A stretch of DNA of 64,000 bases, taken from Wenxinia saemankumensis (GTDB taxonomy: Bacteria; Pseudomonadota; Alphaproteobacteria; Rhodobacterales; Rhodobacteraceae). Below the pieces are notes generated by a model, which ran no database searches, was not told the DNA's origin, and saw nothing but the letters and a program-made list of their open reading frames with translations. The stretch lies in contig NZ_FQYO01000004.1 in NCBI RefSeq assembly GCF_900141735.1, positions 310,001 to 374,000 on the forward strand. The letters are read 5' to 3'. The position numbers and the translations under genes were made by a program. This document shows, in pieces, positions 1 through 64,000 of the stretch (position 1 is its first letter; each line of letters starts with the position of its first letter).

Positions 1-2
1 AC

Positions 3-701
3 CGCTACGAGGCCGTCCCGACCGAGCGGCGCCCCGCCGCACCGGCCGCCGCGCCGGACGCCCCGCCGCCGGTCGAGCGCCCGGCCGAGGTGGACGCCGC
101 CGCCGCCGCGCAGGCGGCCGCGCAGAGCGCCGGATCGGTCGAGGATCTGGCCGCGGCGCTGCAATCCTTCCCCCATTGCGAGTTGCGGCGCGGGGCGCGC
201 AGCTTCGCCTTCGCGGACGGGCGGATCGAGGCGCGGGTGATGATCGTGGGAGAGGCGCCCGACCGCGCCGCCGACCGCGAGGGGCGCCCCTTCGCCGGGG
301 CGGAAGGCGCGCTGCTCGACCGGATGCTCGCCGCGATCGGGCTGTCGCGGCAGGCGTCCGATCCCGCGCGCGCCGCCTACCTGACCCTCGTCAGCCCCTG
401 GCGCCTGCCCCCCGACGGCCGGATCGAGGCGCCGGACATGGAGGTGCTCTCCGCCTTCCTCGCGCGGCACGTCGCGCTGGCGCAGCCCGATCTGCTGGTC
501 CTGATGGGCAACCTGCCGTGCAAGGCCCTGCTAGGCGAGGACGGGATCACCCGCCTGCGCGGCCAGTGGGGCGAGGCGCTGGGCCGCCCGGCCTTGCCCA
601 TGCGTCCACCGGGCTACCTGCTGGAGAGGCCCGCCGCCAAGCGCCAGGCATGGGCGGACCTGCTATCTCTCCGAGCCAGGCTGGAGGCCGCCTCCTCATG
701 A
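3..701 (+). CDS. Uracil-DNA glycosylase family protein (5' end outside window)
   Basis: C-terminal part of a family 4/5-like uracil-DNA glycosylase, which removes uracil from DNA as the first step of base excision repair. The reading frame is open from the window edge, so the true start lies upstream and the N-terminal residues are missing. A GTG at 90 is only an internal candidate. The motif VMIVGEAPDRAADREGRPF matches the family block GEAPGxxEDxxGxPFxG. YLTLVSPWRLPP and LVLMGNLPCKALLG correspond to the later substrate and catalytic blocks. An alanine/proline-rich linker precedes the domain. The stop overlaps the next ATG (ATGA), so the three-gene group to 1815 is probably one operon. The family call is confident; substrate range is not shown by sequence. 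Confidence 0.85.
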   Translation, partial: RYEAVPTERRPAAPAAAPDAPPPVERPAEVDAAAAAQAAAQSAGSVEDLAAALQSFPHCELRRGARSFAFADGRIEARVMIVGEAPDRAADREGRPFAGAEGALLDRMLAAIGLSRQASDPARAAYLTLVSPWRLPPDGRIEAPDMEVLSAFLARHVALAQPDLLVLMGNLPCKALLGEDGITRLRGQWGEALGRPALPMRPPGYLLERPAAKRQAWADLLSLRARLEAASS

Positions 702-1288
702 AGATACTCGCCTTTTCCGATCTGCATCTCGATACAGGGGCCGCCGACAGGCTGCTCGCCATGGCCGCCGACGCCGACCTCGTCCTCGGGGCCGGGGATT
801 TCGCCGACCGGCACATGGGCCTCGCCGATTTCATGGACCGGCTGGAGCCGATCGCCGGCAAGGCGGTCTACGTGCCCGGCAACAACGAGAGCGTGGAGGC
901 CCTGCGCGGCGCCACCTCGGCCACGGTCCTGCACGGTCAGAGCGTGGAGCGGGGCGGCCTGACGATCCTCGGCCTCGGCGCCGGGATCCCGCCCCTCGGG
1001 ACGAAGGACTGGGAGAGCTGGGATCTCGGCGAGAGCGCGGCCGAGACGCTGCTCGCCCCGTTCGAGGGCTGCGACATCCTGCTGACCCATTCGCCGCCGC
1101 AGGGAATCGCGGACGAGCATTCCGAGCTCGGCCCCCTCGGTTCGGAGGCGCTGCGCCGCGCGGCCGAACGGCTGGCGCCGCGGCTGATGGTCTTCGGCCA
1201 TGTCCACGATTGCTGGGGACAGGGCGGCACGATCGGCGAGACGCGGTGCCGCAACCTCGGCCCCGAGGGCTGGTGGGCAGAGCCGTGA
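698..1288 (+). CDS. Metallophosphoesterase
   Basis: A 196-residue calcineurin-like phosphoesterase. Metal-binding motifs are visible in order: FSDLHLD (D-x-H) near residue 6, GAGDFAD (GD) near 31, GNNES (GNN/H) near 60, THSPP near 120 and FGHVHD (GHxH) near 165. It should hydrolyse a phosphate mono- or diester using two metal ions in the cytoplasm; there is no signal peptide. The ATG overlaps the stop of the glycosylase gene, and its own stop overlaps the GTG of moaB, which indicates translational coupling. The substrate is unknown. The family includes nucleases and nucleotide phosphatases, so a role with the DNA-repair neighbour is only an inference. Confidence 0.85.
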   Translation: MKILAFSDLHLDTGAADRLLAMAADADLVLGAGDFADRHMGLADFMDRLEPIAGKAVYVPGNNESVEALRGATSATVLHGQSVERGGLTILGLGAGIPPLGTKDWESWDLGESAAETLLAPFEGCDILLTHSPPQGIADEHSELGPLGSEALRRAAERLAPRLMVFGHVHDCWGQGGTIGETRCRNLGPEGWWAEP

Positions 1289-1815
1289 GCGAGCGGGACT
1301 TCCTGCCCGTCCGCATCGCGGTGCTGACCGTCTCGGACACCCGCAGCAGTGCCGACGACCGCTCGGGCGACACGCTGGTCGAGCGGCTGGAGGGCGCGGG
1401 CCACGTCCTCGCCGCCCGCGGGATCCTGCCGGACGATCGCGCGGCGATCGCGGCGCGCCTGCGGAGCTGGTGCGCCGATGACGGCATCGACGTCATCCTG
1501 ACGACCGGGGGGACCGGGCTGACCGGGCGCGACGTGACGGTCGAGGCGCATCGCGACGTCTACGAGAAGGAGATCGACGCCTTCGGCACGGTCTTCACCC
1601 TCGTCTCGATGAACAAGATCGGAACGAGCGCAGTGCAGTCCCGCGCGACCGGCGGCGTGGCGATGGGTACCTACCTCTTCGCCCTGCCCGGCAGCCCCGG
1701 CGCCTGCCGCGACGCCTGGGACGAGATCCTCGCCCCCCAGCTCGACTACCGTCACCGTCCCTGCAACTTCGTCGAGATCATGCCGCGGCTGGACGAGCAC
1801 CTGCGCCGGAAGTGA
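1285..1815 (+). CDS. moaB: Molybdenum cofactor biosynthesis protein MoaB/MogA family
   Basis: A 176-residue MPT-binding protein that adenylylates molybdopterin, or assists that step, during molybdenum cofactor synthesis. Family motifs are clear: IAVLTVSDTRSS near residue 12, the glycine-rich TTGGTGLTGRD near 74, and FALPGSPGACRDAWDEIL near 130, followed by the conserved tail RPCNFVEIMPRLDEHLRR. The start is the GTG that overlaps the previous stop. The resulting N-terminus VSERDFLPVRIAVLTVSD fits the family, whereas longer starts would run into the phosphoesterase gene. It is the last gene of the three-gene group and is followed by repeat-rich non-coding DNA. Confidence 0.92.
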   Translation: MSERDFLPVRIAVLTVSDTRSSADDRSGDTLVERLEGAGHVLAARGILPDDRAAIAARLRSWCADDGIDVILTTGGTGLTGRDVTVEAHRDVYEKEIDAFGTVFTLVSMNKIGTSAVQSRATGGVAMGTYLFALPGSPGACRDAWDEILAPQLDYRHRPCNFVEIMPRLDEHLRRK

Positions 1816-1853
1816 CGGCCTGCCCCGGGGCGGACCGGCCCTCGGGTTCGGCG

Positions 1854-2030
1854 GGGTGGGTGCGACCCACCTTGCGGGCCGGCAGGGGTGAGGCGCAGCG
1901 TCGGTCCATCCGCGACGCGCGGGGATCGGGGGGTGGGTGCGACCCACCCTACGGGCCGGCGGGGAGTGAGGCGCATCGTCGGTCCATCCGCGACGCGCGG
2001 GGATCGGCGGGGTGGGTGCGGCCCGCCCCA
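1854..2030. repeat. Tandem ~78-bp repeats headed by a palindrome
   Basis: Part of the 553-bp gap 1816-2368, in which I find no gene. Units begin at 1854, 1931 and 2010 (third partial), spaced 77 and 79 bp. Each starts with GGGTGGGTGCGACCCACCC or a variant: arms GGTGGGT/ACCCACC around GCG at 1855-1871, one base longer at 1931-1949, and degraded at 2010-2029. The sequence between palindromes is almost identical in units 1 and 2, including GTCGGTCCATCCGCGACGCG. This looks like a dispersed intergenic palindromic element that has multiplied locally. A terminator or REP-like role is possible but not shown. Confidence 0.8.
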
Positions 2031-2050
2031 CGGAATCGGGCTAGCCGGGC

Positions 2051-2300
2051 GACCTCGCCTCCAAGTCGCGCTGCCTGTAGGGTGGGTCGCACCCACCCCC
2101 GGCCCGGATCGCCGCCGATCGACCGGCGGAGCCGCTTCCATCACCCGGGAAATGGCCCGGGCCGCCGACGGGTTCCCCGCCCCATACCCGCCCGGTCATC
2201 CGTCACCTCGGCCGCGCGGACGACCTCGCCTCCCCTTCGTGCGGCCCCGTAGGGTGGGTCGCACCCGCCCCCCCCCGGCGCGGATCGTCACACCCGACCG
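2051..2300. repeat. Second pair of palindromic intergenic repeats, 171 bp apart
   Basis: GACCTCGCCTCC occurs at 2051-2062 and again at 2222-2233. Each copy is followed by GTAGGGTGGGTCGCACCC (from 2077 and 2249) and then a CCGGC...GGATCG stretch. The core is the same palindrome as in the neighbouring tandem repeats, but with TCGCA in place of TGCGA at the centre, so it is the reverse-complement orientation of that element. The stretch between moaB and the convergent DsbD-domain gene therefore carries at least five copies of one palindrome family. Confidence 0.7.
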
Positions 2301-2368
2301 CCCCGGATCGACCGGCCGGTGCGGGGCCCTCGCCCGTCAGGGCCGGCCCGCCGATGGGGCGCCCCGGC

Positions 2369-3163
2369 CTATCCCGCCGGGCAGCCCGTCACCTCGACCG
2401 CGCGACCGGCGCCGATCACCGTCAGCCGCAGGGCGGAGCGGTCGAGCATCAGGGCCCCGCTCTCGGCCCGCGCCTCGGCCCGGGCGGTCAGCCGGTCGCC
2501 GGTGCGGGTCACCTCCGCCTCGCTCACCCAGATGCCGGGCAGGCCGGCCTCGATCGCCACCGTCTCGTCGGCGCCCTGCGGCGGCAGGTCCAGCTCGGCG
2601 GTGATCTCGACCCCGCGCGCGGTGGACCGCAACCGGCAGGTCGCGGCGCCCATCCCCGCCTCGGCGCCGGTGAGCGGCGTGTCGAGCAGCGCCGCCACGA
2701 TCTCGCGGTCGCGGGCGCCCGGGTCGGGCAGGTCGAGCGAGAAGGCGAGCCGCGCCGGCACGCAGATCTCGTGGCAGATCCCGAGGTCGATCTCGCCCGC
2801 CAGCCGCACCGGGCCGGCGCCGGTCGTGCGGATCTCCAGCGGCAGGACGACCTCGTCGTGATAGCCGATGCTCTTCATCCCCGACTGGTCGAAGACCTGC
2901 GGCACCGGCCAGCGCACCTCGACCCCCGCCACCCCGTGCGAGCCGGTCCAGTCGAATTCGGGCGGGATGCCGGCATCGCCCGGGGCGCGCCAGTAGGTCT
3001 TCCACCCCGGGGCCATGGTCAGGCGCAGCCCCGCGACATGGCGGCCCTCTCCGTCCTGCCAGCCGGGCAGGATCTCGGCCCGGACCAGGTCCTCGGGCGG
3101 GGTGGCGGCGGCGAGCGCGGGGCGCAGGGCAAGCGCCAGCAGCAGGAGGAGAAGGCGTGTCAT
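2369..3163 (-). CDS. Exported protein with DsbD N-terminal (disulfide corrector) domain
   Basis: A 264-residue protein with a signal peptide (MTRLLLLLLALALRPALAA) followed by a DsbD alpha-domain-like beta-sandwich. It keeps the typical LTMAPGWKTYWRAPGDAG block near residue 47 and a two-cysteine motif, GICHEICVP, near 135. Such domains pass reducing equivalents to periplasmic thiol proteins, but here the transmembrane and thioredoxin parts of full DsbD are absent. Only the periplasmic domain is encoded, as is common in Rhodobacterales. The ATG at 3163 is chosen because it places the signal peptide at the N-terminus. The gene is divergent from yqgE. Its 3' end faces the repeat region. Confidence 0.85.
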   Translation of the reverse strand: MTRLLLLLLALALRPALAAATPPEDLVRAEILPGWQDGEGRHVAGLRLTMAPGWKTYWRAPGDAGIPPEFDWTGSHGVAGVEVRWPVPQVFDQSGMKSIGYHDEVVLPLEIRTTGAGPVRLAGEIDLGICHEICVPARLAFSLDLPDPGARDREIVAALLDTPLTGAEAGMGAATCRLRSTARGVEITAELDLPPQGADETVAIEAGLPGIWVSEAEVTRTGDRLTARAEARAESGALMLDRSALRLTVIGAGRAVEVTGCPAG

Positions 3164-3268
3164 GGCGCTACCCCTCGCCCCCGGCCGCTGAAATGGGAAG
3201 TCACGAATGGGCGAGAGAGCGCCTGCCCTGCCCTTGCCAGTGGTGGGACGGCACCACATCATCGGGTC

Positions 3269-3877
3269 ATGACCGATCCCGACCACGCCTCCGGCGACGA
3301 TTACCCCGAAGATCCGGGCGGCGACAGCTTCGCCGGGTCCCTGCTCGTGGCGATGCCGGGGATGGGCGACAGCCGCTTCTCGGGCAGCGTCGTCTATCTC
3401 TGCGCCCACTCGGGCGAGGGGGCGCTGGGCCTGATCGTCAACAAGCCGGCACCCGAGATCCGCTTCCGCGACCTGCTGAAGCAGCTGGGCATCGAGGTGG
3501 CGGACACGATCCCCGACATCCGGGTCCATTTCGGCGGCCCGGTCGAGACGGCGCGCGGCTTCGTCCTGCACTCGCCCGATTACAGCGCGGGCGACGCCAC
3601 GCTCGAGGTGGACGACAGCACCTCGATGACCGCCTCGCTCGAGGTGCTGCAGGCGATCGCGCGCGGCGACGGGCCGGGCGCGTCGATGCTGGCGCTCGGC
3701 TATGCCGGCTGGGGGCCGGGCCAGCTCGAGGCCGAGATCGCGCAGAACGGCTGGCTGATCGCCCCGGCGCGCGACGACATCGTCTTCGGCCGCGCGAACG
3801 AGCACAAATGGACCGCCGCCGTGCGGGCGCTGGGCATCGACCCTCTGGTCCTCTCCTCGGAAGGGGGCCGCGCCTAG
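3269..3877 (+). CDS. YqgE/AlgH family protein
   Basis: A 202-residue UPF0301 protein. The family signature is clear: SLLVAMPGMGDSRFSGSVVY near residue 25, GALGLIVNKP near 52, HFGGPVETARGFVLHS near 90 and GYAGWGPGQLEAEI near 150. The biochemical role is not established. AlgH was named from alginate regulation, and the structure is an alpha/beta fold without a known catalytic site. The start is the first ATG; the N-terminal 20 residues are acidic and variable. Its 3' end overlaps the convergent glycosyltransferase gene by four bases (3874-3877), so the two mRNAs have complementary tails. Confidence 0.9.
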   Translation: MTDPDHASGDDYPEDPGGDSFAGSLLVAMPGMGDSRFSGSVVYLCAHSGEGALGLIVNKPAPEIRFRDLLKQLGIEVADTIPDIRVHFGGPVETARGFVLHSPDYSAGDATLEVDDSTSMTASLEVLQAIARGDGPGASMLALGYAGWGPGQLEAEIAQNGWLIAPARDDIVFGRANEHKWTAAVRALGIDPLVLSSEGGRA

Positions 3878-4644
3878 CGCCGCCGCAGACGCCACGCGGC
3901 GAGGGCGTGGCCCGGCAGGATCGCGGCGCTGCGGGCGTAGCGCCCGACGAGACGCCGGGGATCGGTCGCCATGCGCCAGACCCATTCCATCGCCAGCCGC
4001 CGGATCCAAGCCGGCGCCCGCCTCTGCGACCCGCCGAGGAAATCGAGCCCCGCCCCGATGCAGGCGAAGCCCAGCCCCGGCGTCAGGTCGCGGCCGCGCG
4101 CGGCCAGCAGCTCCTGCTTCGGCGCGCCGAGCGCGAGGAAGACGAGCCGCGCGCCCGAGGACTCGGCCTCGCGCAGGAGCGCGGCCGCCGGCGCGCCGGC
4201 AGGGTCGAAGCCCATCGGGGGCGCGATCCGGGCGGCCACGCGCAGACCCGGCACCTGCGCCTCGAGATGCGCGGCGGCCGCGTCCAGCGCCGCCTCCGTC
4301 CCGCCGAGGAGGCCGACCGGAACGCCGGCCCGGGCGGCCAGGCGCGCCAGCGGAAGGACGAGGTCCGCGCCCGGCACCAGCTCCACCCCCCGCCCGGCCA
4401 GGCGGGACAGCCAGACGACCGGGTTGCCGTCCGCCGTCACGAACTCCGCCCGGGCATAGGCCGCGCGGAAGGCCGCGTCGCGGCGCAGCTTCACCAGGTG
4501 GTCGAGGTTGAGCGTGACGAGGGAGAAGCCCTCGCCCCGGGCCAGCCGGGCGCCCACCCCGGCCAGCAGGGCCGCCCGGTCGGGGGCGGTCAGGGCGATC
4601 TCGGTCTCGCCCGCCCGGAAGGTCATGCGTGTCGCTGCGGCCAT
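3874..4644 (-). CDS. WecG/TagA/CpsF family glycosyltransferase
   Basis: A 256-residue GT26-family enzyme that adds a sugar (ManNAc, ManNAcA or glucose in known members) to a lipid-linked sugar on the cytoplasmic membrane face. Motifs: VTLNLDHLVKLRRD near residue 41, VTADGNPVVWLSRL (T-x-D-G-x-P/G-x-V) near 67, VGLLGG near 108, FLALGAPKQELL near 165 (FVGLGxPKQE type) and GIGAGLDFLGGSQRRAP-like text near 190. The ATG at 4644 gives the longest reasonable protein; an ATG six codons later is possible. It marks the left edge of the glycan locus and is divergent from the oxidoreductase operon. It could add the second sugar to the unit started by the transferase at 37166-37879. Confidence 0.88.
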   Translation of the reverse strand: MAAATRMTFRAGETEIALTAPDRAALLAGVGARLARGEGFSLVTLNLDHLVKLRRDAAFRAAYARAEFVTADGNPVVWLSRLAGRGVELVPGADLVLPLARLAARAGVPVGLLGGTEAALDAAAAHLEAQVPGLRVAARIAPPMGFDPAGAPAAALLREAESSGARLVFLALGAPKQELLAARGRDLTPGLGFACIGAGLDFLGGSQRRAPAWIRRLAMEWVWRMATDPRRLVGRYARSAAILPGHALAAWRLRRR

Positions 4645-4764
4645 GGCGCGATCTCGTCTGGCCCCCGCCCCCGCCGCAAGGCAGCATGGGCGAAAGGGCG
4701 ACAAAGTGTTGCCACGCTTCCATGTTGGGGCGAGACATCCGCCGGCAGAGCAGACCGAACAGGC

Positions 4765-5892
4765 ATGGCAGAGACAGCATCGACGATCCCGATCGTTCTG
4801 ATCGGCTGCGGGTTCGTGGCCGATCTCTACATGCGCTCGTTCCGGCTGCATCGCGAGGCGCGGATCCTCGGCGCCTGGGATCGCGACCCGGCCCGGCTGC
4901 GCGCCTTTACCGACCATTGGTCGCTGGACGCCTTTCCGGGGGCGGAGGCCGCCTTCGCCGCGGCGCGGGGCGGTATCGTGCTGAACCTGACGAACCCTTC
5001 CGAACATGCCGGCGTGACCCGCGCGGCGCTGGCGGCCGGTGCGCATGTCTTCTCGGAAAAGCCGTTGACATCCGACATGGGCGAGGCGCGCGCCCTGGCA
5101 GAGGCGGCGGGGCGGGCGGGCCTGCACCTCGCCTCGGCGCCGTCGAGCGTGCTGTCGCGCGCCGCGCAGACCCTGCTGCACGCCCTGCGCGCCGGACGGA
5201 TCGGCGCGCCGCGGCTGGTCTATGCCGAGCTCGACGACGGCTTCATCCCGCAGGCCCCCGTCCGGGACTGGCAGAGTGCGAGCGGCGCGCCCTGGCCCTG
5301 GGCCGACGAGTTCCGCACCGGCTGCACGCTGGAACATGCGGGCTACTGGCTGAGCTGGCTGATCGCCGCCTTCGGCCCCGTCTCCCGGGTCGTCACCGCG
5401 GCCGAGGAGGTGCTGCCGGACAAGCCGGCCGGCGGGGCGCCCGACGCCTCGGTCGCCACGCTGACCTTCCGCGGCGGTGGGCCGATGGCCCGGCTCACCT
5501 GCTCGATCGTCGCGCCGCACGATCACAGGCTGCGGATCATCGGCGAGCGCGGCGCGCTGGAGGTCGATGCCGCCTGGGACAATGCCGCGCCGGTCCATGT
5601 CCGGCCCCGCTTCCGCCTCCGGCGGCGCCTGGTCGACAGCCCGCTGCGCCGCCGCCACCGCCTGCCGGGGCGGCAGAGCCACCCCTTCGTCACGCGCGAG
5701 GGGGCGGCGTCGATGAACTTCGCCCTCGGCCCGCTCGAGATGGCAGGGGCGATCGCCGCCGGCCGCGCGCCGCGCCTCGCCGGGGACTACGCGCTGCACC
5801 TGACCGAGGTGACTCTGGCCTGCCAGCGCACCGGCGTGCACGAGATGACGACCGCCTGCCCCCCGATGGAGCCGATGCCGTGGGCGCGCTGA
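4765..5892 (+). CDS. Gfo/Idh/MocA family oxidoreductase
   Basis: A 375-residue NAD(P)-dependent sugar oxidoreductase. The N-terminal Rossmann fold has VLIGCGFVADLYM (residues 11-23). The family-defining lysine lies in FSEKPLTS, with EKP at 98-100. The C-terminal alpha/beta domain carries the substrate site, and a histidine-bearing helix is visible in CTLEHAGYWLSW. Such enzymes oxidise or reduce hydroxyls of nucleotide sugars or inositol. It is the first gene of a rightward operon of nucleotide-sugar and glycosyltransferase genes and overlaps the next gene by 13 bp. It is a smaller relative of the first half of the fusion protein at 8981-11065. The substrate is unknown. Confidence 0.88.
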   Translation: MAETASTIPIVLIGCGFVADLYMRSFRLHREARILGAWDRDPARLRAFTDHWSLDAFPGAEAAFAAARGGIVLNLTNPSEHAGVTRAALAAGAHVFSEKPLTSDMGEARALAEAAGRAGLHLASAPSSVLSRAAQTLLHALRAGRIGAPRLVYAELDDGFIPQAPVRDWQSASGAPWPWADEFRTGCTLEHAGYWLSWLIAAFGPVSRVVTAAEEVLPDKPAGGAPDASVATLTFRGGGPMARLTCSIVAPHDHRLRIIGERGALEVDAAWDNAAPVHVRPRFRLRRRLVDSPLRRRHRLPGRQSHPFVTREGAASMNFALGPLEMAGAIAAGRAPRLAGDYALHLTEVTLACQRTGVHEMTTACPPMEPMPWAR

Positions 5893-6779
5893 GGCTGCTG
5901 GTCACCGGGGCGACCGGCTATGTCGGCGCCGCCGTCGTGCGCGAGGCGCTCGCCCGGGGCCACGCGGTGCGGGTGCTGTCGCGCGACGGGCGCAGCGGCG
6001 GGCGGGTCCGCGTCGTGACCGGCGACCTGCTGGATGCGGACACCCTCGCCCGCGCGGTGGACGGGATCGACGCGGTGATCCACTGCGCCTCCCCCCTCGT
6101 CGCCGACGACCGGCAGATGACCCGGATCACCGTGACCGGCACGGCCCGGCTGTTCCGCGCCGCCGCCGCGGCGGGGGTGGGGCGCCTCGTCCTTGCCGGA
6201 TCGATGGGCGTGTACGCCGGTCGGCCGGAGGCGCGGATCGACGAGACCTCGCCGGTGGAGCCGCGGCCCGAGGCGCGGGACGTCTATACCCGCGCCAAGA
6301 TCGCGCAGGAGGCGGTCGCGCGCGAGCACCGGGGCGGCACCGGCCTGTGGGTCCTGCGTCTGGGGGCGGTCTGGGGCGCGGGCCGTCTGGCGCATGGCCA
6401 TGTCGCGCGGCTCGGGCCGGTCCGCGTCACAGGCCCGGGCGAGCTGCCGATCCTGCAGCGGGCCCATGCGGGAGAGGCCCTCGTGCGGGCCGCCGAGACC
6501 GCGCCGGACGGGGCGGAGGTGCTGAACGTCCTCGACGCCGACCGTCCGACCCGCGCCGCCTGGGATGCCGCGACGGGCCGCACCGGCCCGGCCCTGTCCT
6601 GGCGCCTGCTCGACGCGGCCGCCGGCCTGCCGCTGCCGGGGAAGCCGGGGCTCCTGCGGCGGCCGGCGCTGCGCGCGCGGCTGGCGCCGATGACCTACGA
6701 CACAGCCCGCGCCGAGGCGCGTCTGGGCTGGCGCGGCGGCACGCCCTTCGCCGAGGCGATGGCGGAGGCGCTGGAATGA
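5880..6779 (+). CDS. NAD-dependent epimerase/dehydratase (extended SDR)
   Basis: A 299-residue extended short-chain dehydrogenase. The nucleotide-binding motif TGATGYVG lies at residues 9-16. A serine sits in VLAGSMGVY near 107, and the catalytic YTRAK is at 136-140. The C-terminal part carries the sugar-binding region. Members epimerise or dehydrate nucleotide sugars. No ATG lies near the motif, so the GTG at 5880 is taken as start; it overlaps the preceding gene by 13 bp. The stop overlaps the ATG of the next glycosyltransferase. Together with the gene before it, this makes a split Gfo-type/SDR pair equivalent to the fused protein downstream. Confidence 0.85.
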   Translation: MGALRLLVTGATGYVGAAVVREALARGHAVRVLSRDGRSGGRVRVVTGDLLDADTLARAVDGIDAVIHCASPLVADDRQMTRITVTGTARLFRAAAAAGVGRLVLAGSMGVYAGRPEARIDETSPVEPRPEARDVYTRAKIAQEAVAREHRGGTGLWVLRLGAVWGAGRLAHGHVARLGPVRVTGPGELPILQRAHAGEALVRAAETAPDGAEVLNVLDADRPTRAAWDAATGRTGPALSWRLLDAAAGLPLPGKPGLLRRPALRARLAPMTYDTARAEARLGWRGGTPFAEAMAEALE

Positions 6780-8023
6780 GCGCCCCCCTGCACCCTCCCC
6801 TGCCCGGTCCGGTGTCCTACCTGACGGGAGAGTTTCCCCGCGCCTCAGACACGTTCATCCAGCGCGAGATCGCGGGACTCGAGGCGGCGGGCTTCGACAT
6901 ACGGCCCTGCTCGGTCCGCCGGACGGGGGCCGAACACCTGACAGGGCCCGAGCAGCGGGATCTCCAGGCGCGCACGTTCCACGTCCTCGAGGCGGCGAAG
7001 CGCCCCGCCGCCCTGCGCGCCCACCTCGCCGCGATGCGGGCGGGACGCTGGGGGCGCACGCTGCGGCTCGCCTGGTCGGTCTCGGCCAGGGGGCTGCGCG
7101 GGCGGCTCTACGGACTGATCTACTTCCACGAGGCGATCGTCCTCGCCGCGCATCTGCGGGCCATCGGCGCGGTGCACCTGCACAACCACATCGCCAAATC
7201 CTCCGGCACCGTGGCGATGCTGGCCGGCGAGGCGTCGGGGATCCCCCACAGCTTCACCCTGCACGGACCGGACATCTTCTTCGCGCCCGAGCACTGGCGG
7301 CTGGATGCCAAGATCGCGCGCGCCGCCTTCGTCGCCTGCATCTCGCGCTTCGCCCGCGCGCAGGCGATGCTCTGGTCGGACTCCGCGCACTGGGACAGGC
7401 TGCACATCGTCCATTGCGGGGTCGATCCCGCCCGATATGCCGGCGCGGCCGAGGGGGCCGGAACCCGCGCCCTCTTCGTCGGGCGCCTCTCGGCGGTGAA
7501 GGGCGTGCCGGTCCTGTTCGACGCGCTGGAACGGACGCCCGGCGTGACGCTGACGCTGATCGGCGACGGCCCCGACCGCCCGGCGCTCGAGGCGGCGGCG
7601 CGCGCCCGGAACCTGCCGGTGACCTTCCTCGGCTATCGCAGCCAGGCCGAGGTGGCCGAGGCGCTCGCCGCGCACGACATGCTCGTCCTGCCCTCCTTCG
7701 CCGAAGGGGTGCCCGTCGTCCTGATGGAGGCGCTGGCGGCCGGCCGGGCCGCCATCGCCACCAATGTCGGCGGCGTGTCCGAGCTGATCGTGGAGGGCGA
7801 GACCGGGCTGCTCATCCCGCCGGGAGATGCCGGCGCGCTGGCCGCCGCGATGCGACGCGTCGCGGGCGATGCGGCGCTGCGGAACCATCTGGCGCAGGCC
7901 GGACGCCGCAAGGTAAAGGCGGAATTCGACGCCGCCGCCGAAGCGCTGCGTCTCGGCGCCCACTTCGTCGCCTGCCATGCCGGCCTGCCCCGACCGGTCG
8001 AACGTTCCGGAGTTGATCAGTGA
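6776..8023 (+). CDS. Glycosyltransferase family 4 protein
   Basis: A 415-residue GT-B enzyme. The acceptor domain begins with SYLTGEFPRASDTFIQREI, typical of GT4 proteins annotated as colanic-acid-type transferases. The donor domain starts at LFVGRLSAVKG (residues 233-243), followed by LIGDGPDRPALE near 261 and the E-x7-E element EGVPVVLME at 310-318. It should transfer a nucleotide-activated hexose to the growing lipid-linked unit in the cytoplasm. It is coupled by ATGA to the SDR gene before it and by GTGA to the GT2 gene after it. The sugar is not predictable from the sequence. Confidence 0.9.
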   Translation: MSAPLHPPLPGPVSYLTGEFPRASDTFIQREIAGLEAAGFDIRPCSVRRTGAEHLTGPEQRDLQARTFHVLEAAKRPAALRAHLAAMRAGRWGRTLRLAWSVSARGLRGRLYGLIYFHEAIVLAAHLRAIGAVHLHNHIAKSSGTVAMLAGEASGIPHSFTLHGPDIFFAPEHWRLDAKIARAAFVACISRFARAQAMLWSDSAHWDRLHIVHCGVDPARYAGAAEGAGTRALFVGRLSAVKGVPVLFDALERTPGVTLTLIGDGPDRPALEAAARARNLPVTFLGYRSQAEVAEALAAHDMLVLPSFAEGVPVVLMEALAAGRAAIATNVGGVSELIVEGETGLLIPPGDAGALAAAMRRVAGDAALRNHLAQAGRRKVKAEFDAAAEALRLGAHFVACHAGLPRPVERSGVDQ

Positions 8024-8973
8024 CCCCCCTGGCCGCCATCGTCATCGGTCGCAACGAAGAGGACCGGCTTCTCGCCTGTCTCCGCAGCCTGCAGGGCCGG
8101 GTCGACCGGCTGATATATGCCGACAGCGGCTCCACCGACGGCTCGCTCGCCGCCGCCGCCGCGCTCGGGGTGGAGACGGTGGCCCTGTCCCCGCCGCATA
8201 CCGCCGCCCGGGGCCGCAATGCCGGCGCCGCCGCGCTGGGCGACTGGGACGGGCACCTGCTCTTCGTCGACGGCGACTGCACCGTCGATCCCGGCTGGCC
8301 CGGCGCGGCCCGCGCTGCGCTGGACGCCGATCCCGGCCTCGGCCTCGTCACCGGCTGGCGGCGCGAGCGGTATCCCGAACGCAGCATCTTCAACCGCATG
8401 GCCGAGGTGGAATGGCACCGCCCCGCAGGAGAGATTCGTACCTGCGGCGGGGATATGGCGGTCCGGGCGGCGGCCTTCCGGCAGATCGGGGGGTTCGACG
8501 CCGGTTTGATCGCCGCCGAGGACGACGATTTCTGCCTGCGGCTCGGAAAGGCCGGCTGGCGGTTGCAGCGGCTGCCCGTCGCGATGACCGAGCACGACAT
8601 GGACATGACGAACATCCGCCAATGGTGGCGCCGCGCGGTCCGCAGCGGACACGGCTTCGCGCAGGTGGGCGAGATGCACCCCCCGCATTGCCGGCGCGAC
8701 CGCCTGCGGGTGATCGGCTATTGCGCCCTCGCCGCGTTCGGCGTGCTGGCGAGTGCGATCACGCCCTGGGCGGGGGGCGCGGTCCTTGCGATCCTCGCGA
8801 TCTCTCTGGTCCGGACGGCCCGGGGACTGCGCCGGGCGCACGACATGGACATGGCCGAGGCGCTGCACCAGGCGGCCTGGCTGCTCGCCACGAAGCTGCC
8901 GAACCTCGTCGGCATCGCGATGTGGCACCTGCGCCGGCGCGAACGGCCCCCGGAGATCATCGAATACAAGTGA
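8020..8973 (+). CDS. Glycosyltransferase family 2 protein
   Basis: A 317-residue GT-A enzyme. It shows the nucleotide-binding start AAIVIGRNEE, the DSGSTDGS motif at 35-42, the metal-binding DGD at 84-86 (LFVDGDCT), and a later acceptor region with GGFDAGLIAAEDDDFCLRL, an ED motif typical of the catalytic base. Two hydrophobic helices near residues 245-285 suggest membrane association. The start is the GTG that overlaps the previous stop. It lies between a GT4 gene and the fused oxidoreductase/epimerase in the same rightward operon, so it probably acts on the same repeat unit. Confidence 0.9.
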   Translation: MTPLAAIVIGRNEEDRLLACLRSLQGRVDRLIYADSGSTDGSLAAAAALGVETVALSPPHTAARGRNAGAAALGDWDGHLLFVDGDCTVDPGWPGAARAALDADPGLGLVTGWRRERYPERSIFNRMAEVEWHRPAGEIRTCGGDMAVRAAAFRQIGGFDAGLIAAEDDDFCLRLGKAGWRLQRLPVAMTEHDMDMTNIRQWWRRAVRSGHGFAQVGEMHPPHCRRDRLRVIGYCALAAFGVLASAITPWAGGAVLAILAISLVRTARGLRRAHDMDMAEALHQAAWLLATKLPNLVGIAMWHLRRRERPPEIIEYK

Positions 8974-8980
8974 GACCTGC

Positions 8981-11065
8981 ATGACCGACATCCGCGCCGC
9001 GATCCTCGGGGCCGGCTACATCGCCGACTGGCACGCCGCCGCCATCGCCGCGACGCCGGGCGTGCGGCTGGCCGCCGTGTGCGATCCGGACCGCGCGTCG
9101 GCCGAGGCGCTGGCGAACCGGTACGGGGCCGAGGCCTTCACCGAACTCGACGCGCTCGTCGCCAGCGGCACCGCGCAGGCGGTCCACATCCTGACGCCGC
9201 CGGCTCTGCATGCCGATCTCGCCGTCCGGTGCCTCGATGCCGGGCTGCACGTGCTGGTCGAGAAGCCCGCCGCCCTGTCGGTGGACGAGTTCGCCCGGAT
9301 GGAAGAGGCGGCAACCCGCGCCGGCCGTCACCTCGCCGCGGGTCACAACTTCCTCGGCCTGCCCCGCTACGGGCGGCTGAAACGGCTGATGGCCTCCGGC
9401 GCGCTCGGCCGGGTCAGCGACATCCGCGTCGACTGGGCCCTGCCGCTGGCTCCGCTCCGCTCGGGGCCCTACGGGCTGTGGCTGCTGAACGAGACGCGCA
9501 ACCTGCTGTGGGAGCTGGGGCCGCACCCGGTCTCGCTCGCGCAGGATCTGGCGGGGCGGCTCGACGTGCGGATGCTCGACCTCGGGCAGCCGGCCCGCCT
9601 GCCCGGCGGCGCCGAGCGGCCGCAGAGCTGGCGCGTGCTCGCCCGGGCCGGGGCGGTGGACGTGACGCTGGCGCTGTCGCTGGTCGAGACGATCGATACC
9701 CGCCTCGTCACGGTGCGCGGATCGGGCGGCCGGGCCGTGCTGGACTACGCCTCCGACACCCTGACCGTGGCGCGGGACAACACGGCCGAGCTGGTCGCCA
9801 ATCCGCTGATGCGCCAGCTGTCCGAGGGATGGGAGCATCTGCGCGAGGGCGCCCGCAACGCCGCGATCCAGGGCGGCACGCTGAACAGGCGCAGCCCCTA
9901 TGCGCAGAGCTTCCGCGGGATGGTCGCCGCCTTCCACGACGGGATCCGGTCGGGCGATCCCGACCGCCGCTTCGCCCCCGGCGCGGCGCGGGCGGTAACG
10001 CAGACTCTGGCGGAGATCGAGCGGCTGATCCCGCCGCAGCCCGCCCCCTCCATCGCGACCGGCACCCCGTCCCCGACGGCGATGGTGATCGGCGGTACGG
10101 GCTATATCGGTCGGGCCCTGACCCGCGCCCTCGCCGCGCGCGGCACGCATGTCCGCGTCGTCTCGCGCGGGCGGCACGGCCCGTTCGACGACATCGCGGA
10201 CCGGGTCGAGACGGTGCGCGTGTCGCTGTCCGACGAAGCGGGGCTGACCGAGGCGATGCGGGGGATCGACATCGTCTACAACCTCGCCCGTGCGCTCGAG
10301 GACACGTGGGAGGCGGCGCTGCGGAACGATGTCGGCACCGCCCTGCGGATCGCGCGGGCCGCCCACGCGGCCGAGGTGGACCGGCTGGTCTACACGGGGA
10401 CCATCGCCTCCTACGACATGAGCGATCCTAGAACCGTCATCACCGAGGAGACGGGCTTCGGCGAGATCGAGGACCGCAACCTCTACGCCCGGTCCAAGGC
10501 GGAATGCGAACGCCGCCTGATGGAGATGCACGAGAGCGCGGGTCTGCCGCTCGTCGTCGCGCGGCCCGGCATCGTGGTCGGCGGGGACGGCCCCCTGCAG
10601 CACTGGGGCATCGGGCGCTGGCACGGGCCGGGGGCGGTCACGCTCTGGGGCGACGGGCGCAACGTCCTGCCCTTCGTGCTGGTCGAGGACGTGGTCGAGG
10701 GGCTGATCCTCTGCGGCACCACGGACGGGATCGAGGGCGAGAGCTTCAATCTCGTCGGCGGCCCGATCCTGTCGGCGCGCGACTACTTCCAGGCGATCCA
10801 CGACCGGCTGCACGCGCGCATCCGCGTCCGCAGCGGCTACCTGCACGGCCTCTGGGCCACGGACGCGGTGAAATGGGCGCTCAAGCGCCATGCGCTCGGC
10901 CGGCGGGACGCGGTGCTGCCCAGCCTCGCCGACTGGAAGAGCCGGGCCCATCTCGCGCGCTTCGACAACGCCCTGCCGAAACGCCGCCTCGGCTGGTCGC
11001 CGGAGGAGACGCGGGCCCGCTTCCTCGACCGGGCGATCGACGGACGGGCCCTGTTCGGACTGTGA
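8981..11065 (+). CDS. Fused Gfo/Idh/MocA oxidoreductase - NAD-dependent epimerase
   Basis: A 694-residue two-domain protein. Residues 1-350 form a Gfo/Idh/MocA oxidoreductase (ILGAGYIADWH near 8-18, EKP at 94-96). After a short proline-rich linker (351-364), residues 367-694 form an extended SDR: GGTGYIG at 371-377 and YARSK at 502-506. Both nucleotide-binding sites look intact, so one polypeptide could carry out two successive steps on a nucleotide sugar. A separate gene pair of the same two families lies 3 kb upstream in the same operon. The ATG is 8 bp after the GT2 stop. The fusion is continuous in frame, with no sign of a sequencing-joined pair. Substrates are unknown. Confidence 0.88.
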   Translation: MTDIRAAILGAGYIADWHAAAIAATPGVRLAAVCDPDRASAEALANRYGAEAFTELDALVASGTAQAVHILTPPALHADLAVRCLDAGLHVLVEKPAALSVDEFARMEEAATRAGRHLAAGHNFLGLPRYGRLKRLMASGALGRVSDIRVDWALPLAPLRSGPYGLWLLNETRNLLWELGPHPVSLAQDLAGRLDVRMLDLGQPARLPGGAERPQSWRVLARAGAVDVTLALSLVETIDTRLVTVRGSGGRAVLDYASDTLTVARDNTAELVANPLMRQLSEGWEHLREGARNAAIQGGTLNRRSPYAQSFRGMVAAFHDGIRSGDPDRRFAPGAARAVTQTLAEIERLIPPQPAPSIATGTPSPTAMVIGGTGYIGRALTRALAARGTHVRVVSRGRHGPFDDIADRVETVRVSLSDEAGLTEAMRGIDIVYNLARALEDTWEAALRNDVGTALRIARAAHAAEVDRLVYTGTIASYDMSDPRTVITEETGFGEIEDRNLYARSKAECERRLMEMHESAGLPLVVARPGIVVGGDGPLQHWGIGRWHGPGAVTLWGDGRNVLPFVLVEDVVEGLILCGTTDGIEGESFNLVGGPILSARDYFQAIHDRLHARIRVRSGYLHGLWATDAVKWALKRHALGRRDAVLPSLADWKSRAHLARFDNALPKRRLGWSPEETRARFLDRAIDGRALFGL

Positions 11066-11099
11066 GGGCGGGCCGGAACCCGACGATCACCGCGACAAT

Positions 11100-11126
11100 G
11101 GCGCATTTGCGCCGCCTTTGTAGACT
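11100..11126 (+). promoter_or_regulatory. Small inverted repeat and possible -10 upstream of the CpsD-like gene
   Basis: In the 93-bp gap after the fusion gene, GGCGC and GCGCC (11100-11104 and 11109-11113) flank ATTT. TAGACT (11121-11126) resembles a -10 element about 30 bp before the ATG at 11159. No matching -35 is seen at a normal distance. This may be a weak internal promoter or a small mRNA hairpin; support is low. Confidence 0.2.
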
Positions 11127-11158
11127 TTGAACGACCCGACCAACCGCGAAGCGAGACC

Positions 11159-12118
11159 ATGACCGACCGTCCGCAGAAGGCCCGCAAGCGCCCCCGCCTC
11201 ACCCGGGCGGATCGCGACCGGCTGGTCGAGGAGATCGCGCGGATCGAGGCCGGGTCCGCGGCCGCCCGCCCGCCGCGCCGCACGCTGCCCCCCCGGCCCG
11301 GTACGCCGCCGCCGGACCTGTCGGACCTGCGACACGCGCTGGCCGACGACGCGGCAGAGGTGGACTACATCGACCCGACCGAGGCGCCGCTGCCGCGGAT
11401 CGTCGACCTCTGGCCCGCGCTGCCGCGGGTCGCACTCGACAAGCGGACGCTGGCCCGGAACCTCGTCATCACCGCGGCGCGCACCGATCCGGCCTATGCC
11501 GCCTTCGACGTGCTGCGCACGCGGCTGGTCCAGGCAATGGCCGATCACGGCTGGACGCGCGTCGCCATCACCTCGCCCACCCGCGGCTGCGGCAAGAGCT
11601 TCGCCGCCGCGAACCTCGCCCTCACCCTGTCGCGCTACCACGACACCCGGACCGCGCTGATCGACGCCGACCTGCGGCATCCGGGCCTCGCCGGGTATCT
11701 GGGGCTGACGGCGCCCGCCGCGACCGGGGATTACCTGCGCGGCCAGATCGCGGCCGAGGACTGGCTGCTGGCGGTGGAGCCGAGCGGCCTGCAGCTGGGC
11801 CGGCATCTGGCCATCGGGCTGAACGCCCGCGCCGAGACCTACGCGGCCGAGCTGTTCCAGTCGGGCAGCACCGCCGACGCGCTGGCGCGGCTGCAGCAGG
11901 GCCTCCGGCCCGACGTGATGCTGTTCGACCTGCCGCCGGCGCTGGACCACGACGACGTGATCGCCTTCCGCCCGCATTTCGATTGCGTGCTGATGGTGGT
12001 CGGAGGGGGGATCACCCGCGCCTCGGAAGTGCGCGAGGCGGTCCGGCGGATCGGCGAGGACCGGCCCGTCGTGGGCATCGTGCTCAACATGGCCGATCCG
12101 GGCGACGACCTGGCCTGA
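11159..12118 (+). CDS. CpsD/CapB-like polysaccharide biosynthesis ATPase (BY-kinase-like)
   Basis: A 319-residue P-loop ATPase of the Wzc-C/CpsD group, which works with a membrane co-polymerase to set polysaccharide chain length. Walker A is SPTRGCGKSFAAANLAL (Lys146, Ser147). The BY-kinase Walker A' LIDADLRHPGL lies at 167-177, and a Walker B-like VMLFDLPPAL near 260. The first 100 residues are a basic, proline-rich region. The C-terminus (MADPGDDLA) lacks the tyrosine cluster that canonical BY-kinases phosphorylate, so kinase activity is uncertain. The gene is convergent with the co-polymerase gene, with only 31 bp between their stops. This is a split arrangement of the two Wzc halves. Confidence 0.82.
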   Translation: MTDRPQKARKRPRLTRADRDRLVEEIARIEAGSAAARPPRRTLPPRPGTPPPDLSDLRHALADDAAEVDYIDPTEAPLPRIVDLWPALPRVALDKRTLARNLVITAARTDPAYAAFDVLRTRLVQAMADHGWTRVAITSPTRGCGKSFAAANLALTLSRYHDTRTALIDADLRHPGLAGYLGLTAPAATGDYLRGQIAAEDWLLAVEPSGLQLGRHLAIGLNARAETYAAELFQSGSTADALARLQQGLRPDVMLFDLPPALDHDDVIAFRPHFDCVLMVVGGGITRASEVREAVRRIGEDRPVVGIVLNMADPGDDLA

Positions 12119-12149
12119 CCGGGACGAGGGGGCCGGGCCGGCCCCGCCC

Positions 12150-13454
12150 TCAGCGGGTGACGAGGCGGCCCGCGCCGCCGCCGCTTCCCGTCACGCGCCA
12201 GACGCCGGACATCAGCAGCGTCGCGCCCGCGCCGATCAGCACGGCAAACCCCACGACCACCCGCCGCAGCCGCCGCTCGGGCGGGCGGCCGAGACGCGGG
12301 ATCACCACGACCGGCTTCGCGCCGATCTGCCGCTCGAGCTGCGCGGCCGTCCTGATCCGGCCGGCCGACACTTCCAGCGCCAGCGCCAGCATCAGCGCCA
12401 GGGCACCCGAAACGACGCCCCCGGCCAGCGCCAGCTTGGCCCGGCTGGTCGAGACGGACCCCTCGGGCACGATCGCCTCCTCCAGCACCTCGAATCGCTG
12501 CGACTGTTCTTGGCTCTCGATGATCTCGGTCATCGACGCCTCGGTCCGGCGCTGCGTCAGCACGCCCAGCTCGTCGCGGTACTGCGCCAGCTGCCGTTCG
12601 TAGACGCCGATCTGGCGCTCGACCTCCGGGCCGGCGTCGATCGCGGCCTGCGCATCGGCGAGCCTCGTGTCGATCAGGTCGACCTGCTGCTCGAGGAGCG
12701 CGCGCTGCTGGGCCAGCTCGCCCTCGCGCAGGCGGTCGGCGCTGCCGGCCAGCGCGACTAGTTCGCGCTCCAGCGTCAGGCGCTGCTCGGACAGGCGGGC
12801 GATCTGCTCGCGCTGGGCGGTCTGCGCGGTCGGCAGGCTCTCGGCATTGGCCTCGCGGTAGCGGGTCAGCGCCTCTTCCGTGTCCTCGATCAGGCCGGTC
12901 ACCCGCGCCTCCTCGGACTGGAAGAAGTCGAGCGTCAGCGCGGCCCGGCCCTGCGCGCGGCGGCGTCCCTCCTCGATGATGCGGTCCGACAGCTCGTTCG
13001 CGACGGCCGCCGCCTCGGTCGGGTCGCCCATGCGGACAGTGATCGACAGACCGGCAGGCTGCACGTCGGGCCGCCAGGCGAGGGCGGGGTCGATCATCTT
13101 GGCGATCGTCACGCTGTCGCGCAGCGCCTCGACCCGCTCGATCGGGGACTCGACCTCGGGAAACAGGCCGAGGCGCTCGACCACGCCCATCAGCGAGTCG
13201 CGGGCCAGAACCCGCCCCTGGATCAGGTCGAGCTGGCTGTCGGCGGTGAGGGTCGTGCCGGTGCCGGCGCCAGTCAGGCTCTCGGTCACGCGGGGCGCCT
13301 CGATCTGGATCAGCGCGATCGCCTGGTAGACCTTCGGCTGCTGCAGGGCGAACCAGACCGACAGGGCCGACCCGGCGAGGCCGACCAGCAGGATGACGTA
13401 CCAGCGCCGCAGAAGCGCGCGGATCACGTCCTTGATCGAGGTGAAGGGTCCCAT
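12150..13454 (-). CDS. Wzz-type polysaccharide co-polymerase / chain-length determinant
   Basis: A 434-residue inner-membrane protein. TM1 lies at about 18-38 (after SIKDVIRALLRRWYVILL) and TM2 near 405-425. The large periplasmic segment between them begins with the Wzz signature region and has long coiled coils at about 170-320, rich in Arg/Glu/Gln. A conserved proline-rich stretch precedes TM2. It should form the oligomeric chamber that controls chain length. The cytoplasmic ATPase half is encoded separately at 11159-12118. The ATG at 13454 is preferred over a TTG at 13484 because it directly precedes the amphipathic N-terminus and has GGAACGGAG upstream. Confidence 0.88.
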   Translation of the reverse strand: MGPFTSIKDVIRALLRRWYVILLVGLAGSALSVWFALQQPKVYQAIALIQIEAPRVTESLTGAGTGTTLTADSQLDLIQGRVLARDSLMGVVERLGLFPEVESPIERVEALRDSVTIAKMIDPALAWRPDVQPAGLSITVRMGDPTEAAAVANELSDRIIEEGRRRAQGRAALTLDFFQSEEARVTGLIEDTEEALTRYREANAESLPTAQTAQREQIARLSEQRLTLERELVALAGSADRLREGELAQQRALLEQQVDLIDTRLADAQAAIDAGPEVERQIGVYERQLAQYRDELGVLTQRRTEASMTEIIESQEQSQRFEVLEEAIVPEGSVSTSRAKLALAGGVVSGALALMLALALEVSAGRIRTAAQLERQIGAKPVVVIPRLGRPPERRLRRVVVGFAVLIGAGATLLMSGVWRVTGSGGGAGRLVTR

Positions 13455-13568
13455 GCGGCCGCTCCGTTCCCGTGTCGCCGACAAGGATGCCCGGCGGCCG
13501 AACCGCGCGCATCCCCGTTCGGCCCCGTCGCCGCCACACCCGGGTCACAATCTAGGCATCCCGCCCCG

Positions 13569-13580
13569 ATCTGGCCAGAT
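13569..13580. promoter_or_regulatory. 12-bp perfect palindrome ATCTGGCCAGAT upstream of the co-polymerase gene
   Basis: Lies in the 163-bp gap between the phosphopantetheinyl transferase stop and the co-polymerase start, about 115 bp before the latter. TAGATT, a possible -10 on the minus strand, lies about 25 bp downstream of it. It may be an operator for the co-polymerase gene. The evidence is position and symmetry only. Confidence 0.3.
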
Positions 13581-13617
13581 TTGCCGAGAGCCCGGTTGCG
13601 AAACACTGCGTTGCCGG

Positions 13618-14235
13618 TCAGCCCGGCAGGTGCAGCCCCGCCAGGATCCAGCCCTCCGCGCGGGCGAGCCGACCACGCAGGACGAGGCCCGCCTCGAAGG
13701 GCGGCAGCGCCCGGGTCAGCCGCGCCTCCCACCCGGTCCCCGTCAGCCGGACCTCGGCCGCGTCGAAGCCGAAGACGGCGCCGTGGGCGGGGGCGAGCGC
13801 CTTGTAGACCGTCTCCTTCGCCGCGAACACCGCCTCTGCCGCGCCCTCGTCCCCCGGCCCGGCGATCTCTGCCGCGACCTCGGGCGGCAGGGGGGCGTCC
13901 GGCACGATGTCGAGACCGACGAGGCCCGGCCCCCGGGCGAGCGCCGCGAGTGCGAGGCCGCCGTGATGCGCGATGCTGCCGACGAATCCGGGCGGCCAGA
14001 CCGGGCCGCGATCGGGCCCGGAGGGGATCGCGGCCGGGGGATGGCCCAGCGCGGCGAGGGCCAGCCGCGCCGCGTGCCGGCCGGCAGCGTATTCCGCCCG
14101 GCGCAGGGGCACGGCGCGGGGGCCGGCCCCCTCCCCCGGAAACGGCGGGGCCGGCGCGCCCGGCCGCACGATCGCGGACCGCACGCCCGGGCCGAACAGG
14201 CCGCTCAGCGCGGCCTCCAGGCGCCGATGGGTCAC
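13618..14235 (-). CDS. 4'-phosphopantetheinyl transferase (EntD/Sfp superfamily)
   Basis: A 205-residue enzyme that transfers 4'-phosphopantetheine from coenzyme A to the conserved serine of carrier domains. The three superfamily motifs are present: GSIAHHGGLALAAL near residue 88, GLDIVPD near 109 (metal-binding acidic residue), and FAAKETVYKAL near 142. The GTG start overlaps the stop of the NRPS gene (GTGA), so production is coupled to it. This makes it the likely dedicated activator of the PCP and ACP of the two megasynthases. Its length matches EntD-like members. A role in activating carriers elsewhere in the cell cannot be excluded. Confidence 0.92.
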   Translation of the reverse strand: MTHRRLEAALSGLFGPGVRSAIVRPGAPAPPFPGEGAGPRAVPLRRAEYAAGRHAARLALAALGHPPAAIPSGPDRGPVWPPGFVGSIAHHGGLALAALARGPGLVGLDIVPDAPLPPEVAAEIAGPGDEGAAEAVFAAKETVYKALAPAHGAVFGFDAAEVRLTGTGWEARLTRALPPFEAGLVLRGRLARAEGWILAGLHLPG

Positions 14236-17200
14236 GGCTCTCCGGACTTGAGAAGCCGCAGCGCCTTGCGCCGGTCCATCACCTCGGTCCGCTCTCTCGT
14301 CTCGTCGGGCTCGGCCTCCGCCGGCGCAGCGAGCGCGCGCAGCACGGCGGCGCGTACATCCTCCGGCGGGTCGCCGGCACCAGGGGCCGGCGCGGCAGGT
14401 CCGACATCGGGCCCGGGCGTCGGTGTCGCGGGGCCGTCGGTCGGCCCCGCATCCGGGGCGGGCGCCTCGGGCCCGGGACCGGCCCGGTAGCCCAGCGCCT
14501 CGATCCGCCCGGCAAGGGCCGAGAGGGTCGGGAAGCGGAACACGTCGGTGATCGACAGCGCCCGCAGGCCCGTCGCCTCGCGCAGCGCCCGGTGCGCCTG
14601 CACCGCCAGGATCGAATGGCCGCCGAGCTCGAAGAAGCTGTCCCGCGCGCGGATGTCCGACACGCCGAGCGTGGCCGACCAGACCTGCCGGACCACCTCG
14701 TCGGCCGGGGGGCCGGACCCGGCCGGCGCGGTCGCCGTCGCGTCCGCCGACCCGGCCAGGGTCGAGGCCGGCGGGATGGCGGGGGGTCCGGTCCGGGCGG
14801 GCCGATCCTCCGGCGCCGGATCCATGTCCCGCATCTGCGCCGGGGCGGGCATGTCCGCCGGGCGGGGCGCGGCCGGCGCGGGCAGGGCCCGGGTATCCAC
14901 CTTGCCGTTCGGGGTCAGGGGAAACGCCTCCATCCCCACGATCCGGGCGGGGACCATCGCGGCGGGCAGCCGGGCGGACAGCGCGGCGCGCAGCTCCGCC
15001 TCGCCCGGGCCGCCGGTCACGTAGGCGACCAGCCTGTCCTCGCGCAGCAGGACCACGGCCTGCGCCGCGCCCGCCGCCTCGAGCGTGGCGGCGATCTCGC
15101 CGGTCTCGATCCGGTGGCCGCGCAGCTTCACCTGTCCGTCGGCGCGGCCGAGGAAGTCGACGGTCCCGTCCGCGCGCCAACGGGCGAGGTCGCCGGTCCG
15201 GTAGACCCGCCCCTCGGCGAAGGGATCGGGCCGGAACCTCTCTGCCGTCAGGTCGGGACGGTCCCAGTAGCCGCGCGCGACGCCGTCGCCGCCGATCCAG
15301 AGCTCGCCCGTGACGCCCACCGGGCAGGGCCGCATCGCCTCGTCCAGGACGTAGAGCCGGGTATTCGCGATCGGCGTGCCGATCCCGTTCGTGACCTGGT
15401 CGGCCCGCGCGGGCTGGGTGGAGGACCAGATCGTCGTCTCGGTCGGGCCGTACATGTTCTCGATCTCGGCGCCGGTCGCCTGACGCAGCTCGCGCACCAG
15501 GCCGCCCGGCAGCGCCTCGCCCCCGATCATCAGGTGGCGCAACCGGCCGAGCGCGGCGCGCGTCTCGTCATGGGCCAGCATCATCCGGGCCATCGAGGGC
15601 GTGCATTGCAGGTGGCTGACGCGATGCGCCGCGATCAGCCCGGCGAGCGAGTGGTCCGCGCCGCCGGTGCCGTCGTTGACCCGGCGCAGCACCTCGGCCA
15701 GCGGGCGCAGACCCTCGAGCACGGTCTCTCGCGCGATGCCGTAGTCGATCAGGCACGCCACCTCGCCGACGCCGATCGCCTTCAGCCCGTCGATCCGCGC
15801 GACCGCGTCCTCGACCGTGCCGAACAGGCCCGACTCCTCGAAATACCGCTCGAAGGCGAAGTCGAGGATCGCGTCCAGCTCCTCGGCCTCGAGCGAGCCG
15901 AGGTCGAGCTGCATCGGGGTCTCGACGCCCTGCGGCTTCTTGAAGGCCGGGAAGGCCCAGGCGTATTGCTTGATGAGGCCGGCGGCAGAGCGCAGGTAGT
16001 CCTTCATCGGCTCGCGCGCGATCTCGCGGGCCTGCGCGCGGCTGTCCGCCAGGTAGGTGTGCAGCATCAGCGTGACGGTGAACTGCGCCGGGTCGTGCCC
16101 CGCCGCGCGCAGCGCCTCGTGATAGAGGGCGATCTTCTGCCCCACCTCCTCGACGCTCTGTCCCAGCAGGTGCGTCAGCACGTTGCACCCGTTCGCCCCC
16201 GCCTCGCGCCAGGTGTCGGGATTGCCCGCCGTCGTGACCCACAGCCGCGGCTGCGGCGAAACGGGACGCGGCTGGGTGACGATGGCATGCATCGTCCCGT
16301 CCGCCTTCGGGAACTCGACCGCCTCGCCGGCCCAGAGCCGCCGCAGATCGCGGATCGCGTCCATCATCGCGGGCTTGTTGGCCGGGGGCGTGTTCTCCGG
16401 CCGGAGGACGAAGTCGTCGGGTTGCCAGCCGCTCGCGATGGCGAGACCGGCGCGGCCGTCCGTCAGGTTGTCGATCACCGCCCATTCCTCGGCGATGCGG
16501 GCGACATGGTGCAGCGGCGCGACGCAGCTGCCGGCCCGGACGCCGATGTTGCGGGTGAGTCCCGCCACGGCCGCCCCGGTGACGGACGGGTTGGGATAGG
16601 GCCCGCCGAAGGCATGGAAATGCCGCTCGGGCGTCCAGACGGCGCAGAACCCGTTCTCGTCGGCGAACCGCGCGCCGTCCAGCAGCAGGGCGTACTTGTC
16701 GCGCCCGGCCCCGTCGTCGTTGCCCCAGTAGTAGAGCGACATCTCCATCCCGCGGGCGGGCGCCTCGGCCGTCAGGGTACGGGCCGCCTCGCTCGCCACG
16801 ACGACATGCATCCCGCGCGACAGCGTCCAGAACAGCTCGAGCACCGAGATGTCGAAGGAGAGCGAGGTGACGGCGAGCCAGGCATCGCCCGGCGCGTGCG
16901 GGATCCGCTCGTCCATCCCGGCGAAGAAGTTCGCGACCTGCGCGTGCTCGATCATCACGCCCTTGGGCCGACCGGTCGAGCCGGAGGTGTAGATGAGATA
17001 GGCCAGGTCGTCCGGGCCGCCCGTCAGTTCGACCAGCGGCTCGGCGCCGGCGATCTCGTCCGCGCCCAGCGCAAGGGCAGGCGTCCCCTCCGGCAGGTCG
17101 CCGGGCGCGTCGCTCAGCACCAGCGCGGTGTTGCTGTCGGAGAGGTAGAGCGCGATCCGGTCGGCCGGGTAGGCCGGGTCGAGCGGCAGGTAGGCGCAGC

Positions 17201-18989
17201 CCGCCCGCAGGATGCCCAGCGCCCCGGCGACGAGGTCGGTGCCCCGCGCGGCGTGCAGGCCGATCACCGCGCCGGGCGCGATGCCCCGGGCACGCAGCGC
17301 GCCGGCGATCCGGGCGGCCCGGTCCTCCAGCTCGGCGAATGAGAGGGTGGTGCCCTCGAAGGTGACGGCCGGCGCGTCCGGCGTCCGACCCGCCTGCTCG
17401 GCCACGAGGGCGTGGATCGTGCGGCGATCCACCTCGCGTTCCGTCGCGTTCCACCCCTCGACCAGCAGGCGCCGCTCGGCCTCCGGCAGGATCGGCAGCG
17501 CGGTGATCGCGGTGTCGTCGTCGAGCCGGGGCAGCGCGGCGAGCAGACCCTCCAGCCGGGCGGCGATCAGCGCCGCCTCGGCCGGCGCGATCCGGGCGGG
17601 ATCGGCATGCAGGCGCAGCCCATGCGCGCCGACGACCAGCGTGACCGCCGCCCCCTCCACGGGCGCGTCGAGCGAGAGCGCCGCCATCGGCATCGCGCCC
17701 CCGGCGAGGGCCGGCAGCCGCGCCGGCAGGTCGATGGCGAAGGGCGCGCGCTGCGACAGGTCGGCGACCTCGGCCACCAGGGCCGTCGCGGCGGCCGCGA
17801 AGCCGTCCTCGGGGTCGTAGCGGAGCGGCATCCAGTCCGCCGTGATGCCGGGCAGGCCGCGCCCGTGGCCCAGGGCGATGTCGACCGCCGCGCCCCCGGT
17901 CATCGCGCAGATCAGCGCGGGAAAGGCCGCGAGCGTCTGTTCGGTCGTCAGCTGCGGCGGCAGGACGATGCCCTTCTGCCAGGGGGCGCCCCCGGGGCCC
18001 GGGGTCGCGCCCCAGGCGGCGGGCGCCATCCGGTCGAGCCGCCTTTCCCAGTCCGGCTCGAACCGGGCGGCGCAGGCCACCGCGGCCTCGGCCCCCGCCA
18101 CCTCTGTCCGGCAGGTCGCGCCGGAACCGGGCAGGTCGGTCGCGGCCAGCCCCATCGGCGTCTGCAGCCCCGACAGGCGGATCGCGCCGTCGCCGGTCGC
18201 GACCGTCAGCGTCCCGGGGCCGGAGGCGAGGATCGCGCCCGGTTCGCCCTCCCCATCGGCCGGTTCGGCGCTGCGGACGATCAGCGTGCGGTCCCAGACG
18301 AGGATCCGCGGCAGCGCGACCGGGTTGCGGTAGCCGCCATGATCGAGCGCGCGGACGAGGCGCAGCGTGCCCTCCACCGTGCGGAAATCCAGCAGCCCCC
18401 CCTGCGGAGGCCGGTCGGCGGCGCGGTGGACGCGGCGCTGCGACAGGTCCTGCTTCGTGCGCGGCAGCTCCCACCGCGACAGCGCCTCCATCACCTCGGG
18501 AAAGCTCTCGATCGCGGCGGCGAAGCACTTGAGGTTGAGGCTGAGCGCCGTCTCGCCCTCGCCGATCTCGACCGGCCGGGTGACGAGCAGGTCGCCCTCG
18601 TCCACCCCGCCCTCGATCAGGTGCCACGAGATGCCGTGCGCCCTCTCCCCCTCCAGCAGGGCCCAGACGGGGGCGTTGAGGCCGGCATGGGCGGGCAGCG
18701 GGCCGTCGTGGAAGTTGACGGCCCCCCGGCGGGGCAGGGCGAGCACGTCGTCCGGCAGCAGGTCGAGATTGGCGACGCTGAGCAGCCAGTCCACCTGCAG
18801 GCCGCCGATGCGCGACGCCAGTTTCGGCCCCGGGGCGAAGAGCGGCAGGTCCCGCGATTCGGCCCAGGCCCGCACCTCGTCCGACCGGGTGACGAGTCCG
18901 CGGACCGGGTGCCCCGCCTCGAGCAGCATCTTCCCCGCCTCGATCGTGAGGGTGTCGCTACCGACGAGCAGGGCGGTGAAGCTGGGCAT
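14232..18989 (-). CDS. NRPS: formyltransferase-like / adenylation with inserted luciferase-like monooxygenase / PCP (MupA/Atu3671 type)
   Basis: About 1585 residues. (1) Residues 1-300: formyltransferase-like domain (methionyl-tRNA formyltransferase fold) with N-x-H in AVNFHDGPLPAH near 92-94 and Asp in GGVDEGD near 130. (2) 330-510: region resembling the end of a condensation domain, with no HHxxxDG. (3) Adenylation domain interrupted after motif A4: A3 YTSGSTGRPKG near 668, A4 SFDIS near 712. (4) About 745-1105: FMN-dependent luciferase-like monooxygenase (SLYYWGNDD, WTPERHFHAFGGPYPNP, LAIASGWQPDDF). (5) Rest of the adenylation domain: A5 NMYGPTETTIW near 1180, A7 YRTGDLARW near 1263, A10 PLTPNGKVD near 1358. 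(6) PCP: FFELGGHSILAVQ, pantetheine Ser near 1459. It should activate one amino acid, oxidise it and possibly formylate it. A GTG at 19007 is an alternative start. The PPTase gene is coupled at the 3' end. Confidence 0.92.
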   Translation of the reverse strand: MPSFTALLVGSDTLTIEAGKMLLEAGHPVRGLVTRSDEVRAWAESRDLPLFAPGPKLASRIGGLQVDWLLSVANLDLLPDDVLALPRRGAVNFHDGPLPAHAGLNAPVWALLEGERAHGISWHLIEGGVDEGDLLVTRPVEIGEGETALSLNLKCFAAAIESFPEVMEALSRWELPRTKQDLSQRRVHRAADRPPQGGLLDFRTVEGTLRLVRALDHGGYRNPVALPRILVWDRTLIVRSAEPADGEGEPGAILASGPGTLTVATGDGAIRLSGLQTPMGLAATDLPGSGATCRTEVAGAEAAVACAARFEPDWERRLDRMAPAAWGATPGPGGAPWQKGIVLPPQLTTEQTLAAFPALICAMTGGAAVDIALGHGRGLPGITADWMPLRYDPEDGFAAAATALVAEVADLSQRAPFAIDLPARLPALAGGAMPMAALSLDAPVEGAAVTLVVGAHGLRLHADPARIAPAEAALIAARLEGLLAALPRLDDDTAITALPILPEAERRLLVEGWNATEREVDRRTIHALVAEQAGRTPDAPAVTFEGTTLSFAELEDRAARIAGALRARGIAPGAVIGLHAARGTDLVAGALGILRAGCAYLPLDPAYPADRIALYLSDSNTALVLSDAPGDLPEGTPALALGADEIAGAEPLVELTGGPDDLAYLIYTSGSTGRPKGVMIEHAQVANFFAGMDERIPHAPGDAWLAVTSLSFDISVLELFWTLSRGMHVVVASEAARTLTAEAPARGMEMSLYYWGNDDGAGRDKYALLLDGARFADENGFCAVWTPERHFHAFGGPYPNPSVTGAAVAGLTRNIGVRAGSCVAPLHHVARIAEEWAVIDNLTDGRAGLAIASGWQPDDFVLRPENTPPANKPAMMDAIRDLRRLWAGEAVEFPKADGTMHAIVTQPRPVSPQPRLWVTTAGNPDTWREAGANGCNVLTHLLGQSVEEVGQKIALYHEALRAAGHDPAQFTVTLMLHTYLADSRAQAREIAREPMKDYLRSAAGLIKQYAWAFPAFKKPQGVETPMQLDLGSLEAEELDAILDFAFERYFEESGLFGTVEDAVARIDGLKAIGVGEVACLIDYGIARETVLEGLRPLAEVLRRVNDGTGGADHSLAGLIAAHRVSHLQCTPSMARMMLAHDETRAALGRLRHLMIGGEALPGGLVRELRQATGAEIENMYGPTETTIWSSTQPARADQVTNGIGTPIANTRLYVLDEAMRPCPVGVTGELWIGGDGVARGYWDRPDLTAERFRPDPFAEGRVYRTGDLARWRADGTVDFLGRADGQVKLRGHRIETGEIAATLEAAGAAQAVVLLREDRLVAYVTGGPGEAELRAALSARLPAAMVPARIVGMEAFPLTPNGKVDTRALPAPAAPRPADMPAPAQMRDMDPAPEDRPARTGPPAIPPASTLAGSADATATAPAGSGPPADEVVRQVWSATLGVSDIRARDSFFELGGHSILAVQAHRALREATGLRALSITDVFRFPTLSALAGRIEALGYRAGPGPEAPAPDAGPTDGPATPTPGPDVGPAAPAPGAGDPPEDVRAAVLRALAAPAEAEPDETRERTEVMDRRKALRLLKSGEP

Positions 18990-19025
18990 GACGTGGTCTT
19001 TCGGCACGGGGAACGGACTTTCGGA

Positions 19026-20009
19026 TCAGGCGCGCGCAGAGGGGTCCGGCCGCCGGGCACGGCGGGCCGAGTCGCGGGAATGTCGCACCAAGGTGCGAAG
19101 AAAGTGTGGCGGATCGTCCGCGCGACGGCCTCGGGCCAGGTTGCGCGCCCGGTGGACCAGCCCGCCCGCGACCCGCGCGACATCGGCGGCGGCCGCAAAT
19201 GCGGCGCCATGACTCTTGCGGAAATAGTGGCGGCGCGAGTCGAACCAGTACTCCGGCACCCGCGCCCAGTCCTTCATCCCCGTCGAGACCGAGCCGATAT
19301 GCGCGACCCGGCTCCCGGGAACGAAGCGCGTCGTCCATCCGGCGCGGCGCGCCCGCAGGCAGAGCTCCGTCTCCTCGAAATAGAGGAAGAACGTCTCGTC
19401 GAAGCCGCCCACTTCCTCGAGCACGGCGCGGCGGATCATCAGGCTCGCCCCGGCGAGCCAGTCCACCTCGCAGGCGCGACCGGGCGTGTCGAGCGGCACC
19501 CGCCGCGCGGCGAGCAGGCGCGAGACCGGGCCGAACCTCGCCCCCTCCTCGAACTCGCTGGCGATCGAAGGGAAGCGGAAGGTGGTCAGGTGCGTCGCGC
19601 CGTCCTCGCCGTGGATCAGGCTCCCCGCGAGGCCGGCGCGGGGATGGGCGGCCAGATCCTCAGCGAGCGCGCGGATCGCATCCGGCGCGGGGAAGGCGTC
19701 GGAATTGAGGATGTAGACGAGGTCCGGCACGGCGCCGCCGGGCAGCCCCGCGCGGATCCCGGCATTGTTGCCCGCGCCGAAGCCGCCGTTGCGGCCCGAC
19801 TGGATCACCCGCACCCGGTCCTGCCCGGCCAGCGCCGCCGAAAGCCGCTCGAACGAGCCGTCCCGCGAATCGTTGTCGACAACGGTGATCCCGCCGGCCA
19901 GCCCCTCCATCGCCGCGAGGGCCGCCTCGACCGCGCGCAGGGTCATGTCCGGCGTGCGCCAGTTCAGCACGATCGTGTGGATCACGGGCGCCGCCACCGT
20001 TGCGCTCAC
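19026..20009 (-). CDS. Glycosyltransferase family 2 protein (rhamnosyltransferase-like)
   Basis: A 327-residue GT-A enzyme of the WcaA/RfbN-like group. It has TIVLNWRTPD near residue 14, VVDNDSRDGSFERL near 45, GGFGAGNNAGIRAG near 75, the DXD-like YILNSDAFPAPDAI near 98 and GGFDETFFLYFEETELCLR near 200, which is the catalytic ED/EE block. A basic C-terminal tail follows. The GTG start overlaps the stop of the PKS gene (GTGA), and the NRPS gene begins 36 bp after its stop. A glycosyltransferase thus sits inside the assembly-line operon, which suggests that the product, or its carrier glycan, is glycosylated as part of the same pathway. The sugar is unknown. Confidence 0.9.
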   Translation of the reverse strand: MSATVAAPVIHTIVLNWRTPDMTLRAVEAALAAMEGLAGGITVVDNDSRDGSFERLSAALAGQDRVRVIQSGRNGGFGAGNNAGIRAGLPGGAVPDLVYILNSDAFPAPDAIRALAEDLAAHPRAGLAGSLIHGEDGATHLTTFRFPSIASEFEEGARFGPVSRLLAARRVPLDTPGRACEVDWLAGASLMIRRAVLEEVGGFDETFFLYFEETELCLRARRAGWTTRFVPGSRVAHIGSVSTGMKDWARVPEYWFDSRRHYFRKSHGAAFAAAADVARVAGGLVHRARNLARGRRADDPPHFLRTLVRHSRDSARRARRPDPSARA

Positions 20010-23000
20010 TCCGCCGCGCGCAGCAGGGGCCAGGCCGCGCTCTCCGCCTCGCGCTCCGCCGCCTCGATCACCCGGCGCATCCGCGCGGCGAGGACGCGGA
20101 CATTCGGCTCCAGCACCATCGAATCGTGGGTGCCGGGCACCTCGTGCACCGCGATGGCGGGGGCATGGGCGGTCCAGTCGTTGTCGGGCAGGACATAGGC
20201 CCGCTCGTCCGAGACCCAGCGGCCCGGCGCGACCTCCCACCGGCCCACCAGCGGCGGGCGGAACAGGTCGAGCGGTCCGTCCCAGGGCCGCACCTCGTAG
20301 CGCGCGATGGCGTCGTAGAAGGCCGCCTCGATCGCCTTGTCGTGGAACTCCGCCTCGGCGGCCGTCTCGATCACCGGGCGCCGCCGCGCCCGCGACCAGG
20401 CGATGCGCCGCGCGGCCCATTTTACCGGGTAGAACGCCCCCTCCTCGCGCCATTTCAGGCGCTGGATCGCCAGCCGGTCGGCCCGGGCGAGCGGGCGGCG
20501 GCGTGGCAGCGGCGTGTCGAGCATCACCAGCGCCGACACCTCCTCGCCCGCCGCCTTCAGCTGTCGGGCGATCTCGTAGGCGGTGATCCCTCCGCCCGAG
20601 AAACCGCCGATCATCCAGGGGCCGCGCGACTGCACCTGCCGCATCTCGGCCAGCATGTCGCGCGCCGCCGCCTCGATGTCGCGGTGCGGCTCGGCATCGC
20701 CGTAGAGACCGCGCGCCTGCAGGCCGTAGACCGGGCGGTCGGCCCCGATCAGATGCGCCAGGTGGCGCAGGTTCAGCACGTTGCCGAACATGCCCGCGAC
20801 GAGGAAGAACGGCGTCTTCGGCCCGCCCTCCCCCTCGTGCATCGGCACGACATGGGTGAAGCGGCGGGCCGGGGCGGCCTCGCTCCGCGCGGTGTCCTCC
20901 GGTCCGGCATCGCCGCCGGCCTCGGCGATCAGGCGCGCGCAGGAGCGGATCGTCGGCGCCTCGAACAGGACCGAGATCGGGAAATCGACGTCGAAGGCCT
21001 TCCTGATCCGGGCGAAGAGGCGCACCGCGATCAGGGAATGACCGCCGAGATCGAAGAAGCTGTCCTCGGCCCCGATCCGGCTCACGCCCAGAAGCTCGGA
21101 CCAGATCGCGGCGAGCCGCCGTTCCACCTCGCCCTCGGGCGGAACGAAATCGCCGTCGAGCGCCGGACGCTCGAAGGTGCGGGCCGGCCCGGCCTCGGCG
21201 CGGGCGCCGGCTTGCGCGATCAGCGCGGTCAGGTCCATCGACGAGACGAGCACGCGCGGCCGGCCCGAGGCGAGCGCGCGGAAGAACATCGCCGCCCCGT
21301 CCTTCGGCGGGATCCCCTGCGAGATGGCGTGGCGCAGCCGCTCCTCCTCGGGCGAGAGGGGGCGCACGGCCTCGACCGCGCGGCGGGCGGGCGCCGCGCC
21401 CAGCGACAGGCCCTGCGCCACCTTGCGGATGGTGAAGCCCCTTATGTCGACGCAGATCGTGCCGTCCGGGGCGCAGAGGCTGATGTCGAACCGGGCGGTC
21501 CCCGAGTCGGCGACGTTGCGGCCGGCGCTGCGCACCCAGCTCACCATCTCGGCCGGGAGGGGGCCGTGGACGCGCAGGGCGGCGTAGCTCACCGGCACCC
21601 ACAGGTGATCGGGTGCGTAGCCCTCGATCAGGTCCATCGCCCAGCCGGTCGCGATGTCCATCAGCCCCGGATGCAGGTGGTACTCGGCATCGCCCTCCGG
21701 CAGTTCGAGCTGGGCGAGACCCTCGCCCTCGCCCGTCCGCGTCGCGGTCATCACCCGCCAGCGCCGGCCGAAGCGCAGATGCGCCTCCTGCGGCGAGCGC
21801 AGCGTGCCGCCCTCCTCGGCCAGGGTCAGCCGCCCGCAGCGCAGCGCGATGGCCTCCAGATCCACGCGCGGCGGCGTCGGCAGGTCGTAGAGCCGGATCT
21901 CGCCCGTCGCGTTCTGCTCCCACCCCGCGCCGCGATCGCTCTCGACCACGAGGCGATAGCCTCTGTCGCTGCGCGGCAGCGTCACCCGGACCGTCGTCTC
22001 GCCGGCATCGGGGACCGAGAGCGGCCGTTCGAAGGTCAGGTCGCGCAGCTCGAACGTGGTCGGCTCGCCCTGCGCGGCCAGCGCCTCGGCCGCGAGTTCG
22101 AGGTAACCGGTCCCGGGCAGGAGCGCGCCGCCGTCACGGGTGCGATGCTCGTCCAGAACCCAGCGCGCGGCGCTGCGCCAGCGCGCGGTGAAGACGCGGT
22201 TGGCGGCCGCGTCGAAGCTCGCGGCGTCCAGCAGGGCGGCGTCGATCACCTGCGGCGGCGGCGGCGTCACCCCTTCGCGGGCGCGCATCGCCTCGGCCGC
22301 CATGCCGACCTCGGCCCAGATGCCCCAGTTCAGCGCGAGGACGCGGGTCCGGCCGCCGGAACGCGACGCGGCGAAGGCGTCGAGCCAGGCATTGGCGGCG
22401 ACGTAGTCGACCTGTCCCGCCGGGGCCGTGGCGACGGAGGAGGACGAGAACAGCGCGATCCACTCGACCGCCCCGTCCGGGAAGAGCAGGTCCAGCACCT
22501 GCCCGCCGTGGATCTTGGGCGTGAACACGTCCTCGACCGAGACCGGGCTCTTGCCCAGGATCGGCGCGTCGTCGATCACGCCCGCCCCGTGGACCACGCC
22601 CGAGATCGGGCCGAGCGTCTCGTGCATCTGCGCGGCGACGCGGCGCATCTCCTCGACGTTGGACACGTCGGCGGCGAAGGTCGCGACCGCCCCGCCCGAC
22701 GCGCTGGCCGCGGCCTGCAACCGGCGGATCGCCCGCAGCCGCCCGGCCAGCCGGTCGCCGGGGGCGGACCGGGCGAGCACCCTGTCCCACTCTCCCCGCG
22801 GCGGCAGCGGCTGGCGCGCGACCAGCGCCACCTTCGCCCCGCGTTCGCGGATCAGCGCCTCGGCGATGGTCAGGCCGATCCCGCCATAGCCGCCGGTGAA
22901 CAGGACGACGGACCCCTCCGCCACCGGCATCTGCCCGGTCGGCGGCAAGTCGGCGCGGGTCCAGCGCGGCGCGTAGCGGATGCCGTCCCGCCACGCGGCG

Positions 23001-26000
23001 CGGCCGCTATCCGGATCGGACAGCGCCTCGGCCAGCACCGCCGCGACCTGGGCCTCCGACCCGTCGGGGGCGGGCAGGTCGAGCGAGCGGCAGGTCACCT
23101 GCGGGAATTCGCGCGGGATCACGCGGAGCGGCCCCTGCACGGTGGCCTTGTCGGGATGGCGCAGCGCCTCTCCCCGCACCTGCGCCGCCTCGGAGGTGAC
23201 GACCGTGATGTCGAGCGGCCCGCCATCGGCCCCGCCCCAGGCCTGGGCGAGGAAGAACAGCGACCAGAAGCCCTGCTCCTGCACCCGGTGATAGAAGGAC
23301 GAGCCCGGCCGCGCCCCCTCGTCCGCCGTGGCCAGCCACAGGTGCAGCACACGGTCCGGCATCCTCTCCTCGGCCGCTAGGGCCGAGATCATCGCGTCGA
23401 ACCCCTCGCGCCCGCGCTCGGGGGCGATTGTGTAGCCCGCCTCCGTCCGGGCGAAGGAATCGCCCGGACGCACCACGACGACCTCGTGCCCCGCCGCCAT
23501 CAGCCGCCGGGTCACGTCGGCGCCCAGCGGGCCACCATCGGCAAAGACGAGCCAGCGCGCGGCCGGCGCGTCCGACAGGTCGCCCGCCACGTCCACGCCG
23601 CATTCGGCATAGGCGGGCCGCCAGCTCTCGACCCAGCCCCAACGCTCCCGGTCCTCGATCCGCATCGGCCAGTCCGGCGCCTCGGCGGTCCGGCCGGGGT
23701 CGATCCAGTAGCGCGACCGCTGGAACGGGTAGGTCGGCAGCGGCACCCGCCTGCGCCGCGCCGCGCCCCAGAGCTGCGACCAGTCGAACCGCCCGCCCGT
23801 GGCCCAGACCCGGCCGAGCTGCGCGACGAAATAGGCATCGTCCGCGGCGCCGTCCTCGGGATGGCGGAGCGAGCCGATCACCTGGTTCGCAGTCACCTGC
23901 CCGTGCTGTCCGGCCAGCGAGGACAGGGCCTTGCCCGGCCCGACCTCGATGTAGATCCGCTCGGGGTCCTGCGAGAGCGTCGTCAGCCCGTCCGCGAAAT
24001 GCACCGTGCCGCGCAGGTGCCGCACCCAGTAGTCCGGATCAGTCGCCTCGTCGTCGGTGATCCAGTCCCCGGAGCGGTTCGAGACGAAGGGGATCGCCGG
24101 CGCCTTCAGGTCGAGCGCGGCGAGGAAGGCGCGGAACTCGTCCAGGATCGGCTCCAGCATCCGGCTGTGGGCGGCGATGTCGATCGGGATGCGCCGGCAC
24201 TCGATCTCGTCCGCCTTCAGCGCCGCTTCCAGCGCATCCAGCGCCGCGCGGGGGCCGGACGCCACGCAGAGGCCGGGCGCATTCACGGCGGCAAGGTCGA
24301 GATCTTCCCCCAGCCGCGCCCTCAGCTCGGCCTCCGGCAGCGCGACGGACAGCATCCCGCCCTCGGGCACCGTGTCGAAGAGCCGCCCGCGCAGGCTGAC
24401 GAGGCGGATACAGTCGTCGAACCCCATCACCCCGGCCACGGCGGCCGCCGTGTTCTCGCCCATCGAATGGCCGATCAGCGCGGCGGGCCGCACGCCCCAG
24501 CCCATCCAGAGCTGCGCGAGCGCGTATTCCACGATCATGATGAGCGGCAGCTGGACGGAGGGTCGCTGCAGACGCGCGCTCACCTCGTCCGCATTTCCGT
24601 CCGTCAGCCAGTCGGCGCGGGGATCGTCGCCCGTCTCCGCCGCCAGCACGTCGAGGCCCCGGTCCATCCACTCGCGGAAGACGGGCTCGGTCTCGTAGAG
24701 GCCGCGCGCCATATCCGCGTATTGCGCCCCGCCGCCGGGAAACATGAAGACGATGCCGGGATCCTCGGCGACGACCGTGTGGGTGAAGACCCGGCGCGGA
24801 TCGTTCGCGCGCAGCGCCTCGGCCGCCTCCTCGTGCGAGGCTGCGACGACCACGCGCCGCCGGTCGAAGGCACGGCGGCCCTCCTTCAGCGTCCAGGCGA
24901 CATCGGCCAGCGGCTGGTCGCCCCGCGCCTCCAGATGATCCGCCAGGCGGTCCGCCGCCGCGTCGAGCGCGGCCTTCGACCGGGCCGACAGCGTCAGCAG
25001 CTGGAACGGCCAGTCGCTCTCCTCCGCCGCCGGCGGCTCCGGCGCCTCTTCCAGCACGACATGGGCGTTCGTGCCGCCGACGCCCAGCGACTGCACGCCG
25101 GCGCGGCGGGGATGGGTCCCGCGCTCCCAGTCGCGCAGCGTATCGTTCACCACGAAGGGCGAGCCCTCGAACGGGATGGCCGGGTTCGGCGCCTCGTATC
25201 CCAGCGAGGGCGGCATCTGCCGGTGATGCAGCGCGAGCGACGCCTTGATCAGCGAGGCGACCCCCGCGGCGGTGTCGAGATGGCCGATATTCGTCTTGAC
25301 CGATCCGATGCGGCAATGGCCGGTCCCGCTGTCGCCGAAGGCTTCGCTGAGGGCCGCGACCTCGATCGGATCGCCGAGATAGGTGCCGGTCCCGTGGCAC
25401 TCGACATAGTCGATCGTGGCGGGATCGACGCGCGCCACGCGCTGCGCCTCGCGGATCGCGCCGGCCTGTCCATCCACGGAAGGGGCGAGATACCCGGCCT
25501 TGTCCGACCCGTCGTTGTTGATCGCGGTCCCCTTGATGACCGCCCAGATGTGGTCGCCGTCGCGCAGCGCGTCGGACAGGCGCCGCAGCACCACGATCCC
25601 CGCGCCCGAGCCGAAGACGGTGCCCTGCGCCCGGTGGTCGAAGGCGTGACATTCGCCGTCGGGGGACAGGATCTCGCCCTCCTTGTAGAGGTAGCCCCGT
25701 CCCTGCGGCAGCTCGATCGTGGCGCCGCCCGCCAGCGCCATGTCGCATTCGCCCATCATCAGGGCCTGGCACGCGTAATGCACCGCGACCAGCGAGGTCG
25801 AGCAGGCCGTCTGCACGTTCACGCTCGGCCCGCGCAGATCGAAGACGTGGGAGACGCGGGTGGTCAGGAAATCCTTGTCGTTGCCGGTATGGCGCAGCAG
25901 GAACTCGCCCGTCTCGGCCACGAGATCGGGGTTCGTCATCAGGTTGAAGTAGAAATACGACCCCATCCCGCAGCCGCCATAGACCCCGACCGGGCCGCTC

Positions 26001-26362
26001 AGCGTCTCGGGCGGATGGCCCGCATTCTCCATCGCCTCCCACGCGACTTCCAGGAAGTGGCGGTGCTGCGGATCGAGGATCGCGGCCTCCTTCGGCGAGA
26101 AGCCGAAGAACTCCGCGTCGAACAGGTCGTGCCCCTCGAGCGGGGCGGCAAAGGGGACGTAATCCTTGTGCGAGCGCCGCTGCGGCGCCTCGCCCGAGGC
26201 ATCGAGCTCGGCCTCGCTCAGCCGCCGGATCGACCGCACCCCGTCGCGCAGGTTGCGCCAATAGCCGTCGACATCCGCCGATCCCGGCAGATGCGCGGCC
26301 ATCCCGACGATGGCGATGTCCGATACCCTAGCCACGGCATGCGATCCCGGGCGTGTGGCCAT
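20006..26362 (-). CDS. Type I polyketide synthase, KS-AT-KR-DH-ACP-TE
   Basis: A 2118-residue single-module PKS. KS at 13-440: Cys187 in VQTACSTS, His323 in ECHGTGT, His361 in NIGHLDTAAG. AT about 535-880: FPGGGAQ, Ser633 in GHSMGE, His732. A structural KR half at about 930-1110 precedes the catalytic KR at 1150-1350 (FTGGYGGIG, Tyr1320, Asn1324). A DH-like hot-dog region follows at about 1395-1655 (His1406 in LDEHRTRDGG, Asp1569 in HPGLMDI). ACP at 1745-1815 has Ser1776 in DLGGHSL. TE at 1845-2118 has Ser1922 in GGFSGGG and His2079. There is no ER. It should extend the acyl group handed over by the NRPS PCP by one unit, reduce and perhaps dehydrate it, and release it. KR before DH is not the usual order. 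The ATG has GAGG about 10 bp upstream. Confidence 0.93.
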   Translation of the reverse strand: MATRPGSHAVARVSDIAIVGMAAHLPGSADVDGYWRNLRDGVRSIRRLSEAELDASGEAPQRRSHKDYVPFAAPLEGHDLFDAEFFGFSPKEAAILDPQHRHFLEVAWEAMENAGHPPETLSGPVGVYGGCGMGSYFYFNLMTNPDLVAETGEFLLRHTGNDKDFLTTRVSHVFDLRGPSVNVQTACSTSLVAVHYACQALMMGECDMALAGGATIELPQGRGYLYKEGEILSPDGECHAFDHRAQGTVFGSGAGIVVLRRLSDALRDGDHIWAVIKGTAINNDGSDKAGYLAPSVDGQAGAIREAQRVARVDPATIDYVECHGTGTYLGDPIEVAALSEAFGDSGTGHCRIGSVKTNIGHLDTAAGVASLIKASLALHHRQMPPSLGYEAPNPAIPFEGSPFVVNDTLRDWERGTHPRRAGVQSLGVGGTNAHVVLEEAPEPPAAEESDWPFQLLTLSARSKAALDAAADRLADHLEARGDQPLADVAWTLKEGRRAFDRRRVVVAASHEEAAEALRANDPRRVFTHTVVAEDPGIVFMFPGGGAQYADMARGLYETEPVFREWMDRGLDVLAAETGDDPRADWLTDGNADEVSARLQRPSVQLPLIMIVEYALAQLWMGWGVRPAALIGHSMGENTAAAVAGVMGFDDCIRLVSLRGRLFDTVPEGGMLSVALPEAELRARLGEDLDLAAVNAPGLCVASGPRAALDALEAALKADEIECRRIPIDIAAHSRMLEPILDEFRAFLAALDLKAPAIPFVSNRSGDWITDDEATDPDYWVRHLRGTVHFADGLTTLSQDPERIYIEVGPGKALSSLAGQHGQVTANQVIGSLRHPEDGAADDAYFVAQLGRVWATGGRFDWSQLWGAARRRRVPLPTYPFQRSRYWIDPGRTAEAPDWPMRIEDRERWGWVESWRPAYAECGVDVAGDLSDAPAARWLVFADGGPLGADVTRRLMAAGHEVVVVRPGDSFARTEAGYTIAPERGREGFDAMISALAAEERMPDRVLHLWLATADEGARPGSSFYHRVQEQGFWSLFFLAQAWGGADGGPLDITVVTSEAAQVRGEALRHPDKATVQGPLRVIPREFPQVTCRSLDLPAPDGSEAQVAAVLAEALSDPDSGRAAWRDGIRYAPRWTRADLPPTGQMPVAEGSVVLFTGGYGGIGLTIAEALIRERGAKVALVARQPLPPRGEWDRVLARSAPGDRLAGRLRAIRRLQAAASASGGAVATFAADVSNVEEMRRVAAQMHETLGPISGVVHGAGVIDDAPILGKSPVSVEDVFTPKIHGGQVLDLLFPDGAVEWIALFSSSSVATAPAGQVDYVAANAWLDAFAASRSGGRTRVLALNWGIWAEVGMAAEAMRAREGVTPPPPQVIDAALLDAASFDAAANRVFTARWRSAARWVLDEHRTRDGGALLPGTGYLELAAEALAAQGEPTTFELRDLTFERPLSVPDAGETTVRVTLPRSDRGYRLVVESDRGAGWEQNATGEIRLYDLPTPPRVDLEAIALRCGRLTLAEEGGTLRSPQEAHLRFGRRWRVMTATRTGEGEGLAQLELPEGDAEYHLHPGLMDIATGWAMDLIEGYAPDHLWVPVSYAALRVHGPLPAEMVSWVRSAGRNVADSGTARFDISLCAPDGTICVDIRGFTIRKVAQGLSLGAAPARRAVEAVRPLSPEEERLRHAISQGIPPKDGAAMFFRALASGRPRVLVSSMDLTALIAQAGARAEAGPARTFERPALDGDFVPPEGEVERRLAAIWSELLGVSRIGAEDSFFDLGGHSLIAVRLFARIRKAFDVDFPISVLFEAPTIRSCARLIAEAGGDAGPEDTARSEAAPARRFTHVVPMHEGEGGPKTPFFLVAGMFGNVLNLRHLAHLIGADRPVYGLQARGLYGDAEPHRDIEAAARDMLAEMRQVQSRGPWMIGGFSGGGITAYEIARQLKAAGEEVSALVMLDTPLPRRRPLARADRLAIQRLKWREEGAFYPVKWAARRIAWSRARRRPVIETAAEAEFHDKAIEAAFYDAIARYEVRPWDGPLDLFRPPLVGRWEVAPGRWVSDERAYVLPDNDWTAHAPAIAVHEVPGTHDSMVLEPNVRVLAARMRRVIEAAEREAESAAWPLLRAAE

Positions 26363-26459
26363 GTCAGCCTCGATCCTTGGACGCGCCCCCCACGGGGCCC
26401 GGTGGTGTCAGCGCATTGCGGCGGGAATGCGGCGCCCCGCCATGATTCCGGTCGTCCGG

Positions 26460-27842
26460 TTACCGCGCCGTCAGACCGTGCCCCATCTGCAGCAACGGCA
26501 GGAGGTCGGCGCGATGATACCAGAGCACGATCGCGGCGAGAACGCTCAGAAGGAAGAAGAAACCGGCATCGTGGACGGGATCCCACGCCCCGTGCGGCCG
26601 GTTCAGCCAGGCGAGGACGGGATAGACCGCGATCCCGGCCAGCGCCATGCCGCACGCCGCGCCCAGAAGCCCGCCCACGAACAATCCGGCGACGATCCCT
26701 GCGACCGTCGCCACGGCGCGAACGAGCGTCAGCCGGAAGAAGCGCCGCGAATCGCCATAGGCGAGGGCGGCCTGGTCGCAGGACTGCATGATCAGCACCG
26801 GGATCTGCGCCGCCGCCACGGCGGTGACGATGCCCGCCGCCGCCTCGTAGCGGTCGTCATACATCAGTCGCACCAGCCAGGGCCCCAGCGCCGCCACGGC
26901 GAGGAGCAGCGTGCCCAGCCCCGCCGTCGCCACGGCCCGCATCCGCCGGACCCGCAGCGCGTTCGCCCGGCTCTCGGCCGGGGGGCTCTCGCGGTAGACC
27001 GGGATCACGAGGCGCCGCATCAGCGCCCCGCCCAGGATGATCGGGAAGGAGGCGAGGAAATAGCCGATGGAATAGACGCCGAAATTCTCGAGCGTCAGCG
27101 CCCGGCCGAGGATCAGCTTGTCGGCCTGCATGATGAAGAAGCCGCAGACGGTGGACAGGAAGATCCACTTGCCGAAATGGACCAGCTCGTGCGCGGCGGC
27201 GCTTTCCCAGCGCAGCCGGTTGCGGGGGCCGGGAAGGATCAGCGTCGCCAGCACGACGTTCGCGAGCGAGGCGGCATAGCCCGAGACGACCAGCGCCCAG
27301 ACCGACCCCCACGCCCAGGCGAAGAGGATCGCGACCGCCACCCCGATCGCCTGGATCGCCAGCTCGACCGCGGTCACGAGGCCGGCGCGCAGATGCCGGT
27401 TCTGCACCTCGTAGGCGGTCGGCCGGAACCCGTCGACGATCAGCGTGCCCCCCATCGCCGGCAGCAGCGCCAGCAGGGCCGGCTCGCGGTAGAACTGCGC
27501 CACCGGCCAGGCCAGCGCGCAGATCGCGGCGAAGAGGACCAGGCCGCGCAGGATCTGGATCGTCCAGGCGGTGTCGAGGAAATCGGGATCGTCGCCCCGC
27601 TTCGAGGACATGATCGACGGGCCGATCCCCACATCCGAGAACATGCCGAGGCCGATCAGCACCACCGTCACCAGCGCCATCAGGCCGAACGCCTCGGGAA
27701 AGAGCAGCCGGGTCAGGACGAGGTTCGAGGCCAGCCGGAGCGCCTGACCGCCGCCGAAACCGAGGAAGGTGATGAGCGAGGACCGCGCCGCGCGCGCGAC
27801 GAGGCCGCTGCCCGACAGGAACCGGGGCCGCAGCGCGATCAT
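26460..27842 (-). CDS. Oligosaccharide flippase (Wzx-like, lipopolysaccharide biosynthesis protein)
   Basis: A 460-residue membrane protein with about 12 hydrophobic helices spread over its whole length. It begins with SSLITFLGFGGGQALRLASN, typical of polysaccharide transport proteins of the MOP superfamily. GDDPDFLDTAWTIQILRG near residue 80 and VQNRHLRAGLV near 140 match the Wzx/PST family. It should flip the undecaprenyl-linked repeat unit to the periplasmic side. The ATG overlaps the upstream GT2 stop (ATGA). The PKS gene starts 97 bp after this gene's stop in the same direction, so flippase, PKS and NRPS are probably co-transcribed. Confidence 0.9.
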   Translation of the reverse strand: MIALRPRFLSGSGLVARAARSSLITFLGFGGGQALRLASNLVLTRLLFPEAFGLMALVTVVLIGLGMFSDVGIGPSIMSSKRGDDPDFLDTAWTIQILRGLVLFAAICALAWPVAQFYREPALLALLPAMGGTLIVDGFRPTAYEVQNRHLRAGLVTAVELAIQAIGVAVAILFAWAWGSVWALVVSGYAASLANVVLATLILPGPRNRLRWESAAAHELVHFGKWIFLSTVCGFFIMQADKLILGRALTLENFGVYSIGYFLASFPIILGGALMRRLVIPVYRESPPAESRANALRVRRMRAVATAGLGTLLLAVAALGPWLVRLMYDDRYEAAAGIVTAVAAAQIPVLIMQSCDQAALAYGDSRRFFRLTLVRAVATVAGIVAGLFVGGLLGAACGMALAGIAVYPVLAWLNRPHGAWDPVHDAGFFFLLSVLAAIVLWYHRADLLPLLQMGHGLTAR

Positions 27843-28660
27843 CGGCCGCGGCTCCAGGTCGAGCGGTGCGGCAGCACGCGCGAGAGCAGGCCGATCCCGG
27901 CATAGAAGGCGAAGGACAGCGGCGCGCGCGCCGCGAGCGGGGCCGCCCGCGCCCGGCGCCCGGTCTCGTTCGCCATCAGCCCGGGGAAGCGCGCCGCGAC
28001 CTCGCGCACGCCGGCATCCTGCCGCCGGCGCACCCGCAGCAGCGCGGCGGCCCCTTCGACCACCGGCCAGTCGTAGCTCGCCCGCACCCCGATCCTCTCG
28101 TGTTCCGCGAAGTTCAACCGCACGAAGGCATCGTCGGCGATGATGTCGGGAAAGCGGCCCCACCGCGCCCGCCCCGCGGCATTGACCGCGTAGAGCCCGC
28201 AGCCGGGCACGCCCTCGGCCATGAAGGGCACGCGCGCCCAGGTCGCGGCATAGGCCCGGGCCGCGGGTCCGCGCGCCGTCATCCGCAGCCTGCCGCTGGC
28301 ATAGGCGGGACCGGGGCGGTCGAGCGCGGCTGCGAGCTGGGACATCAGCTCGGCCGAGACGGTCACGTCGGCGTCGAGATAGACGCGGGGGCCCCCGTGC
28401 GGGCCCAGCGCCTCCTCGGCCGCGTTCAGGGCCCCCGGCTTGCCGAGTCCGGGCAGGTCGAGCACCTCAAGCCGCCAGCCCGACGCCGCCGCCCGCCCCG
28501 CGCGGTCCCGCGCCTCGTCCACCGTGCCGTCGGTACAGCCGTTGGCGGCGACGACGATCCGCGCCCCGGCCGGGATCCCGGTCGAGGCGAGCACGGCGTC
28601 GAGGCAGGGGCCGATGCGGCCCGCCTCGTTCGCGGCGGGTATCAGGACGGCGAGGGTCAC
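27839..28660 (-). CDS. Glycosyltransferase family 2 protein
   Basis: A 273-residue GT-A enzyme starting LAVLIPAANEAGRIGPCL. VVAANGCTDGT lies near residue 37. A DAD metal site in YLDADVTVSAEL lies near 94, and the acceptor block FPDIIADDAFVRL near 155 carries the catalytic aspartates. It is the first gene of the leftward operon that continues through flippase, PKS, GT2, NRPS and PPTase. The GTG at 28660 is preferred because AGGGGAAAAG lies directly upstream. A longer in-frame N-terminus would translate the 15-bp repeats in the promoter region and is less likely. Confidence 0.88.
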   Translation of the reverse strand: MTLAVLIPAANEAGRIGPCLDAVLASTGIPAGARIVVAANGCTDGTVDEARDRAGRAAASGWRLEVLDLPGLGKPGALNAAEEALGPHGGPRVYLDADVTVSAELMSQLAAALDRPGPAYASGRLRMTARGPAARAYAATWARVPFMAEGVPGCGLYAVNAAGRARWGRFPDIIADDAFVRLNFAEHERIGVRASYDWPVVEGAAALLRVRRRQDAGVREVAARFPGLMANETGRRARAAPLAARAPLSFAFYAGIGLLSRVLPHRSTWSRGR

Positions 28661-28672
28661 GGGCTTTTCCCC

Positions 28673-28727
28673 TGCGCGGTTTGACCTTGCCCGGTTTGTC
28701 CCTGCCCGGTTTTTCCTTGCCCGGTGG
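28673..28727. repeat. Four tandem 15-bp repeats in the divergent promoter region
   Basis: TGCSCGGTTT-type units start at 28673, 28688, 28703 and 28718, exactly 15 bp apart, with consensus TGCCCGGTTTGTCCT. They fill half of the 110-bp gap between two divergent glycosyltransferase starts (28660 minus, 28771 plus). Because 15 is a multiple of three, the array is open in both directions (LPGLS/LPGFS on plus, NRAG on minus), but good ribosome sites lie downstream of it on both sides. It could be a regulator-binding array or a phase-variable spacer. Confidence 0.75.
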
Positions 28728-28770
28728 CGGCGCCGCCGCCAAGGTCCGGCCCGCGGCAGCGGGAGGGACG

Positions 28771-29967
28771 ATGCGGCTCGGCTACCTTGTGCCCCAGTTC
28801 CCGGGGCAGACGCACATCTTCTACTGGCGCGAGATCGCCGAGCTCGAGGCGCGGGGAATCGCCGTCGACCTGCTGTCGACCCGTCTTCCACCGCCCGGGC
28901 TGGTCGCCCATGACTGGTCGCGCGAGGCGATCGCGCGCACCACCTATCTGGGCGCCGCCGACCCGCTCTCGGCCCTGCGCGCGGCACCCCGCCAGCCCTG
29001 GGCCGCGCTGCTGCGCGAGGCACGGCGCGAGGGGCGCGCCTTCGCCCGCGACGTGGCCCTCGCCCTGCCGGCGGCCGGGCGGCTGCTGCGCCATGCCCGC
29101 GCGCGCGGGCTGGATCACGTCCATGTCCATTCCTGCGCCCGCGCCGCGCTGGTGGCCGCGCTGGCCGAGGCGGCGGGCGGGCCGCGCTGGTCGATGACGC
29201 TGCACGGCCCCCTGTCCGATTACGGCGCGGGGCAGCGGTTCAAGTGGCGCCGCGCCGCTTTCGCCACGATCATCACCGAGCGGCTGAGACGCGAGGTGGA
29301 GGACGCGCTCGCCCCCGACCTGCCGCCGGTGATCGGGATCCAGCCGATGGGCGTCGATACCGACCGCCTCGTCCGGCCGGCGCCCTACGTGCCATGGGGG
29401 CCGGGCCGTCCGCTGCGCCTCTTCGCCTGCGGGCGGCTGAACGTGGTGAAGGGGCACCAGGACCTGATGCAGGCCGTGCGCCTGCTGGTCGAGGCCGGGC
29501 GCGACGTGACGCTGCGGATCGCGGGCCAGGACGATGCCGGCGGCAGCGGCTACCGCGCCGAGCTCGAGGCGCGGATCGACGCCCTCGGCCTGCGCGACAG
29601 GGTGCGGCTCCTGGGCGCGGTGGATGAGGGCGCGGTCCGGGACGGGCTCGTCCGGGCCGACATCTTCGCGCTGGCCAGCTGGCACGAGCCACTGGGCGTC
29701 GCCTACATGGAGGCGATGAGCTGCGCCGTACCGACCATCGGCACCCGCGCGGGCGGCGTGACCGAGCTGATCGAGGACGGTATCTCGGGGCTTCTCGTCC
29801 CGCCGCGGGATCCCCCGGCCCTCGCCGCCGCCATCGCAAGGATCGCGGACGATCCCGACCTCGCCCTCCGCCTGTCGGCGGGCGGCCGCGCGCGGGTCGA
29901 GACCGCCTTCCATGCCGGTCGGGGGGCCGATACGCTGATCCGGCTGATCCGGCAGGGGGCGGGCTGA
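28771..29967 (+). CDS. Glycosyltransferase family 4 protein
   Basis: A 398-residue GT-B enzyme: N-terminal RLGYLVPQFPGQTHIFYWRE, acceptor-domain HVHSCARAALVA near residue 112, FACGRLNVVKGHQDLMQA at the start of the donor domain near 217, RIAGQDDAGGSGY near 250 and the E-x7-E element HEPLGVAYMEAM near 305. The start at 28771 follows GGGAGGGACG at good spacing. The in-frame sequence upstream, starting near 28681, would only add the tandem-repeat peptide. It is transcribed alone to the right; 191 bp of GC-rich non-coding DNA separate it from the next, convergent gene. The donor sugar is not predictable. Confidence 0.9.
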   Translation: MRLGYLVPQFPGQTHIFYWREIAELEARGIAVDLLSTRLPPPGLVAHDWSREAIARTTYLGAADPLSALRAAPRQPWAALLREARREGRAFARDVALALPAAGRLLRHARARGLDHVHVHSCARAALVAALAEAAGGPRWSMTLHGPLSDYGAGQRFKWRRAAFATIITERLRREVEDALAPDLPPVIGIQPMGVDTDRLVRPAPYVPWGPGRPLRLFACGRLNVVKGHQDLMQAVRLLVEAGRDVTLRIAGQDDAGGSGYRAELEARIDALGLRDRVRLLGAVDEGAVRDGLVRADIFALASWHEPLGVAYMEAMSCAVPTIGTRAGGVTELIEDGISGLLVPPRDPPALAAAIARIADDPDLALRLSAGGRARVETAFHAGRGADTLIRLIRQGAG

Positions 29968-30158
29968 GCGGGCGGCCCCTGCGCCCCGTCCGGCATCGAC
30001 GGGGCCGTCCGGCACCCGCAGGGCCGGCGGGTCTACGGGCCGGCGCAGGGCCGGACGGCCCGACAGGGCGCACCGCGTCGCGCCGCGCCGGCCGGTCGCC
30101 CTACGGGACGGCCGGGTCGCCCGCCCCGGTCCGCCGGACGGGTCCGGGTCGGCCCGTC

Positions 30159-32972
30159 TCATGGCCCGTCCTCCATCACGGTCAGGACGGTGTCGTCCCC
30201 GGCGAAGCCGATCTCGCCGACCGACGCGACGCGGACCCGGCCCCAGGGGCCGGACAGGACCAGCGCGCCGCCGTCCCAGCTCTCGCTCAGCCCGTCCGGC
30301 CCGCCGGGCAGGATCACCCGGTCGCGGCCCGGCCCGCCGTGGATCCGGTCGCCCGGCGTCGCGACGATCACGTCGTCGCCCGGGCCAGCCTGGATCAGGT
30401 CTCCGAAGGGCGTCCCCTCGATCCGGCCGCCCTCGGACCCGGCGCGGATCCACAGGCCGTGGCGAAAGGCGTCGCGCGCCTCGCCCCATGGTTCGGCCGC
30501 GATCCCGGCCAAGGCGGCGGCGCGGGGGTTCGCGTCGTCGAGATGCCGCAGCGCGCCCCAACTGCCCCATTTCGAGGGGGTCGCCACGTCGACGAAGGCG
30601 TTGAACGGCGCATCCCCGATTTCGCGCCACGCCGCCGCGAGCTCGCGGTAGAGATCCGCCATCCGGGGCGAGTAGTTGAACGCGGTGAAGAAGGCCGTCA
30701 GCCCCGCATCCTCGACCGCGTCCCCGGTTCCGACGACATGCGTGCCGCCTTCGTACATGACGAGGTCGAGGCCCCAATCGTCGGCGACCGCGCGGTGATG
30801 CGGCCAGAGCTCGCCCGTGAGCTCGGCCACGGATCCCTCGCGCAGCGTTGCCTCGGCCCATTCGGCACCGCCGCCGTCGCGGATCGCCGCGCGCAGCTCG
30901 TCCACCCGCTCGGATCCCAGGTCGTGCCCGAAATAGCCGCTGACGGCATAGGCGTCCCAATGCGCCGCCGGATCGAGCCGGGACCCGTCGGGCCCGAGCA
31001 GCGCCTCCTCGAGGCCCGGCCAGCCGGTATGGACGCCGACCACCCGGACCAGCCGGTCCTCCTGTCCGGCGAAGACGCGGGACCAGATGTCCGCCACCTC
31101 GGCCGAGCGGGCGCCGGCCCACCACATCCACGCCTCCTCCGGCGCGTCCTCGCCCCAGGTCTCGCGCGCGCGTTCGCCCGCATGGGCGGTCTGCGGGAAG
31201 ATGAAGTTCCAGGTCTCGTTCGAGTATTCCACCCAGGCCCGCAGGTCGGCGCGCAGGGAGTCGCGCACCAGCTGGGCGGCCCGCGCGACGTAATCGTCCT
31301 CTGCCGCATGCGGCATGTTCACCCAGGGCTCGGCCCCCGTCTCGTTGGCGAGCCGGACGATGACCTCCAGCGGGACGCCCCGCCAGGACCATGTCGCGTC
31401 GGTCATCCGGGGGCGATCCTCCCAGGCGGTCACGGGCGAGCCGTTGGTCAGCATCCAGTCCATGAAGCGCAGCTGCCGGGCATCGGCGATCCGCCGGACG
31501 AAGGCGGGGTTGAAGACCTCGCCCAGCTCGACCAGCTCGCGCTCGGCCTCGCGGAAGACGCGGATGTCGCGGATCGGGTCCTCGAGATCGAGTGCGGTCA
31601 GCCGGATCGAGACCAGACCCTCGCCCGGCACGTAGGAGAAGGCGATCTCCTTGCCGCGCCGCTCCTGGTCGAAGGCGAGGCCGCCGACCTCGAGCGTGCC
31701 CTCCCCCGCCCAGGTCACGACGTAGCGCCCGATCAGCGAGACCGCGCCGGGATCCTGGTCGGTAAGGACGAAGGTCTCCAGCGCGTCGACCCCCTCCGGC
31801 AGGGCGCGGGGCCAGCCCTCGGCCGTCAGGTAGCCGCCCGCCATCAGCGCGTCGAAATCCCAGGCGCCCCACTCCTCCCCCGCGTGGCCGATCCAGGGCC
31901 GCGCGGTCCTCATCAGGTCGACGAAGGGCTGCTCCGCCGTCCAGTCGTTCACGCCGTTCAGCCCGAAGGACAGCGCGGGATCCGCGAGGCCCGTCTCCGG
32001 CACGTCCGGGACGATCAGCACGGCCGGCTCGATCCCCGCTTCGACCTCGACCTCGGGCTCGGGCGCGATGGTCGGGGCGGTGAAGACGGCGGCCGGCTCC
32101 GCCTCCGGCGCCGTGACGGCAAGCCAGATCGCGGTCGAGATCGTGGCGAAATCGTCCCGCACGAGCGGGTGGATGCTCTCGGGCAGGCGGGTGTCGGGCG
32201 GCGGCGGGCGCCCCTCGATCTGCGCCCAGACGACCATGGCGGCGATCAGGTACATGGTCGGCGTGCCGTGCGGCGCGTCGTCCGAGAAGAGCTCGGTCGG
32301 GGGCAGGTCCGCCAGGGGCCCGTCGATCAGCCGCGCCAGCACCCGCGCCGTCGGGATCACGCCGACTTCGCGGCCGATCTCGGCCCCCACCTGCTCGGCG
32401 AGGCGGCGGGTCCAGTCGTGGTAGGGCCCGGCATTGTACTCGGCCCAGTCGCGATAGGAGCGGGGCGAGGGCGGGTAGCCCCATTCGGCCATGTCCGCCC
32501 ACCCCTCGTAGAGCCAGAGCGGCACGCCGGGCGATTCCGCCTCGGCCCAGCCGAAGGCGGTCGAGACCAGCTCTACGGGCGAGAGGTTGTCGGGATTGTC
32601 CCAGTCGAGCGGCCGGTCCGGCGCCTGGTACTGGACGAAGTTCGGCGGCGACAGGATCGCGGCGTCCCAGCCGACTTCGCCGAAGGGCAGCCGGTTGGAC
32701 CGCCAGGCCCGCTCCACCCGGCCGAAGGACCAGCCCGGCTCGGGCGGCAGCTCGGCATATTGCTGGAGGAAACCGAACATCCCCTCGGCGGCGAACCGGC
32801 GCCGTTCGGCCCGGGCCAGATGTGCCAGCCAGTGCGGCACCGTCGTCTCGTCGCTGCCCGAGACGTGGTTCACGAGCGAGTGCCCCCAGAACCACAGCTT
32901 CGTGGTCTGCGCCCCCGCCGGGGCGGCGAGGCCGAGGACCAGGGCGAGGGTCAGCATCAGGCGGGTCGTCAT
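30159..32972 (-). CDS. Secreted SGNH-like / glycosidase-like protein with C-terminal RTX-type repeats
   Basis: A 937-residue exported protein with a signal peptide MTTRLMLTLALVLGLAAPAGA. Residues 25-260 look like an SGNH/GDSL-type hydrolase: LWFWGHSLVNH as block I and FSDDAPHGTPTM as the Asp-x-x-His block. A Pro/Glu-rich linker lies at about 290-330. From 335 onward is a cellulose-binding/glycoside-hydrolase-like region with WVEYSNETWNFIFPQ and LVMYEGGTHVVG, whose glutamates could be the two catalytic carboxylates of a TIM barrel. The end has calcium-binding RTX-like turns (GPGDDVIVATPGDRIHGGPG). This suggests an extracellular enzyme that trims or deacylates the exported glycan. The ATG overlaps the upstream GT4 stop. 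The domain assignment of the middle is tentative. Confidence 0.7.
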   Translation of the reverse strand: MTTRLMLTLALVLGLAAPAGAQTTKLWFWGHSLVNHVSGSDETTVPHWLAHLARAERRRFAAEGMFGFLQQYAELPPEPGWSFGRVERAWRSNRLPFGEVGWDAAILSPPNFVQYQAPDRPLDWDNPDNLSPVELVSTAFGWAEAESPGVPLWLYEGWADMAEWGYPPSPRSYRDWAEYNAGPYHDWTRRLAEQVGAEIGREVGVIPTARVLARLIDGPLADLPPTELFSDDAPHGTPTMYLIAAMVVWAQIEGRPPPPDTRLPESIHPLVRDDFATISTAIWLAVTAPEAEPAAVFTAPTIAPEPEVEVEAGIEPAVLIVPDVPETGLADPALSFGLNGVNDWTAEQPFVDLMRTARPWIGHAGEEWGAWDFDALMAGGYLTAEGWPRALPEGVDALETFVLTDQDPGAVSLIGRYVVTWAGEGTLEVGGLAFDQERRGKEIAFSYVPGEGLVSIRLTALDLEDPIRDIRVFREAERELVELGEVFNPAFVRRIADARQLRFMDWMLTNGSPVTAWEDRPRMTDATWSWRGVPLEVIVRLANETGAEPWVNMPHAAEDDYVARAAQLVRDSLRADLRAWVEYSNETWNFIFPQTAHAGERARETWGEDAPEEAWMWWAGARSAEVADIWSRVFAGQEDRLVRVVGVHTGWPGLEEALLGPDGSRLDPAAHWDAYAVSGYFGHDLGSERVDELRAAIRDGGGAEWAEATLREGSVAELTGELWPHHRAVADDWGLDLVMYEGGTHVVGTGDAVEDAGLTAFFTAFNYSPRMADLYRELAAAWREIGDAPFNAFVDVATPSKWGSWGALRHLDDANPRAAALAGIAAEPWGEARDAFRHGLWIRAGSEGGRIEGTPFGDLIQAGPGDDVIVATPGDRIHGGPGRDRVILPGGPDGLSESWDGGALVLSGPWGRVRVASVGEIGFAGDDTVLTVMEDGP

Positions 32973-34270
32973 CGGGTCTCTCCCGTCAGGTCGAAGTCGG
33001 GGCGCGGGGCATGGCCCCTGGCCCAGTCGTGGATGCGCGAGACCTGCCGCGCCTTCGCGGCCCAAGTGTAGCGGCTCGCCACCATCCGGCGGCCGGCCTC
33101 GGCCATCGGGGCGAGCGCGGCGGGATCCGCGGCCATCCGTTCCAGCGCGGCGCGCAGGTCGCGCACGATGTCGGCGCGCGGCCCGAGGGGCAGCTTCACC
33201 CCCGTCGCCGCGGTCACCAGCTCGGCCGGGCCGGCATAGTCGACGACGACCGGGACGAGGCCCATCGCCATCGCCTCCAGCACCACGCCGCCGCCGAATT
33301 CGCGGATCGAGGGAAAGGCCAGCACGTCGCCCCGCCCCGCGACCTGCGCCACCTCCGTGTGGCCCAGCCAGCCATGCAGCGTGACGCCGGGCCCGATCGC
33401 CGCCGCCCGCGCGCGCAGGGCGGGCATGAGCGGGCCGTCGCCGATCAGGTCAAGGCTCATCCGGCCGTCGCGAAGCAGCGGCTCGGCCGCGTCCAGCACC
33501 ATGTCGGGGCCCTTGTAGGGGACCATCCGGCCGATGAAGCAGGCGCGCAGCGGCCCCGGCGCACGGGGCCCGCGCGGCGCGGCCAGCGCGGGGAAACGGG
33601 CCGGATCGACGGCATTCTCGGGCAGGTGGACGACCTTGTGCCGCTGTCGCTCCGGCAGCTCCGACGCGGTGTGGCGCGACCCGGCGACGATGGCGGCGGC
33701 GGCCTCCAGCGTGCGTCCGCGCCCGGGCATCAGCTTGTAGGCGCCGCGGACGTAGGACAGCCATTCCCGCTCGGCCCGGCGCTCGGCGTCGAAGGCGCGG
33801 GGCCAGGGAACCCCGCCGTTCAGCGGCCCCAGGACGAAGGGCACGCCCGCCGCCTTCAGCCGCGGCGCGAGGGGCGAGGGATTGGTGGGCGAGAGCGGCG
33901 TGATCCGGTGCACCAGGTCCCACTCGCCGGCCCGGAGCCCGGGACCGAACCGCCGCCAGATCGCCCGCTCGAAGGACGGGTAGGACAGCGCGCCCAGCGC
34001 CTGCATCACCGTCCAGCCCCGGCCCTGACCCATCCGCATCCGCTCGGCCAGCTGCCAGAGCGGGCGGGCCATCGCCTCGTTGTCGATGGCGGTGAAGTCG
34101 CGCCCCTCCTCCAGCCCCGCGCGCAGGATCGCGCCCCGATTGCGGACCTGCGTGATCAGATGCACCTCCGCGATGTCGGCCAGCGCGCGGGCCAGCGACC
34201 AGCCGATCAGCGGCACGCTCACCCATTCGGGATTGGCCGCCTCGGCGATGACGAGGATGCGGCGCCTCAC
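32969..34270 (-). CDS. Glycosyltransferase family 4 protein
   Basis: A 433-residue GT-B enzyme. The N-terminus RRILVIAEAANPEWVSVPLI leads to an acceptor domain with WDLVHRITPLSPTNPSPLA near residue 117. The donor domain contains CFIGRMVPYKGPDMVLDA near 243, LIGDGPLMPALRARA near 275 and the E-x7-E element EFGGGVVLEAMAMG near 327. The C-terminal helix ends YTWAAKARQVSRIHDWARG. The GTG start overlaps the polymerase stop, and the stop overlaps the ATG of the secreted hydrolase gene, so three genes are translated in a coupled chain from 35649 to 30159. Confidence 0.9.
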   Translation of the reverse strand: MRRRILVIAEAANPEWVSVPLIGWSLARALADIAEVHLITQVRNRGAILRAGLEEGRDFTAIDNEAMARPLWQLAERMRMGQGRGWTVMQALGALSYPSFERAIWRRFGPGLRAGEWDLVHRITPLSPTNPSPLAPRLKAAGVPFVLGPLNGGVPWPRAFDAERRAEREWLSYVRGAYKLMPGRGRTLEAAAAIVAGSRHTASELPERQRHKVVHLPENAVDPARFPALAAPRGPRAPGPLRACFIGRMVPYKGPDMVLDAAEPLLRDGRMSLDLIGDGPLMPALRARAAAIGPGVTLHGWLGHTEVAQVAGRGDVLAFPSIREFGGGVVLEAMAMGLVPVVVDYAGPAELVTAATGVKLPLGPRADIVRDLRAALERMAADPAALAPMAEAGRRMVASRYTWAAKARQVSRIHDWARGHAPRPDFDLTGETR

Positions 34271-35649
34271 AGCACCGTCCGGACGGGCTGCGCGGCGCTG
34301 CGCCGGACGGGGACGAACCGCTCCGCCTGGCCGATCAGTGCGCCGCAGATCGTCCAGGTCAGGATCGAGAGCGTCGCATTGGGCAGCAGGTCGACGAGGT
34401 TGATCGCGTGCAGCAGCGTCAGCGCCGCGACCGCGCCGGGCACCGTCCCGCCCTCCATGCCCCGCGCCCGCCAGGCCAGCGTCAGGATCGGCAGCGTCAG
34501 CAACCCGAACTCGGCGAGGAAGCCCAGCCAGCCCAGCACGCCGATGGTGATGACCCAGCGCCCGTCGGCGATGGTCAGGATCGTGCCGTCCACCGGGTCG
34601 TGCAGGTGGTTGCGCCCGTAGCTGCCCCATCCGAAGAGCGGCTTCTCGGCCGCGCGGTCCAGCAGCAGGCGCTCCTGCTCGAACCGGAAGGCGAGGGAAT
34701 TGGCCCGCTCGGCGTCGATCGACGTGGCGGCGGCCAGCATCTCGTCCTCGGGCACGAGATGGGCGCCCTTCGCCATAGGGTAGACCAGGGCCAGCACCGC
34801 GATCGCGGCGGCCAGCCGCACCTTCGTCAGCGCCGGGGCGAAGGCGACGAGCGGGGCGAAGGCGATTGCGTAGACGAGGCTTGCCATCGACTTGCACAGG
34901 ACGAGGACGACCAGCATGTAGCCGGCCGCCGCGAGCAGCGAGACCGAACGGCGCCCCCCCTCCTCCCGAGCCAGGGCCAACGCGGCGAGGGCGGCCGACA
35001 TGGCGAGGAACGCGGCCCAGAGGCCGTGATAGAGGAACACCATCGGGCGATAGCCGCCGTCGCGGACCATCTGGCCGAAATCGTGCTGGAAATACCCGTA
35101 GATGCGCAGGTTCAGCACCGGGGCGAGCCGCACCTCCAGCAGCATCGGCAGCGAGTAGACGAGGCCCCCGATCGCCAGCGCCCAGAGCATGTCGCGCGCG
35201 TCCCGCGACTCGCGCAGCAGCGACCGCGCCAGCAGCAGCGGCAGGATCTGCAGCCCCTGCTGCACCATCATCGCCAGCGATTCGTGCGGGCCAAGCCCCG
35301 GCAGCGCGGCCGTGACGAAGAAGATCGGCTCACCATTGGTCAGCACCGTGGCGACCGGCGCCAGGATGTAGAGCGCCAGCAGCGCCCGCAGCGGCGGACT
35401 GCGCGGGATCAGCTCGATCCGGCCCGGATGGAGCAGGAGGCACAGGACCAGCGCGACCAACGGCGGAAGCGTGTCCTTAGTCAGCGGCGGCAGCAGCGGC
35501 AGGTCGAAGGCGGCGGGCAGCGGCGGCAGCAGCAGGTAGGCGACGACGATCGAGGCGATCAGCGCCCGCCCGGCGGGCAGCCAGCGGAACAGGCCCAGCG
35601 AGACCAGCGGCCAGGACAGCAGCGCGAGGATGGCGATCGCGTTCGGCAT
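34267..35649 (-). CDS. O-antigen ligase/polymerase family membrane protein (Wzy-like)
   Basis: A 460-residue protein with about 11-12 hydrophobic segments. A larger hydrophilic loop near residues 285-345 contains a motif region typical of Wzy/WaaL proteins (DAERANSLAFRFEQE, FGWGSYGRNHLHDP). It should polymerise flipped repeat units, or ligate them, on the periplasmic side of the inner membrane. A ligase role is an alternative because Wzy and WaaL share this fold. It is the first gene of a leftward three-gene unit with GT4 and the secreted hydrolase, and is divergent from the GT4 gene at 35913. Confidence 0.88.
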   Translation of the reverse strand: MPNAIAILALLSWPLVSLGLFRWLPAGRALIASIVVAYLLLPPLPAAFDLPLLPPLTKDTLPPLVALVLCLLLHPGRIELIPRSPPLRALLALYILAPVATVLTNGEPIFFVTAALPGLGPHESLAMMVQQGLQILPLLLARSLLRESRDARDMLWALAIGGLVYSLPMLLEVRLAPVLNLRIYGYFQHDFGQMVRDGGYRPMVFLYHGLWAAFLAMSAALAALALAREEGGRRSVSLLAAAGYMLVVLVLCKSMASLVYAIAFAPLVAFAPALTKVRLAAAIAVLALVYPMAKGAHLVPEDEMLAAATSIDAERANSLAFRFEQERLLLDRAAEKPLFGWGSYGRNHLHDPVDGTILTIADGRWVITIGVLGWLGFLAEFGLLTLPILTLAWRARGMEGGTVPGAVAALTLLHAINLVDLLPNATLSILTWTICGALIGQAERFVPVRRSAAQPVRTVL

Positions 35650-35690
35650 CGTGGATCGTCGTCCGTTCCGTCCCTGTTGCGACTCTCAGC

Positions 35691-35711
35691 CCGGCCCGGG
35701 TCCCGGGCCGG
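35691..35711. promoter_or_regulatory. Perfect GC inverted repeat in divergent promoter region
   Basis: CCGGCCCGGG (35691-35700) and CCCGGGCCGG (35702-35711) mirror each other around a single T, 42 bp upstream of the polymerase start and in the 263-bp gap shared with the divergent GT4 gene at 35913. It could be an operator dyad or an mRNA hairpin in the polymerase leader. No T-run follows, so a terminator is less likely. Confidence 0.35.
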
Positions 35712-35912
35712 TCCGTTCTACCCCGCGCCTTCCGCCGAAGCGACGCCGCGGGACGCGATCGCCGCGCTCCTGACGCGAAATTGCCCGCCGCGCGATCAGC
35801 TTTCGACCCTGACCGCGCTGTAGGGCGGGAATCGGGCCCTGCGCGTTTGCTTTTCGGGCGGCATGGCCGGAAGGTGGATCTGGGAAGGGTCGGTCCTGGT
35901 GGGAGCTCCTCG

Positions 35913-37172
35913 ATGAGAGACGTTGCGGACGCCCCGCGCGCCGCCCTCCGGATCGCGTATCTCTGCGACCAGTCGCCGGACGATCACGGCAGCTATTCCG
36001 GTGGCAATGCCCGCCTGCGCGACGCGCTCGCCGCGCGGGGGGCGCAGATCACCGAGCTGCCGTTGCACTGGGGCGCGGCCGAGCCGCTGCGCCGCGCGGT
36101 GCAGGCGATGCCCGCCTCGGTCCGGGTCCGCGCCTTCTGGCGGGCGCGGCTGGCCGCCGGGGGGTTGGCCGCCGCCCCCGTCAACCGGGCGCTGCGGGCC
36201 GGCCGCTTCGACGCGGTCTTCTGCCCCTATGCCTTCCACGCCCTTCTCGGCGTCCGGCCGCCGCCGGGGACCGTCTCGGTCCATACCTCCGACGCGACGC
36301 CCGCGATCTACCGCGATTCCGAGGTGGGCCGGCATTTCGGCTCCTACCTGCGGGCATCCCGGCTGCTCGACCCCCTGATCGAGGCGGCGGAGCGGCGGGT
36401 CTTCCGCTCGACCGACCTGCTCCTCTGGCCCTCGCGCTGGCTGGCCGAGGCCGCGACCGCGCGCTACGGGCTCGACCCCGGCCGCTCGCTCCACGTGCCT
36501 TGGGGTGCCAACGTGCCGGATCCGGGGCCGGCCGAGGATCCGCCCCGGCTGGGGACCGGGCCGACGCGCCTGCTGATCGTCGGCCGCCAGTGGGAGGCGA
36601 AAGGCGGCCCGCTCGTCCTGCGGATCCTGCAACGCCTGCGGGCTGAGGGGGCGGACGTGCGGCTCGACGTGGTCGGCTGCGACCCGCCGGACGCCCGCGC
36701 GGCGCCGGGCGTGACCGTGCACGGGCATCTCGACAAAGCCGATCCGGCCCAGTTCGCGGATTTCACCCGGCTGTTCCGCAGCGCGCATTTCCTCGTCATG
36801 CCCTCGTTCGAAAGCTACGGCTTCGCCTTCTGCGAAGCCTCGGCCTACGGCCTGCCGTCGCTCTGCTACGACGTGGGCGGGGTGCCGGTGCGCGAGGGCC
36901 GGAACGGCCATGCCCTGCCCGCCGATGCCCGCGCGGCGGATTTCGCGGCGCGGGTGACGGCCTATCTCGCCGATCCCGCGGCCTACGACGCGCTGCGCCT
37001 GTCCTCGCGCCGCGAATACGAGACCCGCCTCAACTGGACCGCCTGGGCCGACCGGACGCTGACCCTGATCCGCGCCGCGGCGGCGACGCGGGCCGCTGGC
37101 GTCGCAGGGGACGGGACAGATGCGACCGCGCCCGATCCCGCCGTGGCGGCGCCCCGCCGCCGCGCTCAGTAG
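35913..37172 (+). CDS. Glycosyltransferase family 4 protein
   Basis: A 419-residue GT-B enzyme. The N-terminal domain holds RIAYLCDQSPDDHGSYSGGN (glycine-rich nucleotide loop) and SVHTSDATPAIYRDS near residue 125. The donor domain starts at LLIVGRQWEAKGGPLVLRIL near 223, and the E-x7-E element ESYGFAFCEASAYG lies near 305. The tail is Ala/Pro-rich and low complexity. GGGAGC lies about 6 bp before the ATG; an upstream in-frame ATG lacks this. Its 3' end overlaps the convergent sugar-transferase gene by seven bases. Confidence 0.9.
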   Translation: MRDVADAPRAALRIAYLCDQSPDDHGSYSGGNARLRDALAARGAQITELPLHWGAAEPLRRAVQAMPASVRVRAFWRARLAAGGLAAAPVNRALRAGRFDAVFCPYAFHALLGVRPPPGTVSVHTSDATPAIYRDSEVGRHFGSYLRASRLLDPLIEAAERRVFRSTDLLLWPSRWLAEAATARYGLDPGRSLHVPWGANVPDPGPAEDPPRLGTGPTRLLIVGRQWEAKGGPLVLRILQRLRAEGADVRLDVVGCDPPDARAAPGVTVHGHLDKADPAQFADFTRLFRSAHFLVMPSFESYGFAFCEASAYGLPSLCYDVGGVPVREGRNGHALPADARAADFAARVTAYLADPAAYDALRLSSRREYETRLNWTAWADRTLTLIRAAAATRAAGVAGDGTDATAPDPAVAAPRRRAQ

Positions 37173-37879
37173 CCCGTCCCGCGCACCACCACGCCGAGGG
37201 TCCGCGACAGGATCCGTGCATCCGCCCCGAGCGAGAGCGTCTCGCAATAGGCCCGGTCGAAGACCGCCCGCTCGTGGAAACTCGTCTCGTTGCGCTCGGA
37301 GATCTGCCACAATCCGGTGAGGCCCGGACGGACGGTGTAGTATTCCTTGCCGGGATAGATCGCGCGCTGCGACACCATCATCGGACGCGGACCGACCAGG
37401 CTCATGTCGCCGCGCAGCACGTTCCAGAGCTGCGGAAGCTCGTCAAGGGAGGTGCGCCGGATGATCCGCCCGATCGGCGTGACGCGGGGGTCGCGGCGCA
37501 GCTTCTGCTGCAGATCCCACTCCGCCCGGGCCGCGGGATCGGCGGCGAGGTGCCTCTCGAGCGCCGCCTCGGCGTCGACGACCATCGAGCGCAGCTTCCA
37601 CATCCGGAAGGTCCGCCCGTCCAGCCCCACCCGCGCCTGTCCGAAGAACGGGTTCGCCCCGTCCCGCGCCACGAGGAGGGCGAGCGGCAGGACGACCATC
37701 AGGACGGGCAGCGCGGCGGCGAGCACCAGCGCGATGTCGATCCAGCGCTTGGCCCGGTCGCGGTAGAAGGTCCGCCCGGGGCCCTCCGCGCGGACGCCGT
37801 CCACACGGGCCGGCGCGGCCGCCTCGGCGGCGACGGCACGGATCGCAGCGATCCGGCCGTATCTCGGAATCGTCGACAT
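37166..37879 (-). CDS. Sugar (phosphoglycosyl) transferase, undecaprenyl-phosphate type
   Basis: A 237-residue monotopic phosphoglycosyl transferase that starts glycan synthesis by moving a sugar-1-phosphate onto undecaprenyl phosphate. A single hydrophobic stretch (about residues 48-74) is followed by FFGQARVGLDGRTFRMWKLR, the KLRSM signature, then TSLDELPQLWNVLRGDMSL and VGPRP, with RPGLTGLWQIS later. The length corresponds to PglC-like enzymes or the catalytic half of WcaJ; the four-helix N-terminal part of WcaJ is absent. The ATG at 37879 fits. A sigma70-like promoter is visible about 210 bp upstream. It marks the right end of the glycan locus. Confidence 0.93.
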   Translation of the reverse strand: MSTIPRYGRIAAIRAVAAEAAAPARVDGVRAEGPGRTFYRDRAKRWIDIALVLAAALPVLMVVLPLALLVARDGANPFFGQARVGLDGRTFRMWKLRSMVVDAEAALERHLAADPAARAEWDLQQKLRRDPRVTPIGRIIRRTSLDELPQLWNVLRGDMSLVGPRPMMVSQRAIYPGKEYYTVRPGLTGLWQISERNETSFHERAVFDRAYCETLSLGADARILSRTLGVVVRGTGY

Positions 37880-38090
37880 CGCATCACCCTTGGCGCGCCC
37901 TCTCGGGCGGCGTCCCAACCTTGCGCGGCGGTCGGTCCAGAGACCGCCGCGCAAGACCTGAAAATCGAAATCCGGCCCCGTGGCGGCCCCGGCGACCCCC
38001 CGCTTCGAGGGTCGCGCCACGATCCGATCCTCGCCCCTGCCGGCCCACCCGCCGGCATGCGGAGCATTCGAAAAACCCTTTATGCAGCGC

Positions 38091-38120
38091 CGATTAGAGG
38101 CCGCGCCGCCCCGAGGTCAA
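38091..38120 (-). promoter_or_regulatory. Sigma70-like promoter for the sugar transferase gene
   Basis: Reading the minus strand, TTGACC (38120-38115) and TAATCG (38096-38091) are separated by 18 bp. This is the best -35/-10 pair between the two loci and lies in the AT-richer patch. It would give an untranslated leader of about 200 nt before the sugar transferase ATG at 37879. Confidence 0.45.
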
Positions 38121-38573
38121 TCGCCGGATCGCGGCCGGATCCGGCCCGCCCGGGGGCGTTCAACTCCAGGCTGTAGCGAGGAGGGTGCGGCGAGCCGGTC
38201 TGCCGCGCGGCGCCCGAGAGGAGGCAGGCCTGGGCCGCACCGTCCGGCCATCCGTCCGGACCCGGCAGCGGGCCGGCAACAATCGCGGCAAAGGGCGGTC
38301 ATCGGGTCCAATTTTCGCGGAAATGGAGCCAGGACCCGAGGATCCGGAACGTGGGATCGGGGCCATACCGGGGCATACAGCCGCGAATGTGGCGATGCAG
38401 TGGCGACGCCCTGTCCGGCGTGGGGCGCTTCGGCGGCGTGGCGGCGGCGGTCTGAAGAAAATTTTCATTACAATCGCAGGTTGCCGTCTTTCAGCGAAAC
38501 AGAGTGCCTGCCGAACGATCATTGTCGCGCCTTTCGTGCGCGGGGACCGTCTTTCCGCCCCATTCGCGCCATC

Positions 38574-38601
38574 TTGTCGAAGCGAGGGGGAATCGTGTAT
38601 C
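38574..38601 (+). promoter_or_regulatory. Possible promoter upstream of leuC
   Basis: TTGTCG (38574-38579) and TGTATC (38596-38601) lie 16 bp apart. Transcription from here would begin only a few bases before the ATG of the mini-ORF at 38611 and about 165 bp before leuC. The match to consensus is moderate. Confidence 0.3.
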
Positions 38602-38610
38602 GCGACGCGC

Positions 38611-38697
38611 ATGACACAGGTCTTCGACATGGACGACCGCGCCCGCCTTCCGTGGCGCTTCCACGGCGCCACGCGCTCCGTCCTCGCCCGGCTCTGA
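38611..38697 (+). CDS. Possible 28-codon leader peptide upstream of leuC
   Basis: ATG to TGA mini-ORF encoding a basic, arginine-rich peptide (MTQVFDMDDRARLPWRFHG, ending RSVLARL) that stops 72 bp before leuC. No clear Shine-Dalgarno precedes it, though the candidate promoter would make it nearly leaderless. It has three leucine codons, two among the last five, and is followed at once by a GC hairpin at 38705-38724. That layout recalls attenuation leaders, but there is no leucine run. It is uncertain whether it is translated. Confidence 0.3.
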   Translation: MTQVFDMDDRARLPWRFHGATRSVLARL

Positions 38698-38704
38698 CCG
38701 CCGC

Positions 38705-38724
38705 CGGCGCCCGCCCGGGCGCCG
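38705..38724 (+). promoter_or_regulatory. GC-rich hairpin between mini-ORF and leuC
   Basis: CGGCGCCC (38705-38712) pairs with GGGCGCCG (38717-38724) around GCCC, eight GC pairs, starting 7 bp after the mini-ORF stop. No U-run follows. It could be an attenuator or pause hairpin in the leuC leader. Confidence 0.4.
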
Positions 38725-38769
38725 CCGCGATACCTGTCCGTTTCATATCGTCACGAAGGGAGAGGACCG

Positions 38770-40182
38770 ATGTCCCCCAAGACGCTCTACGACAAGATCT
38801 GGGATGCCCATGTCGTCCACGAGGCCGAGGACGGCACCTGCCTGCTCTACATCGACCGCCACCTCGTGCACGAGGTCACCAGCCCGCAGGCCTTCGAGGG
38901 GCTGCGCATGGCGGGCCGCACCGTCCGCGCGCCGGGGCGCACGATCGCCGTGCCCGACCACAACGTGCCCACCACGCCCGACCGCATCCGCGGCGGCATG
39001 AACGAGGAGAGCCGCATCCAGGTCGAGGCACTCGACCGGAACGCCAAGGATTTCGGCATCCACTACTATCCGGTCAGCGACATCCGGCAGGGCATCGTCC
39101 ACATCGTCGGGCCCGAGCAGGGCTGGACCCTGCCCGGCATGACCGTCGTCTGCGGCGACAGCCATACCGCGACGCACGGCGCCTTCGGCGCGCTCGCCCA
39201 CGGCATCGGCACGTCGGAGGTGGAGCACGTGCTCGCCACGCAGACGCTGATCCAGAAGAAGTCGAAGAACATGAAGGTGGAGATCACCGGCCAGCTCGGG
39301 CCGGGCGTCACCGCCAAGGACATCACCCTCTCCGTCATCGGCAAGACCGGCACCGCCGGCGGCACCGGCTACGTGATCGAGTATTGCGGCGAGGCGATCC
39401 GGTCCCTTTCGATGGAAGGGCGGATGACCGTCTGCAACATGGCCATCGAGGGCGGCGCCCGCGCCGGCCTGATCGCGCCCGACGAGAAGACGTTCGAGTA
39501 CGTGAAGGGCCGCGAGCACGCCCCGAAGGACGAGCACTGGGACAGCGCGCTCGCCTGGTGGAAGACGCTGAAATCGGACGACGACGCCCATTGGGACAAG
39601 GTCGTGACGATCCGGGGCGAGGACATCGCCCCCGTCGTCACCTGGGGCACCTCGCCCGAGGACGTGCTGCCGATCACCGCCTCCGTCCCGGCCGCCAGCG
39701 ACTTCACCGGCGGCAAGGTCGGCGCGGCGCAGCGGTCGCTGGATTACATGGACCTCAAGCCGGGGACGAAGCTCACGGATATCGAGATCGACACCGTCTT
39801 CATCGGGTCCTGCACCAATGGCCGGATCGAGGATCTGCGCGCCGCGGCCGCGATCCTCGAGGGCAAGAAGATCAAGGTGAAGCGGGCGATGGTCGTCCCC
39901 GGCTCGGGCCTCGTCCGCAAGCAGGCCGAGGAGGAGGGGCTGGCCCAGATCTTTCTCGATGCCGGCTTCGAATGGCGGCTCGCCGGCTGCTCCATGTGCC
40001 TCGCGATGAACCCCGACCAGCTGGCCCCGGGCGAGCGCTGCGCTGCCACCTCGAACCGGAACTTCGAGGGCCGGCAAGGGCGCGGCGGGCGCACGCATCT
40101 CATGTCGCCGCAGATGGCGGCCGCCGCGGCGCTGACCGGGCGGCTGACCGACGTGCGCGAGATGATGGCCGCGCCGGCCTGA
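38770..40182 (+). CDS. leuC: 3-isopropylmalate dehydratase large subunit
   Basis: A 470-residue aconitase-family subunit which, with LeuD, isomerises 2-isopropylmalate to 3-isopropylmalate in leucine biosynthesis. The N-terminal [11 protein letters not shown], the [14 protein letters not shown] block near 130, [14 protein letters not shown] near 345 (first cluster cysteine) and the [10 protein letters not shown] pair near 408-411 show the [4Fe-4S] ligands. Length is normal. GGGAGAGG precedes the ATG. It is the first gene of the leucine block; a sulfotransferase-like gene separates it from leuD. Confidence 0.98.
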
Positions 40183-40226
40183 CGCCGGACGGGACCTGGC
40201 GGGACGAGACGGGGGCGGGACGGGCG

Positions 40227-41243
40227 ATGGATGGCGGCGCCGCAGCGGACGGGACCGACCTGCGTGCCGCGCTGGTCGATCCCGTCCGCGCGCCGGCCCG
40301 CGCCTGGCGGGTCGACCGCGTGATCCGCCCCGATCCCCGCGCCATCGCCGCGCCCGGCGACTTCGCCCGGGGACGGGCGGTCGACCTTCCGTCAGAGCTG
40401 TCCCTCTACTGCCTGTCCGGTTCGGGCGGGGTCGTGGCCGTCGACGTGGCCATGCGCGACCTCGTGGGCGCCCCTTTCCCCTATGCGGTCCAGGCCGGAC
40501 GGGCGCGGTCCGTCCTTCTGCTCCCGTGGGAGGAGGTGGACGGACCCGTCCCCGCCGCCCCCGTCCCCGCGATCTTCTCCATCGGGCGCTGCGGCTCGAC
40601 CCTGCTGGCACGGGCGCTGGGCGCGGCCGGGGCGGACGTGCTGTCCGAGCTCGACGTCTTCACCGGGATCGGCACGCTCGCCCGCCGCTGGCCGGCGAGG
40701 GCCGACGTGCAGGCCGCGCTCTCGGACCGGGCCGGGCGGGCGGTGCGGCACGCGGTGCGGGGGCTGTCGCGGCCGGTGCTGAAGTTCCGCAGCCAAGCCA
40801 GCCAGGGGGCCCGGGCGATCTGCGCCTCGGGCACTGTCGCGCCGGTCCTCATGGTCCGGGACATCGCGGAGTGGGCCGCCAGCGTCGCCCGCACCTTCGG
40901 CGACGAAAATCCGCAGGCGGTGGTCGATCCGCTCGTCCAGGGCCTGCGCGACGTCGCCGCCCTTCCGGACGTGCCGCCCGTCCTGACCTACGACACGCTC
41001 CTCCGCGACCCCGTGGCCGCGGTGGAGACCTGCCTCGGCGCGCCCGTCCCCCCGGCCCGCCACGCGGCGATCCGCGCCGCGCTCGCCACCGATTCGCAGG
41101 CGGGCACCGCGCTGGCCGACCGACCCGATCAGGGCGATCCCGCCCGCATCGCCGCGATCCTCGACCTCTGGCGGGCCGAGCGCCCGGACGCCGCCCTGCG
41201 GCGACTCGGCCTCGGCCCCGATCTCACATTGCAAAGGACCTGA
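40227..41243 (+). CDS. Sulfotransferase-like P-loop protein
   Basis: A 338-residue protein with a sulfotransferase-type P-loop, FSIGRCGSTLLARAL, near residue 115 (5'-phosphosulfate-binding loop) and a 3'-phosphate-binding block, MVRDIAEWAASVA (R-D-x6-S), near 212. Such proteins move sulfate from PAPS to hydroxyl or amino groups, but many members of this bacterial group have unknown substrates. The first 100 residues are an extra domain without a clear match. The gene begins 44 bp after leuC and ends 3 bp before the leuD ATG, so it appears to be part of the leucine operon. It has no evident role in leucine synthesis. Confidence 0.7.
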   Translation: MDGGAAADGTDLRAALVDPVRAPARAWRVDRVIRPDPRAIAAPGDFARGRAVDLPSELSLYCLSGSGGVVAVDVAMRDLVGAPFPYAVQAGRARSVLLLPWEEVDGPVPAAPVPAIFSIGRCGSTLLARALGAAGADVLSELDVFTGIGTLARRWPARADVQAALSDRAGRAVRHAVRGLSRPVLKFRSQASQGARAICASGTVAPVLMVRDIAEWAASVARTFGDENPQAVVDPLVQGLRDVAALPDVPPVLTYDTLLRDPVAAVETCLGAPVPPARHAAIRAALATDSQAGTALADRPDQGDPARIAAILDLWRAERPDAALRRLGLGPDLTLQRT

Positions 41244-41246
41244 CAC

Positions 41247-41852
41247 ATGGACAAGTTCACGACCCTCAGCGGCATCGCCGCGCCCATGCCCCTCGTCAAC
41301 ATCGACACGGACATGATCATCCCCAAGCAGTTCCTGAAGACGATCAAGCGCTCGGGGCTCGGCATCAACCTGTTCGACGAGATGCGCTACGACGACAAGG
41401 GCGAGGAGGTGGAGGATTTCGTGCTGAACCAGCCCGCCTACCGCGAGGCGCAGATCCTCGTCGCGGGCGACAATTTCGGCTGCGGCTCGTCGCGCGAGCA
41501 CGCCCCCTGGGCGCTGCTCGATTTCGGCATCCGCTGCGTGATCTCGACCAGCTTCGCCGACATCTTCTACAACAACTGCTTCAAGAACGGCATCCTGCCG
41601 ATCGTCCTGCCCGAGGCCGAGCGCGATCTGTGCATGGAGGACGCGACGCGGGGCGCCAATGCCCGGATCGAGGTCGATCTCGAGGCACAGCGGATCACCC
41701 TGTCGGACGGAACGACGATTCCCTTCGAGGTCGATCCCTGGCGCAAGCACTGCCTTCTCAACGGGCTCGACGATATCGGGCTCAGCCTCGAGAAGGCGCC
41801 GGCGATTGACGAGTTCGAGAGGAAGGCCTCGGCGGATCGCCCCTGGGTCTGA
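41247..41852 (+). CDS. leuD: 3-isopropylmalate dehydratase small subunit
   Basis: A 201-residue Leu[17 protein letters not shown] near residue 18, [20 protein letters not shown] near 75 and a central [15 protein letters not shown] block. It forms the swivelling domain that completes the active site with LeuC. Length is normal. It follows the sulfotransferase-like gene by 3 bp. A strong hairpin 44 bp after the stop should end the leuC-leuD transcript. Confidence 0.98.
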
Positions 41853-41895
41853 TCCGCGCCTCGACTTCCGCCCCAGATATGGCGTTCGACCCTCC

Positions 41896-41925
41896 CTTGC
41901 GCCCCACCATGCTGTGGGGCGCAAG
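41896..41925 (+). terminator. Terminator hairpin after leuD
   Basis: CTTGCGCCCCAC (41896-41907) pairs perfectly with GTGGGGCGCAAG (41914-41925), loop CATGCT, followed by TGTTT. Twelve pairs make this the strongest hairpin in the 308-bp leuD-to-membrane-protein gap. A second small dyad, GGTGC/GCACC, lies at 41969-41984. Otherwise I see nothing in the gap. Confidence 0.75.
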
Positions 41926-42160
41926 TGTTTCGGATTGTCGTTGTGCGCCAGTCACTTGCGCGACCCGGGGTGCAATTTCGCACCAGTCCTGCCGCAAAAT
42001 GGCCGCACCCGGGACCAAGATCACGGAGAGGCGATTGCCGGGACGGCCGGACGGGGGCAGCATTATGGCAGAAACGAGGCACAGCGCTCCGCGTCTCGCG
42101 GGCGAACCCCGGATCGGATCCTGGCGTCAGACCGGGGACGACCCGGTCGAAGGCAGGCAC

Positions 42161-43000
42161 ATGATACTGAACCGGATCGCCGGGGCCGCGCTGCGCGCGC
42201 TGCTCGTCGTCACGCTCATCACCTTTCCCTCCGTGATGCTACCCAACACGACCTCGGACACGACCCTCATCGTGGGGCTGGTCGCGATCATCGCGGCCGC
42301 CTTCACCTTCGTCGAATATTCCGCTTCGTCCCCCAGTCTCGTCGAGTTCCGCGACGCGCCCCCGTTCAACCGCATCCGCTTCGGTGCGCTGTTCCTGACG
42401 GTCTTCGCGCTGACGCTGATCCTGCGGGGCGAGACGCAGCCCTCGACGCTGACCCGCCTGTTCGAAAGCTTCGGCGGAGAGATCGCGCTTGCGCTCGACT
42501 TTCCCTATTCGCCGGTCCGGCTGGTCGTCCTGATGCTGCCCGACCCCACGCCCGAGCCGGTGGTCGAGGGGGTCCGGACCGCGGCGGGGCTGAGCTACCT
42601 CGTGTCGATCCTCAGCCTCGGCCTCTTCGTGCTGGTGATGCGGCTGCGGGGCTGGCCGGCGCGGGACGGGACGTTCAACGTCTGGGTCAACCTGCCCACC
42701 TTCGACCCGACCCGCGGGGGCGACGTCGTCGACCGGCTGCGGTCGGATGCACAGTTTAACCTGATCTTAGGATTCCTGCTGCCATTCCTGATCCCGGCCC
42801 TGGTCAAGGTGACCTCGGCCCTGGTCGACCCGATCGACCTGTCCAACCCGCACGCGCTGATCTGGACGATGACCGCATGGGCCTTTCTGCCCGCCTCCAT
42901 GCTGAAGCGCGGGATCGCGCTGAACCGGGTCGCCGACCTCATCAGCGATCAGCGCAAACGCGAGAGCGCCGCCGCGGCCGGATCCTTCGCGCCGGTCTGA
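42161..43000 (+). CDS. Conserved hypothetical integral membrane protein
   Basis: A 279-residue protein with about five hydrophobic helices: near 10-28, 33-50, 75-92 (LFLTVFALTLIL), 150-168, and a last pair near 205-250. No catalytic motif is recognisable. It lies between leuD and leuB together with the next gene, an association familiar from Rhodobacterales genomes, but its function is unknown. The ATG at 42161 is chosen because AGGCAGGC precedes it and the first helix starts soon after. Upstream in-frame ATGs would add a non-conserved-looking hydrophilic extension running back to the leuD terminator. Confidence 0.75.
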   Translation: MILNRIAGAALRALLVVTLITFPSVMLPNTTSDTTLIVGLVAIIAAAFTFVEYSASSPSLVEFRDAPPFNRIRFGALFLTVFALTLILRGETQPSTLTRLFESFGGEIALALDFPYSPVRLVVLMLPDPTPEPVVEGVRTAAGLSYLVSILSLGLFVLVMRLRGWPARDGTFNVWVNLPTFDPTRGGDVVDRLRSDAQFNLILGFLLPFLIPALVKVTSALVDPIDLSNPHALIWTMTAWAFLPASMLKRGIALNRVADLISDQRKRESAAAAGSFAPV

Positions 43001-44073
43001 TCCTCTCTGCCCTGATCGCGGGGATCGTCGTCGGCACCGCCCTCCAGGCCCAGACGATCCGCCTCGCCACCTATGCCGCCCCCTTCTCCCGCGGGGGGCC
43101 GGGGCTGATGCTGCGGGACCTGCTGGGGGGCGAGGACGCGCAGATGCAGGCCGCGCTCGACGTGATCGCGGCGGCCGCGCCCGACATCCTGCTGCTGACG
43201 GATACCGACTGGGACGAGGGGGGCGCGGGGCTGGCGGCCCTCTCGGCCGCGCTGGCTGAACGGGGCCTCGCGCTGCCGCATGTCGTCTCGCCCCGGCCCA
43301 ATTCCGGCATGGCCACGGGCCTCGACATGGATGGCGACGGCCGCACCGGCACGCCGCGCGACGCGCAGGGCTACGGCCGCTTCGCCGGCGACGGGGCGCC
43401 CGCCCTCCTCTCCCGGTGGGAGATCGACACCGCCGGACTGCGGGACTTCACCGGCCTGCTCTGGCGCGACCTGCCCGGGGCCACGCTGCCCGTCCCGGAC
43501 GGCGCCCCCTTCCCGTCCGAGGGGGCGCAGGCCGTCCAGCGCCTGTCGTCGACGGCCCATTGGGTCGTGCCGGTCCGCGCCCCCGGGGGGCCGGTCGCAA
43601 TCGCCGCCTTCTCGGCCACGCCGCCCGTCTTCGACGGGGCGGAGGATCGGAACGGGCTGCGCAACGCGGACGAGGTCCGGCTCTGGCAGCTCTGGCTGGA
43701 CGGCGTGCTGGGCGCGCCGCCGGACGGCCCCGTCGCCATCCTCGGGAACGCGCAACTCGACCCCGAGGACGGCGAGGGCCGGCGCGAGGCGATCCGCGCT
43801 CTGCTCGCCCATCCCCGCCTCCAGGATCCCGCCCCGCAGAGCGGCGGGGGGGCCGGCGCCGCCGATCCCGACCAGCGGGGCGACCCGTCCCTCGATACGG
43901 CGGAATGGGACGGACCGGGAAACCTGCGCGTCAGCTACGTCCTGCCGTCGCGCGACTGGATCGTGACGGAGAGCGGCGTTCTCTGGCCGCCCCCCGGCGA
44001 CCCGCTGGCCGAGGCGGTGGCAGCGGCCGGGCCGCACCGGCTGGTCTGGGTGGACCTCGCCCGCCCGGACTGA
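42877..44073 (+). CDS. Exported endonuclease/exonuclease/phosphatase-like protein
   Basis: A protein of up to 398 residues. A hydrophobic export segment (ILRAGLILSALIAGIVVGTA) precedes TIRLATYAAPFSRGGPGLML, the family start block. APDILLLTDTDWDEGG, RPNSGMATGLDMDGDG and the end block VSYVLPSRDWIV-x-x-SGVLWP follow; the middle of the family is present but divergent. It should be a periplasmic metal-dependent phosphodiesterase-like protein. Start problem: the only ATG/GTG/TTG in frame upstream of the signal segment is the ATG at 42877, which makes a 124-bp overlap with the previous gene. A non-standard start nearer 42980 is possible. Substrate unknown. Confidence 0.75.
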   Translation: MGLSARLHAEARDRAEPGRRPHQRSAQTRERRRGRILRAGLILSALIAGIVVGTALQAQTIRLATYAAPFSRGGPGLMLRDLLGGEDAQMQAALDVIAAAAPDILLLTDTDWDEGGAGLAALSAALAERGLALPHVVSPRPNSGMATGLDMDGDGRTGTPRDAQGYGRFAGDGAPALLSRWEIDTAGLRDFTGLLWRDLPGATLPVPDGAPFPSEGAQAVQRLSSTAHWVVPVRAPGGPVAIAAFSATPPVFDGAEDRNGLRNADEVRLWQLWLDGVLGAPPDGPVAILGNAQLDPEDGEGRREAIRALLAHPRLQDPAPQSGGGAGAADPDQRGDPSLDTAEWDGPGNLRVSYVLPSRDWIVTESGVLWPPPGDPLAEAVAAAGPHRLVWVDLARPD

Positions 44074-44278
44074 GTGCCAGCCGGCGCCCCCCCACCCGAC
44101 GGCGCGCTTCGGCCGAATCCCGGCCCGTCGGAGGTGACAGCCCGCAGGCGCGGATGGGGGGGACGATCGGTGAACGGCTCGCAGCAGATCAGGGACCCCG
44201 GCGGTCATCCGCGAGCCATCTGCGGCAAGGCTTCGGCCCGGCGTCCGAACGGGGCGCTGCCCCGATCGACCGAAAACC

Positions 44279-44312
44279 CCGGTCACCTTGCAACCCCGGT
44301 CACCTTGCAACC
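44279..44312. repeat. Two exact tandem 17-bp repeats upstream of leuB
   Basis: CCGGTCACCTTGCAACC occurs at 44279-44295 and 44296-44312, with a degenerate CCGGTCACCTG at 44347-44357. They lie in the 426-bp gap before leuB, which has no gene. Position upstream of the promoter candidate would suit an activator-binding site. Confidence 0.6.
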
Positions 44313-44439
44313 CGATCGGCCGACGATTCCGGCCACCTGGCAGCGCCCGGTCACCTGACGGCCCGCTCCCGCATCATCGGCCCCACGGGGGCCGCGCCTC
44401 TTGCCGCTCGCGCCCCGTCCGCGGCCGGCCGTGCGACCC

Positions 44440-44468
44440 TTGACCCGGCGCCACCCCCGGCCTACCCC
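44440..44468 (+). promoter_or_regulatory. Promoter candidate for leuB
   Basis: TTGACC (44440-44445), a 17-bp spacer and TACCCC (44463-44468) lie 32 bp before the leuB ATG. The -35 is good and the -10 poor. The tandem 17-bp repeats lie about 130 bp upstream. Confidence 0.4.
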
Positions 44469-44499
44469 GCCGGTCGATGCGCGACAGAGGAGCCGCAAG

Positions 44500-45600
44500 A
44501 TGACCAACCCGTCCCTTCTGATCCTGCCCGGCGACGGCATCGGTCCCGAAGTCATGGCCGAGGTCCGCAAGGTCATCGACTGGTTCGGGGCGAATGGCGG
44601 CCCGGTCTTCGACGTGTCCGAGGATCTGGTCGGCGGCTGCGCCTACGACGCGCACGGCACGCCGCTGCACGACGACACGATGGCCAGGGCGCAGGAGGTG
44701 GACGCCGTCCTCCTCGGCGCCGTGGGCGGTCCGAAATACGACAGCCTCGACTTCTCGCTGAAGCCCGAGCGCGGCCTGCTGCGGCTGCGCAAGGAGATGG
44801 ACCTCTACGCCAACCTGCGCCCCGCCCAGTGCTTCGACGCCCTGGCCGATTTCTCGTCCCTCAAGACGGAGGTGGTCTCGGGGCTCGACATCATGATCGT
44901 GCGCGAGCTGACCTCCGGCGTCTATTTCGGCGAGCCGCGCGGCATCATCGAGGAAGGCAACGAGCGCGTCGGCGTCAACACCCAGCGCTATACGGAGAGC
45001 GAGATCGACCGCGTCGCCCGCTCCGCCTTCGAGCTGGCGATGCGGCGCGGCAAGCGCCTGTGCTCGATGGAGAAAGCCAACGTCATGGAATCGGGCGTGC
45101 TCTGGCGCGAGGTCGTGACGCAGGTCGGCAAGGACTACCCGGAGGTGGAGCTCAGCCACATGTACGCCGATGCCGGCGCCATGCAGCTGACCCGCTGGCC
45201 CAAGCAGTTCGACGTCATCGTCACCGACAACCTCTTCGGCGATCTGCTGTCGGATCTCGCCGCGATGCTGACCGGCTCGCTCGGCATGCTGCCCTCCGCC
45301 TCGCTCGGGGCGCCGATGGCGAACGGACGGCCCAAGGCGCTCTACGAGCCGGTCCACGGCTCGGCCCCCGACATCGCGGGCCAGGGCAAGGCCAACCCGA
45401 TCGCCTGCATCCTCTCCTTCGCGATGGCGCTGCGCTATTCCTTCGACCGGGGCGAGGACGCGGCCCGGGTCGAGCGCGCGGTCGAGACGGTGCTGGCCGA
45501 CGGGCTGCGGACCGCCGACCTGCTGGGAGAGGAGGGCAAGGCCCCCGTCTCCACCAGCGAGATGGGCGACGCCATCGTCGCGGCGCTGGCGAAGGGCTGA
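44500..45600 (+). CDS. leuB: 3-isopropylmalate dehydrogenase
   Basis: A 366-residue NAD-dependent beta-decarboxylating dehydrogenase that oxidises 3-isopropylmalate in leucine biosynthesis. [17 protein letters not shown] opens the chain. [11 protein letters not shown] near residue 67, [14 protein letters not shown] near 137, the catalytic Lys/Asp region [14 protein letters not shown] near 240 and [18 protein letters not shown] near 283 are the family blocks. AGAGGAG lies 7 bp before the ATG. It has its own promoter candidate and a hairpin terminator after the stop. Confidence 0.98.
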
Positions 45601-45618
45601 TCCGGGCCCCACGCGCGG

Positions 45619-45642
45619 TTGCGCGGGCCGAAGCCCGCGCAA
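45619..45642 (+). terminator. Terminator hairpin after leuB
   Basis: TTGCGCGGGC (45619-45628) pairs perfectly with GCCCGCGCAA (45633-45642) around CGAA, 18 bp after the leuB stop. Only a weak T-rich tract follows (ATCTTTCC). Confidence 0.65.
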
Positions 45643-45730
45643 TCCTCGGCATCTTTCCGTCCGGGGGACTTGACCCTCCGGCCGGATCGGAATCTGTCGG
45701 ACCCCGTCACGACAATCCCGGATCGACCCG

Positions 45731-46717
45731 ATGGGCCACAATGCCAGAGGCGCGCTGATCGCCCTCCTCGCCTTTGCCTTCTATTCGAGCCACGACGCGG
45801 TGGTGAAGACGATGGGGGCGAGCTACTCGCCCGTCCAGCTGATCTTCTTCTCCGTCATGTTCAGCTTTCCGCTGGCGGTCGTGACCATCATGCGCGACAG
45901 CAACCCGGGCACGCTGATCCCGGTGCATCCGCGCTGGGTGCTCGTCCGCACCGTGGCCGCGGTCGCGACCGGCCTGTCCGGGTTCTACGCATTCAGCGTG
46001 CTGCCGCTGGCGCAGGTCTACACGATCATCTTCGCCTCGCCCCTCATCATCACGCTGCTGGCCATCCCCGTCCTGGGCGAGAAGGTGGGCCTGCATCGGG
46101 GCGGGGCGATCGTCGTCGGACTCGCCGGGGTCATCTTCGTCCTGCAGCCGGGCAACACGCAGCTCTCGCTGGGGCATGCGGCGGCGCTGGTCTGCGCCTT
46201 CGGCGGCTCGGCCGCGTCGATCATCGTCCGCAAGATCGGCGCCGACGAGCGGCCGGTCGTGCTGATGCTCTACCCGATGCTCGCCAACTTCGTCCTGATG
46301 GGCGGCGCGCTCGCCTTCTTCTACGAGCCGATGCCGATCGCGCATCTGGGCGTGATCGCGATGATGTCGGTGCTGGGCTGGGTCGGCGGCCTCGCCATGA
46401 TCGCGGCCTACAAGGCGGGCGAGGCGGCGGTGGTCGCGCCGATGCAGTATTCGCAGATCGTCTGGGCCACGATCTTCGGCCTGATCTTCTTCGGCGAGAC
46501 GCTGGACCGGACGACGATGATCGGCGCGGGCATCATCATCGCCAGCGGTCTCTACATCGTCTTCCGCGAGAGCCGCGGCGCCTCGGGCCTCACCCCGGTG
46601 CTGCGGACCAAGCTGCGACCGGATACCGGCACCTTCCTCAAGTCCCCGCGCCTGCCCGAGGGCACCGCGCGCCGCGGCATCGTCGCGCTGCGCGGACGGC
46701 CGCGGAGATCGGTCTGA
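45731..46717 (+). CDS. DMT family transporter (EamA domain)
   Basis: A 328-residue inner-membrane protein with ten hydrophobic helices in two EamA repeats, beginning GALIALLAFAFYSSHDAVVK. Conserved helix 3-4 text (FYAFSVLPLAQVYTIIFASP) and the second-half block GEAAVVAPMQYSQIVWATIF are typical of drug/metabolite exporters. The basic C-terminal 35 residues extend past the last helix. Substrate is unknown; the position after leuB hints at amino-acid or metabolite export but proves nothing. The gene stands alone, 130 bp after leuB. Confidence 0.9.
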   Translation: MGHNARGALIALLAFAFYSSHDAVVKTMGASYSPVQLIFFSVMFSFPLAVVTIMRDSNPGTLIPVHPRWVLVRTVAAVATGLSGFYAFSVLPLAQVYTIIFASPLIITLLAIPVLGEKVGLHRGGAIVVGLAGVIFVLQPGNTQLSLGHAAALVCAFGGSAASIIVRKIGADERPVVLMLYPMLANFVLMGGALAFFYEPMPIAHLGVIAMMSVLGWVGGLAMIAAYKAGEAAVVAPMQYSQIVWATIFGLIFFGETLDRTTMIGAGIIIASGLYIVFRESRGASGLTPVLRTKLRPDTGTFLKSPRLPEGTARRGIVALRGRPRRSV

Positions 46718-46724
46718 TCGGCTC

Positions 46725-46753
46725 TTGCATCGGGGCGCGGGCCGGGCTAGGTC
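46725..46753 (+). promoter_or_regulatory. Promoter of tRNA-Pro
   Basis: TTGCAT (46725-46730), exactly 17 bp, then TAGGTC (46748-46753), 12 bp before the first base of the tRNA. The TAGGT-type -10 is frequent for stable-RNA genes in alphaproteobacteria. Confidence 0.6.
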
Positions 46754-46765
46754 CGCGCCACCGGT

Positions 46766-46842
46766 CGGAGTGTAGCGCAGCCTGGTAGCGCACCTGCTTC
46801 GGGAGCAGGGGGTCGGAGGTTCGAATCCTCTCACTCCGACCA
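46766..46842 (+). tRNA. tRNA-Pro (anticodon CGG)
   Basis: A complete 77-nt cloverleaf. Acceptor stem CGGAGTG/CACTCCG, discriminator A, encoded CCA (46840-46842). D-loop CAGCCTGGTAG; anticodon stem CTGC/GCAG around loop TTCGGGA giving CGG; T-arm GGAGGTTCGAATCCTC. It decodes CCG, a common proline codon in this GC-rich genome. It is convergent with the phosphatase gene 12 bp away. Confidence 0.95.
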
Positions 46843-46854
46843 GGTGATCCCCCC

Positions 46855-47631
46855 TTACGGAACCAGCGCCTGCCGCCCCACCCGGGTCAGCAGCCATGCC
46901 GCGCCGTCCTCGAACACCGCCGGCACCAGCTCGCGCCCGTAGCCCGCCCCGCCGTCGAGATTGACGCGCGTCCGGTAGGCCTGCGGATAGTGCAGCGCGG
47001 TATGGCCGTGGACGACCAGCGGGCCGAAATCGTGATCCTCCTCGAGGAAGCCCTCGCGGATCCAGAGAAGATCCTCCTCGTCCTGTTCCTCGACCGGCAC
47101 GCCGGGCCGCAGCCCGGCATGGACGAAGAGCAGGCCGTCCTCGCGGTGCATCAGCGGCAGATCCCGCAGGAAGCGCAGATGGGCCCGCGGCACCGCCTCG
47201 CGCGCGGCGGCGGCGATGTCGTCCGACCTGTCCGCATCGGACAGGTCGACCTCGTAGGACAGCAGCGTGTCCCGCCCGCCATTGTCCGGATGCAGGAAGA
47301 CCTCGCCGTAGGAGCCGAGCGTGCGCTGCCCGCCGAGCGCCGGGTGCAGCCATCCCTTGCCCGACGCGATGCGTGCGTCGTGGACCTGTCCACTGTCGAG
47401 GAAGCGCTCGAACATGCGGTCGTGATTGCCCTTGATCGGCGCCCAGTTCCGCCCCTCGGCCAGCCCGGTCGACAGCCGGTCGAGCACGCCGCGCGAATCC
47501 GGACCCCGGTCGGTATAGTCGCCGAGGAAGACGATCCGCGCATCGCGGCCGCCGTCGCGCTCGATCCGGTCCAGCGCCTCGTCGAGCATGGCGCTCTGGC
47601 CGTGGATGTCGCCGATCGCGTAGATACTCAT
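46855..47631 (-). CDS. Metallophosphoesterase, serine/threonine protein phosphatase-like
   Basis: A 258-residue PPP-family phosphatase. The motifs are strong: IYAIGDIHGQ (GDxHG) near residue 3, VFLGDYTDRGPDS (GDxVDRG) near 34, IKGNHDRMF (GNHE/D) near 65 and VVHGHTALHYP (HGHT) near 210. The closest known activities are bacterial phosphoprotein phosphatase and diadenosine tetraphosphatase (ApaH-like). The ATG overlaps the serB stop (ATGA), so it is translated after serB. No signal peptide. The exact substrate is not shown by sequence. Confidence 0.88.
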   Translation of the reverse strand: MSIYAIGDIHGQSAMLDEALDRIERDGGRDARIVFLGDYTDRGPDSRGVLDRLSTGLAEGRNWAPIKGNHDRMFERFLDSGQVHDARIASGKGWLHPALGGQRTLGSYGEVFLHPDNGGRDTLLSYEVDLSDADRSDDIAAAAREAVPRAHLRFLRDLPLMHREDGLLFVHAGLRPGVPVEEQDEEDLLWIREGFLEEDHDFGPLVVHGHTALHYPQAYRTRVNLDGGAGYGRELVPAVFEDGAAWLLTRVGRQALVP

Positions 47632-48503
47632 GTCACGAAGTCCGATCTGGCATAGCCCTGAAGGTAGAGGAGCGCGGTCAGGTCGCCGTGGTTGATCCGG
47701 TGCCGCGCCTGCGCCTGCACCGTCGGCTTGGCATGCAGTGCGACACCGGTCCCGGCCCGCTGCAGCATGCCGAGGTCGTTCGCTCCGTCGCCCACGGCGA
47801 GCACGTCCTGCGCCCCGATGCCGAGCGCGCCGATCGTCTCGTCCAGCGCGTCGACCTTGGCGGCGCGACCCAGGATCGGCCGGGCGACCTCGCCGGTGAG
47901 CCTTCCGTTCTCGGCCAGCAGAATGTTCGCCCGGTGCGCGTCGAAGCCGAGGGCCGCCCCGACCCGCGCGGCGAAGGCGGTGAACCCGCCCGAGACGAGC
48001 AGCGTATGCGCGCCCTGCGCCTTCATCGTCGCGACCAGTTCGAACCCGCCGGGCGTGTAGGTGATGTGGCGCTTCAGCACCTCGTCGATCGCCGTCTCCG
48101 GCAGGTCCTTCAGCAGGGCCACCCGCTCGATCAGGGCGGCCTCGAAATCGAGCTCTCCGTTCATCGCGCGGGCGGTGATGTCGGCCACCCGGTCCCCGAT
48201 TCCGGCGACGCGGGCCAGCTCGTCGATGCATTCCTGCCGGATCATGGTGCTGTCCATGTCGGCGATGAGCATCCGCTTGCGCCGCCCCTCCGACGGCTGG
48301 GCGACCAGATCGGTGCCGCCCGCGTCCAGGTCGGCGCGCACCCGGTCCAGATTGTCCGGCAGGGCGGGCAGGTCGAACTCCGCCGCCTCGTCGGGGGAGA
48401 GCCAGCGCAGCTCGCCCCCGCCCCAGGCGTTTCGCAGCGAGGCGACGAGCGCGCCTTCGAGGCGGCGCTCCTCCGGCGCGGTGAGGAGAGTCACGGTGAA
48501 CAT
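47628..48503 (-). CDS. serB: Phosphoserine phosphatase
   Basis: A 291-residue HAD-family enzyme that converts phosphoserine to serine, the last step of serine biosynthesis. The nucleophile motif LIADMDSTMI lies near residue 80. ECIDELARVAG follows, then LLVSGGFTAFAARVG (motif II Ser) near 170, the lysine in AAKVDAL near 215 and VGDGANDLGML (motif IV) near 237. The N-terminal 75 residues form the ACT-like extension of the long SerB form. It is coupled to the downstream phosphatase gene. Confidence 0.95.
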   Translation of the reverse strand: MFTVTLLTAPEERRLEGALVASLRNAWGGGELRWLSPDEAAEFDLPALPDNLDRVRADLDAGGTDLVAQPSEGRRKRMLIADMDSTMIRQECIDELARVAGIGDRVADITARAMNGELDFEAALIERVALLKDLPETAIDEVLKRHITYTPGGFELVATMKAQGAHTLLVSGGFTAFAARVGAALGFDAHRANILLAENGRLTGEVARPILGRAAKVDALDETIGALGIGAQDVLAVGDGANDLGMLQRAGTGVALHAKPTVQAQARHRINHGDLTALLYLQGYARSDFVT

Positions 48504-48573
48504 CGGCGGCTCCTGCCTATTCGTCCCCCGCGACAAAGCCCGGCCGGGGGCGGAGTGCAACCCGCCCGGCGGC

Positions 48574-49533
48574 TCAGGGGGCGGGACGGTCGTCCTCGAT
48601 GTAGTATCGCACGTTCTCCTCGAAGCTGGCATCGGCCTCCAGCCCCAGCGCCTCGGCGCGGTCCGCATGGATGTCGTGGCGCCAGCCGTCGAGGATGCGG
48701 CGCAGGTCCGGATCGTCCTCCCACCGGATCAGCCGGACGGCCTCGGGTCCCGCGACGGCCTCCAGCGCGTCCACGAGATCCCCGATCGACCAGCGTCGCC
48801 CCGGCATCTGAAGGACGCGGTTCACCCCCAGCGTCTCGGCCGGGATCTCGGCCACACGGATCAGGTTCTCCACGCATTTGCGGGGGGAGAGGTAGTAATG
48901 CAGGTAGTCGCGCCCCACCGGGCAGACCGCTACCTGCCCGTTCAGCGGCTCGCGCAGGATCGAGGACATGAAGCCCGAGGCGGCGCGGTTGGGCCGGCCC
49001 GGCCGGACGCTGATCGTCGGCAGCCGCACGGCACGGCCATCGACGAAGCCCTTGCGGGACCAGTCGTTGACCATGATCTCGCCGATCGCCTTCTGCGCCC
49101 CGTAGGAGGTCTGGGGGTTCGGATAGCTGTGATCGCCCAGCGGGTCCGCCGCCGCGCCGCCATAGACCGCGATGGAGGAGGTGAAGACGAGCACCGGCGC
49201 GGTGCCCAGCGCCCGCGCCCGGTCCAGCACGTTGCGCGTGCCGCCGAGATTGATCGCCCAGCCCTCGTCGAACTCGGCCTCGGCATGGGCGCTGACCACG
49301 GCGGCGAGGTGGTAGATCACGTCGGTCCCATCCGGGATCGCGGCGGCGACCGAGCCGGGATCCGTGATGTCGCAGACCACGCCTTCCGTTCCCTCGACCG
49401 GGGCAGGCTGCACGATGTCGGCGAGGGTGATCCGGCCGACCGGCGCGCCCTTGAGAGAGCCGCGCGCGACCAGCGCCCGGGCCAGCTTCTGCCCGACGAC
49501 GCCGCCGCCGCCGATGATGACCACATCCGTCAT
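48574..49533 (-). CDS. denD: D-erythronate dehydrogenase-like NAD-dependent epimerase/dehydratase
   Basis: A 319-residue extended SDR with VVIIGGGGVVGQKLA at the N-terminus, FTSSIAVYGG near 120 (catalytic Ser), SYGAQKAIGE near 145 (Tyr-x3-Lys) and LPTISVRPGRPNRAASGF near 172, typical of DenD. Known DenD oxidises D-erythronate to 2-oxo-tetronate in four-carbon sugar-acid catabolism. Here the neighbours are a fumarylacetoacetase-family gene and a sugar-acid dehydratase, so a pentonate or related acid could be the substrate. The ATG overlaps the upstream gene's stop. Confidence 0.8.
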   Translation of the reverse strand: MTDVVIIGGGGVVGQKLARALVARGSLKGAPVGRITLADIVQPAPVEGTEGVVCDITDPGSVAAAIPDGTDVIYHLAAVVSAHAEAEFDEGWAINLGGTRNVLDRARALGTAPVLVFTSSIAVYGGAAADPLGDHSYPNPQTSYGAQKAIGEIMVNDWSRKGFVDGRAVRLPTISVRPGRPNRAASGFMSSILREPLNGQVAVCPVGRDYLHYYLSPRKCVENLIRVAEIPAETLGVNRVLQMPGRRWSIGDLVDALEAVAGPEAVRLIRWEDDPDLRRILDGWRHDIHADRAEALGLEADASFEENVRYYIEDDRPAP

Positions 49534-50666
49534 ATCAGGCCCCGCCCGGCGAGGTTGCGCATCAGCGCGCCGGTCCCGAAGGTCCATTCCGGCGCCTCGG
49601 TCGACAGCCGCACGGTGTTGGTCAGCGCGCCGAGCCCCGGCTCCGAGATCGTGACCACGTCGCCCGGGTGGTGGGTGAAGCCCTGGCCCGCGGCGCCCCG
49701 GTCCTGCACCGGGGCGAACATCGTCCCGCAATAGAGCATCAGCCCGTCGGGATACTGGTGGTGCCGGCCGATGGTCTGCGCCACGAGATCGGCCGGGTCT
49801 CGACTGATCTCGGCCATCGAGGAGGATCCGTCCATGACGAAGCCGTCCTCCCCCTCCACCCGCAGGCGCACCTCGGCGCGGCGGAGATCGTCCAGGGAAT
49901 AGCCCTCGTCGAACAGCCGGATCACCGGGCCGAGCGAGGCGGAGGCGTTGTTGTCCTTCGCCTTGCCCAGCAGCAGGGCCGAGCGTCCCTCGACATCGCG
50001 CAGGTTCACGTCGTTGCCCAGCGTGGCCCCCACGATGTCGCCGCGGGACGACACGGCGAGCACGACCTCCGGCTCGGGGTTGTTCCATCGGCTGACCGGG
50101 TGCAGGCCGACGGCCGCGCCCCAGCCCACCGCCGCCATCGGCGGGCACTTGGTGAAGATCTCGGCATCGGGGCCGATCCCCACCTCGAGATATTGCGACC
50201 AGAGGCGCGCCTCGGTGAGGACGCGCTTCACCTCTTGCGCCTTGTCCGAGCCGGGGACGAGGCCGCGCAGCGAGGCGCCGACCACCTCTCCCACCTTCTC
50301 GCGGATCGCCTGCGCCCGGGCCGGATCGCCGGCGGCCTGCTCCTCGATCACCCGCTCGACCATCGAGGCGGCGAAGGTCACGCCGCTCGCCTTGATCGCC
50401 TGCAGGTCGGCGGGGGCGAGCCAGCGCAGATCGTCGGGCCCGGCGGTTTCGGTCGAGGCGGCGCAGAGCTCGGGCAGGGTGCAGACCCCCTCCCCTTCCG
50501 CGCCCGCGACGAAACCGGCCGGATCCTCGCGGTCGAGCAGGGCCGAGAGTGTCGGCGCCTCGCGGCCGGTGATGTCGACCACCTCTTCGCCCCGGATCGT
50601 GACGAGGGCGGGTCCATGGCCCGGGCGCCAGATCCGGCCCACCAGCGTTCCGTTCTGCGGCAGCAT
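49530..50666 (-). CDS. Fumarylacetoacetate hydrolase family protein
   Basis: A 378-residue FAH-superfamily protein. The C-terminal FAH domain (about 120-370) contains EIFTKCPPMAAVGWG, the metal-binding acidic residues around WNNPEPEVVLAVS near 215 (E-x-E type), and NDVNLRDVEGRSALLLGKAKD near 240. Superfamily members hydrolyse or dehydrate 2-keto-3-deoxy acids, for example the 2-keto-3-deoxy-pentonate dehydratases. That fits the divergent IlvD-type dehydratase, which would produce such acids. The start is 50666, with AGGGGGGA upstream. Translationally coupled to the DenD-like gene. Confidence 0.85.
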   Translation of the reverse strand: MLPQNGTLVGRIWRPGHGPALVTIRGEEVVDITGREAPTLSALLDREDPAGFVAGAEGEGVCTLPELCAASTETAGPDDLRWLAPADLQAIKASGVTFAASMVERVIEEQAAGDPARAQAIREKVGEVVGASLRGLVPGSDKAQEVKRVLTEARLWSQYLEVGIGPDAEIFTKCPPMAAVGWGAAVGLHPVSRWNNPEPEVVLAVSSRGDIVGATLGNDVNLRDVEGRSALLLGKAKDNNASASLGPVIRLFDEGYSLDDLRRAEVRLRVEGEDGFVMDGSSSMAEISRDPADLVAQTIGRHHQYPDGLMLYCGTMFAPVQDRGAAGQGFTHHPGDVVTISEPGLGALTNTVRLSTEAPEWTFGTGALMRNLAGRGLI

Positions 50667-50722
50667 GTCGTCCCCCCTTTCGCCGGGGCGGCGGCCCGAT
50701 CGGGCCTGCCCGGCTCTTGCAT

Positions 50723-50736
50723 TTTGGTATACCAAA
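50723..50736. promoter_or_regulatory. Operator-like palindrome TTTGGTATACCAAA
   Basis: A 14-bp perfect palindrome midway in the 128-bp gap between the divergent FAH-family gene (start 50666) and the dehydratase gene (start 50795). It is of the size and symmetry recognised by GntR/FadR-type repressors and is conspicuously AT-rich for this DNA. TTGCAT directly precedes it on the plus strand. It probably controls both operons in response to a sugar acid. No regulator gene lies in the window. Confidence 0.7.
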
Positions 50737-50794
50737 TCCGATTGTGCCGGCAACGGGTCCGGGGCCGCCACGTCGCCCCGACAGGGAGGACGAC

Positions 50795-52576
50795 ATGAGC
50801 AATACCCGCGCCAACAAGCGTTTCCGCTCGCAGGAATGGTTCGACAATCCGAACAACGCGAACATGACCGCGCTCTATCTCGAGCGGTACCAGAACCAGG
50901 CCTTCACCCGGGAGGAGCTGCAATCCGAGCGGCCGATCATCGGCATCGCGAATACCGGCAGCGACATCTCGCCCTGCAACAAGATCCACGTCTTCCTGAT
51001 GGACCGGATCAAGGCCGGCATCCGCGACGGCGGCGGCATCCCGATGGAATTCCCGGTCCACCCGATCCAGGAGACGGGCAAGCGCCCGACCGCCGCGCTG
51101 GACCGCAACCTCGCCTATCTGTCCCTCGTCGAGGTGCTGCACGGCTACCCGCTGGACGGCGTCGTGCTGACGACCGGCTGCGACAAGACCACGCCGGCGC
51201 AGCTGATGGGCGCGGCCACGGTCGACATCCCGGCCATCGCCCTGAACGGCGGTCCGATGCTGGACGGCTGGTGGAAGGGCAAGCGCGCGGGATCGGGTAC
51301 GATCGTCTGGGAATCGCGGCGCCTGCTGGCCGAGGGGGTGATCGACTACGAGGAGTTCATGCAGCGGGTCTGCGCCTCTGCCCCGTCGCTGGGGCATTGC
51401 AACACGATGGGCACCGCCAGCACGATGAACGCGATGGCCGAGGCGCTGGGCATGACGCTGACCGGCAGCTCCGCCATCCCCGCCCCGTTTCGCGAGCGGA
51501 TGGAAATGGCCTACCAGACCGGCAAGCGCGCGGTGGAGATGGTGTTCGAGAATCTCAAACCCTCCGACATCCTCACGCGCGAGGCCTTCGAGAACGCCAT
51601 CGTCACCAATACCGCCATCGGCGGATCGACCAATGCCCCGCCGCATCTGCAGGCCATCGCCCGGCATGCGGGGGTCGAGCTGGACGTAAAGGACTGGCAG
51701 GAAATCGGCCATGGAGAGCCGCTCCTCGTCAACATGCAACCGGCGGGCACCTATCTGGGCGAAAGCTTCCACCGCGCGGGCGGCGTGCCCGCCGTCATGG
51801 CCGAGCTGGCGAAGGCCGGCCGCATCCGCGAGGGGGCGATGACCGCCACCGGCAAGACGATGGGCGAGAACCTGAAGGGCAAGGAGAGCGTCGATCACGA
51901 CGTGATCCGCCCCTACGACCGGCCGCTGCGCGAGCATGCGGGCTTCATCGTGCTGCACGGCAACCTCTTCGACAGCGCGCTGATGAAGACCTCCGTCATC
52001 TCCGAGGATTTCCGCCGCCGCTTCCTGTCGCATCCGGGGCACGAGGGCGTGCACGAGGCGCGGGCCATCGTCTTCGAGGGGCCGGAGGATTACCACGACC
52101 GGATCAACGATGCCTCGCTCGGCATCGACGAGAACTCGATCCTCTTCATCCGCGGGGTCGGCTGCGTCGGCTATCCGGGCAGCGCCGAGGTGGTGAACAT
52201 GCAGCCGCCGGACGCGCTGCTGAAGGCGGGGATCAACCACCTGCCGACGGTCGGCGACGGGCGTCAGTCCGGCACGTCGGAAAGCCCGTCGATCCTGAAC
52301 GCCAGCCCCGAATCCGTGGTCGGCGGGGGCCTCGCCTATCTGCGGACCGGCGACATGGTGCGGCTCGACCTCAACGAGGGCACGATGAACGCGCTGGTGC
52401 CCGAGGACGAGTGGGCCCGGCGCAGGTCCGAGTGGACCCCGCCCGAGATCGTGCACCAGACCCCCTGGCAGGAGATCTACCGCTCCACCGTCGGGCAACT
52501 GGCCCAGGGCGGCTGCATCGAGCTGGCGACGGCCTATCAGCGCGTGGTGAAGCACCTGCCGCGCGACAATCACTGA
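50795..52576 (+). CDS. IlvD/Edd family dehydratase (sugar-acid dehydratase)
   Basis: A 593-residue iron-sulfur dehydratase. The three cysteine ligand regions are present: SDISPCNKIHV near residue 66, TTGCDKTTPAQLMGA near 135 and SLGHCNTMGTASTMNA near 207. VGDGRQSGTSESPSILNASP near 492 is the substrate-binding tail. Its length and the N-terminal FRSQEWFDNPNNANMTALY match the pentonate dehydratases (L-arabinonate/D-xylonate) more than valine-pathway IlvD. It should turn an aldonate into a 2-keto-3-deoxy acid. AGGGAGGA precedes the ATG. The SDR gene follows by 10 bp. Confidence 0.88.
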   Translation: MSNTRANKRFRSQEWFDNPNNANMTALYLERYQNQAFTREELQSERPIIGIANTGSDISPCNKIHVFLMDRIKAGIRDGGGIPMEFPVHPIQETGKRPTAALDRNLAYLSLVEVLHGYPLDGVVLTTGCDKTTPAQLMGAATVDIPAIALNGGPMLDGWWKGKRAGSGTIVWESRRLLAEGVIDYEEFMQRVCASAPSLGHCNTMGTASTMNAMAEALGMTLTGSSAIPAPFRERMEMAYQTGKRAVEMVFENLKPSDILTREAFENAIVTNTAIGGSTNAPPHLQAIARHAGVELDVKDWQEIGHGEPLLVNMQPAGTYLGESFHRAGGVPAVMAELAKAGRIREGAMTATGKTMGENLKGKESVDHDVIRPYDRPLREHAGFIVLHGNLFDSALMKTSVISEDFRRRFLSHPGHEGVHEARAIVFEGPEDYHDRINDASLGIDENSILFIRGVGCVGYPGSAEVVNMQPPDALLKAGINHLPTVGDGRQSGTSESPSILNASPESVVGGGLAYLRTGDMVRLDLNEGTMNALVPEDEWARRRSEWTPPEIVHQTPWQEIYRSTVGQLAQGGCIELATAYQRVVKHLPRDNH

Positions 52577-52586
52577 AGGGCCCGCC

Positions 52587-53324
52587 ATGACGAAGACCAT
52601 CATCGTGACCGGCGCCGGAAGCGGCGTCGGGCGGGCCACGGCGCATGCCTTCCTCGACGCCGGCTGGAATGTGGGTCTGGTCGGTCGCCGGCCGGACCCG
52701 CTGGAGGAGACGGCCGCCGGCCGTGCCGGCGCGCTGGTCCTGCCCTGCGACGTGACCGAAACGGGCGCGATCGACGCGGCCGTCGCGCAGGCGGTGGGCG
52801 CCTGGGGGCGGCTCGACGCGTTGTTCAACAATGCCGGAATCGGCCTGCCCGGCGCCCCGATCGACGAGCTGGACCCGGGCGAGATCCACCGTCTGCTGCA
52901 GATCAACGTCTTCGGCGCCTTCCTCGCCGCGCGCGCCGCCTTCGGCGCGATGCGCGCGCAGGATCCGCAGGGCGGTCGGATCGTCAACAACGGCTCGGTC
53001 TCGGCGCATGTGCCGCGCTGGGGCTCGGCCCCCTATACCGCCTCGAAACACGCGATCACCGGCCTCACGCGGTCGCTGTCGCTGGACGGGCGGCCCTTCG
53101 ATATCGCCTGCGGTCAGATCGACATCGGCAACGCGCTCACCCCGATGGCCGCCCAGATGCAGAAGGGCGTGCCGCAGGCGGATGGCAGCATCGCGGCCGA
53201 GCCGGTGATGGATGTCGGGGTCGTCGCCCGGTCGGTCCTGCACATGTGCGAGCTTCCGCTGGACGCGAACGTGCAGTTCATGACGGTGATGGCGAGCAAG
53301 ATGCCTTATATCGGGCGCGGCTGA
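52587..53324 (+). CDS. SDR family oxidoreductase
   Basis: A 245-residue classical short-chain dehydrogenase: TGAGSGVG near residue 8 (cofactor loop), NNAGIG near 88, a serine in VNNGSVSAHVP near 138 and YTASK at the active site near 151. It is in the same transcription unit as the dehydratase, 10 bp after it, and probably oxidises the sugar or its lactone precursor, or reduces a keto acid. The substrate is unresolved. A bidirectional-looking hairpin follows the stop. Confidence 0.9.
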   Translation: MTKTIIVTGAGSGVGRATAHAFLDAGWNVGLVGRRPDPLEETAAGRAGALVLPCDVTETGAIDAAVAQAVGAWGRLDALFNNAGIGLPGAPIDELDPGEIHRLLQINVFGAFLAARAAFGAMRAQDPQGGRIVNNGSVSAHVPRWGSAPYTASKHAITGLTRSLSLDGRPFDIACGQIDIGNALTPMAAQMQKGVPQADGSIAAEPVMDVGVVARSVLHMCELPLDANVQFMTVMASKMPYIGRG

Positions 53325-53346
53325 CCGCCCGGCCCGAACGGCACGG

Positions 53347-53381
53347 AAAAAGGGCCGGACCCATGACAGCGGGTCCGGCCC
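53347..53381. terminator. Shared terminator between convergent SDR and DUF7282-like genes
   Basis: GGGCCGGACCC (53352-53362) pairs with GGGTCCGGCCC (53371-53381) around an eight-base loop. AAAAA precedes it on the plus strand, so on the minus strand the hairpin is followed by a U5 run and forms a good intrinsic terminator for the leftward gene at 53429. It may also stop the rightward SDR transcript. Confidence 0.8.
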
Positions 53382-53428
53382 CTTCCGTCGATCCGGCGAG
53401 AGGGGCCCGCCGGAGACAGGGTGCGGCG

Positions 53429-53845
53429 TTACTGCGCGGTGATGACGGTCATGACCAGCGCGTCGTCGACGCGGATCGGGCCGTCCTCGGTCGCGCCGAG
53501 CGTGTATTCGAACACACCGGTCTGCGTGCCGCCGTCCTCGCCGTGGACCATCAGCATCAGCATGTCGCCCGCGGCTACGTCCTCCTGCAGGATCGCGGCG
53601 ACGTCGAGGTTCTCGCCCTCGCGCAGCGGGGCGTAGCCCACGACCGGGCCGGGGGCCATCTCGGCATCGGTGCGATGCACGACCATCCAGCCGTTCTGCG
53701 GCGCCATGATGCTGTCGGCGCTGACGACGCCGTTCTCGACGGACTGGTCGGCGGCGGTGACCATCGGGGTCATGTCCGATTGGGCGATCGCCGCGGAGGC
53801 GAGGCCGGTGGTGGCGGCAGCGAGGGCAAAGGTCTTGAAGGTCAT
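53429..53845 (-). CDS. Small exported protein, DUF7282-like
   Basis: A 138-residue protein with a signal peptide (MTFKTFALAAATTGLASAAIA). The mature part is acidic with a beta-rich pattern. VENGVVSADSIMAPQNGWMV and VVGYAPLREGENLDVAAILQ resemble domains annotated DUF7282, found in exported proteins of unknown function. No cysteines or catalytic motifs are seen. It is monocistronic, with a strong terminator after the stop. The family assignment is from recollection of its pattern and is moderate. Confidence 0.7.
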   Translation of the reverse strand: MTFKTFALAAATTGLASAAIAQSDMTPMVTAADQSVENGVVSADSIMAPQNGWMVVHRTDAEMAPGPVVGYAPLREGENLDVAAILQEDVAAGDMLMLMVHGEDGGTQTGVFEYTLGATEDGPIRVDDALVMTVITAQ

Positions 53846-53923
53846 TGTCTACTCCTGTCGGTCTCGGTCCCCGTCTTCGGGACCGTCACGCATAGTCACG
53901 GGGCAGTCCCCGCAGGAGTTGCA

Positions 53924-54628
53924 TCAGGAGCGGATTCTCTTTGCCGCGAGCCTTTCGTAATGCGGCAGCGCGCCCTCCAGCAGGGCCGCCTGCGCGCCGT
54001 CGAGGACCGGCAACCGCCCTTCGGGCCCCGCGAACCCGGTCGAGCGATGGATCGCGTCGTACCAGTGCGGCGCCCAGGCCCCGTCATAGGGGCGGGGGCC
54101 GGCGGGCCAGGACAGCATGGCGGGGTCGAAGTCCAGCCCCACGGCGGCGCAGAGCGCGCGCAGCATCCCCTCGGGATCGTTCCGGATATCCGCGCTGTCG
54201 ATCACCACCCCGCCGATCCGGTCGTAGAGCCCGGCCTGGCTCTCGAAGCCGATGTCGTGGGCCGTGGCGCCCTCGCGCTTCACCCCGTAGCTGGCGATGA
54301 CCCGGGCCGGATGCCGCAGCAGGTGGACATGGACGCAGTCCCGCGCCCAGCCCATCGGAAAGCCGTCCACCATGTGGAGCGGCATGTGCTTCATGTAGAA
54401 ATGCGGTCTGCCGCCCGGGATCGGCCCGGCGCATCTTTCGGCGACCTTTCCCGGATCGGTCTCCTCCGCCGCGAGGATCGCGTCCCGCATCGGATCGTCC
54501 CGGCCCGTCGCGGCGAGGAACGGGGCGTAGAACGGCTCGTCCCAGGCGGCGAAGTCGGCGCGACCCGCAAAGGCGTACATCATCGCCGTCGACAGGTTGC
54601 GCGGCCCCGACCAGACGGCGAGCCTCAT
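53924..54628 (-). CDS. Sulfotransferase-like P-loop protein
   Basis: A 234-residue protein beginning RLAVWSGPRNLSTAMMYAFA, a sulfotransferase-type P-loop. LLRHPARVIASYG near residue 105 matches the 3'-phosphate block R-x-P-x5-S. WAPHWYDAIHRSTGF is another family block near the C-terminal third. The substrate is unknown. The ATG overlaps the stop of the class IV aminotransferase gene, a gene pair I recognise from other Rhodobacterales. The tight coupling suggests a shared pathway, perhaps acting on an amino-acid-derived compound. Confidence 0.75.
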   Translation of the reverse strand: MRLAVWSGPRNLSTAMMYAFAGRADFAAWDEPFYAPFLAATGRDDPMRDAILAAEETDPGKVAERCAGPIPGGRPHFYMKHMPLHMVDGFPMGWARDCVHVHLLRHPARVIASYGVKREGATAHDIGFESQAGLYDRIGGVVIDSADIRNDPEGMLRALCAAVGLDFDPAMLSWPAGPRPYDGAWAPHWYDAIHRSTGFAGPEGRLPVLDGAQAALLEGALPHYERLAAKRIRS

Positions 54629-55527
54629 GCCGCGACCAGCGCCTTGTAGAGCCCCCGGATCCGCTCTGTCACCGGGCCGAGCTGCCCGGTCCCGATCACG
54701 CGGCCGTCGATCTCGCCCACCGGGGTCTGCGCGCCGAAGGTGCCGGTCAGGAAGGCCTCGTCCGCGCCATAGGTGTCGACGAGGCTGAAGTTCCGCTCGA
54801 AGACCGGGATGCCGTTCGCGCGGCACACCTCGATCACCTTCGCCCGGGTGATGCCGTTCATGCAGTAATCCCCGGTCGAGGTCCAAACCTCGCCCTTGCG
54901 CACGATGAAGAAGTTGCAGGCATTCGTCGTGTTCACGAAGCCATGCACGTCCAGCATCAGCGCCTCGTCCGCGCCCGCCTTCTCGGCCGCGATGCAGGCG
55001 AGGATGCAGTTCAGCTTGGAATGCGAGTTCAGCTTGGGGTCCTGAGTCATCGGCAGTCCCCGCAGGTGGGGCACGGTGGCAAGGCGGATGGGGCGGGGGA
55101 TCCTCGGTTTCGAATGTTCCATGATGATGACCATGGTCGGCCCCTGAACCGACAGGCGCGGATGCTGGAAGGGCAGGCGCTTCACCCCGCGCGTCACCAT
55201 CAGCCGCGCATGGGCGTCGGTCGTCATCCCGTTGGCCTCGCGCGTCTCCTCCAGCGCGGCGATCACGGCGCCCCGGTCCCGCCCTATGTCGAGGTCGATC
55301 GCCTTGGCCGCCTCGAAGAGCCGGTCCATGTGGTCGTCCAGGAAGGCCCAGCGCCCGTCATAGAGCCGCATCCCCTCCCATACGCCGTCGCCCAGCATGA
55401 AACCGCTGTCGTAGACGCTGACCTTCGCCTCGGCCCGGGGGGTCAACCGGCCGTCCACCCAGATCAGGAGTTCGGCGTTGCGGGCATCCTCCTCGGCCTC
55501 GTGCGTGGCGGCGTGATCGTCGGTCAT
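54625..55527 (-). CDS. Class IV aminotransferase (branched-chain / D-amino acid aminotransferase-like)
   Basis: A 300-residue PLP enzyme of fold type IV. VSVYDSGFMLGDGVWEGMRL near residue 36 is the N-terminal signature. The PLP lysine is in NSHSKLNCI near 168. EALMLDVHGFVNTTNACNFF near 187 and TFGAQTPVGEIDG near 262 are the family C-terminal blocks. It transfers an amino group between an amino acid and a keto acid; branched-chain and D-amino-acid specificities cannot be told apart here. The start at 55527 is the ATG closest to the domain. Its stop overlaps the sulfotransferase-like start. Confidence 0.88.
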   Translation of the reverse strand: MTDDHAATHEAEEDARNAELLIWVDGRLTPRAEAKVSVYDSGFMLGDGVWEGMRLYDGRWAFLDDHMDRLFEAAKAIDLDIGRDRGAVIAALEETREANGMTTDAHARLMVTRGVKRLPFQHPRLSVQGPTMVIIMEHSKPRIPRPIRLATVPHLRGLPMTQDPKLNSHSKLNCILACIAAEKAGADEALMLDVHGFVNTTNACNFFIVRKGEVWTSTGDYCMNGITRAKVIEVCRANGIPVFERNFSLVDTYGADEAFLTGTFGAQTPVGEIDGRVIGTGQLGPVTERIRGLYKALVAA

Positions 55528-55665
55528 GGGCTCTCTCCTTCGCGGGGGCGACGCTAGGGGCGGCCCCGCGCGGGGTAAAGAGACCGTGACCGGGGCAACT
55601 GCAACCTGTCCGGAACGTGGCTGCGGGTGACAAGGTTGATCCCGCGACCCGACAGGAGACACGCC

Positions 55666-56292
55666 ATGACCCGCACGCTTGCCGCAGCCATCGCCCTCGC
55701 CGCCCTCGGCTCCGCCGCCAAGGCAGAGGAGCTCGTCGTCGCCGGCGGATGCTTCTGGTGCGTCGAGGCCGATTTCGAGAAGGTGCAGGGCGTGAGCGAG
55801 GTCGTCTCGGGCTATGCCGGGGGCGAGGTCGCGAACCCGACCTACGAGCAGGTCTCGTCCGGTGGGACCGGGCATTACGAGGTCGCGCGGATCGAGTACG
55901 ACGCGAGCGTCGTGAGCGTCGACCAGTTGCTGCACCTGTTCTTCCGGTCGGTCGATCCCGTCGATGCGGGCGGGCAGTTCTGCGACCGGGGCGATCAGTA
56001 CCGCACCGCGATCTTCTACGAGACCGAGGCCGAGCGGCAGGCGGCCGAAGCCGCCAAGGCGCAGGCGGCCGAGGAACTGGGTCAGGAGATCGTGACCCCG
56101 ATCCTGCCGCTGGAGCAGTTCTACGTCGCCGAGGATTACCACCAGGACTACTACAAGTCGGACGAGCGGCTCGCCTTCAGCACGGTCGGTCTGGCCGTGC
56201 CGAAATCCGTCGCCTACGAGCGCTACCGCGACCGGTGCGGCCGCGACCAGCGGATCGAGGCGCTTTGGGGGCCGGACGCGCCCTTCATCTAG
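55666..56292 (+). CDS. msrA: Peptide-methionine (S)-S-oxide reductase, exported
   Basis: A 208-residue MsrA. A signal peptide ([20 protein letters not shown]) is followed at once by [20 protein letters not shown], with the catalytic GCFWC cysteine. [20 protein letters not shown] and [11 protein letters not shown] are the remaining signatures. It reduces methionine sulfoxide in proteins, here presumably in the periplasm. ACAGGAGAC lies before the ATG at 55666, and this start places the signal peptide correctly. Monocistronic, divergent from the aminotransferase gene. Confidence 0.95.
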
Positions 56293-56342
56293 GGGGCCCC
56301 GGCCGGCCCCGCCGGTCGGGCCGCGGCACCCGGCGCCCTCAC

Positions 56343-57221
56343 CTAGGCTCTGTTCCGGGCGAAATCGTCGGTTTCCTCGGAGGTGGGGATCACGTCCGAT
56401 GTGCCGTGCCGCGTGACCATCAGCGCGCCCGCCGCCTGCGCGCGGCGGATCGCCGCCTCCATCCCGAGGCCGGAATCGAGGCCCGCGACGAGGTATCCGG
56501 AGAAGGTGTCCCCTGCGCCCGTCGTGTCGACCGGCGTGACCGGGATCGCATCGAACCGTCGGACCTGCCCGCCCCGGATCCAGTCGCAACCTTTCGCACC
56601 CAGCGTCACGATCACGTCCGTCACCGGCAGATCCGCCAGGTCCTGCCCCGTCGCACGCCGCAGCTGATCGGCCTCGACCGCGTTCAGTACCAGCAGCGAC
56701 AGGCCGAGCGGCAGCAGCGCGGTGACCCTAGCGGCGTCGAAGGGGGCCGCGGCATAGGCCAGCCGCAGGCCCTGGTCCCGGGCGATCCGCATCCCCTCGT
56801 CCTGCAGGTTCGTCTCGTTCTGCGTCAGGAACCAGTCGCCCGGCGCGGCCCCCTCGATCGCATCCTGAAGCGCCTGGGCGGGGACGGCGGCGTTCGCCCC
56901 GGGATGGATGACGATGGCGTTTTCGCCCTGCGGGTCGACGAAGATCAGCGCGGTGCCCGTCGCCTCGTCCGCCTGCGCGACGTGAAGACATTCCACGCCT
57001 GCCTTCTCGAGCCGCCTGACCGCCCAGTCCCCGTCCGCCCCGACCGCGCCGACATGCCGGACCCGGCCGCCCGCGCGGGCGATGGCGACCGACATGTTCG
57101 CGCCCTTTCCGCCGAGATAGGACCTGAATCCGGTCGCGGCAAGCGTCTCGCCCGGGGCCGGGATATGCGGGACGGAATAGACCATGTCCGCATTGATCGA
57201 GCCGAGATTGACCACGGCCAT
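56343..57221 (-). CDS. Ribokinase-family (PfkB) carbohydrate kinase
   Basis: A 292-residue PfkB sugar kinase. LGSINADMVYSVPHIPAPGE at the N-terminus, YLGGKGANMSVAIARAG (G-G-K-G-x-N) near residue 37, the anion-hole/catalytic block PVDTTGAGDTFSGYLVAG near 235 (catalytic Asp in GAGD), and TLGAKG near 212 are all ribokinase-like. It should phosphorylate ribose or a related sugar with ATP. No transporter or isomerase lies beside it; the start overlaps the malic enzyme stop by one base (TGATG), an odd partner. Confidence 0.88.
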   Translation of the reverse strand: MAVVNLGSINADMVYSVPHIPAPGETLAATGFRSYLGGKGANMSVAIARAGGRVRHVGAVGADGDWAVRRLEKAGVECLHVAQADEATGTALIFVDPQGENAIVIHPGANAAVPAQALQDAIEGAAPGDWFLTQNETNLQDEGMRIARDQGLRLAYAAAPFDAARVTALLPLGLSLLVLNAVEADQLRRATGQDLADLPVTDVIVTLGAKGCDWIRGGQVRRFDAIPVTPVDTTGAGDTFSGYLVAGLDSGLGMEAAIRRAQAAGALMVTRHGTSDVIPTSEETDDFARNRA

Positions 57222-59476
57222 CAGTTCACCTCGCAGGCGGCCATGACGGCCATGTTCAGGATGTCCGACGCGGTCGAGACGGTCGAGCAGATCTGGATGG
57301 GCTTGTCGATGCCGGTCAGGATCGGCCCGATCACCGTCGCGCCCGCCATCTCCTGCATCAGCTTCACGCTGATCGAGGCGGAGTGCCGCGCCGGCACGAC
57401 CAGCACGTTGGCCGGCCCGGTCAGGCGCGAGAACGGGTAGTTCTCGCGCGCGCGGGGATTGAGCGCGACGTCGACCGTCATCTCGCCCTCGTACTCGAAA
57501 TCGACGCCCCGCCCGTCCAGCACACCGGCGGCGGCATGCATCTTGGTCGCGCGCTCGGAAACCGGGTAGCCGAAGGTCGAGAAGGACAGGAAGGCGACGC
57601 GGGGCGTCAGGCCCAGGTGCCGGGCGACGATCGCGCCGCGCTCGGCGATGTCGGCCAGATCCTCCTCGTCGGGCCATTCGTGGACCAGCGTGTCCGCGAC
57701 CAGAACGATCCGCCCGCGATGCATGACGACCGAGACGCCGACGGCCCCGTCATGCGGTCCCGCGTCGAAGACGTGGTTGATCAGTTCCAGCGCATGGGCC
57801 GACTTGCGCGTCGCCCCCGTCACCATCCCGTCCCCGTGCCCGTGGGCCAGCATCAGCGCCGCGAAGACGTGCCGGTCGCGCGAGGCGAGGCGATGCACGT
57901 CCTGCTGGTCCATCCCCTTGCGCTGCAGGCGCTCGTAGAGGAAATCCTTGTAGGTCTCGAGATGCTGGGTGTTGGCTGCGTTCACCACCCGAAGCTCGCG
58001 CACCGCGTCGGCCAGCCCCTCGGCCTCGAGCTTGGCCTTCACGTCGCCCTCGCGCCCGACGACCAGCGCCCGGCCGTAGCCGCCGCGCTGGTAGCTGACG
58101 GCGGCGCGCAGGACGCGGGGATCGTCCCCCTCGGCGAAGATCATCGTCGCCTGCGCCGCGCGGGCCCGGGCATGGATGCCCCGCAGGATGCTCGCCGTCG
58201 GGTCCATCCGGGCGCGCAGCTGCGCCTCGTAGGCCTCCATGTCGACGATGGGCCGGCGGGCGGCCCCCGTCTCCATCCCCGCCCGGGCGACGGCGGGCGG
58301 GATGCGGTGGATCAGGCGCGGATCGAAGGGGGTGGGGATGATGTAGTCCCGCCCGAAGGTGAGCTTGCGCCCGTAGGCGACGGCCACTTCGTCGGGCACG
58401 TCCTCGCGCGCCAGCGCGGCCAGCGCCTCGGCGCAGGCGATCTTCATCTCGTCGTTGATCGCGCGGGCATGGATGTCGAGCGCGCCCCGGAACAGGTAGG
58501 GAAAGCCGAGGACGTTGTTCACCTGGTTGGGATAGTCACTGCGTCCCGTCGCGACGATCGCGTCGACGCGGACGGCATGCGCCTCTTCCGGCGTGATCTC
58601 GGGATCGGGATTGGCCATGGCGAAGATGACCGGGTTGTCGGCCATGCTCGCCACCATCTCCGCCGTCACGGCGCCCTTGGCCGAGACGCCGAGGAACACG
58701 TCGGCCCCCTTCATCGCGTCCTGCAGCGTGCGGGCGTCGGTGGCGGCGGCATGGGCCGACTTCCACTGGTTCATCCCCTCGGTCCGGCCCTGCCAGATCA
58801 CGCCCTTGGTGTCGCACATGATGCAGTTGTCGTGCCGGGCGCCCATCGACTTCAGCAGCTCGAGGCAGGCGATCCCCGCCGCCCCCGCGCCGTTGAGGAC
58901 GATGCGCACGTCCTCGATCCTCTTGTTCGACAGGTGCAGCGCGTTGATCAGGCCCGCGGCGCAGATCACCGCCGTTCCATGCTGATCGTCGTGGAAGACG
59001 GGGATGTCGAGCTGCTCCTTCAGGGTCTGCTCGATGATGAAGCATTCGGGCGCCTTGATGTCCTCGAGGTTGATGCCGCCGAAGGTCGGACCCATCAGCC
59101 GGACCGCCTGGATGAAGGCGTCGGGATCCTCGGTGTCGAGCTCGATGTCGATCGAGTTCACGTCGGCGAAGCGCTTGAACAGCACCGACTTGCCCTCCAT
59201 CACCGGCTTCGATCCCAGCGCCCCCAGATTGCCGAGGCCGAGCACCGCCGTCCCGTTCGAGATCACGGCAACGAGGTTGCCCTTGTTCGTGTAGTCGTAG
59301 GCGAGGCCGGGATTGGCCGCGATCTCCTCGCAGGGGATCGCGACGCCGGGGGAATAGGCGAGGCTGAGGTCCCGCTGCGTGGCCATCGGCACCGTCGCGT
59401 TCACCTCCCACTTGCCCGGGGTCGGGTTCATGTGGAACGCGAGCGCGTCCTCGCGGGTCATGCGGGCCTTGGCCAT
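57221..59476 (-). CDS. maeB: NADP-dependent malic enzyme with phosphotransacetylase-like domain
   Basis: A 751-residue MaeB. Residues 1-430 form the malic enzyme, which decarboxylates malate to pyruvate: SLAYSPGVAIPCEEI near 34, FHDDQHGTAV near 160, LNGAGAAGIACLELL near 190 and the ANPDPEITPEEA block near 288. Residues 430-751 form a phosphate acetyltransferase-like domain (MIFAEGDDPRVLRAA, GMVTGATRKSAHAL), which in this family binds acetyl-CoA as regulator rather than acting as an enzyme. This fusion is the normal length of MaeB. GGAGGAGACC precedes the ATG. Confidence 0.96.
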   Translation of the reverse strand: MAKARMTREDALAFHMNPTPGKWEVNATVPMATQRDLSLAYSPGVAIPCEEIAANPGLAYDYTNKGNLVAVISNGTAVLGLGNLGALGSKPVMEGKSVLFKRFADVNSIDIELDTEDPDAFIQAVRLMGPTFGGINLEDIKAPECFIIEQTLKEQLDIPVFHDDQHGTAVICAAGLINALHLSNKRIEDVRIVLNGAGAAGIACLELLKSMGARHDNCIMCDTKGVIWQGRTEGMNQWKSAHAAATDARTLQDAMKGADVFLGVSAKGAVTAEMVASMADNPVIFAMANPDPEITPEEAHAVRVDAIVATGRSDYPNQVNNVLGFPYLFRGALDIHARAINDEMKIACAEALAALAREDVPDEVAVAYGRKLTFGRDYIIPTPFDPRLIHRIPPAVARAGMETGAARRPIVDMEAYEAQLRARMDPTASILRGIHARARAAQATMIFAEGDDPRVLRAAVSYQRGGYGRALVVGREGDVKAKLEAEGLADAVRELRVVNAANTQHLETYKDFLYERLQRKGMDQQDVHRLASRDRHVFAALMLAHGHGDGMVTGATRKSAHALELINHVFDAGPHDGAVGVSVVMHRGRIVLVADTLVHEWPDEEDLADIAERGAIVARHLGLTPRVAFLSFSTFGYPVSERATKMHAAAGVLDGRGVDFEYEGEMTVDVALNPRARENYPFSRLTGPANVLVVPARHSASISVKLMQEMAGATVIGPILTGIDKPIQICSTVSTASDILNMAVMAACEVN

Positions 59477-59601
59477 GGCGGGTCTCCTCCGGTGCGCCGT
59501 CAGGTCTTTGTGCCCGGCCCCGCGGGCGGGCGCCAGTCGCTTGCCTCCCCGCGGGGCGGGAACGCGCTAGGTGGGGACGCGATGCCGGACGGGAGGACGC
59601 G

Positions 59602-60129
59602 ATGTTCCACGAGGCCCTCACCCATGTCGCCCCGCTGACGGAGGACGGGTCGGTCCATGTCTTCGTCGAGACGCCGAAGGGATCGCGCCACAAATACGAC
59701 GTCGACGATCACGGGCTGGTCCGGATCACGGTGGAGCTGCCGGAAGGGGTGAGCTTCCCCTTCTCGTTCGGCTTCGTGCCGAACACGAAGGCGCCCGACG
59801 GCGACCCCCTCGACATCCTGCTGGTGACCGCCGGCCCCGTCCCTGCCGGGGCCCTGATCGAGGCGCGGGTGATCGGCGTGCTGAAGATGGAGAACGACGA
59901 GGACGGCCAGATGACGCGCAACGACCGCATCGTCGCGGTGGCGAAGATGAGCCGCGTCTTCTCGGGGGTGGAGACGCTGTCGGACATGCGGCACGGCTTC
60001 GCCTGGGACATCGAGCACTTCTTCGCCACCTACAACGAGATGATCGAGCGCCCCTTCGCCATCGTCGGCCGGGGCGAGCGGGACGAGGCGGAGGCGATGC
60101 TGCGGGACGCCATTCCCGGGGGCGCCTAG
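59602..60129 (+). CDS. ppa: Inorganic pyrophosphatase
   Basis: A 175-residue family I soluble pyrophosphatase that splits PPi to drive biosynthetic reactions. Active-site blocks are ETPKGSRHKYDVDD near residue 23, SFPFSFGFVPNT near 52 and DGDPLDILL near 66, which is the signature of metal-binding aspartates; KMENDEDGQMTRNDRI near 98 adds the second metal aspartates. Length matches bacterial PPases. GGGAGG precedes the ATG. Divergent from maeB. Confidence 0.95.
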   Translation: MFHEALTHVAPLTEDGSVHVFVETPKGSRHKYDVDDHGLVRITVELPEGVSFPFSFGFVPNTKAPDGDPLDILLVTAGPVPAGALIEARVIGVLKMENDEDGQMTRNDRIVAVAKMSRVFSGVETLSDMRHGFAWDIEHFFATYNEMIERPFAIVGRGERDEAEAMLRDAIPGGA

Positions 60130-60191
60130 GCCGGGCCCGGGCCCGAGCACGGCGCCGAGGGCATTTTCGATCCCCGCGACGGGGAGGCGCC

Positions 60192-60220
60192 TTTCCCCTG
60201 TCCGGGCCGGCCACTAGGGT
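60192..60220 (+). promoter_or_regulatory. Possible mutS promoter
   Basis: TTTCCC (60192-60197), 17 bp, then TAGGGT (60215-60220), 30 bp before the mutS ATG. The -35 is poor; the spacing is ideal. Low support. Confidence 0.3.
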
Positions 60221-60250
60221 GGCCGCCGTTTCGAAGGCCGGGGACAGCGC

Positions 60251-62884
60251 ATGAGCGAGACCGTCACGCCGATGATGGCGCAGTATCTCGACATCAAGTC
60301 GGGGCATCCGGACGCGCTGCTGTTCTACCGGATGGGCGATTTCTACGAGATGTTCTTCGACGACGCGGTCGCGGCGGCCGAGGCGCTGGACATCGCGCTG
60401 ACCAAGCGGGGCAAGCATCTGGGGCAGGACATCCCGATGTGCGGCGTGCCGGTCCACGCCGCCGAGGGCTACCTGCTGGGCCTGATCCGCAAGGGATTTC
60501 GCGTCGCCATCGCCGAGCAGATGGAGGACCCGGCCGAGGCGAAGAAGCGCGGCTCGAAATCCGTGGTGGCGCGCGACGTGGTGCGGCTGGTCACGCCCGG
60601 CACGCTGACCGAGGAAAGCCTGCTCGACGCGCGGCGGCACAACTTCCTCGCCGCCTTCTGCGCGGTACGCGAGGAGGGGGCGCTGGCCTGGGTCGACATC
60701 TCGACCGGGGCCCTCGCCGTCATGGCCTGCGCCCCGGCCCGACTGGGCCCGGAACTGGCGCGCCTGTCCCCGCGCGAGCTTCTGCTGGCGGAGGAGACGG
60801 AGCGCGATTTCGCCGGCGTGGCGGAGGACCAGGGCGCGGCGGTGACCCCCCTGCCCCGTGGCGCCTTCGACAGCACGGGCGGGGCGGCGCGGCTGTGCAA
60901 GGTCTTCGGAATCGGCTCGCTCGACGGGTTCGGCACGTTCGGGCGGGCCGAGATCGGGGCGATGGCGGCGCTGGTCGAGTATCTGGAGCTGACGCAGCGC
61001 GGCCGGCTGCCGCTGCTGCGCCCGCCGGTGCAGGAACGACCGGGCGGGACGATGCAGATCGACGGCGCGACGCGCCGGTCGCTGGAACTGGTGCAGGGCA
61101 GCGAGGGCGGCCGGGCGGGATCGCTGCTGGCTGCCATAGACCGGAGCGTCACGGCCGCCGGGGCGCGCCTGCTGGAGCGGCGGCTCTCCTCCCCGTCCTG
61201 CGATGCGGGCGTGGTGACCGGTCGGCAGGACGGGGTCACGGCGCTGGTGGAGGACGCGGCGCTGCGCCGCGACCTGCGCGACATCCTGCGCGGCGCGGCG
61301 GATCTAGACCGGGCGCTGTCGCGCCTGGCGCTGGAGCGGGGGGGCCCGCGCGATCTCGGCGCGGTGCGCGCCACGCTCGAGGTGGCCGGGCGGGTCGCGG
61401 CGCGACTGCCGGAGGGTCTGCCCGCGATCCTGGCCGAGGCCAAGCGGGACCTTGCCGCGCCGGAGGGACTGTCGGAGCTGCTGGACTCCGCCCTCGTGGC
61501 CGAGCCGCCCCTCCTGGCGCGGGACGGCGGCTTCGTCGCCGCCGGCTTCGATCCCGATCTCGACGAGGCGCGGCGGCTGCGCGACGAGGGACGCTCGGTC
61601 ATCGCCGGGATGCAGGCCGAGTATGCCGGGATCGCCGGCGTGCAGAGCTTGAAGATCCGGCACAACAACGTGCTCGGCTATTTCATCGAGACGACGGCCA
61701 CCCATGCCGGCCGGATGATGGCCCCGCCGCTGAGCGAGACCTTCATCCACCGGCAGACCACCGCCAACGCGGTGCGGTTCACGACCGTCGACCTGTCCGA
61801 GCTGGAGACCCGGATCCTCAATGCGGGGGCCCGGGCGCTGGAGCTGGAACGGTCGGTCTTCGACCGGCTGCGCGCGGCGGTGCTGGAAGCGGCCGGACCG
61901 CTCGGGCGGCTGGCCCGGGCGCTGGCCGAGATCGACCTCGCCGCCGGTCTCGCCGATCTGGCGGTGGAGGGCGACTGGTGCCGCCCCGGAATCGAGGGCG
62001 GACGCGCCTTCGAGATCGAGGGTGGACGCCACCCGGTCGTCGAGGCGGCGCTGCGCCGGTCGGGCGAACCTTTCGTCGCCAACGATTGCCGGCTGGGCGA
62101 GACCCCGATCCGCCTGCTGACAGGGCCGAACATGGCCGGCAAGTCGACCTTTCTGCGGCAGAACGCGCTGATCGCGATCCTCGCGCAGATGGGGGCCTGG
62201 GTGCCGGCCCGGACCGCGCGGATCGGGCTGGTCAGCCAGGTCTTCAGCAGGGTCGGCGCGTCCGACGACCTCGCGCGGGGGCGGTCGACCTTCATGGTCG
62301 AGATGGTCGAGACGGCGGCCATCCTGAACCAGGCGGACGACCGGGCGCTGGTCATCCTCGACGAGATCGGACGGGGCACGGCGACCTATGACGGCCTGTC
62401 CATCGCCTGGGCGACGCTGGAGCATCTGAACGCGGTCAACCGATGCCGCGCGATCTTCGCCACCCATTACCACGAGCTGGCGCGGCTGGCCGACCGGCTG
62501 GACGGCGTCGCCAACGCGACCGTGACGGTCAAAGAATGGGACGGCGAGGTGGTGTTCCTGCACGAGGTGCGGGACGGCACCGCGGACCGGTCCTACGGGG
62601 TGCAGGTCGCGCGGCTGGCGGGGCTGCCGCCCTCGGTCGTGGAGCGCGCGCGGGTCGTGCTCGACGCGCTGGAGAAGGGCGAGCGCGAGGGCGGCGGAAA
62701 GCGCGAGACGCTGATCGACGACCTGCCGCTCTTCGCCGCCGCGCCGCCGCCCCCGCCGGCCGCCCCGGTGCGCGCGTCGGAGGTGGAGGCCCGCCTGCGG
62801 GAGCTGGAGCCCGACGCGATGTCCCCGCGCGAGGCGCTGGAGCGGCTCTACGAGCTGAAGGGATTGCTGGGCCGCCCCGACTGA
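60251..62884 (+). CDS. mutS: DNA mismatch repair protein MutS
   Basis: An 877-residue MutS. The mismatch-binding N-terminus has the Phe-x-Glu motif in [10 protein letters not shown] near residue 22. Lever/clamp domains occupy 250-570. The ATPase domain has Walker [14 protein letters not shown] near 625, LGRGRST-like signature region [16 protein letters not shown] near 675, Walker [17 protein letters not shown] near 698 and FATHYHEL near 736. It recognises mismatches and recruits MutL. Complete and of normal length, in a single transcription unit. The last 60 residues contain a Pro-rich linker before the C-terminal helices. Confidence 0.98.
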
Positions 62885-62939
62885 GCGGCGGCCCGGGCCG
62901 GAGGGGATCGGCCCGGCCGGGCCGCGGCCCGGCGGGCAT

Positions 62940-62967
62940 GGCGGTCCCGCCCGGGGGCAGGACCGCC
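62940..62967. terminator. Hairpin between convergent mutS and grpE
   Basis: GGCGGTCC (62940-62947) pairs with GGACCGCC (62960-62967). The loop itself can pair (GCCC/GGGC), giving a stem of about 12 bp. It lies 8 bp after the grpE stop on the minus strand and may serve both genes. No T-run. Confidence 0.5.
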
Positions 62968-62975
62968 GGATCCCG

Positions 62976-63545
62976 TCAGGCCGCCGGCGTCGAGGAGACG
63001 CCGACCTGCGCCGGGCGCAGGAGGCGGTCGTGCAGCAGGAAGCCCTGCGCCATCACCTGAATGATGTCGCCGGCCTTGGTCTCGGGCACCGGCGCCTCGA
63101 ACATGGCCTGATGGACCTTGGGATCGAAACGCTCGCCGACCGCGGGCGAGATCGGCTCGATTCCGTGCTTCTTGAAGACGTTGAGCAGCTCGCGCATCGT
63201 CAGCTCGACTCCCTCGATCAGGCCGGCCGTCTCGCTGCGCTTCTCCTCCGGCACGGCCTCGAGGGCGCGGGCGAGGGCGTCATGCACGGGAAGCAGGTCG
63301 CGGGCGAGCTTGGAGCCGCCGTAGTTCTCGGCCTCCTTGCGGTCACGTTCCGCCCGCTTGCGGACGTTCTCGGCCTCGGCCAGCGCGCGGACGAAGCGGT
63401 CCTTCAGCTCGTCGCGCTCGGCCCGGAGGGCCTCGAGCTCGGCCTCCACGCCCTCTGCCGCGGCGGCCTCGGTCTCGGCCTCCATCGCGTCGGCCTCGGC
63501 GGCGAGGTCGTCGAGGCTCTGCGGTTCGTCGCGGTCCTGTGCCAT
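62976..63545 (-). CDS. grpE: Heat-shock protein GrpE (DnaK nucleotide exchange factor)
   Basis: A 189-residue GrpE. The acidic N-terminus is followed by a long coiled coil (about 35-95, ELEALRAERDELKDRFVRAL) and RKRAERDRKEAENYGGSKLA. The beta domain has HDALARALEAVP and FDPKVHQAMFEAPVPE. It releases ADP from DnaK. It follows hrcA in the same direction with an 18-bp gap, the usual hrcA-grpE heat-shock operon. A CIRCE operator would lie upstream of hrcA, outside the window. Confidence 0.96.
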   Translation of the reverse strand: MAQDRDEPQSLDDLAAEADAMEAETEAAAAEGVEAELEALRAERDELKDRFVRALAEAENVRKRAERDRKEAENYGGSKLARDLLPVHDALARALEAVPEEKRSETAGLIEGVELTMRELLNVFKKHGIEPISPAVGERFDPKVHQAMFEAPVPETKAGDIIQVMAQGFLLHDRLLRPAQVGVSSTPAA

Positions 63546-63563
63546 TGCTGCTCTCTTTCCCGT

Positions 63564-64000
63564 TCAGTCCAGACCGCCGCTGCGGTCGGCGATGAGCCGC
63601 CCGACCAGCTGCGCGGTGTAATCCACGATGGGCACGATGCGCCCGTAATTCAGCCGCGTGGGGCCGATCACGCCGACCGCGCCCACGATTCTCCGGTCGG
63701 CGTTCATATAGGGAGAAACCACCAGAGATGAACCCGAAAGCGAGAAGAGCTTGTTCTCGGATCCGATGAAGATCCGCACCCCCTCGCCGCCCTCGGTCAG
63801 CTCGAGGAAATCGGCGATGTCGCGCTTGCGCTCGAGGTCGTCGAACAGGCTGCGGATGCGGTCGAGATCGGTCTCGTCCCCGCCGAGAAGGTTGCCGCGG
63901 CCGCGCACGATCAGCCGCTCGTTGCTCGTGCCGCGATTGACCCAGGTGACGATCCCCTGCTCGACCATCTCGGCGGCGAGGCTGTCGAGCTCCTGCCGGC
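63564..64000 (-). CDS. hrcA: Heat-inducible transcription repressor HrcA (5' end outside window)
   Basis: The C-terminal ~145 residues of HrcA, open to the window edge. RQELDSLAAEMVEQGIVTW is visible at the border; RIFIGSENKLFSLSGSSLVV and VGAVGVIGPTRLNYGRIVPI are signatures of the HrcA C-terminal domain. HrcA represses heat-shock operons by binding CIRCE. The DNA-binding N-terminus is beyond the window. It overlaps no gene and is followed by grpE. Confidence 0.93.
   Translation of the reverse strand, partial: RQELDSLAAEMVEQGIVTWVNRGTSNERLIVRGRGNLLGGDETDLDRIRSLFDDLERKRDIADFLELTEGGEGVRIFIGSENKLFSLSGSSLVVSPYMNADRRIVGAVGVIGPTRLNYGRIVPIVDYTAQLVGRLIADRSGGLD

Follow-up and report, generated by a model that had tools for sequence, protein, structure and literature searches.

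Giant enzymes of the NRPS and PKS kind usually make antibiotics and siderophores. The excerpt of PMC3908369 used here describes RkpA/WcbR as a type I PKS that is regularly part of a gene cluster for surface polysaccharide. The excerpt of PMC4062626 lists the orphan genes Phaeobacter inhibens Inhi_1972 and Inhi_1974 as PKS and NRPS, two locus numbers apart, and mentions no polysaccharide link there. For the conglobatin/oxazolomycin system (CongA), the available portion of PMC4504003 proposes that formylglycyl reaches a PKS from an F domain working with an A domain specific for glycine, with a cyclodehydratase proposed to make the oxazole. Additionally, the portion of PMC12283262 at hand gives DILQLGMIWK as the MOX glycine code and reports that the surveyed MOX cleaves the glycine backbone to yield a terminal amide, and the cited part of PMC10952193 describes a role of MupA in the alpha-hydroxylation of a thioester carried on an ACP.

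The window, the whole stretch of 64,000 nucleotides of Wenxinia saemankumensis DNA that was analysed, contains a leftward run GT2b-Wzx-PKS-GT2a-NRPS-PPTase (28660–13618, all six genes on the minus strand), which lies within a Wzx/Wzy exopolysaccharide locus at about 3.9–38 kb. Compared by description, this arrangement resembles the RkpA/WcbR capsule PKS in placing a PKS in a surface glycan cluster; it differs in its Wzx/Wzy setting and in the GT2 gene between the assembly-line genes, and neither an NRPS partner nor a formyltransferase is mentioned in the excerpt of PMC3908369. Judged by gene numbering alone, the spacing of Inhi_1972 and Inhi_1974 is what such a cassette would give, and the cassette is present in L159, a locus of a Phaeobacter sp. 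In a literature search of open-licence full texts, no paper described an NRPS-PKS placed in a Wzx/Wzy locus, and no product, linkage or mutant came to light. Within the scope of that search, the initial annotation's view that this placement looks new holds for the NRPS-PKS, but not for a PKS in a capsule locus, which is known from rkpA/wcbR (PMC3908369, in part). The features of the locus are as follows.

3874–4800, minus strand: WecG/TagA/CpsF glycosyltransferase (profile matches)
4629–8023, plus strand: end of second Gfo/Idh, epimerase and GT4 genes (profile matches)
8020–11065, plus strand: further genes of the glycan locus, for GT2c, Gfo/Idh oxidoreductase and epimerase (profile matches)
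11159–12118, plus strand: BY-kinase-like ATPase (models below cut-off)
12150–13484, minus strand: Wzz/PCP chain-length protein (Wzz 7.9e-6; XrtA chain-length model 1.6e-26, below cut-off)
13618–14235, minus strand: PPTase (Sfp type), which would activate carrier domains (4PPT_N 1.6e-21; GLDI and FAAKETVYK, which we take to be PPTase motifs)
14232–19007, minus strand: NRPS that starts with a formyltransferase and, by eye, a condensation-like remnant, followed by an A domain interrupted by an FMN monooxygenase (MOX) and by a PCP (domain profiles; A code DILQMGMIWK)
19026–20009, minus strand: GT2a glycosyltransferase, between PKS and NRPS (Glyco_tranf_2_3 4e-15)
20006–26362, minus strand: monomodular PKS KS-AT-KR-DH-ACP-TE (domain profiles; catalytic residues)
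26460–27842, minus strand: Wzx-type flippase (Polysacc_synt_3 2.1e-46)
27839–28660, minus strand: GT2b glycosyltransferase, overlapping wzx (Glycos_transf_2 6.2e-11; ATGA overlap)
28771–29967, plus strand: GT4a glycosyltransferase, divergent (Glycos_transf_1 9.4e-33)
30159–32972, minus strand: probably secreted protein with N-terminal SGNH-hydrolase-like domain (GHSLVN ... DDAPH; own-genome match at window 32109–32951)
32969–34300, minus strand: GT4b glycosyltransferase, start approximate (Glyco_trans_1_4 1.2e-21)
34267–35649, minus strand: Wzy polymerase, WaaL-like fold (predicted fold; Wzy_C in relatives)
35930–37172, plus strand: GT4c glycosyltransferase, start approximate (profile match)
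37166–37900, minus strand: priming undecaprenyl-phosphate sugar transferase, start approximate (Bac_transf 2.2e-57; WbaP and EPS_sugtrans models below cut-off)

Domains and strands bear out the initial annotation's leftward NRPS-PKS unit with GT2s, Wzx and PPTase inside a glycan locus, and the overlaps that it had claimed are each 4 bp long. Read on the sequence, GT2a overlaps the PKS stop through GTGA at 20009–20006, the PPTase start lies over the NRPS stop through GTGA at 14235–14232, and GT2b and Wzx share ATGA at 27842–27839; Wzx and PKS are spaced by 97 bp. The unit is real, but it extends beyond the bounds first drawn at 13618–26362 to about 28660, with a likely extra partner, an SGNH protein, at 30159–32972. 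The surrounding parts comprise WecG/TagA/CpsF, two Gfo/Idh, two epimerase, GT4 and GT2 genes, together with the BY-kinase-like, Wzz, Wzy and priming sugar transferase genes. A flippase, a polymerase, a chain-length protein and a priming transferase thus occur together, the polymerase being assigned by fold: the predicted structure of the 34267–35649 protein matches WaaL 7tpg with Z 18.9 and rmsd 4.8 over 343 residues, which points to Wzy. The Wzy_C profile gives no match in the window's Wzy copy and matches three of the three relatives scanned at about 1e-5, below its curated cut-off.

The NRPS carries, in order, Formyl_trans_N (5.7e-16, at the N-terminus), AMP-binding split by Bac_luciferase/TIGR04020, and PP-binding. 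Residues N98, H100 and D136, an Asn-His-Asp set that we take to be the formyltransferase catalytic triad, are kept in 74 of 75 aligned rows, with L043 deviating. TIGR04020 (MupA/Atu3671 LLM) scores 464.6 bits against a curated cut-off of 244.45, in agreement with the MupA/Atu3671-type monooxygenase first read in the A domain. The A code DILQMGMIWK shares 9 of 10 positions with the MOX glycine code, and the pattern DILQ[MLFYV]GMIWK fits all 75 aligned rows, 16 of them being identical to the published code; glycine is thus the predicted substrate. Between the F and A domains, a Pfam search gave one chance match only, and a condensation-like remnant is suggested by eye. Published MOX-bearing glycine A domains share with the window the MOX insertion in the A domain and the code DILQ-x-GMIWK, whereas the module with the MOX in the window belongs to a glycan locus, is a formylating one and seems to open its line rather than to close it. 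As far as the excerpt of PMC4504003 goes, the CongA-type starter NRPS is alike in having an F domain and a glycine A domain upstream of a PKS; MOX goes unmentioned there, whereas the window NRPS has MOX followed by one reducing PKS module with a TE.

In the PKS, residues C187/H323/H361, S633/H732, Y1320, H1406/D1569, S1776 and S1922/H2079, presumably the catalytic positions of KS, AT, KR, DH, ACP and TE as assigned from known motifs, are each present in 76 of 76 aligned PKSs, the window included. This complete set is consistent with an active monomodular type I PKS, whose extender would be malonyl. The earlier proposal of a small oxidised aminoacyl-polyketide is compatible with these domains, namely the glycine code, MOX and one extension module. 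The alignments and trees leave aside L068, L087 and ORFs outside set length limits, and the trees also leave aside L098, which is unrelated. In G085, the NRPS lacks MOX and the PKS lacks DH and has its KR tyrosine replaced, a single case suggesting that MOX, KR and DH may go together; its congener G774 has full-length ORFs of 2158 and 1516 codons, judged by length alone.

About one in three of the sampled family genera have the NRPS-PKS pair, which usually lies among the genes of a single kind of surface glycan. Specifically, the MOX domain of the NRPS is found in 142 of 394 family genomes (393 genera), and 80 neighbourhoods of the 142 were sampled alongside a second, partly overlapping set of 80 named loci. 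In 78 of the 80 sampled neighbourhoods, the NRPS and the PKS both match at more than 850 bits; a GT2a match is present in 76, another gene belonging to the window's glycan locus in 75 and at least three such genes in 67, with Wzz in 44 and a BY-kinase-like gene in 42. Further glycan-locus genes accompany 78 of 80 loci in the second set. The initial annotation had asked for this co-occurrence check and named pairs found mostly outside glycan loci as the contrary outcome; in the family, they lie mostly within them (75/80 and 78/80). The order PKS-GT2a-NRPS-PPTase recurs across the family. By alignment estimates over the two overlapping sets, PKS-GT2a spacing is -60 to 100 bp in 151 of 153 loci and GT2a-NRPS spacing falls in the same range in 120 of 153, and the NRPS-PPTase junction is likewise estimated to be tight in 124 of 124. 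Chance or a local oddity is ruled out because this order recurs family-wide and none of 15 random 20-kb regions matched any query of the locus. In three of the 80 named loci (L140, L146, L165), which are short or cut records, no PKS match exceeds 850 bits. No cytoplasmic sugar acyltransferase emerged as a constant neighbour among the 80 loci, an Acyl_transf_3-type cluster (one member scanned) being present in 7.

Flippase and polymerase follow the NRPS closely. A Wzx homolog occurs in 129 of 142 NRPS genomes against 15 of 252 others (table 129/13/15/237, odds ratio 157), and the Wzy table is 134/8/22/230 (odds ratio 175); both ratios ignore kinship, and most partners are physically linked. At a Wzx identity of at least 44%, a cut picked after viewing the list, 125 of 130 genomes carry the NRPS and the remaining five carry the PKS, whereas below it no tie is seen (NRPS in 4 of 14 genomes). 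The 15 genomes with Wzx and no NRPS are not counter-examples: five still carry the PKS (G085, G097, G114, G147, G155), and the other ten hold Wzx at only 39–43% identity. PKS matches at 34–47% identity in G104, G253, G313, G321 and G355 are taken for other PKSs. NRPS and Wzx are both present, 355 kb to 1.9 Mb apart, in three genomes, and neither Wzx nor Wzy is found in 6 of the 142, including G144, which has an outgroup copy.

The protein at 30159–32972 has an N-terminal SGNH-like domain and weak RTX repeats at its C end; this SGNH hydrolase gene of the glycan locus was absent from the initial annotation. Its homolog occurs in 60 of 315 genomes, 58 with the NRPS and two with NRPS fragments. 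Within those 58, it lies within 20 kb in 42, farther away on the same contig (27–583 kb) in five and on other contigs in 11. At E 1e-40 it is missing from many NRPS genomes, including the window's congener G050. GHSLV, D248 and H251 are invariant in 24 of 24 rows. The protein of a stand-alone relative, L062, is modelled at pLDDT 95.3, and the model matches DUF4886 4i8i (Z 20.4) and the putative SGNH hydrolase 4s1p (Z 17.0). Ser in the first block, DxxH in the last and a predicted SGNH fold argue for a candidate SGNH enzyme; a solved-structure search with the 30159–32960 protein gave no match at E up to 1.

We favour, with a probability of roughly 60%, the reading that the NRPS-PKS serves a single surface polysaccharide system as its dedicated assembly line, rather than being a stray natural-product cluster. 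Its product is probably a small chemical tag for the glycan, because the pair usually lies inside one glycan's genes, beside a matching exporter. The sequences show the gene order, the domains, the conserved catalytic residues and the co-occurrence of the pair with this Wzx, Wzy and SGNH protein. Glycine and malonyl as substrates, the following order of steps and everything between release and attachment are inferences, as is the attachment to, or joint export with, the glycan proposed by the initial annotation. The PPTase would arm PCP and ACP, the A domain would load glycine and the N-terminal domain would formylate it, and MOX would oxidise the glycyl unit, with the alpha carbon as the probable site. 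The KS would take this unit from the PCP and add one malonyl, with KR and DH reducing and dehydrating it. The TE would then release or transfer a small formamido acyl group of about four carbons to a repeat-unit sugar, the acceptor most likely being the residue handled by GT2a. Subsequently, the matching Wzx would flip the tagged repeat and Wzy would polymerise it, and the SGNH enzyme, where present, may trim or re-transfer acyl groups outside the inner membrane.

Against this assembly-line reading, the TE at the PKS end could release a free acid, and the product may be a free diffusible metabolite (signal, siderophore or antibiotic) that sits in the glycan island only through joint inheritance or transfer. 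Also counting against the assembly-line reading are the lack of a constant acyltransferase neighbour, the NRPS genomes devoid of both Wzx and Wzy, the missing tie of Wzx below 44% identity, the absence of the SGNH protein from many NRPS genomes, the different gene arrangement in Aminobacter and Shinella, the kinship and linkage behind the odds ratios, and the one position at which the window's glycine code departs from the published one. Relatives outside the family bear on both sides. The family NRPSs, those of Hydrogenophaga and five of Rhizobiales form one clade in the tree against natural-product relatives, and similar NRPS-PKS pairs outside the family occur in glycan loci and in natural-product settings alike. 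A plasmid search matched 28 records, including seven from Streptomyces and others from Nostoc, Deinococcus and Burkholderia (10 of the 28 were examined, four of these being unannotated). The closest outgroup NRPSs (L038, L198, L199, L231, L234) have glycan genes neither matched nor annotated nearby, G217 (L053) retains PKS, NRPS and SGNH without Wzx, Wzy or glycan neighbours, and copies occur on plasmids; these points favour a free metabolite. Conversely, Hydrogenophaga copies still adjoin glycan genes, the pair strongly co-occurs with a single flippase, a single polymerase and a single SGNH enzyme even when these lie far apart, and GT2a accompanies the PKS as tightly as described above, which makes a free product unlikely. 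In Aminobacter and Shinella (Rhizobiales), the loci are annotated with a flippase and glycosyltransferases; PKS and NRPS run divergently there, with no intervening GT2.

A lipid anchor or primer role has been proposed for RkpA/WcbR-type enzymes. Here too, the PKS might supply the polysaccharide, which needs a lipid carrier, with an unusual lipid or starter as its anchor or primer, and there is precedent for a PKS next to capsule genes (PMC3908369, in the excerpt used). Nevertheless, one module, an amino-acid starter and a TE imply a short polar product rather than a lipid, unless the PKS is iterative, and the locus encodes a priming sugar transferase of its own, so this role appears quite improbable. 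The tight position of GT2a behind the PKS and the co-occurrence of Wzx would also suit a small glycoconjugate, with GT2a glycosylating the NRPS-PKS product and Wzx exporting it in place of a polymer. Wzx proteins, however, flip polyprenyl-linked glycans, and the locus probably makes a polymer because Wzy is shared by the same genomes (134 of 142) and Wzz or a BY-kinase-like gene stands beside many copies; a glycosylated metabolite is accordingly a very remote prospect.

Extending the assembly-line reading, there is an even chance that these loci define a class of surface glycans with an NRPS-PKS-built non-sugar group on the repeat unit. Such a system would combine a writer (NRPS-PKS and GT2), a matched flippase and often an SGNH editor, occur in about a third of sampled Rhodobacteraceae genera, have been passed to Hydrogenophaga and have sister systems in Rhizobiales. 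If so, orphan NRPS-PKS genes filed as secondary metabolism in marine roseobacters would belong to the cell surface, and an assembly-line-made exopolysaccharide modification would await isolation in abundant marine bacteria. Moreover, glycan biology would gain a new route of sugar decoration, and natural-product mining a rule to set such clusters apart.

Two family genomes carry disrupted copies. In L046 (G009), PKS and NRPS are broken into several frames, and the NRPS-PKS of G097 is decaying.

The block that carries the assembly line is surrounded by the genes of an exopolysaccharide locus, bounded in the window by WecG/TagA/CpsF at 3.9 kb and a priming sugar transferase at 38 kb. The initial annotation had described an NRPS-PKS assembly line embedded in a Wzx/Wzy surface-glycan locus, and its six genes are all recovered on the minus strand, with Wzz following the PPTase in the same direction:

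27839-28660, minus strand, glycosyltransferase GT2b
26460-27842, minus strand, Wzx
20006-26362, minus strand, PKS
19026-20009, minus strand, glycosyltransferase GT2a
14232-19007, minus strand, NRPS
13618-14235, minus strand, PPTase
13484-12150, minus strand, Wzz

The overlaps given in that annotation are likewise borne out by the sequence, which shows stop and start codons overlapping by four bases at the GT2b/Wzx, PKS/GT2a and NRPS/PPTase junctions, and a gap of 97 bp separates Wzx from the PKS. Two arrangements are observed among the loci: the window type, GT2b-Wzx-PKS-GT2a-NRPS-PPTase-Wzz with a BY-kinase-like gene, and a second type that places Wzy ahead of the PKS and often an SGNH-like protein and another protein after the NRPS or PPTase. 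The inner block PKS-GT2a-NRPS-PPTase, with short or overlapping junctions, is common to both. The window copy of Wzy has no Pfam match, and Wzy_C is matched in three scanned relatives at about 1e-5, below the curated cut-off. Structurally, the best match of the window Wzy model (pLDDT 85.8) is the O-antigen ligase WaaL (Z 18.9; rmsd 4.8 for 343 residues); the runner-up has Z 9.1.

The window NRPS comprises a formyltransferase, a condensation-like stretch, an A domain split by an FMN monooxygenase (MOX) and a PCP, in that order. The MOX is of the MupA/Atu3671 type (TIGR04020, 464.6 bits) and is inserted after the A4 region. By eye, the stretch following the formyltransferase looks like the end of a condensation domain; a Pfam search of it returned nothing beyond chance. 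Read at the GrsA positions, the window's A-domain code is DILQMGMIWK, and 75 of 75 aligned rows fit DILQ[MLFYV]GMIWK. Because this code resembles DILQLGMIWK, which a published survey gives for all four MOX-bearing glycine domains that it identified (PMC12283262), glycine is the likely substrate as judged from sequence. The formyltransferase triad is conserved in 74 of 75 aligned rows, and in the PKS (KS-AT-KR-DH-ACP-TE) all catalytic residues checked are conserved in 76 of 76; no signs of decay are seen in the domains and catalytic residues examined in the window. Additionally, the terminal part of the NRPS (window 14232-14330) is a basic tail conserved among 21 orthologs, with the consensus DAMARRRAMRAxR, that might dock the NRPS to the PKS.

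Within Rhodobacteraceae, TIGR04020 exceeds its cut-off in 142 of 394 genomes and is matched at any strength in 311, the weaker matches presumably being other luciferase-like enzymes. The match and its surroundings, 20 kb in all, were fetched from 80 of the 142 genomes. In these 80 loci, NRPS and PKS matches above 850 bits each occur in 78, GT2a in 76 and PPTase in 59; 75 contain one or more additional genes of the glycan locus seen in the window, and 67 contain three or more. Five loci contain no further glycan match: two (L038, L098) are of natural-product type, in one (L057, genome G276) Wzx and Wzy are located at a distance of about 21-24 kb, one (L041, G292) has Wzx on a different contig, and the last is L053 (G217). 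In L053 the PKS, NRPS and an SGNH gene are grouped beside a glutamine synthetase gene and ABC transporter genes; GT2a, Wzx, Wzy and glycan neighbours are all missing. A second set, made up of the best 80 of 588 relatives from named genomes, overlaps the first (L118 and L105, for example, sit on contigs of equal length); GT2a is present in 79 of its loci and further glycan genes in 78; these 80 comprise Rhodobacteraceae (Roseovarius, Salipiger, Shimia, Sulfitobacter, Paracoccus, Gemmobacter and others) and two Hydrogenophaga. The 21 queries from the window's locus gave no matches in 15 random 20-kb regions of such genomes.

Co-occurrence was counted over the same 394 genomes, almost one per genus, with thresholds of E <=1e-50 for the window Wzx (144 genomes) and E <=1e-20 for Wzy (156 genomes). 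With shared descent ignored, NRPS and Wzx occur together in 129 genomes, NRPS alone in 13, Wzx alone in 15 and neither in 237; the corresponding counts for Wzy are 134, 8, 22 and 230. At 44% identity or more, a cut chosen post hoc from the list itself, Wzx is found in 130 genomes, of which 125 have the NRPS and the remaining five the PKS; below it, the NRPS occurs in 4 of 14, not above the base rate. NRPS and Wzx share a contig in 104 of the 129 genomes, within 12 kb in 82 and within 40 kb in 99, and in three they lie 355 kb to 1.9 Mb apart on one contig. In one genome where Wzx is far from the NRPS-PKS (G303, L223 5990-11547), a different C-A-PCP-TE NRPS of 1409 residues directly adjoins Wzx.

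Outside the family, a wider class sample places 11 of 385 genomes above the TIGR04020 cut-off, five of them Rhodobacteraceae. The remaining six genomes supplied five stretches: in L198 and L199 a similar NRPS is paired with a PKS and the glycan queries give no match, and L200-L202 are other assembly lines. In natural-product relatives (L038, L198, L199, L234), glycan genes are absent and a similar NRPS of about 1480-1550 residues adjoins either a PKS gene or an NRPS-PKS gene. In NRPS trees (77 versus 3 rows, and 31 versus 5, the latter using 24 of 75 orthologs), the family copies, with a nested Hydrogenophaga pair and five Rhizobiales alongside, separate from the natural-product copies with SH-aLRT 100 by a quick method. 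The Hydrogenophaga copies have WecG, GT2 or GT4 genes on their flanks; in Hydrogenophaga pseudoflava (L151 18759-24764), the cassette is followed by a second large ORF of 2002 codons that contains A-, carrier- and TE-like stretches. Of 28 matching plasmid records, 10 were examined. Among these, annotated glycan regions surround the copies of Ruegeria conchae, Paracoccus marcusii, Parasedimentitalea marina, Aminobacter and Shinella; the Aliiroseovarius copy lies outside such a region. Aminobacter and Shinella have a PKS divergent from the NRPS, with no GT2 between the two. A flippase and a WecG relative lie near the pair in three unannotated Rhizobiales stretches (Rhizobium, Neorhizobium, a second Shinella), and neither is found near it in an unannotated Methylobacterium stretch.

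The simplest account is that the NRPS-PKS is an assembly line serving one polysaccharide. A formyl-glycine starter would be oxidised by MOX and undergo one extension, then reduction and dehydration, and the TE would hand the product over. Attachment of the group to the sugar could be the work of the TE, of GT2a or of a different enzyme; outside the inner membrane, the SGNH enzyme could act on the group by transfer or removal. PKS genes are already known in capsule loci, as rkpA and wcbR (PMC3908369), conglobatin is proposed to start from formyl-glycine (PMC4504003), alpha-hydroxylation has been studied for the MupA bimodule (PMC10952193), and Phaeobacter inhibens has PKS and NRPS genes that were filed under secondary metabolism (PMC4062626). 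Our literature search found no paper linking an NRPS-PKS to a Wzx/Wzy locus.

The SGNH protein, of about 315 residues, adjoins the NRPS or PPTase in many loci and has invariant GHSLV and D..H motifs in 24 of 24 rows; it or a relative is present in 53 of 160 fetched loci, drawn from overlapping sets. The model of the member in L062 (pLDDT 95.3) reveals an N-terminal hydrophobic helix and an SGNH hydrolase fold; it scores Z 20.4 against a DUF4886 protein and about 12-14 against carbohydrate esterases. In the window, the SGNH domain is fused into a larger, probably secreted protein (30159-32972), in which an N-terminal SGNH-like domain is accompanied by weak RTX repeats and a middle part that has no Pfam or solved-structure match. 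At E <=1e-40, SGNH is found in 60 of 315 genomes. Since 58 of these are NRPS genomes and the remaining pair (G114, G147) have NRPS fragments, yet many NRPS genomes, including the window's congener G050, give no match, SGNH presence implies the NRPS and not the reverse. In the 58 genomes it lies within 20 kb of the NRPS in 42, at 27-583 kb on the same contig in 5 and on another contig in 11.

Altered copies are also observed. In G085 (L219 4198-13831) MOX is missing from the NRPS, as are DH and the KR catalytic tyrosine from the PKS, while the remaining line and locus are kept; this is one isolated instance, a hint that MOX, KR and DH belong to a single chemical step group. Both ORFs are full length in its congener G774. 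The copy in G097 (L218 5190-15512) is decaying, with a truncated KS, a stop between two PKS halves and an NRPS without MOX; its wzx and wzz still look intact.
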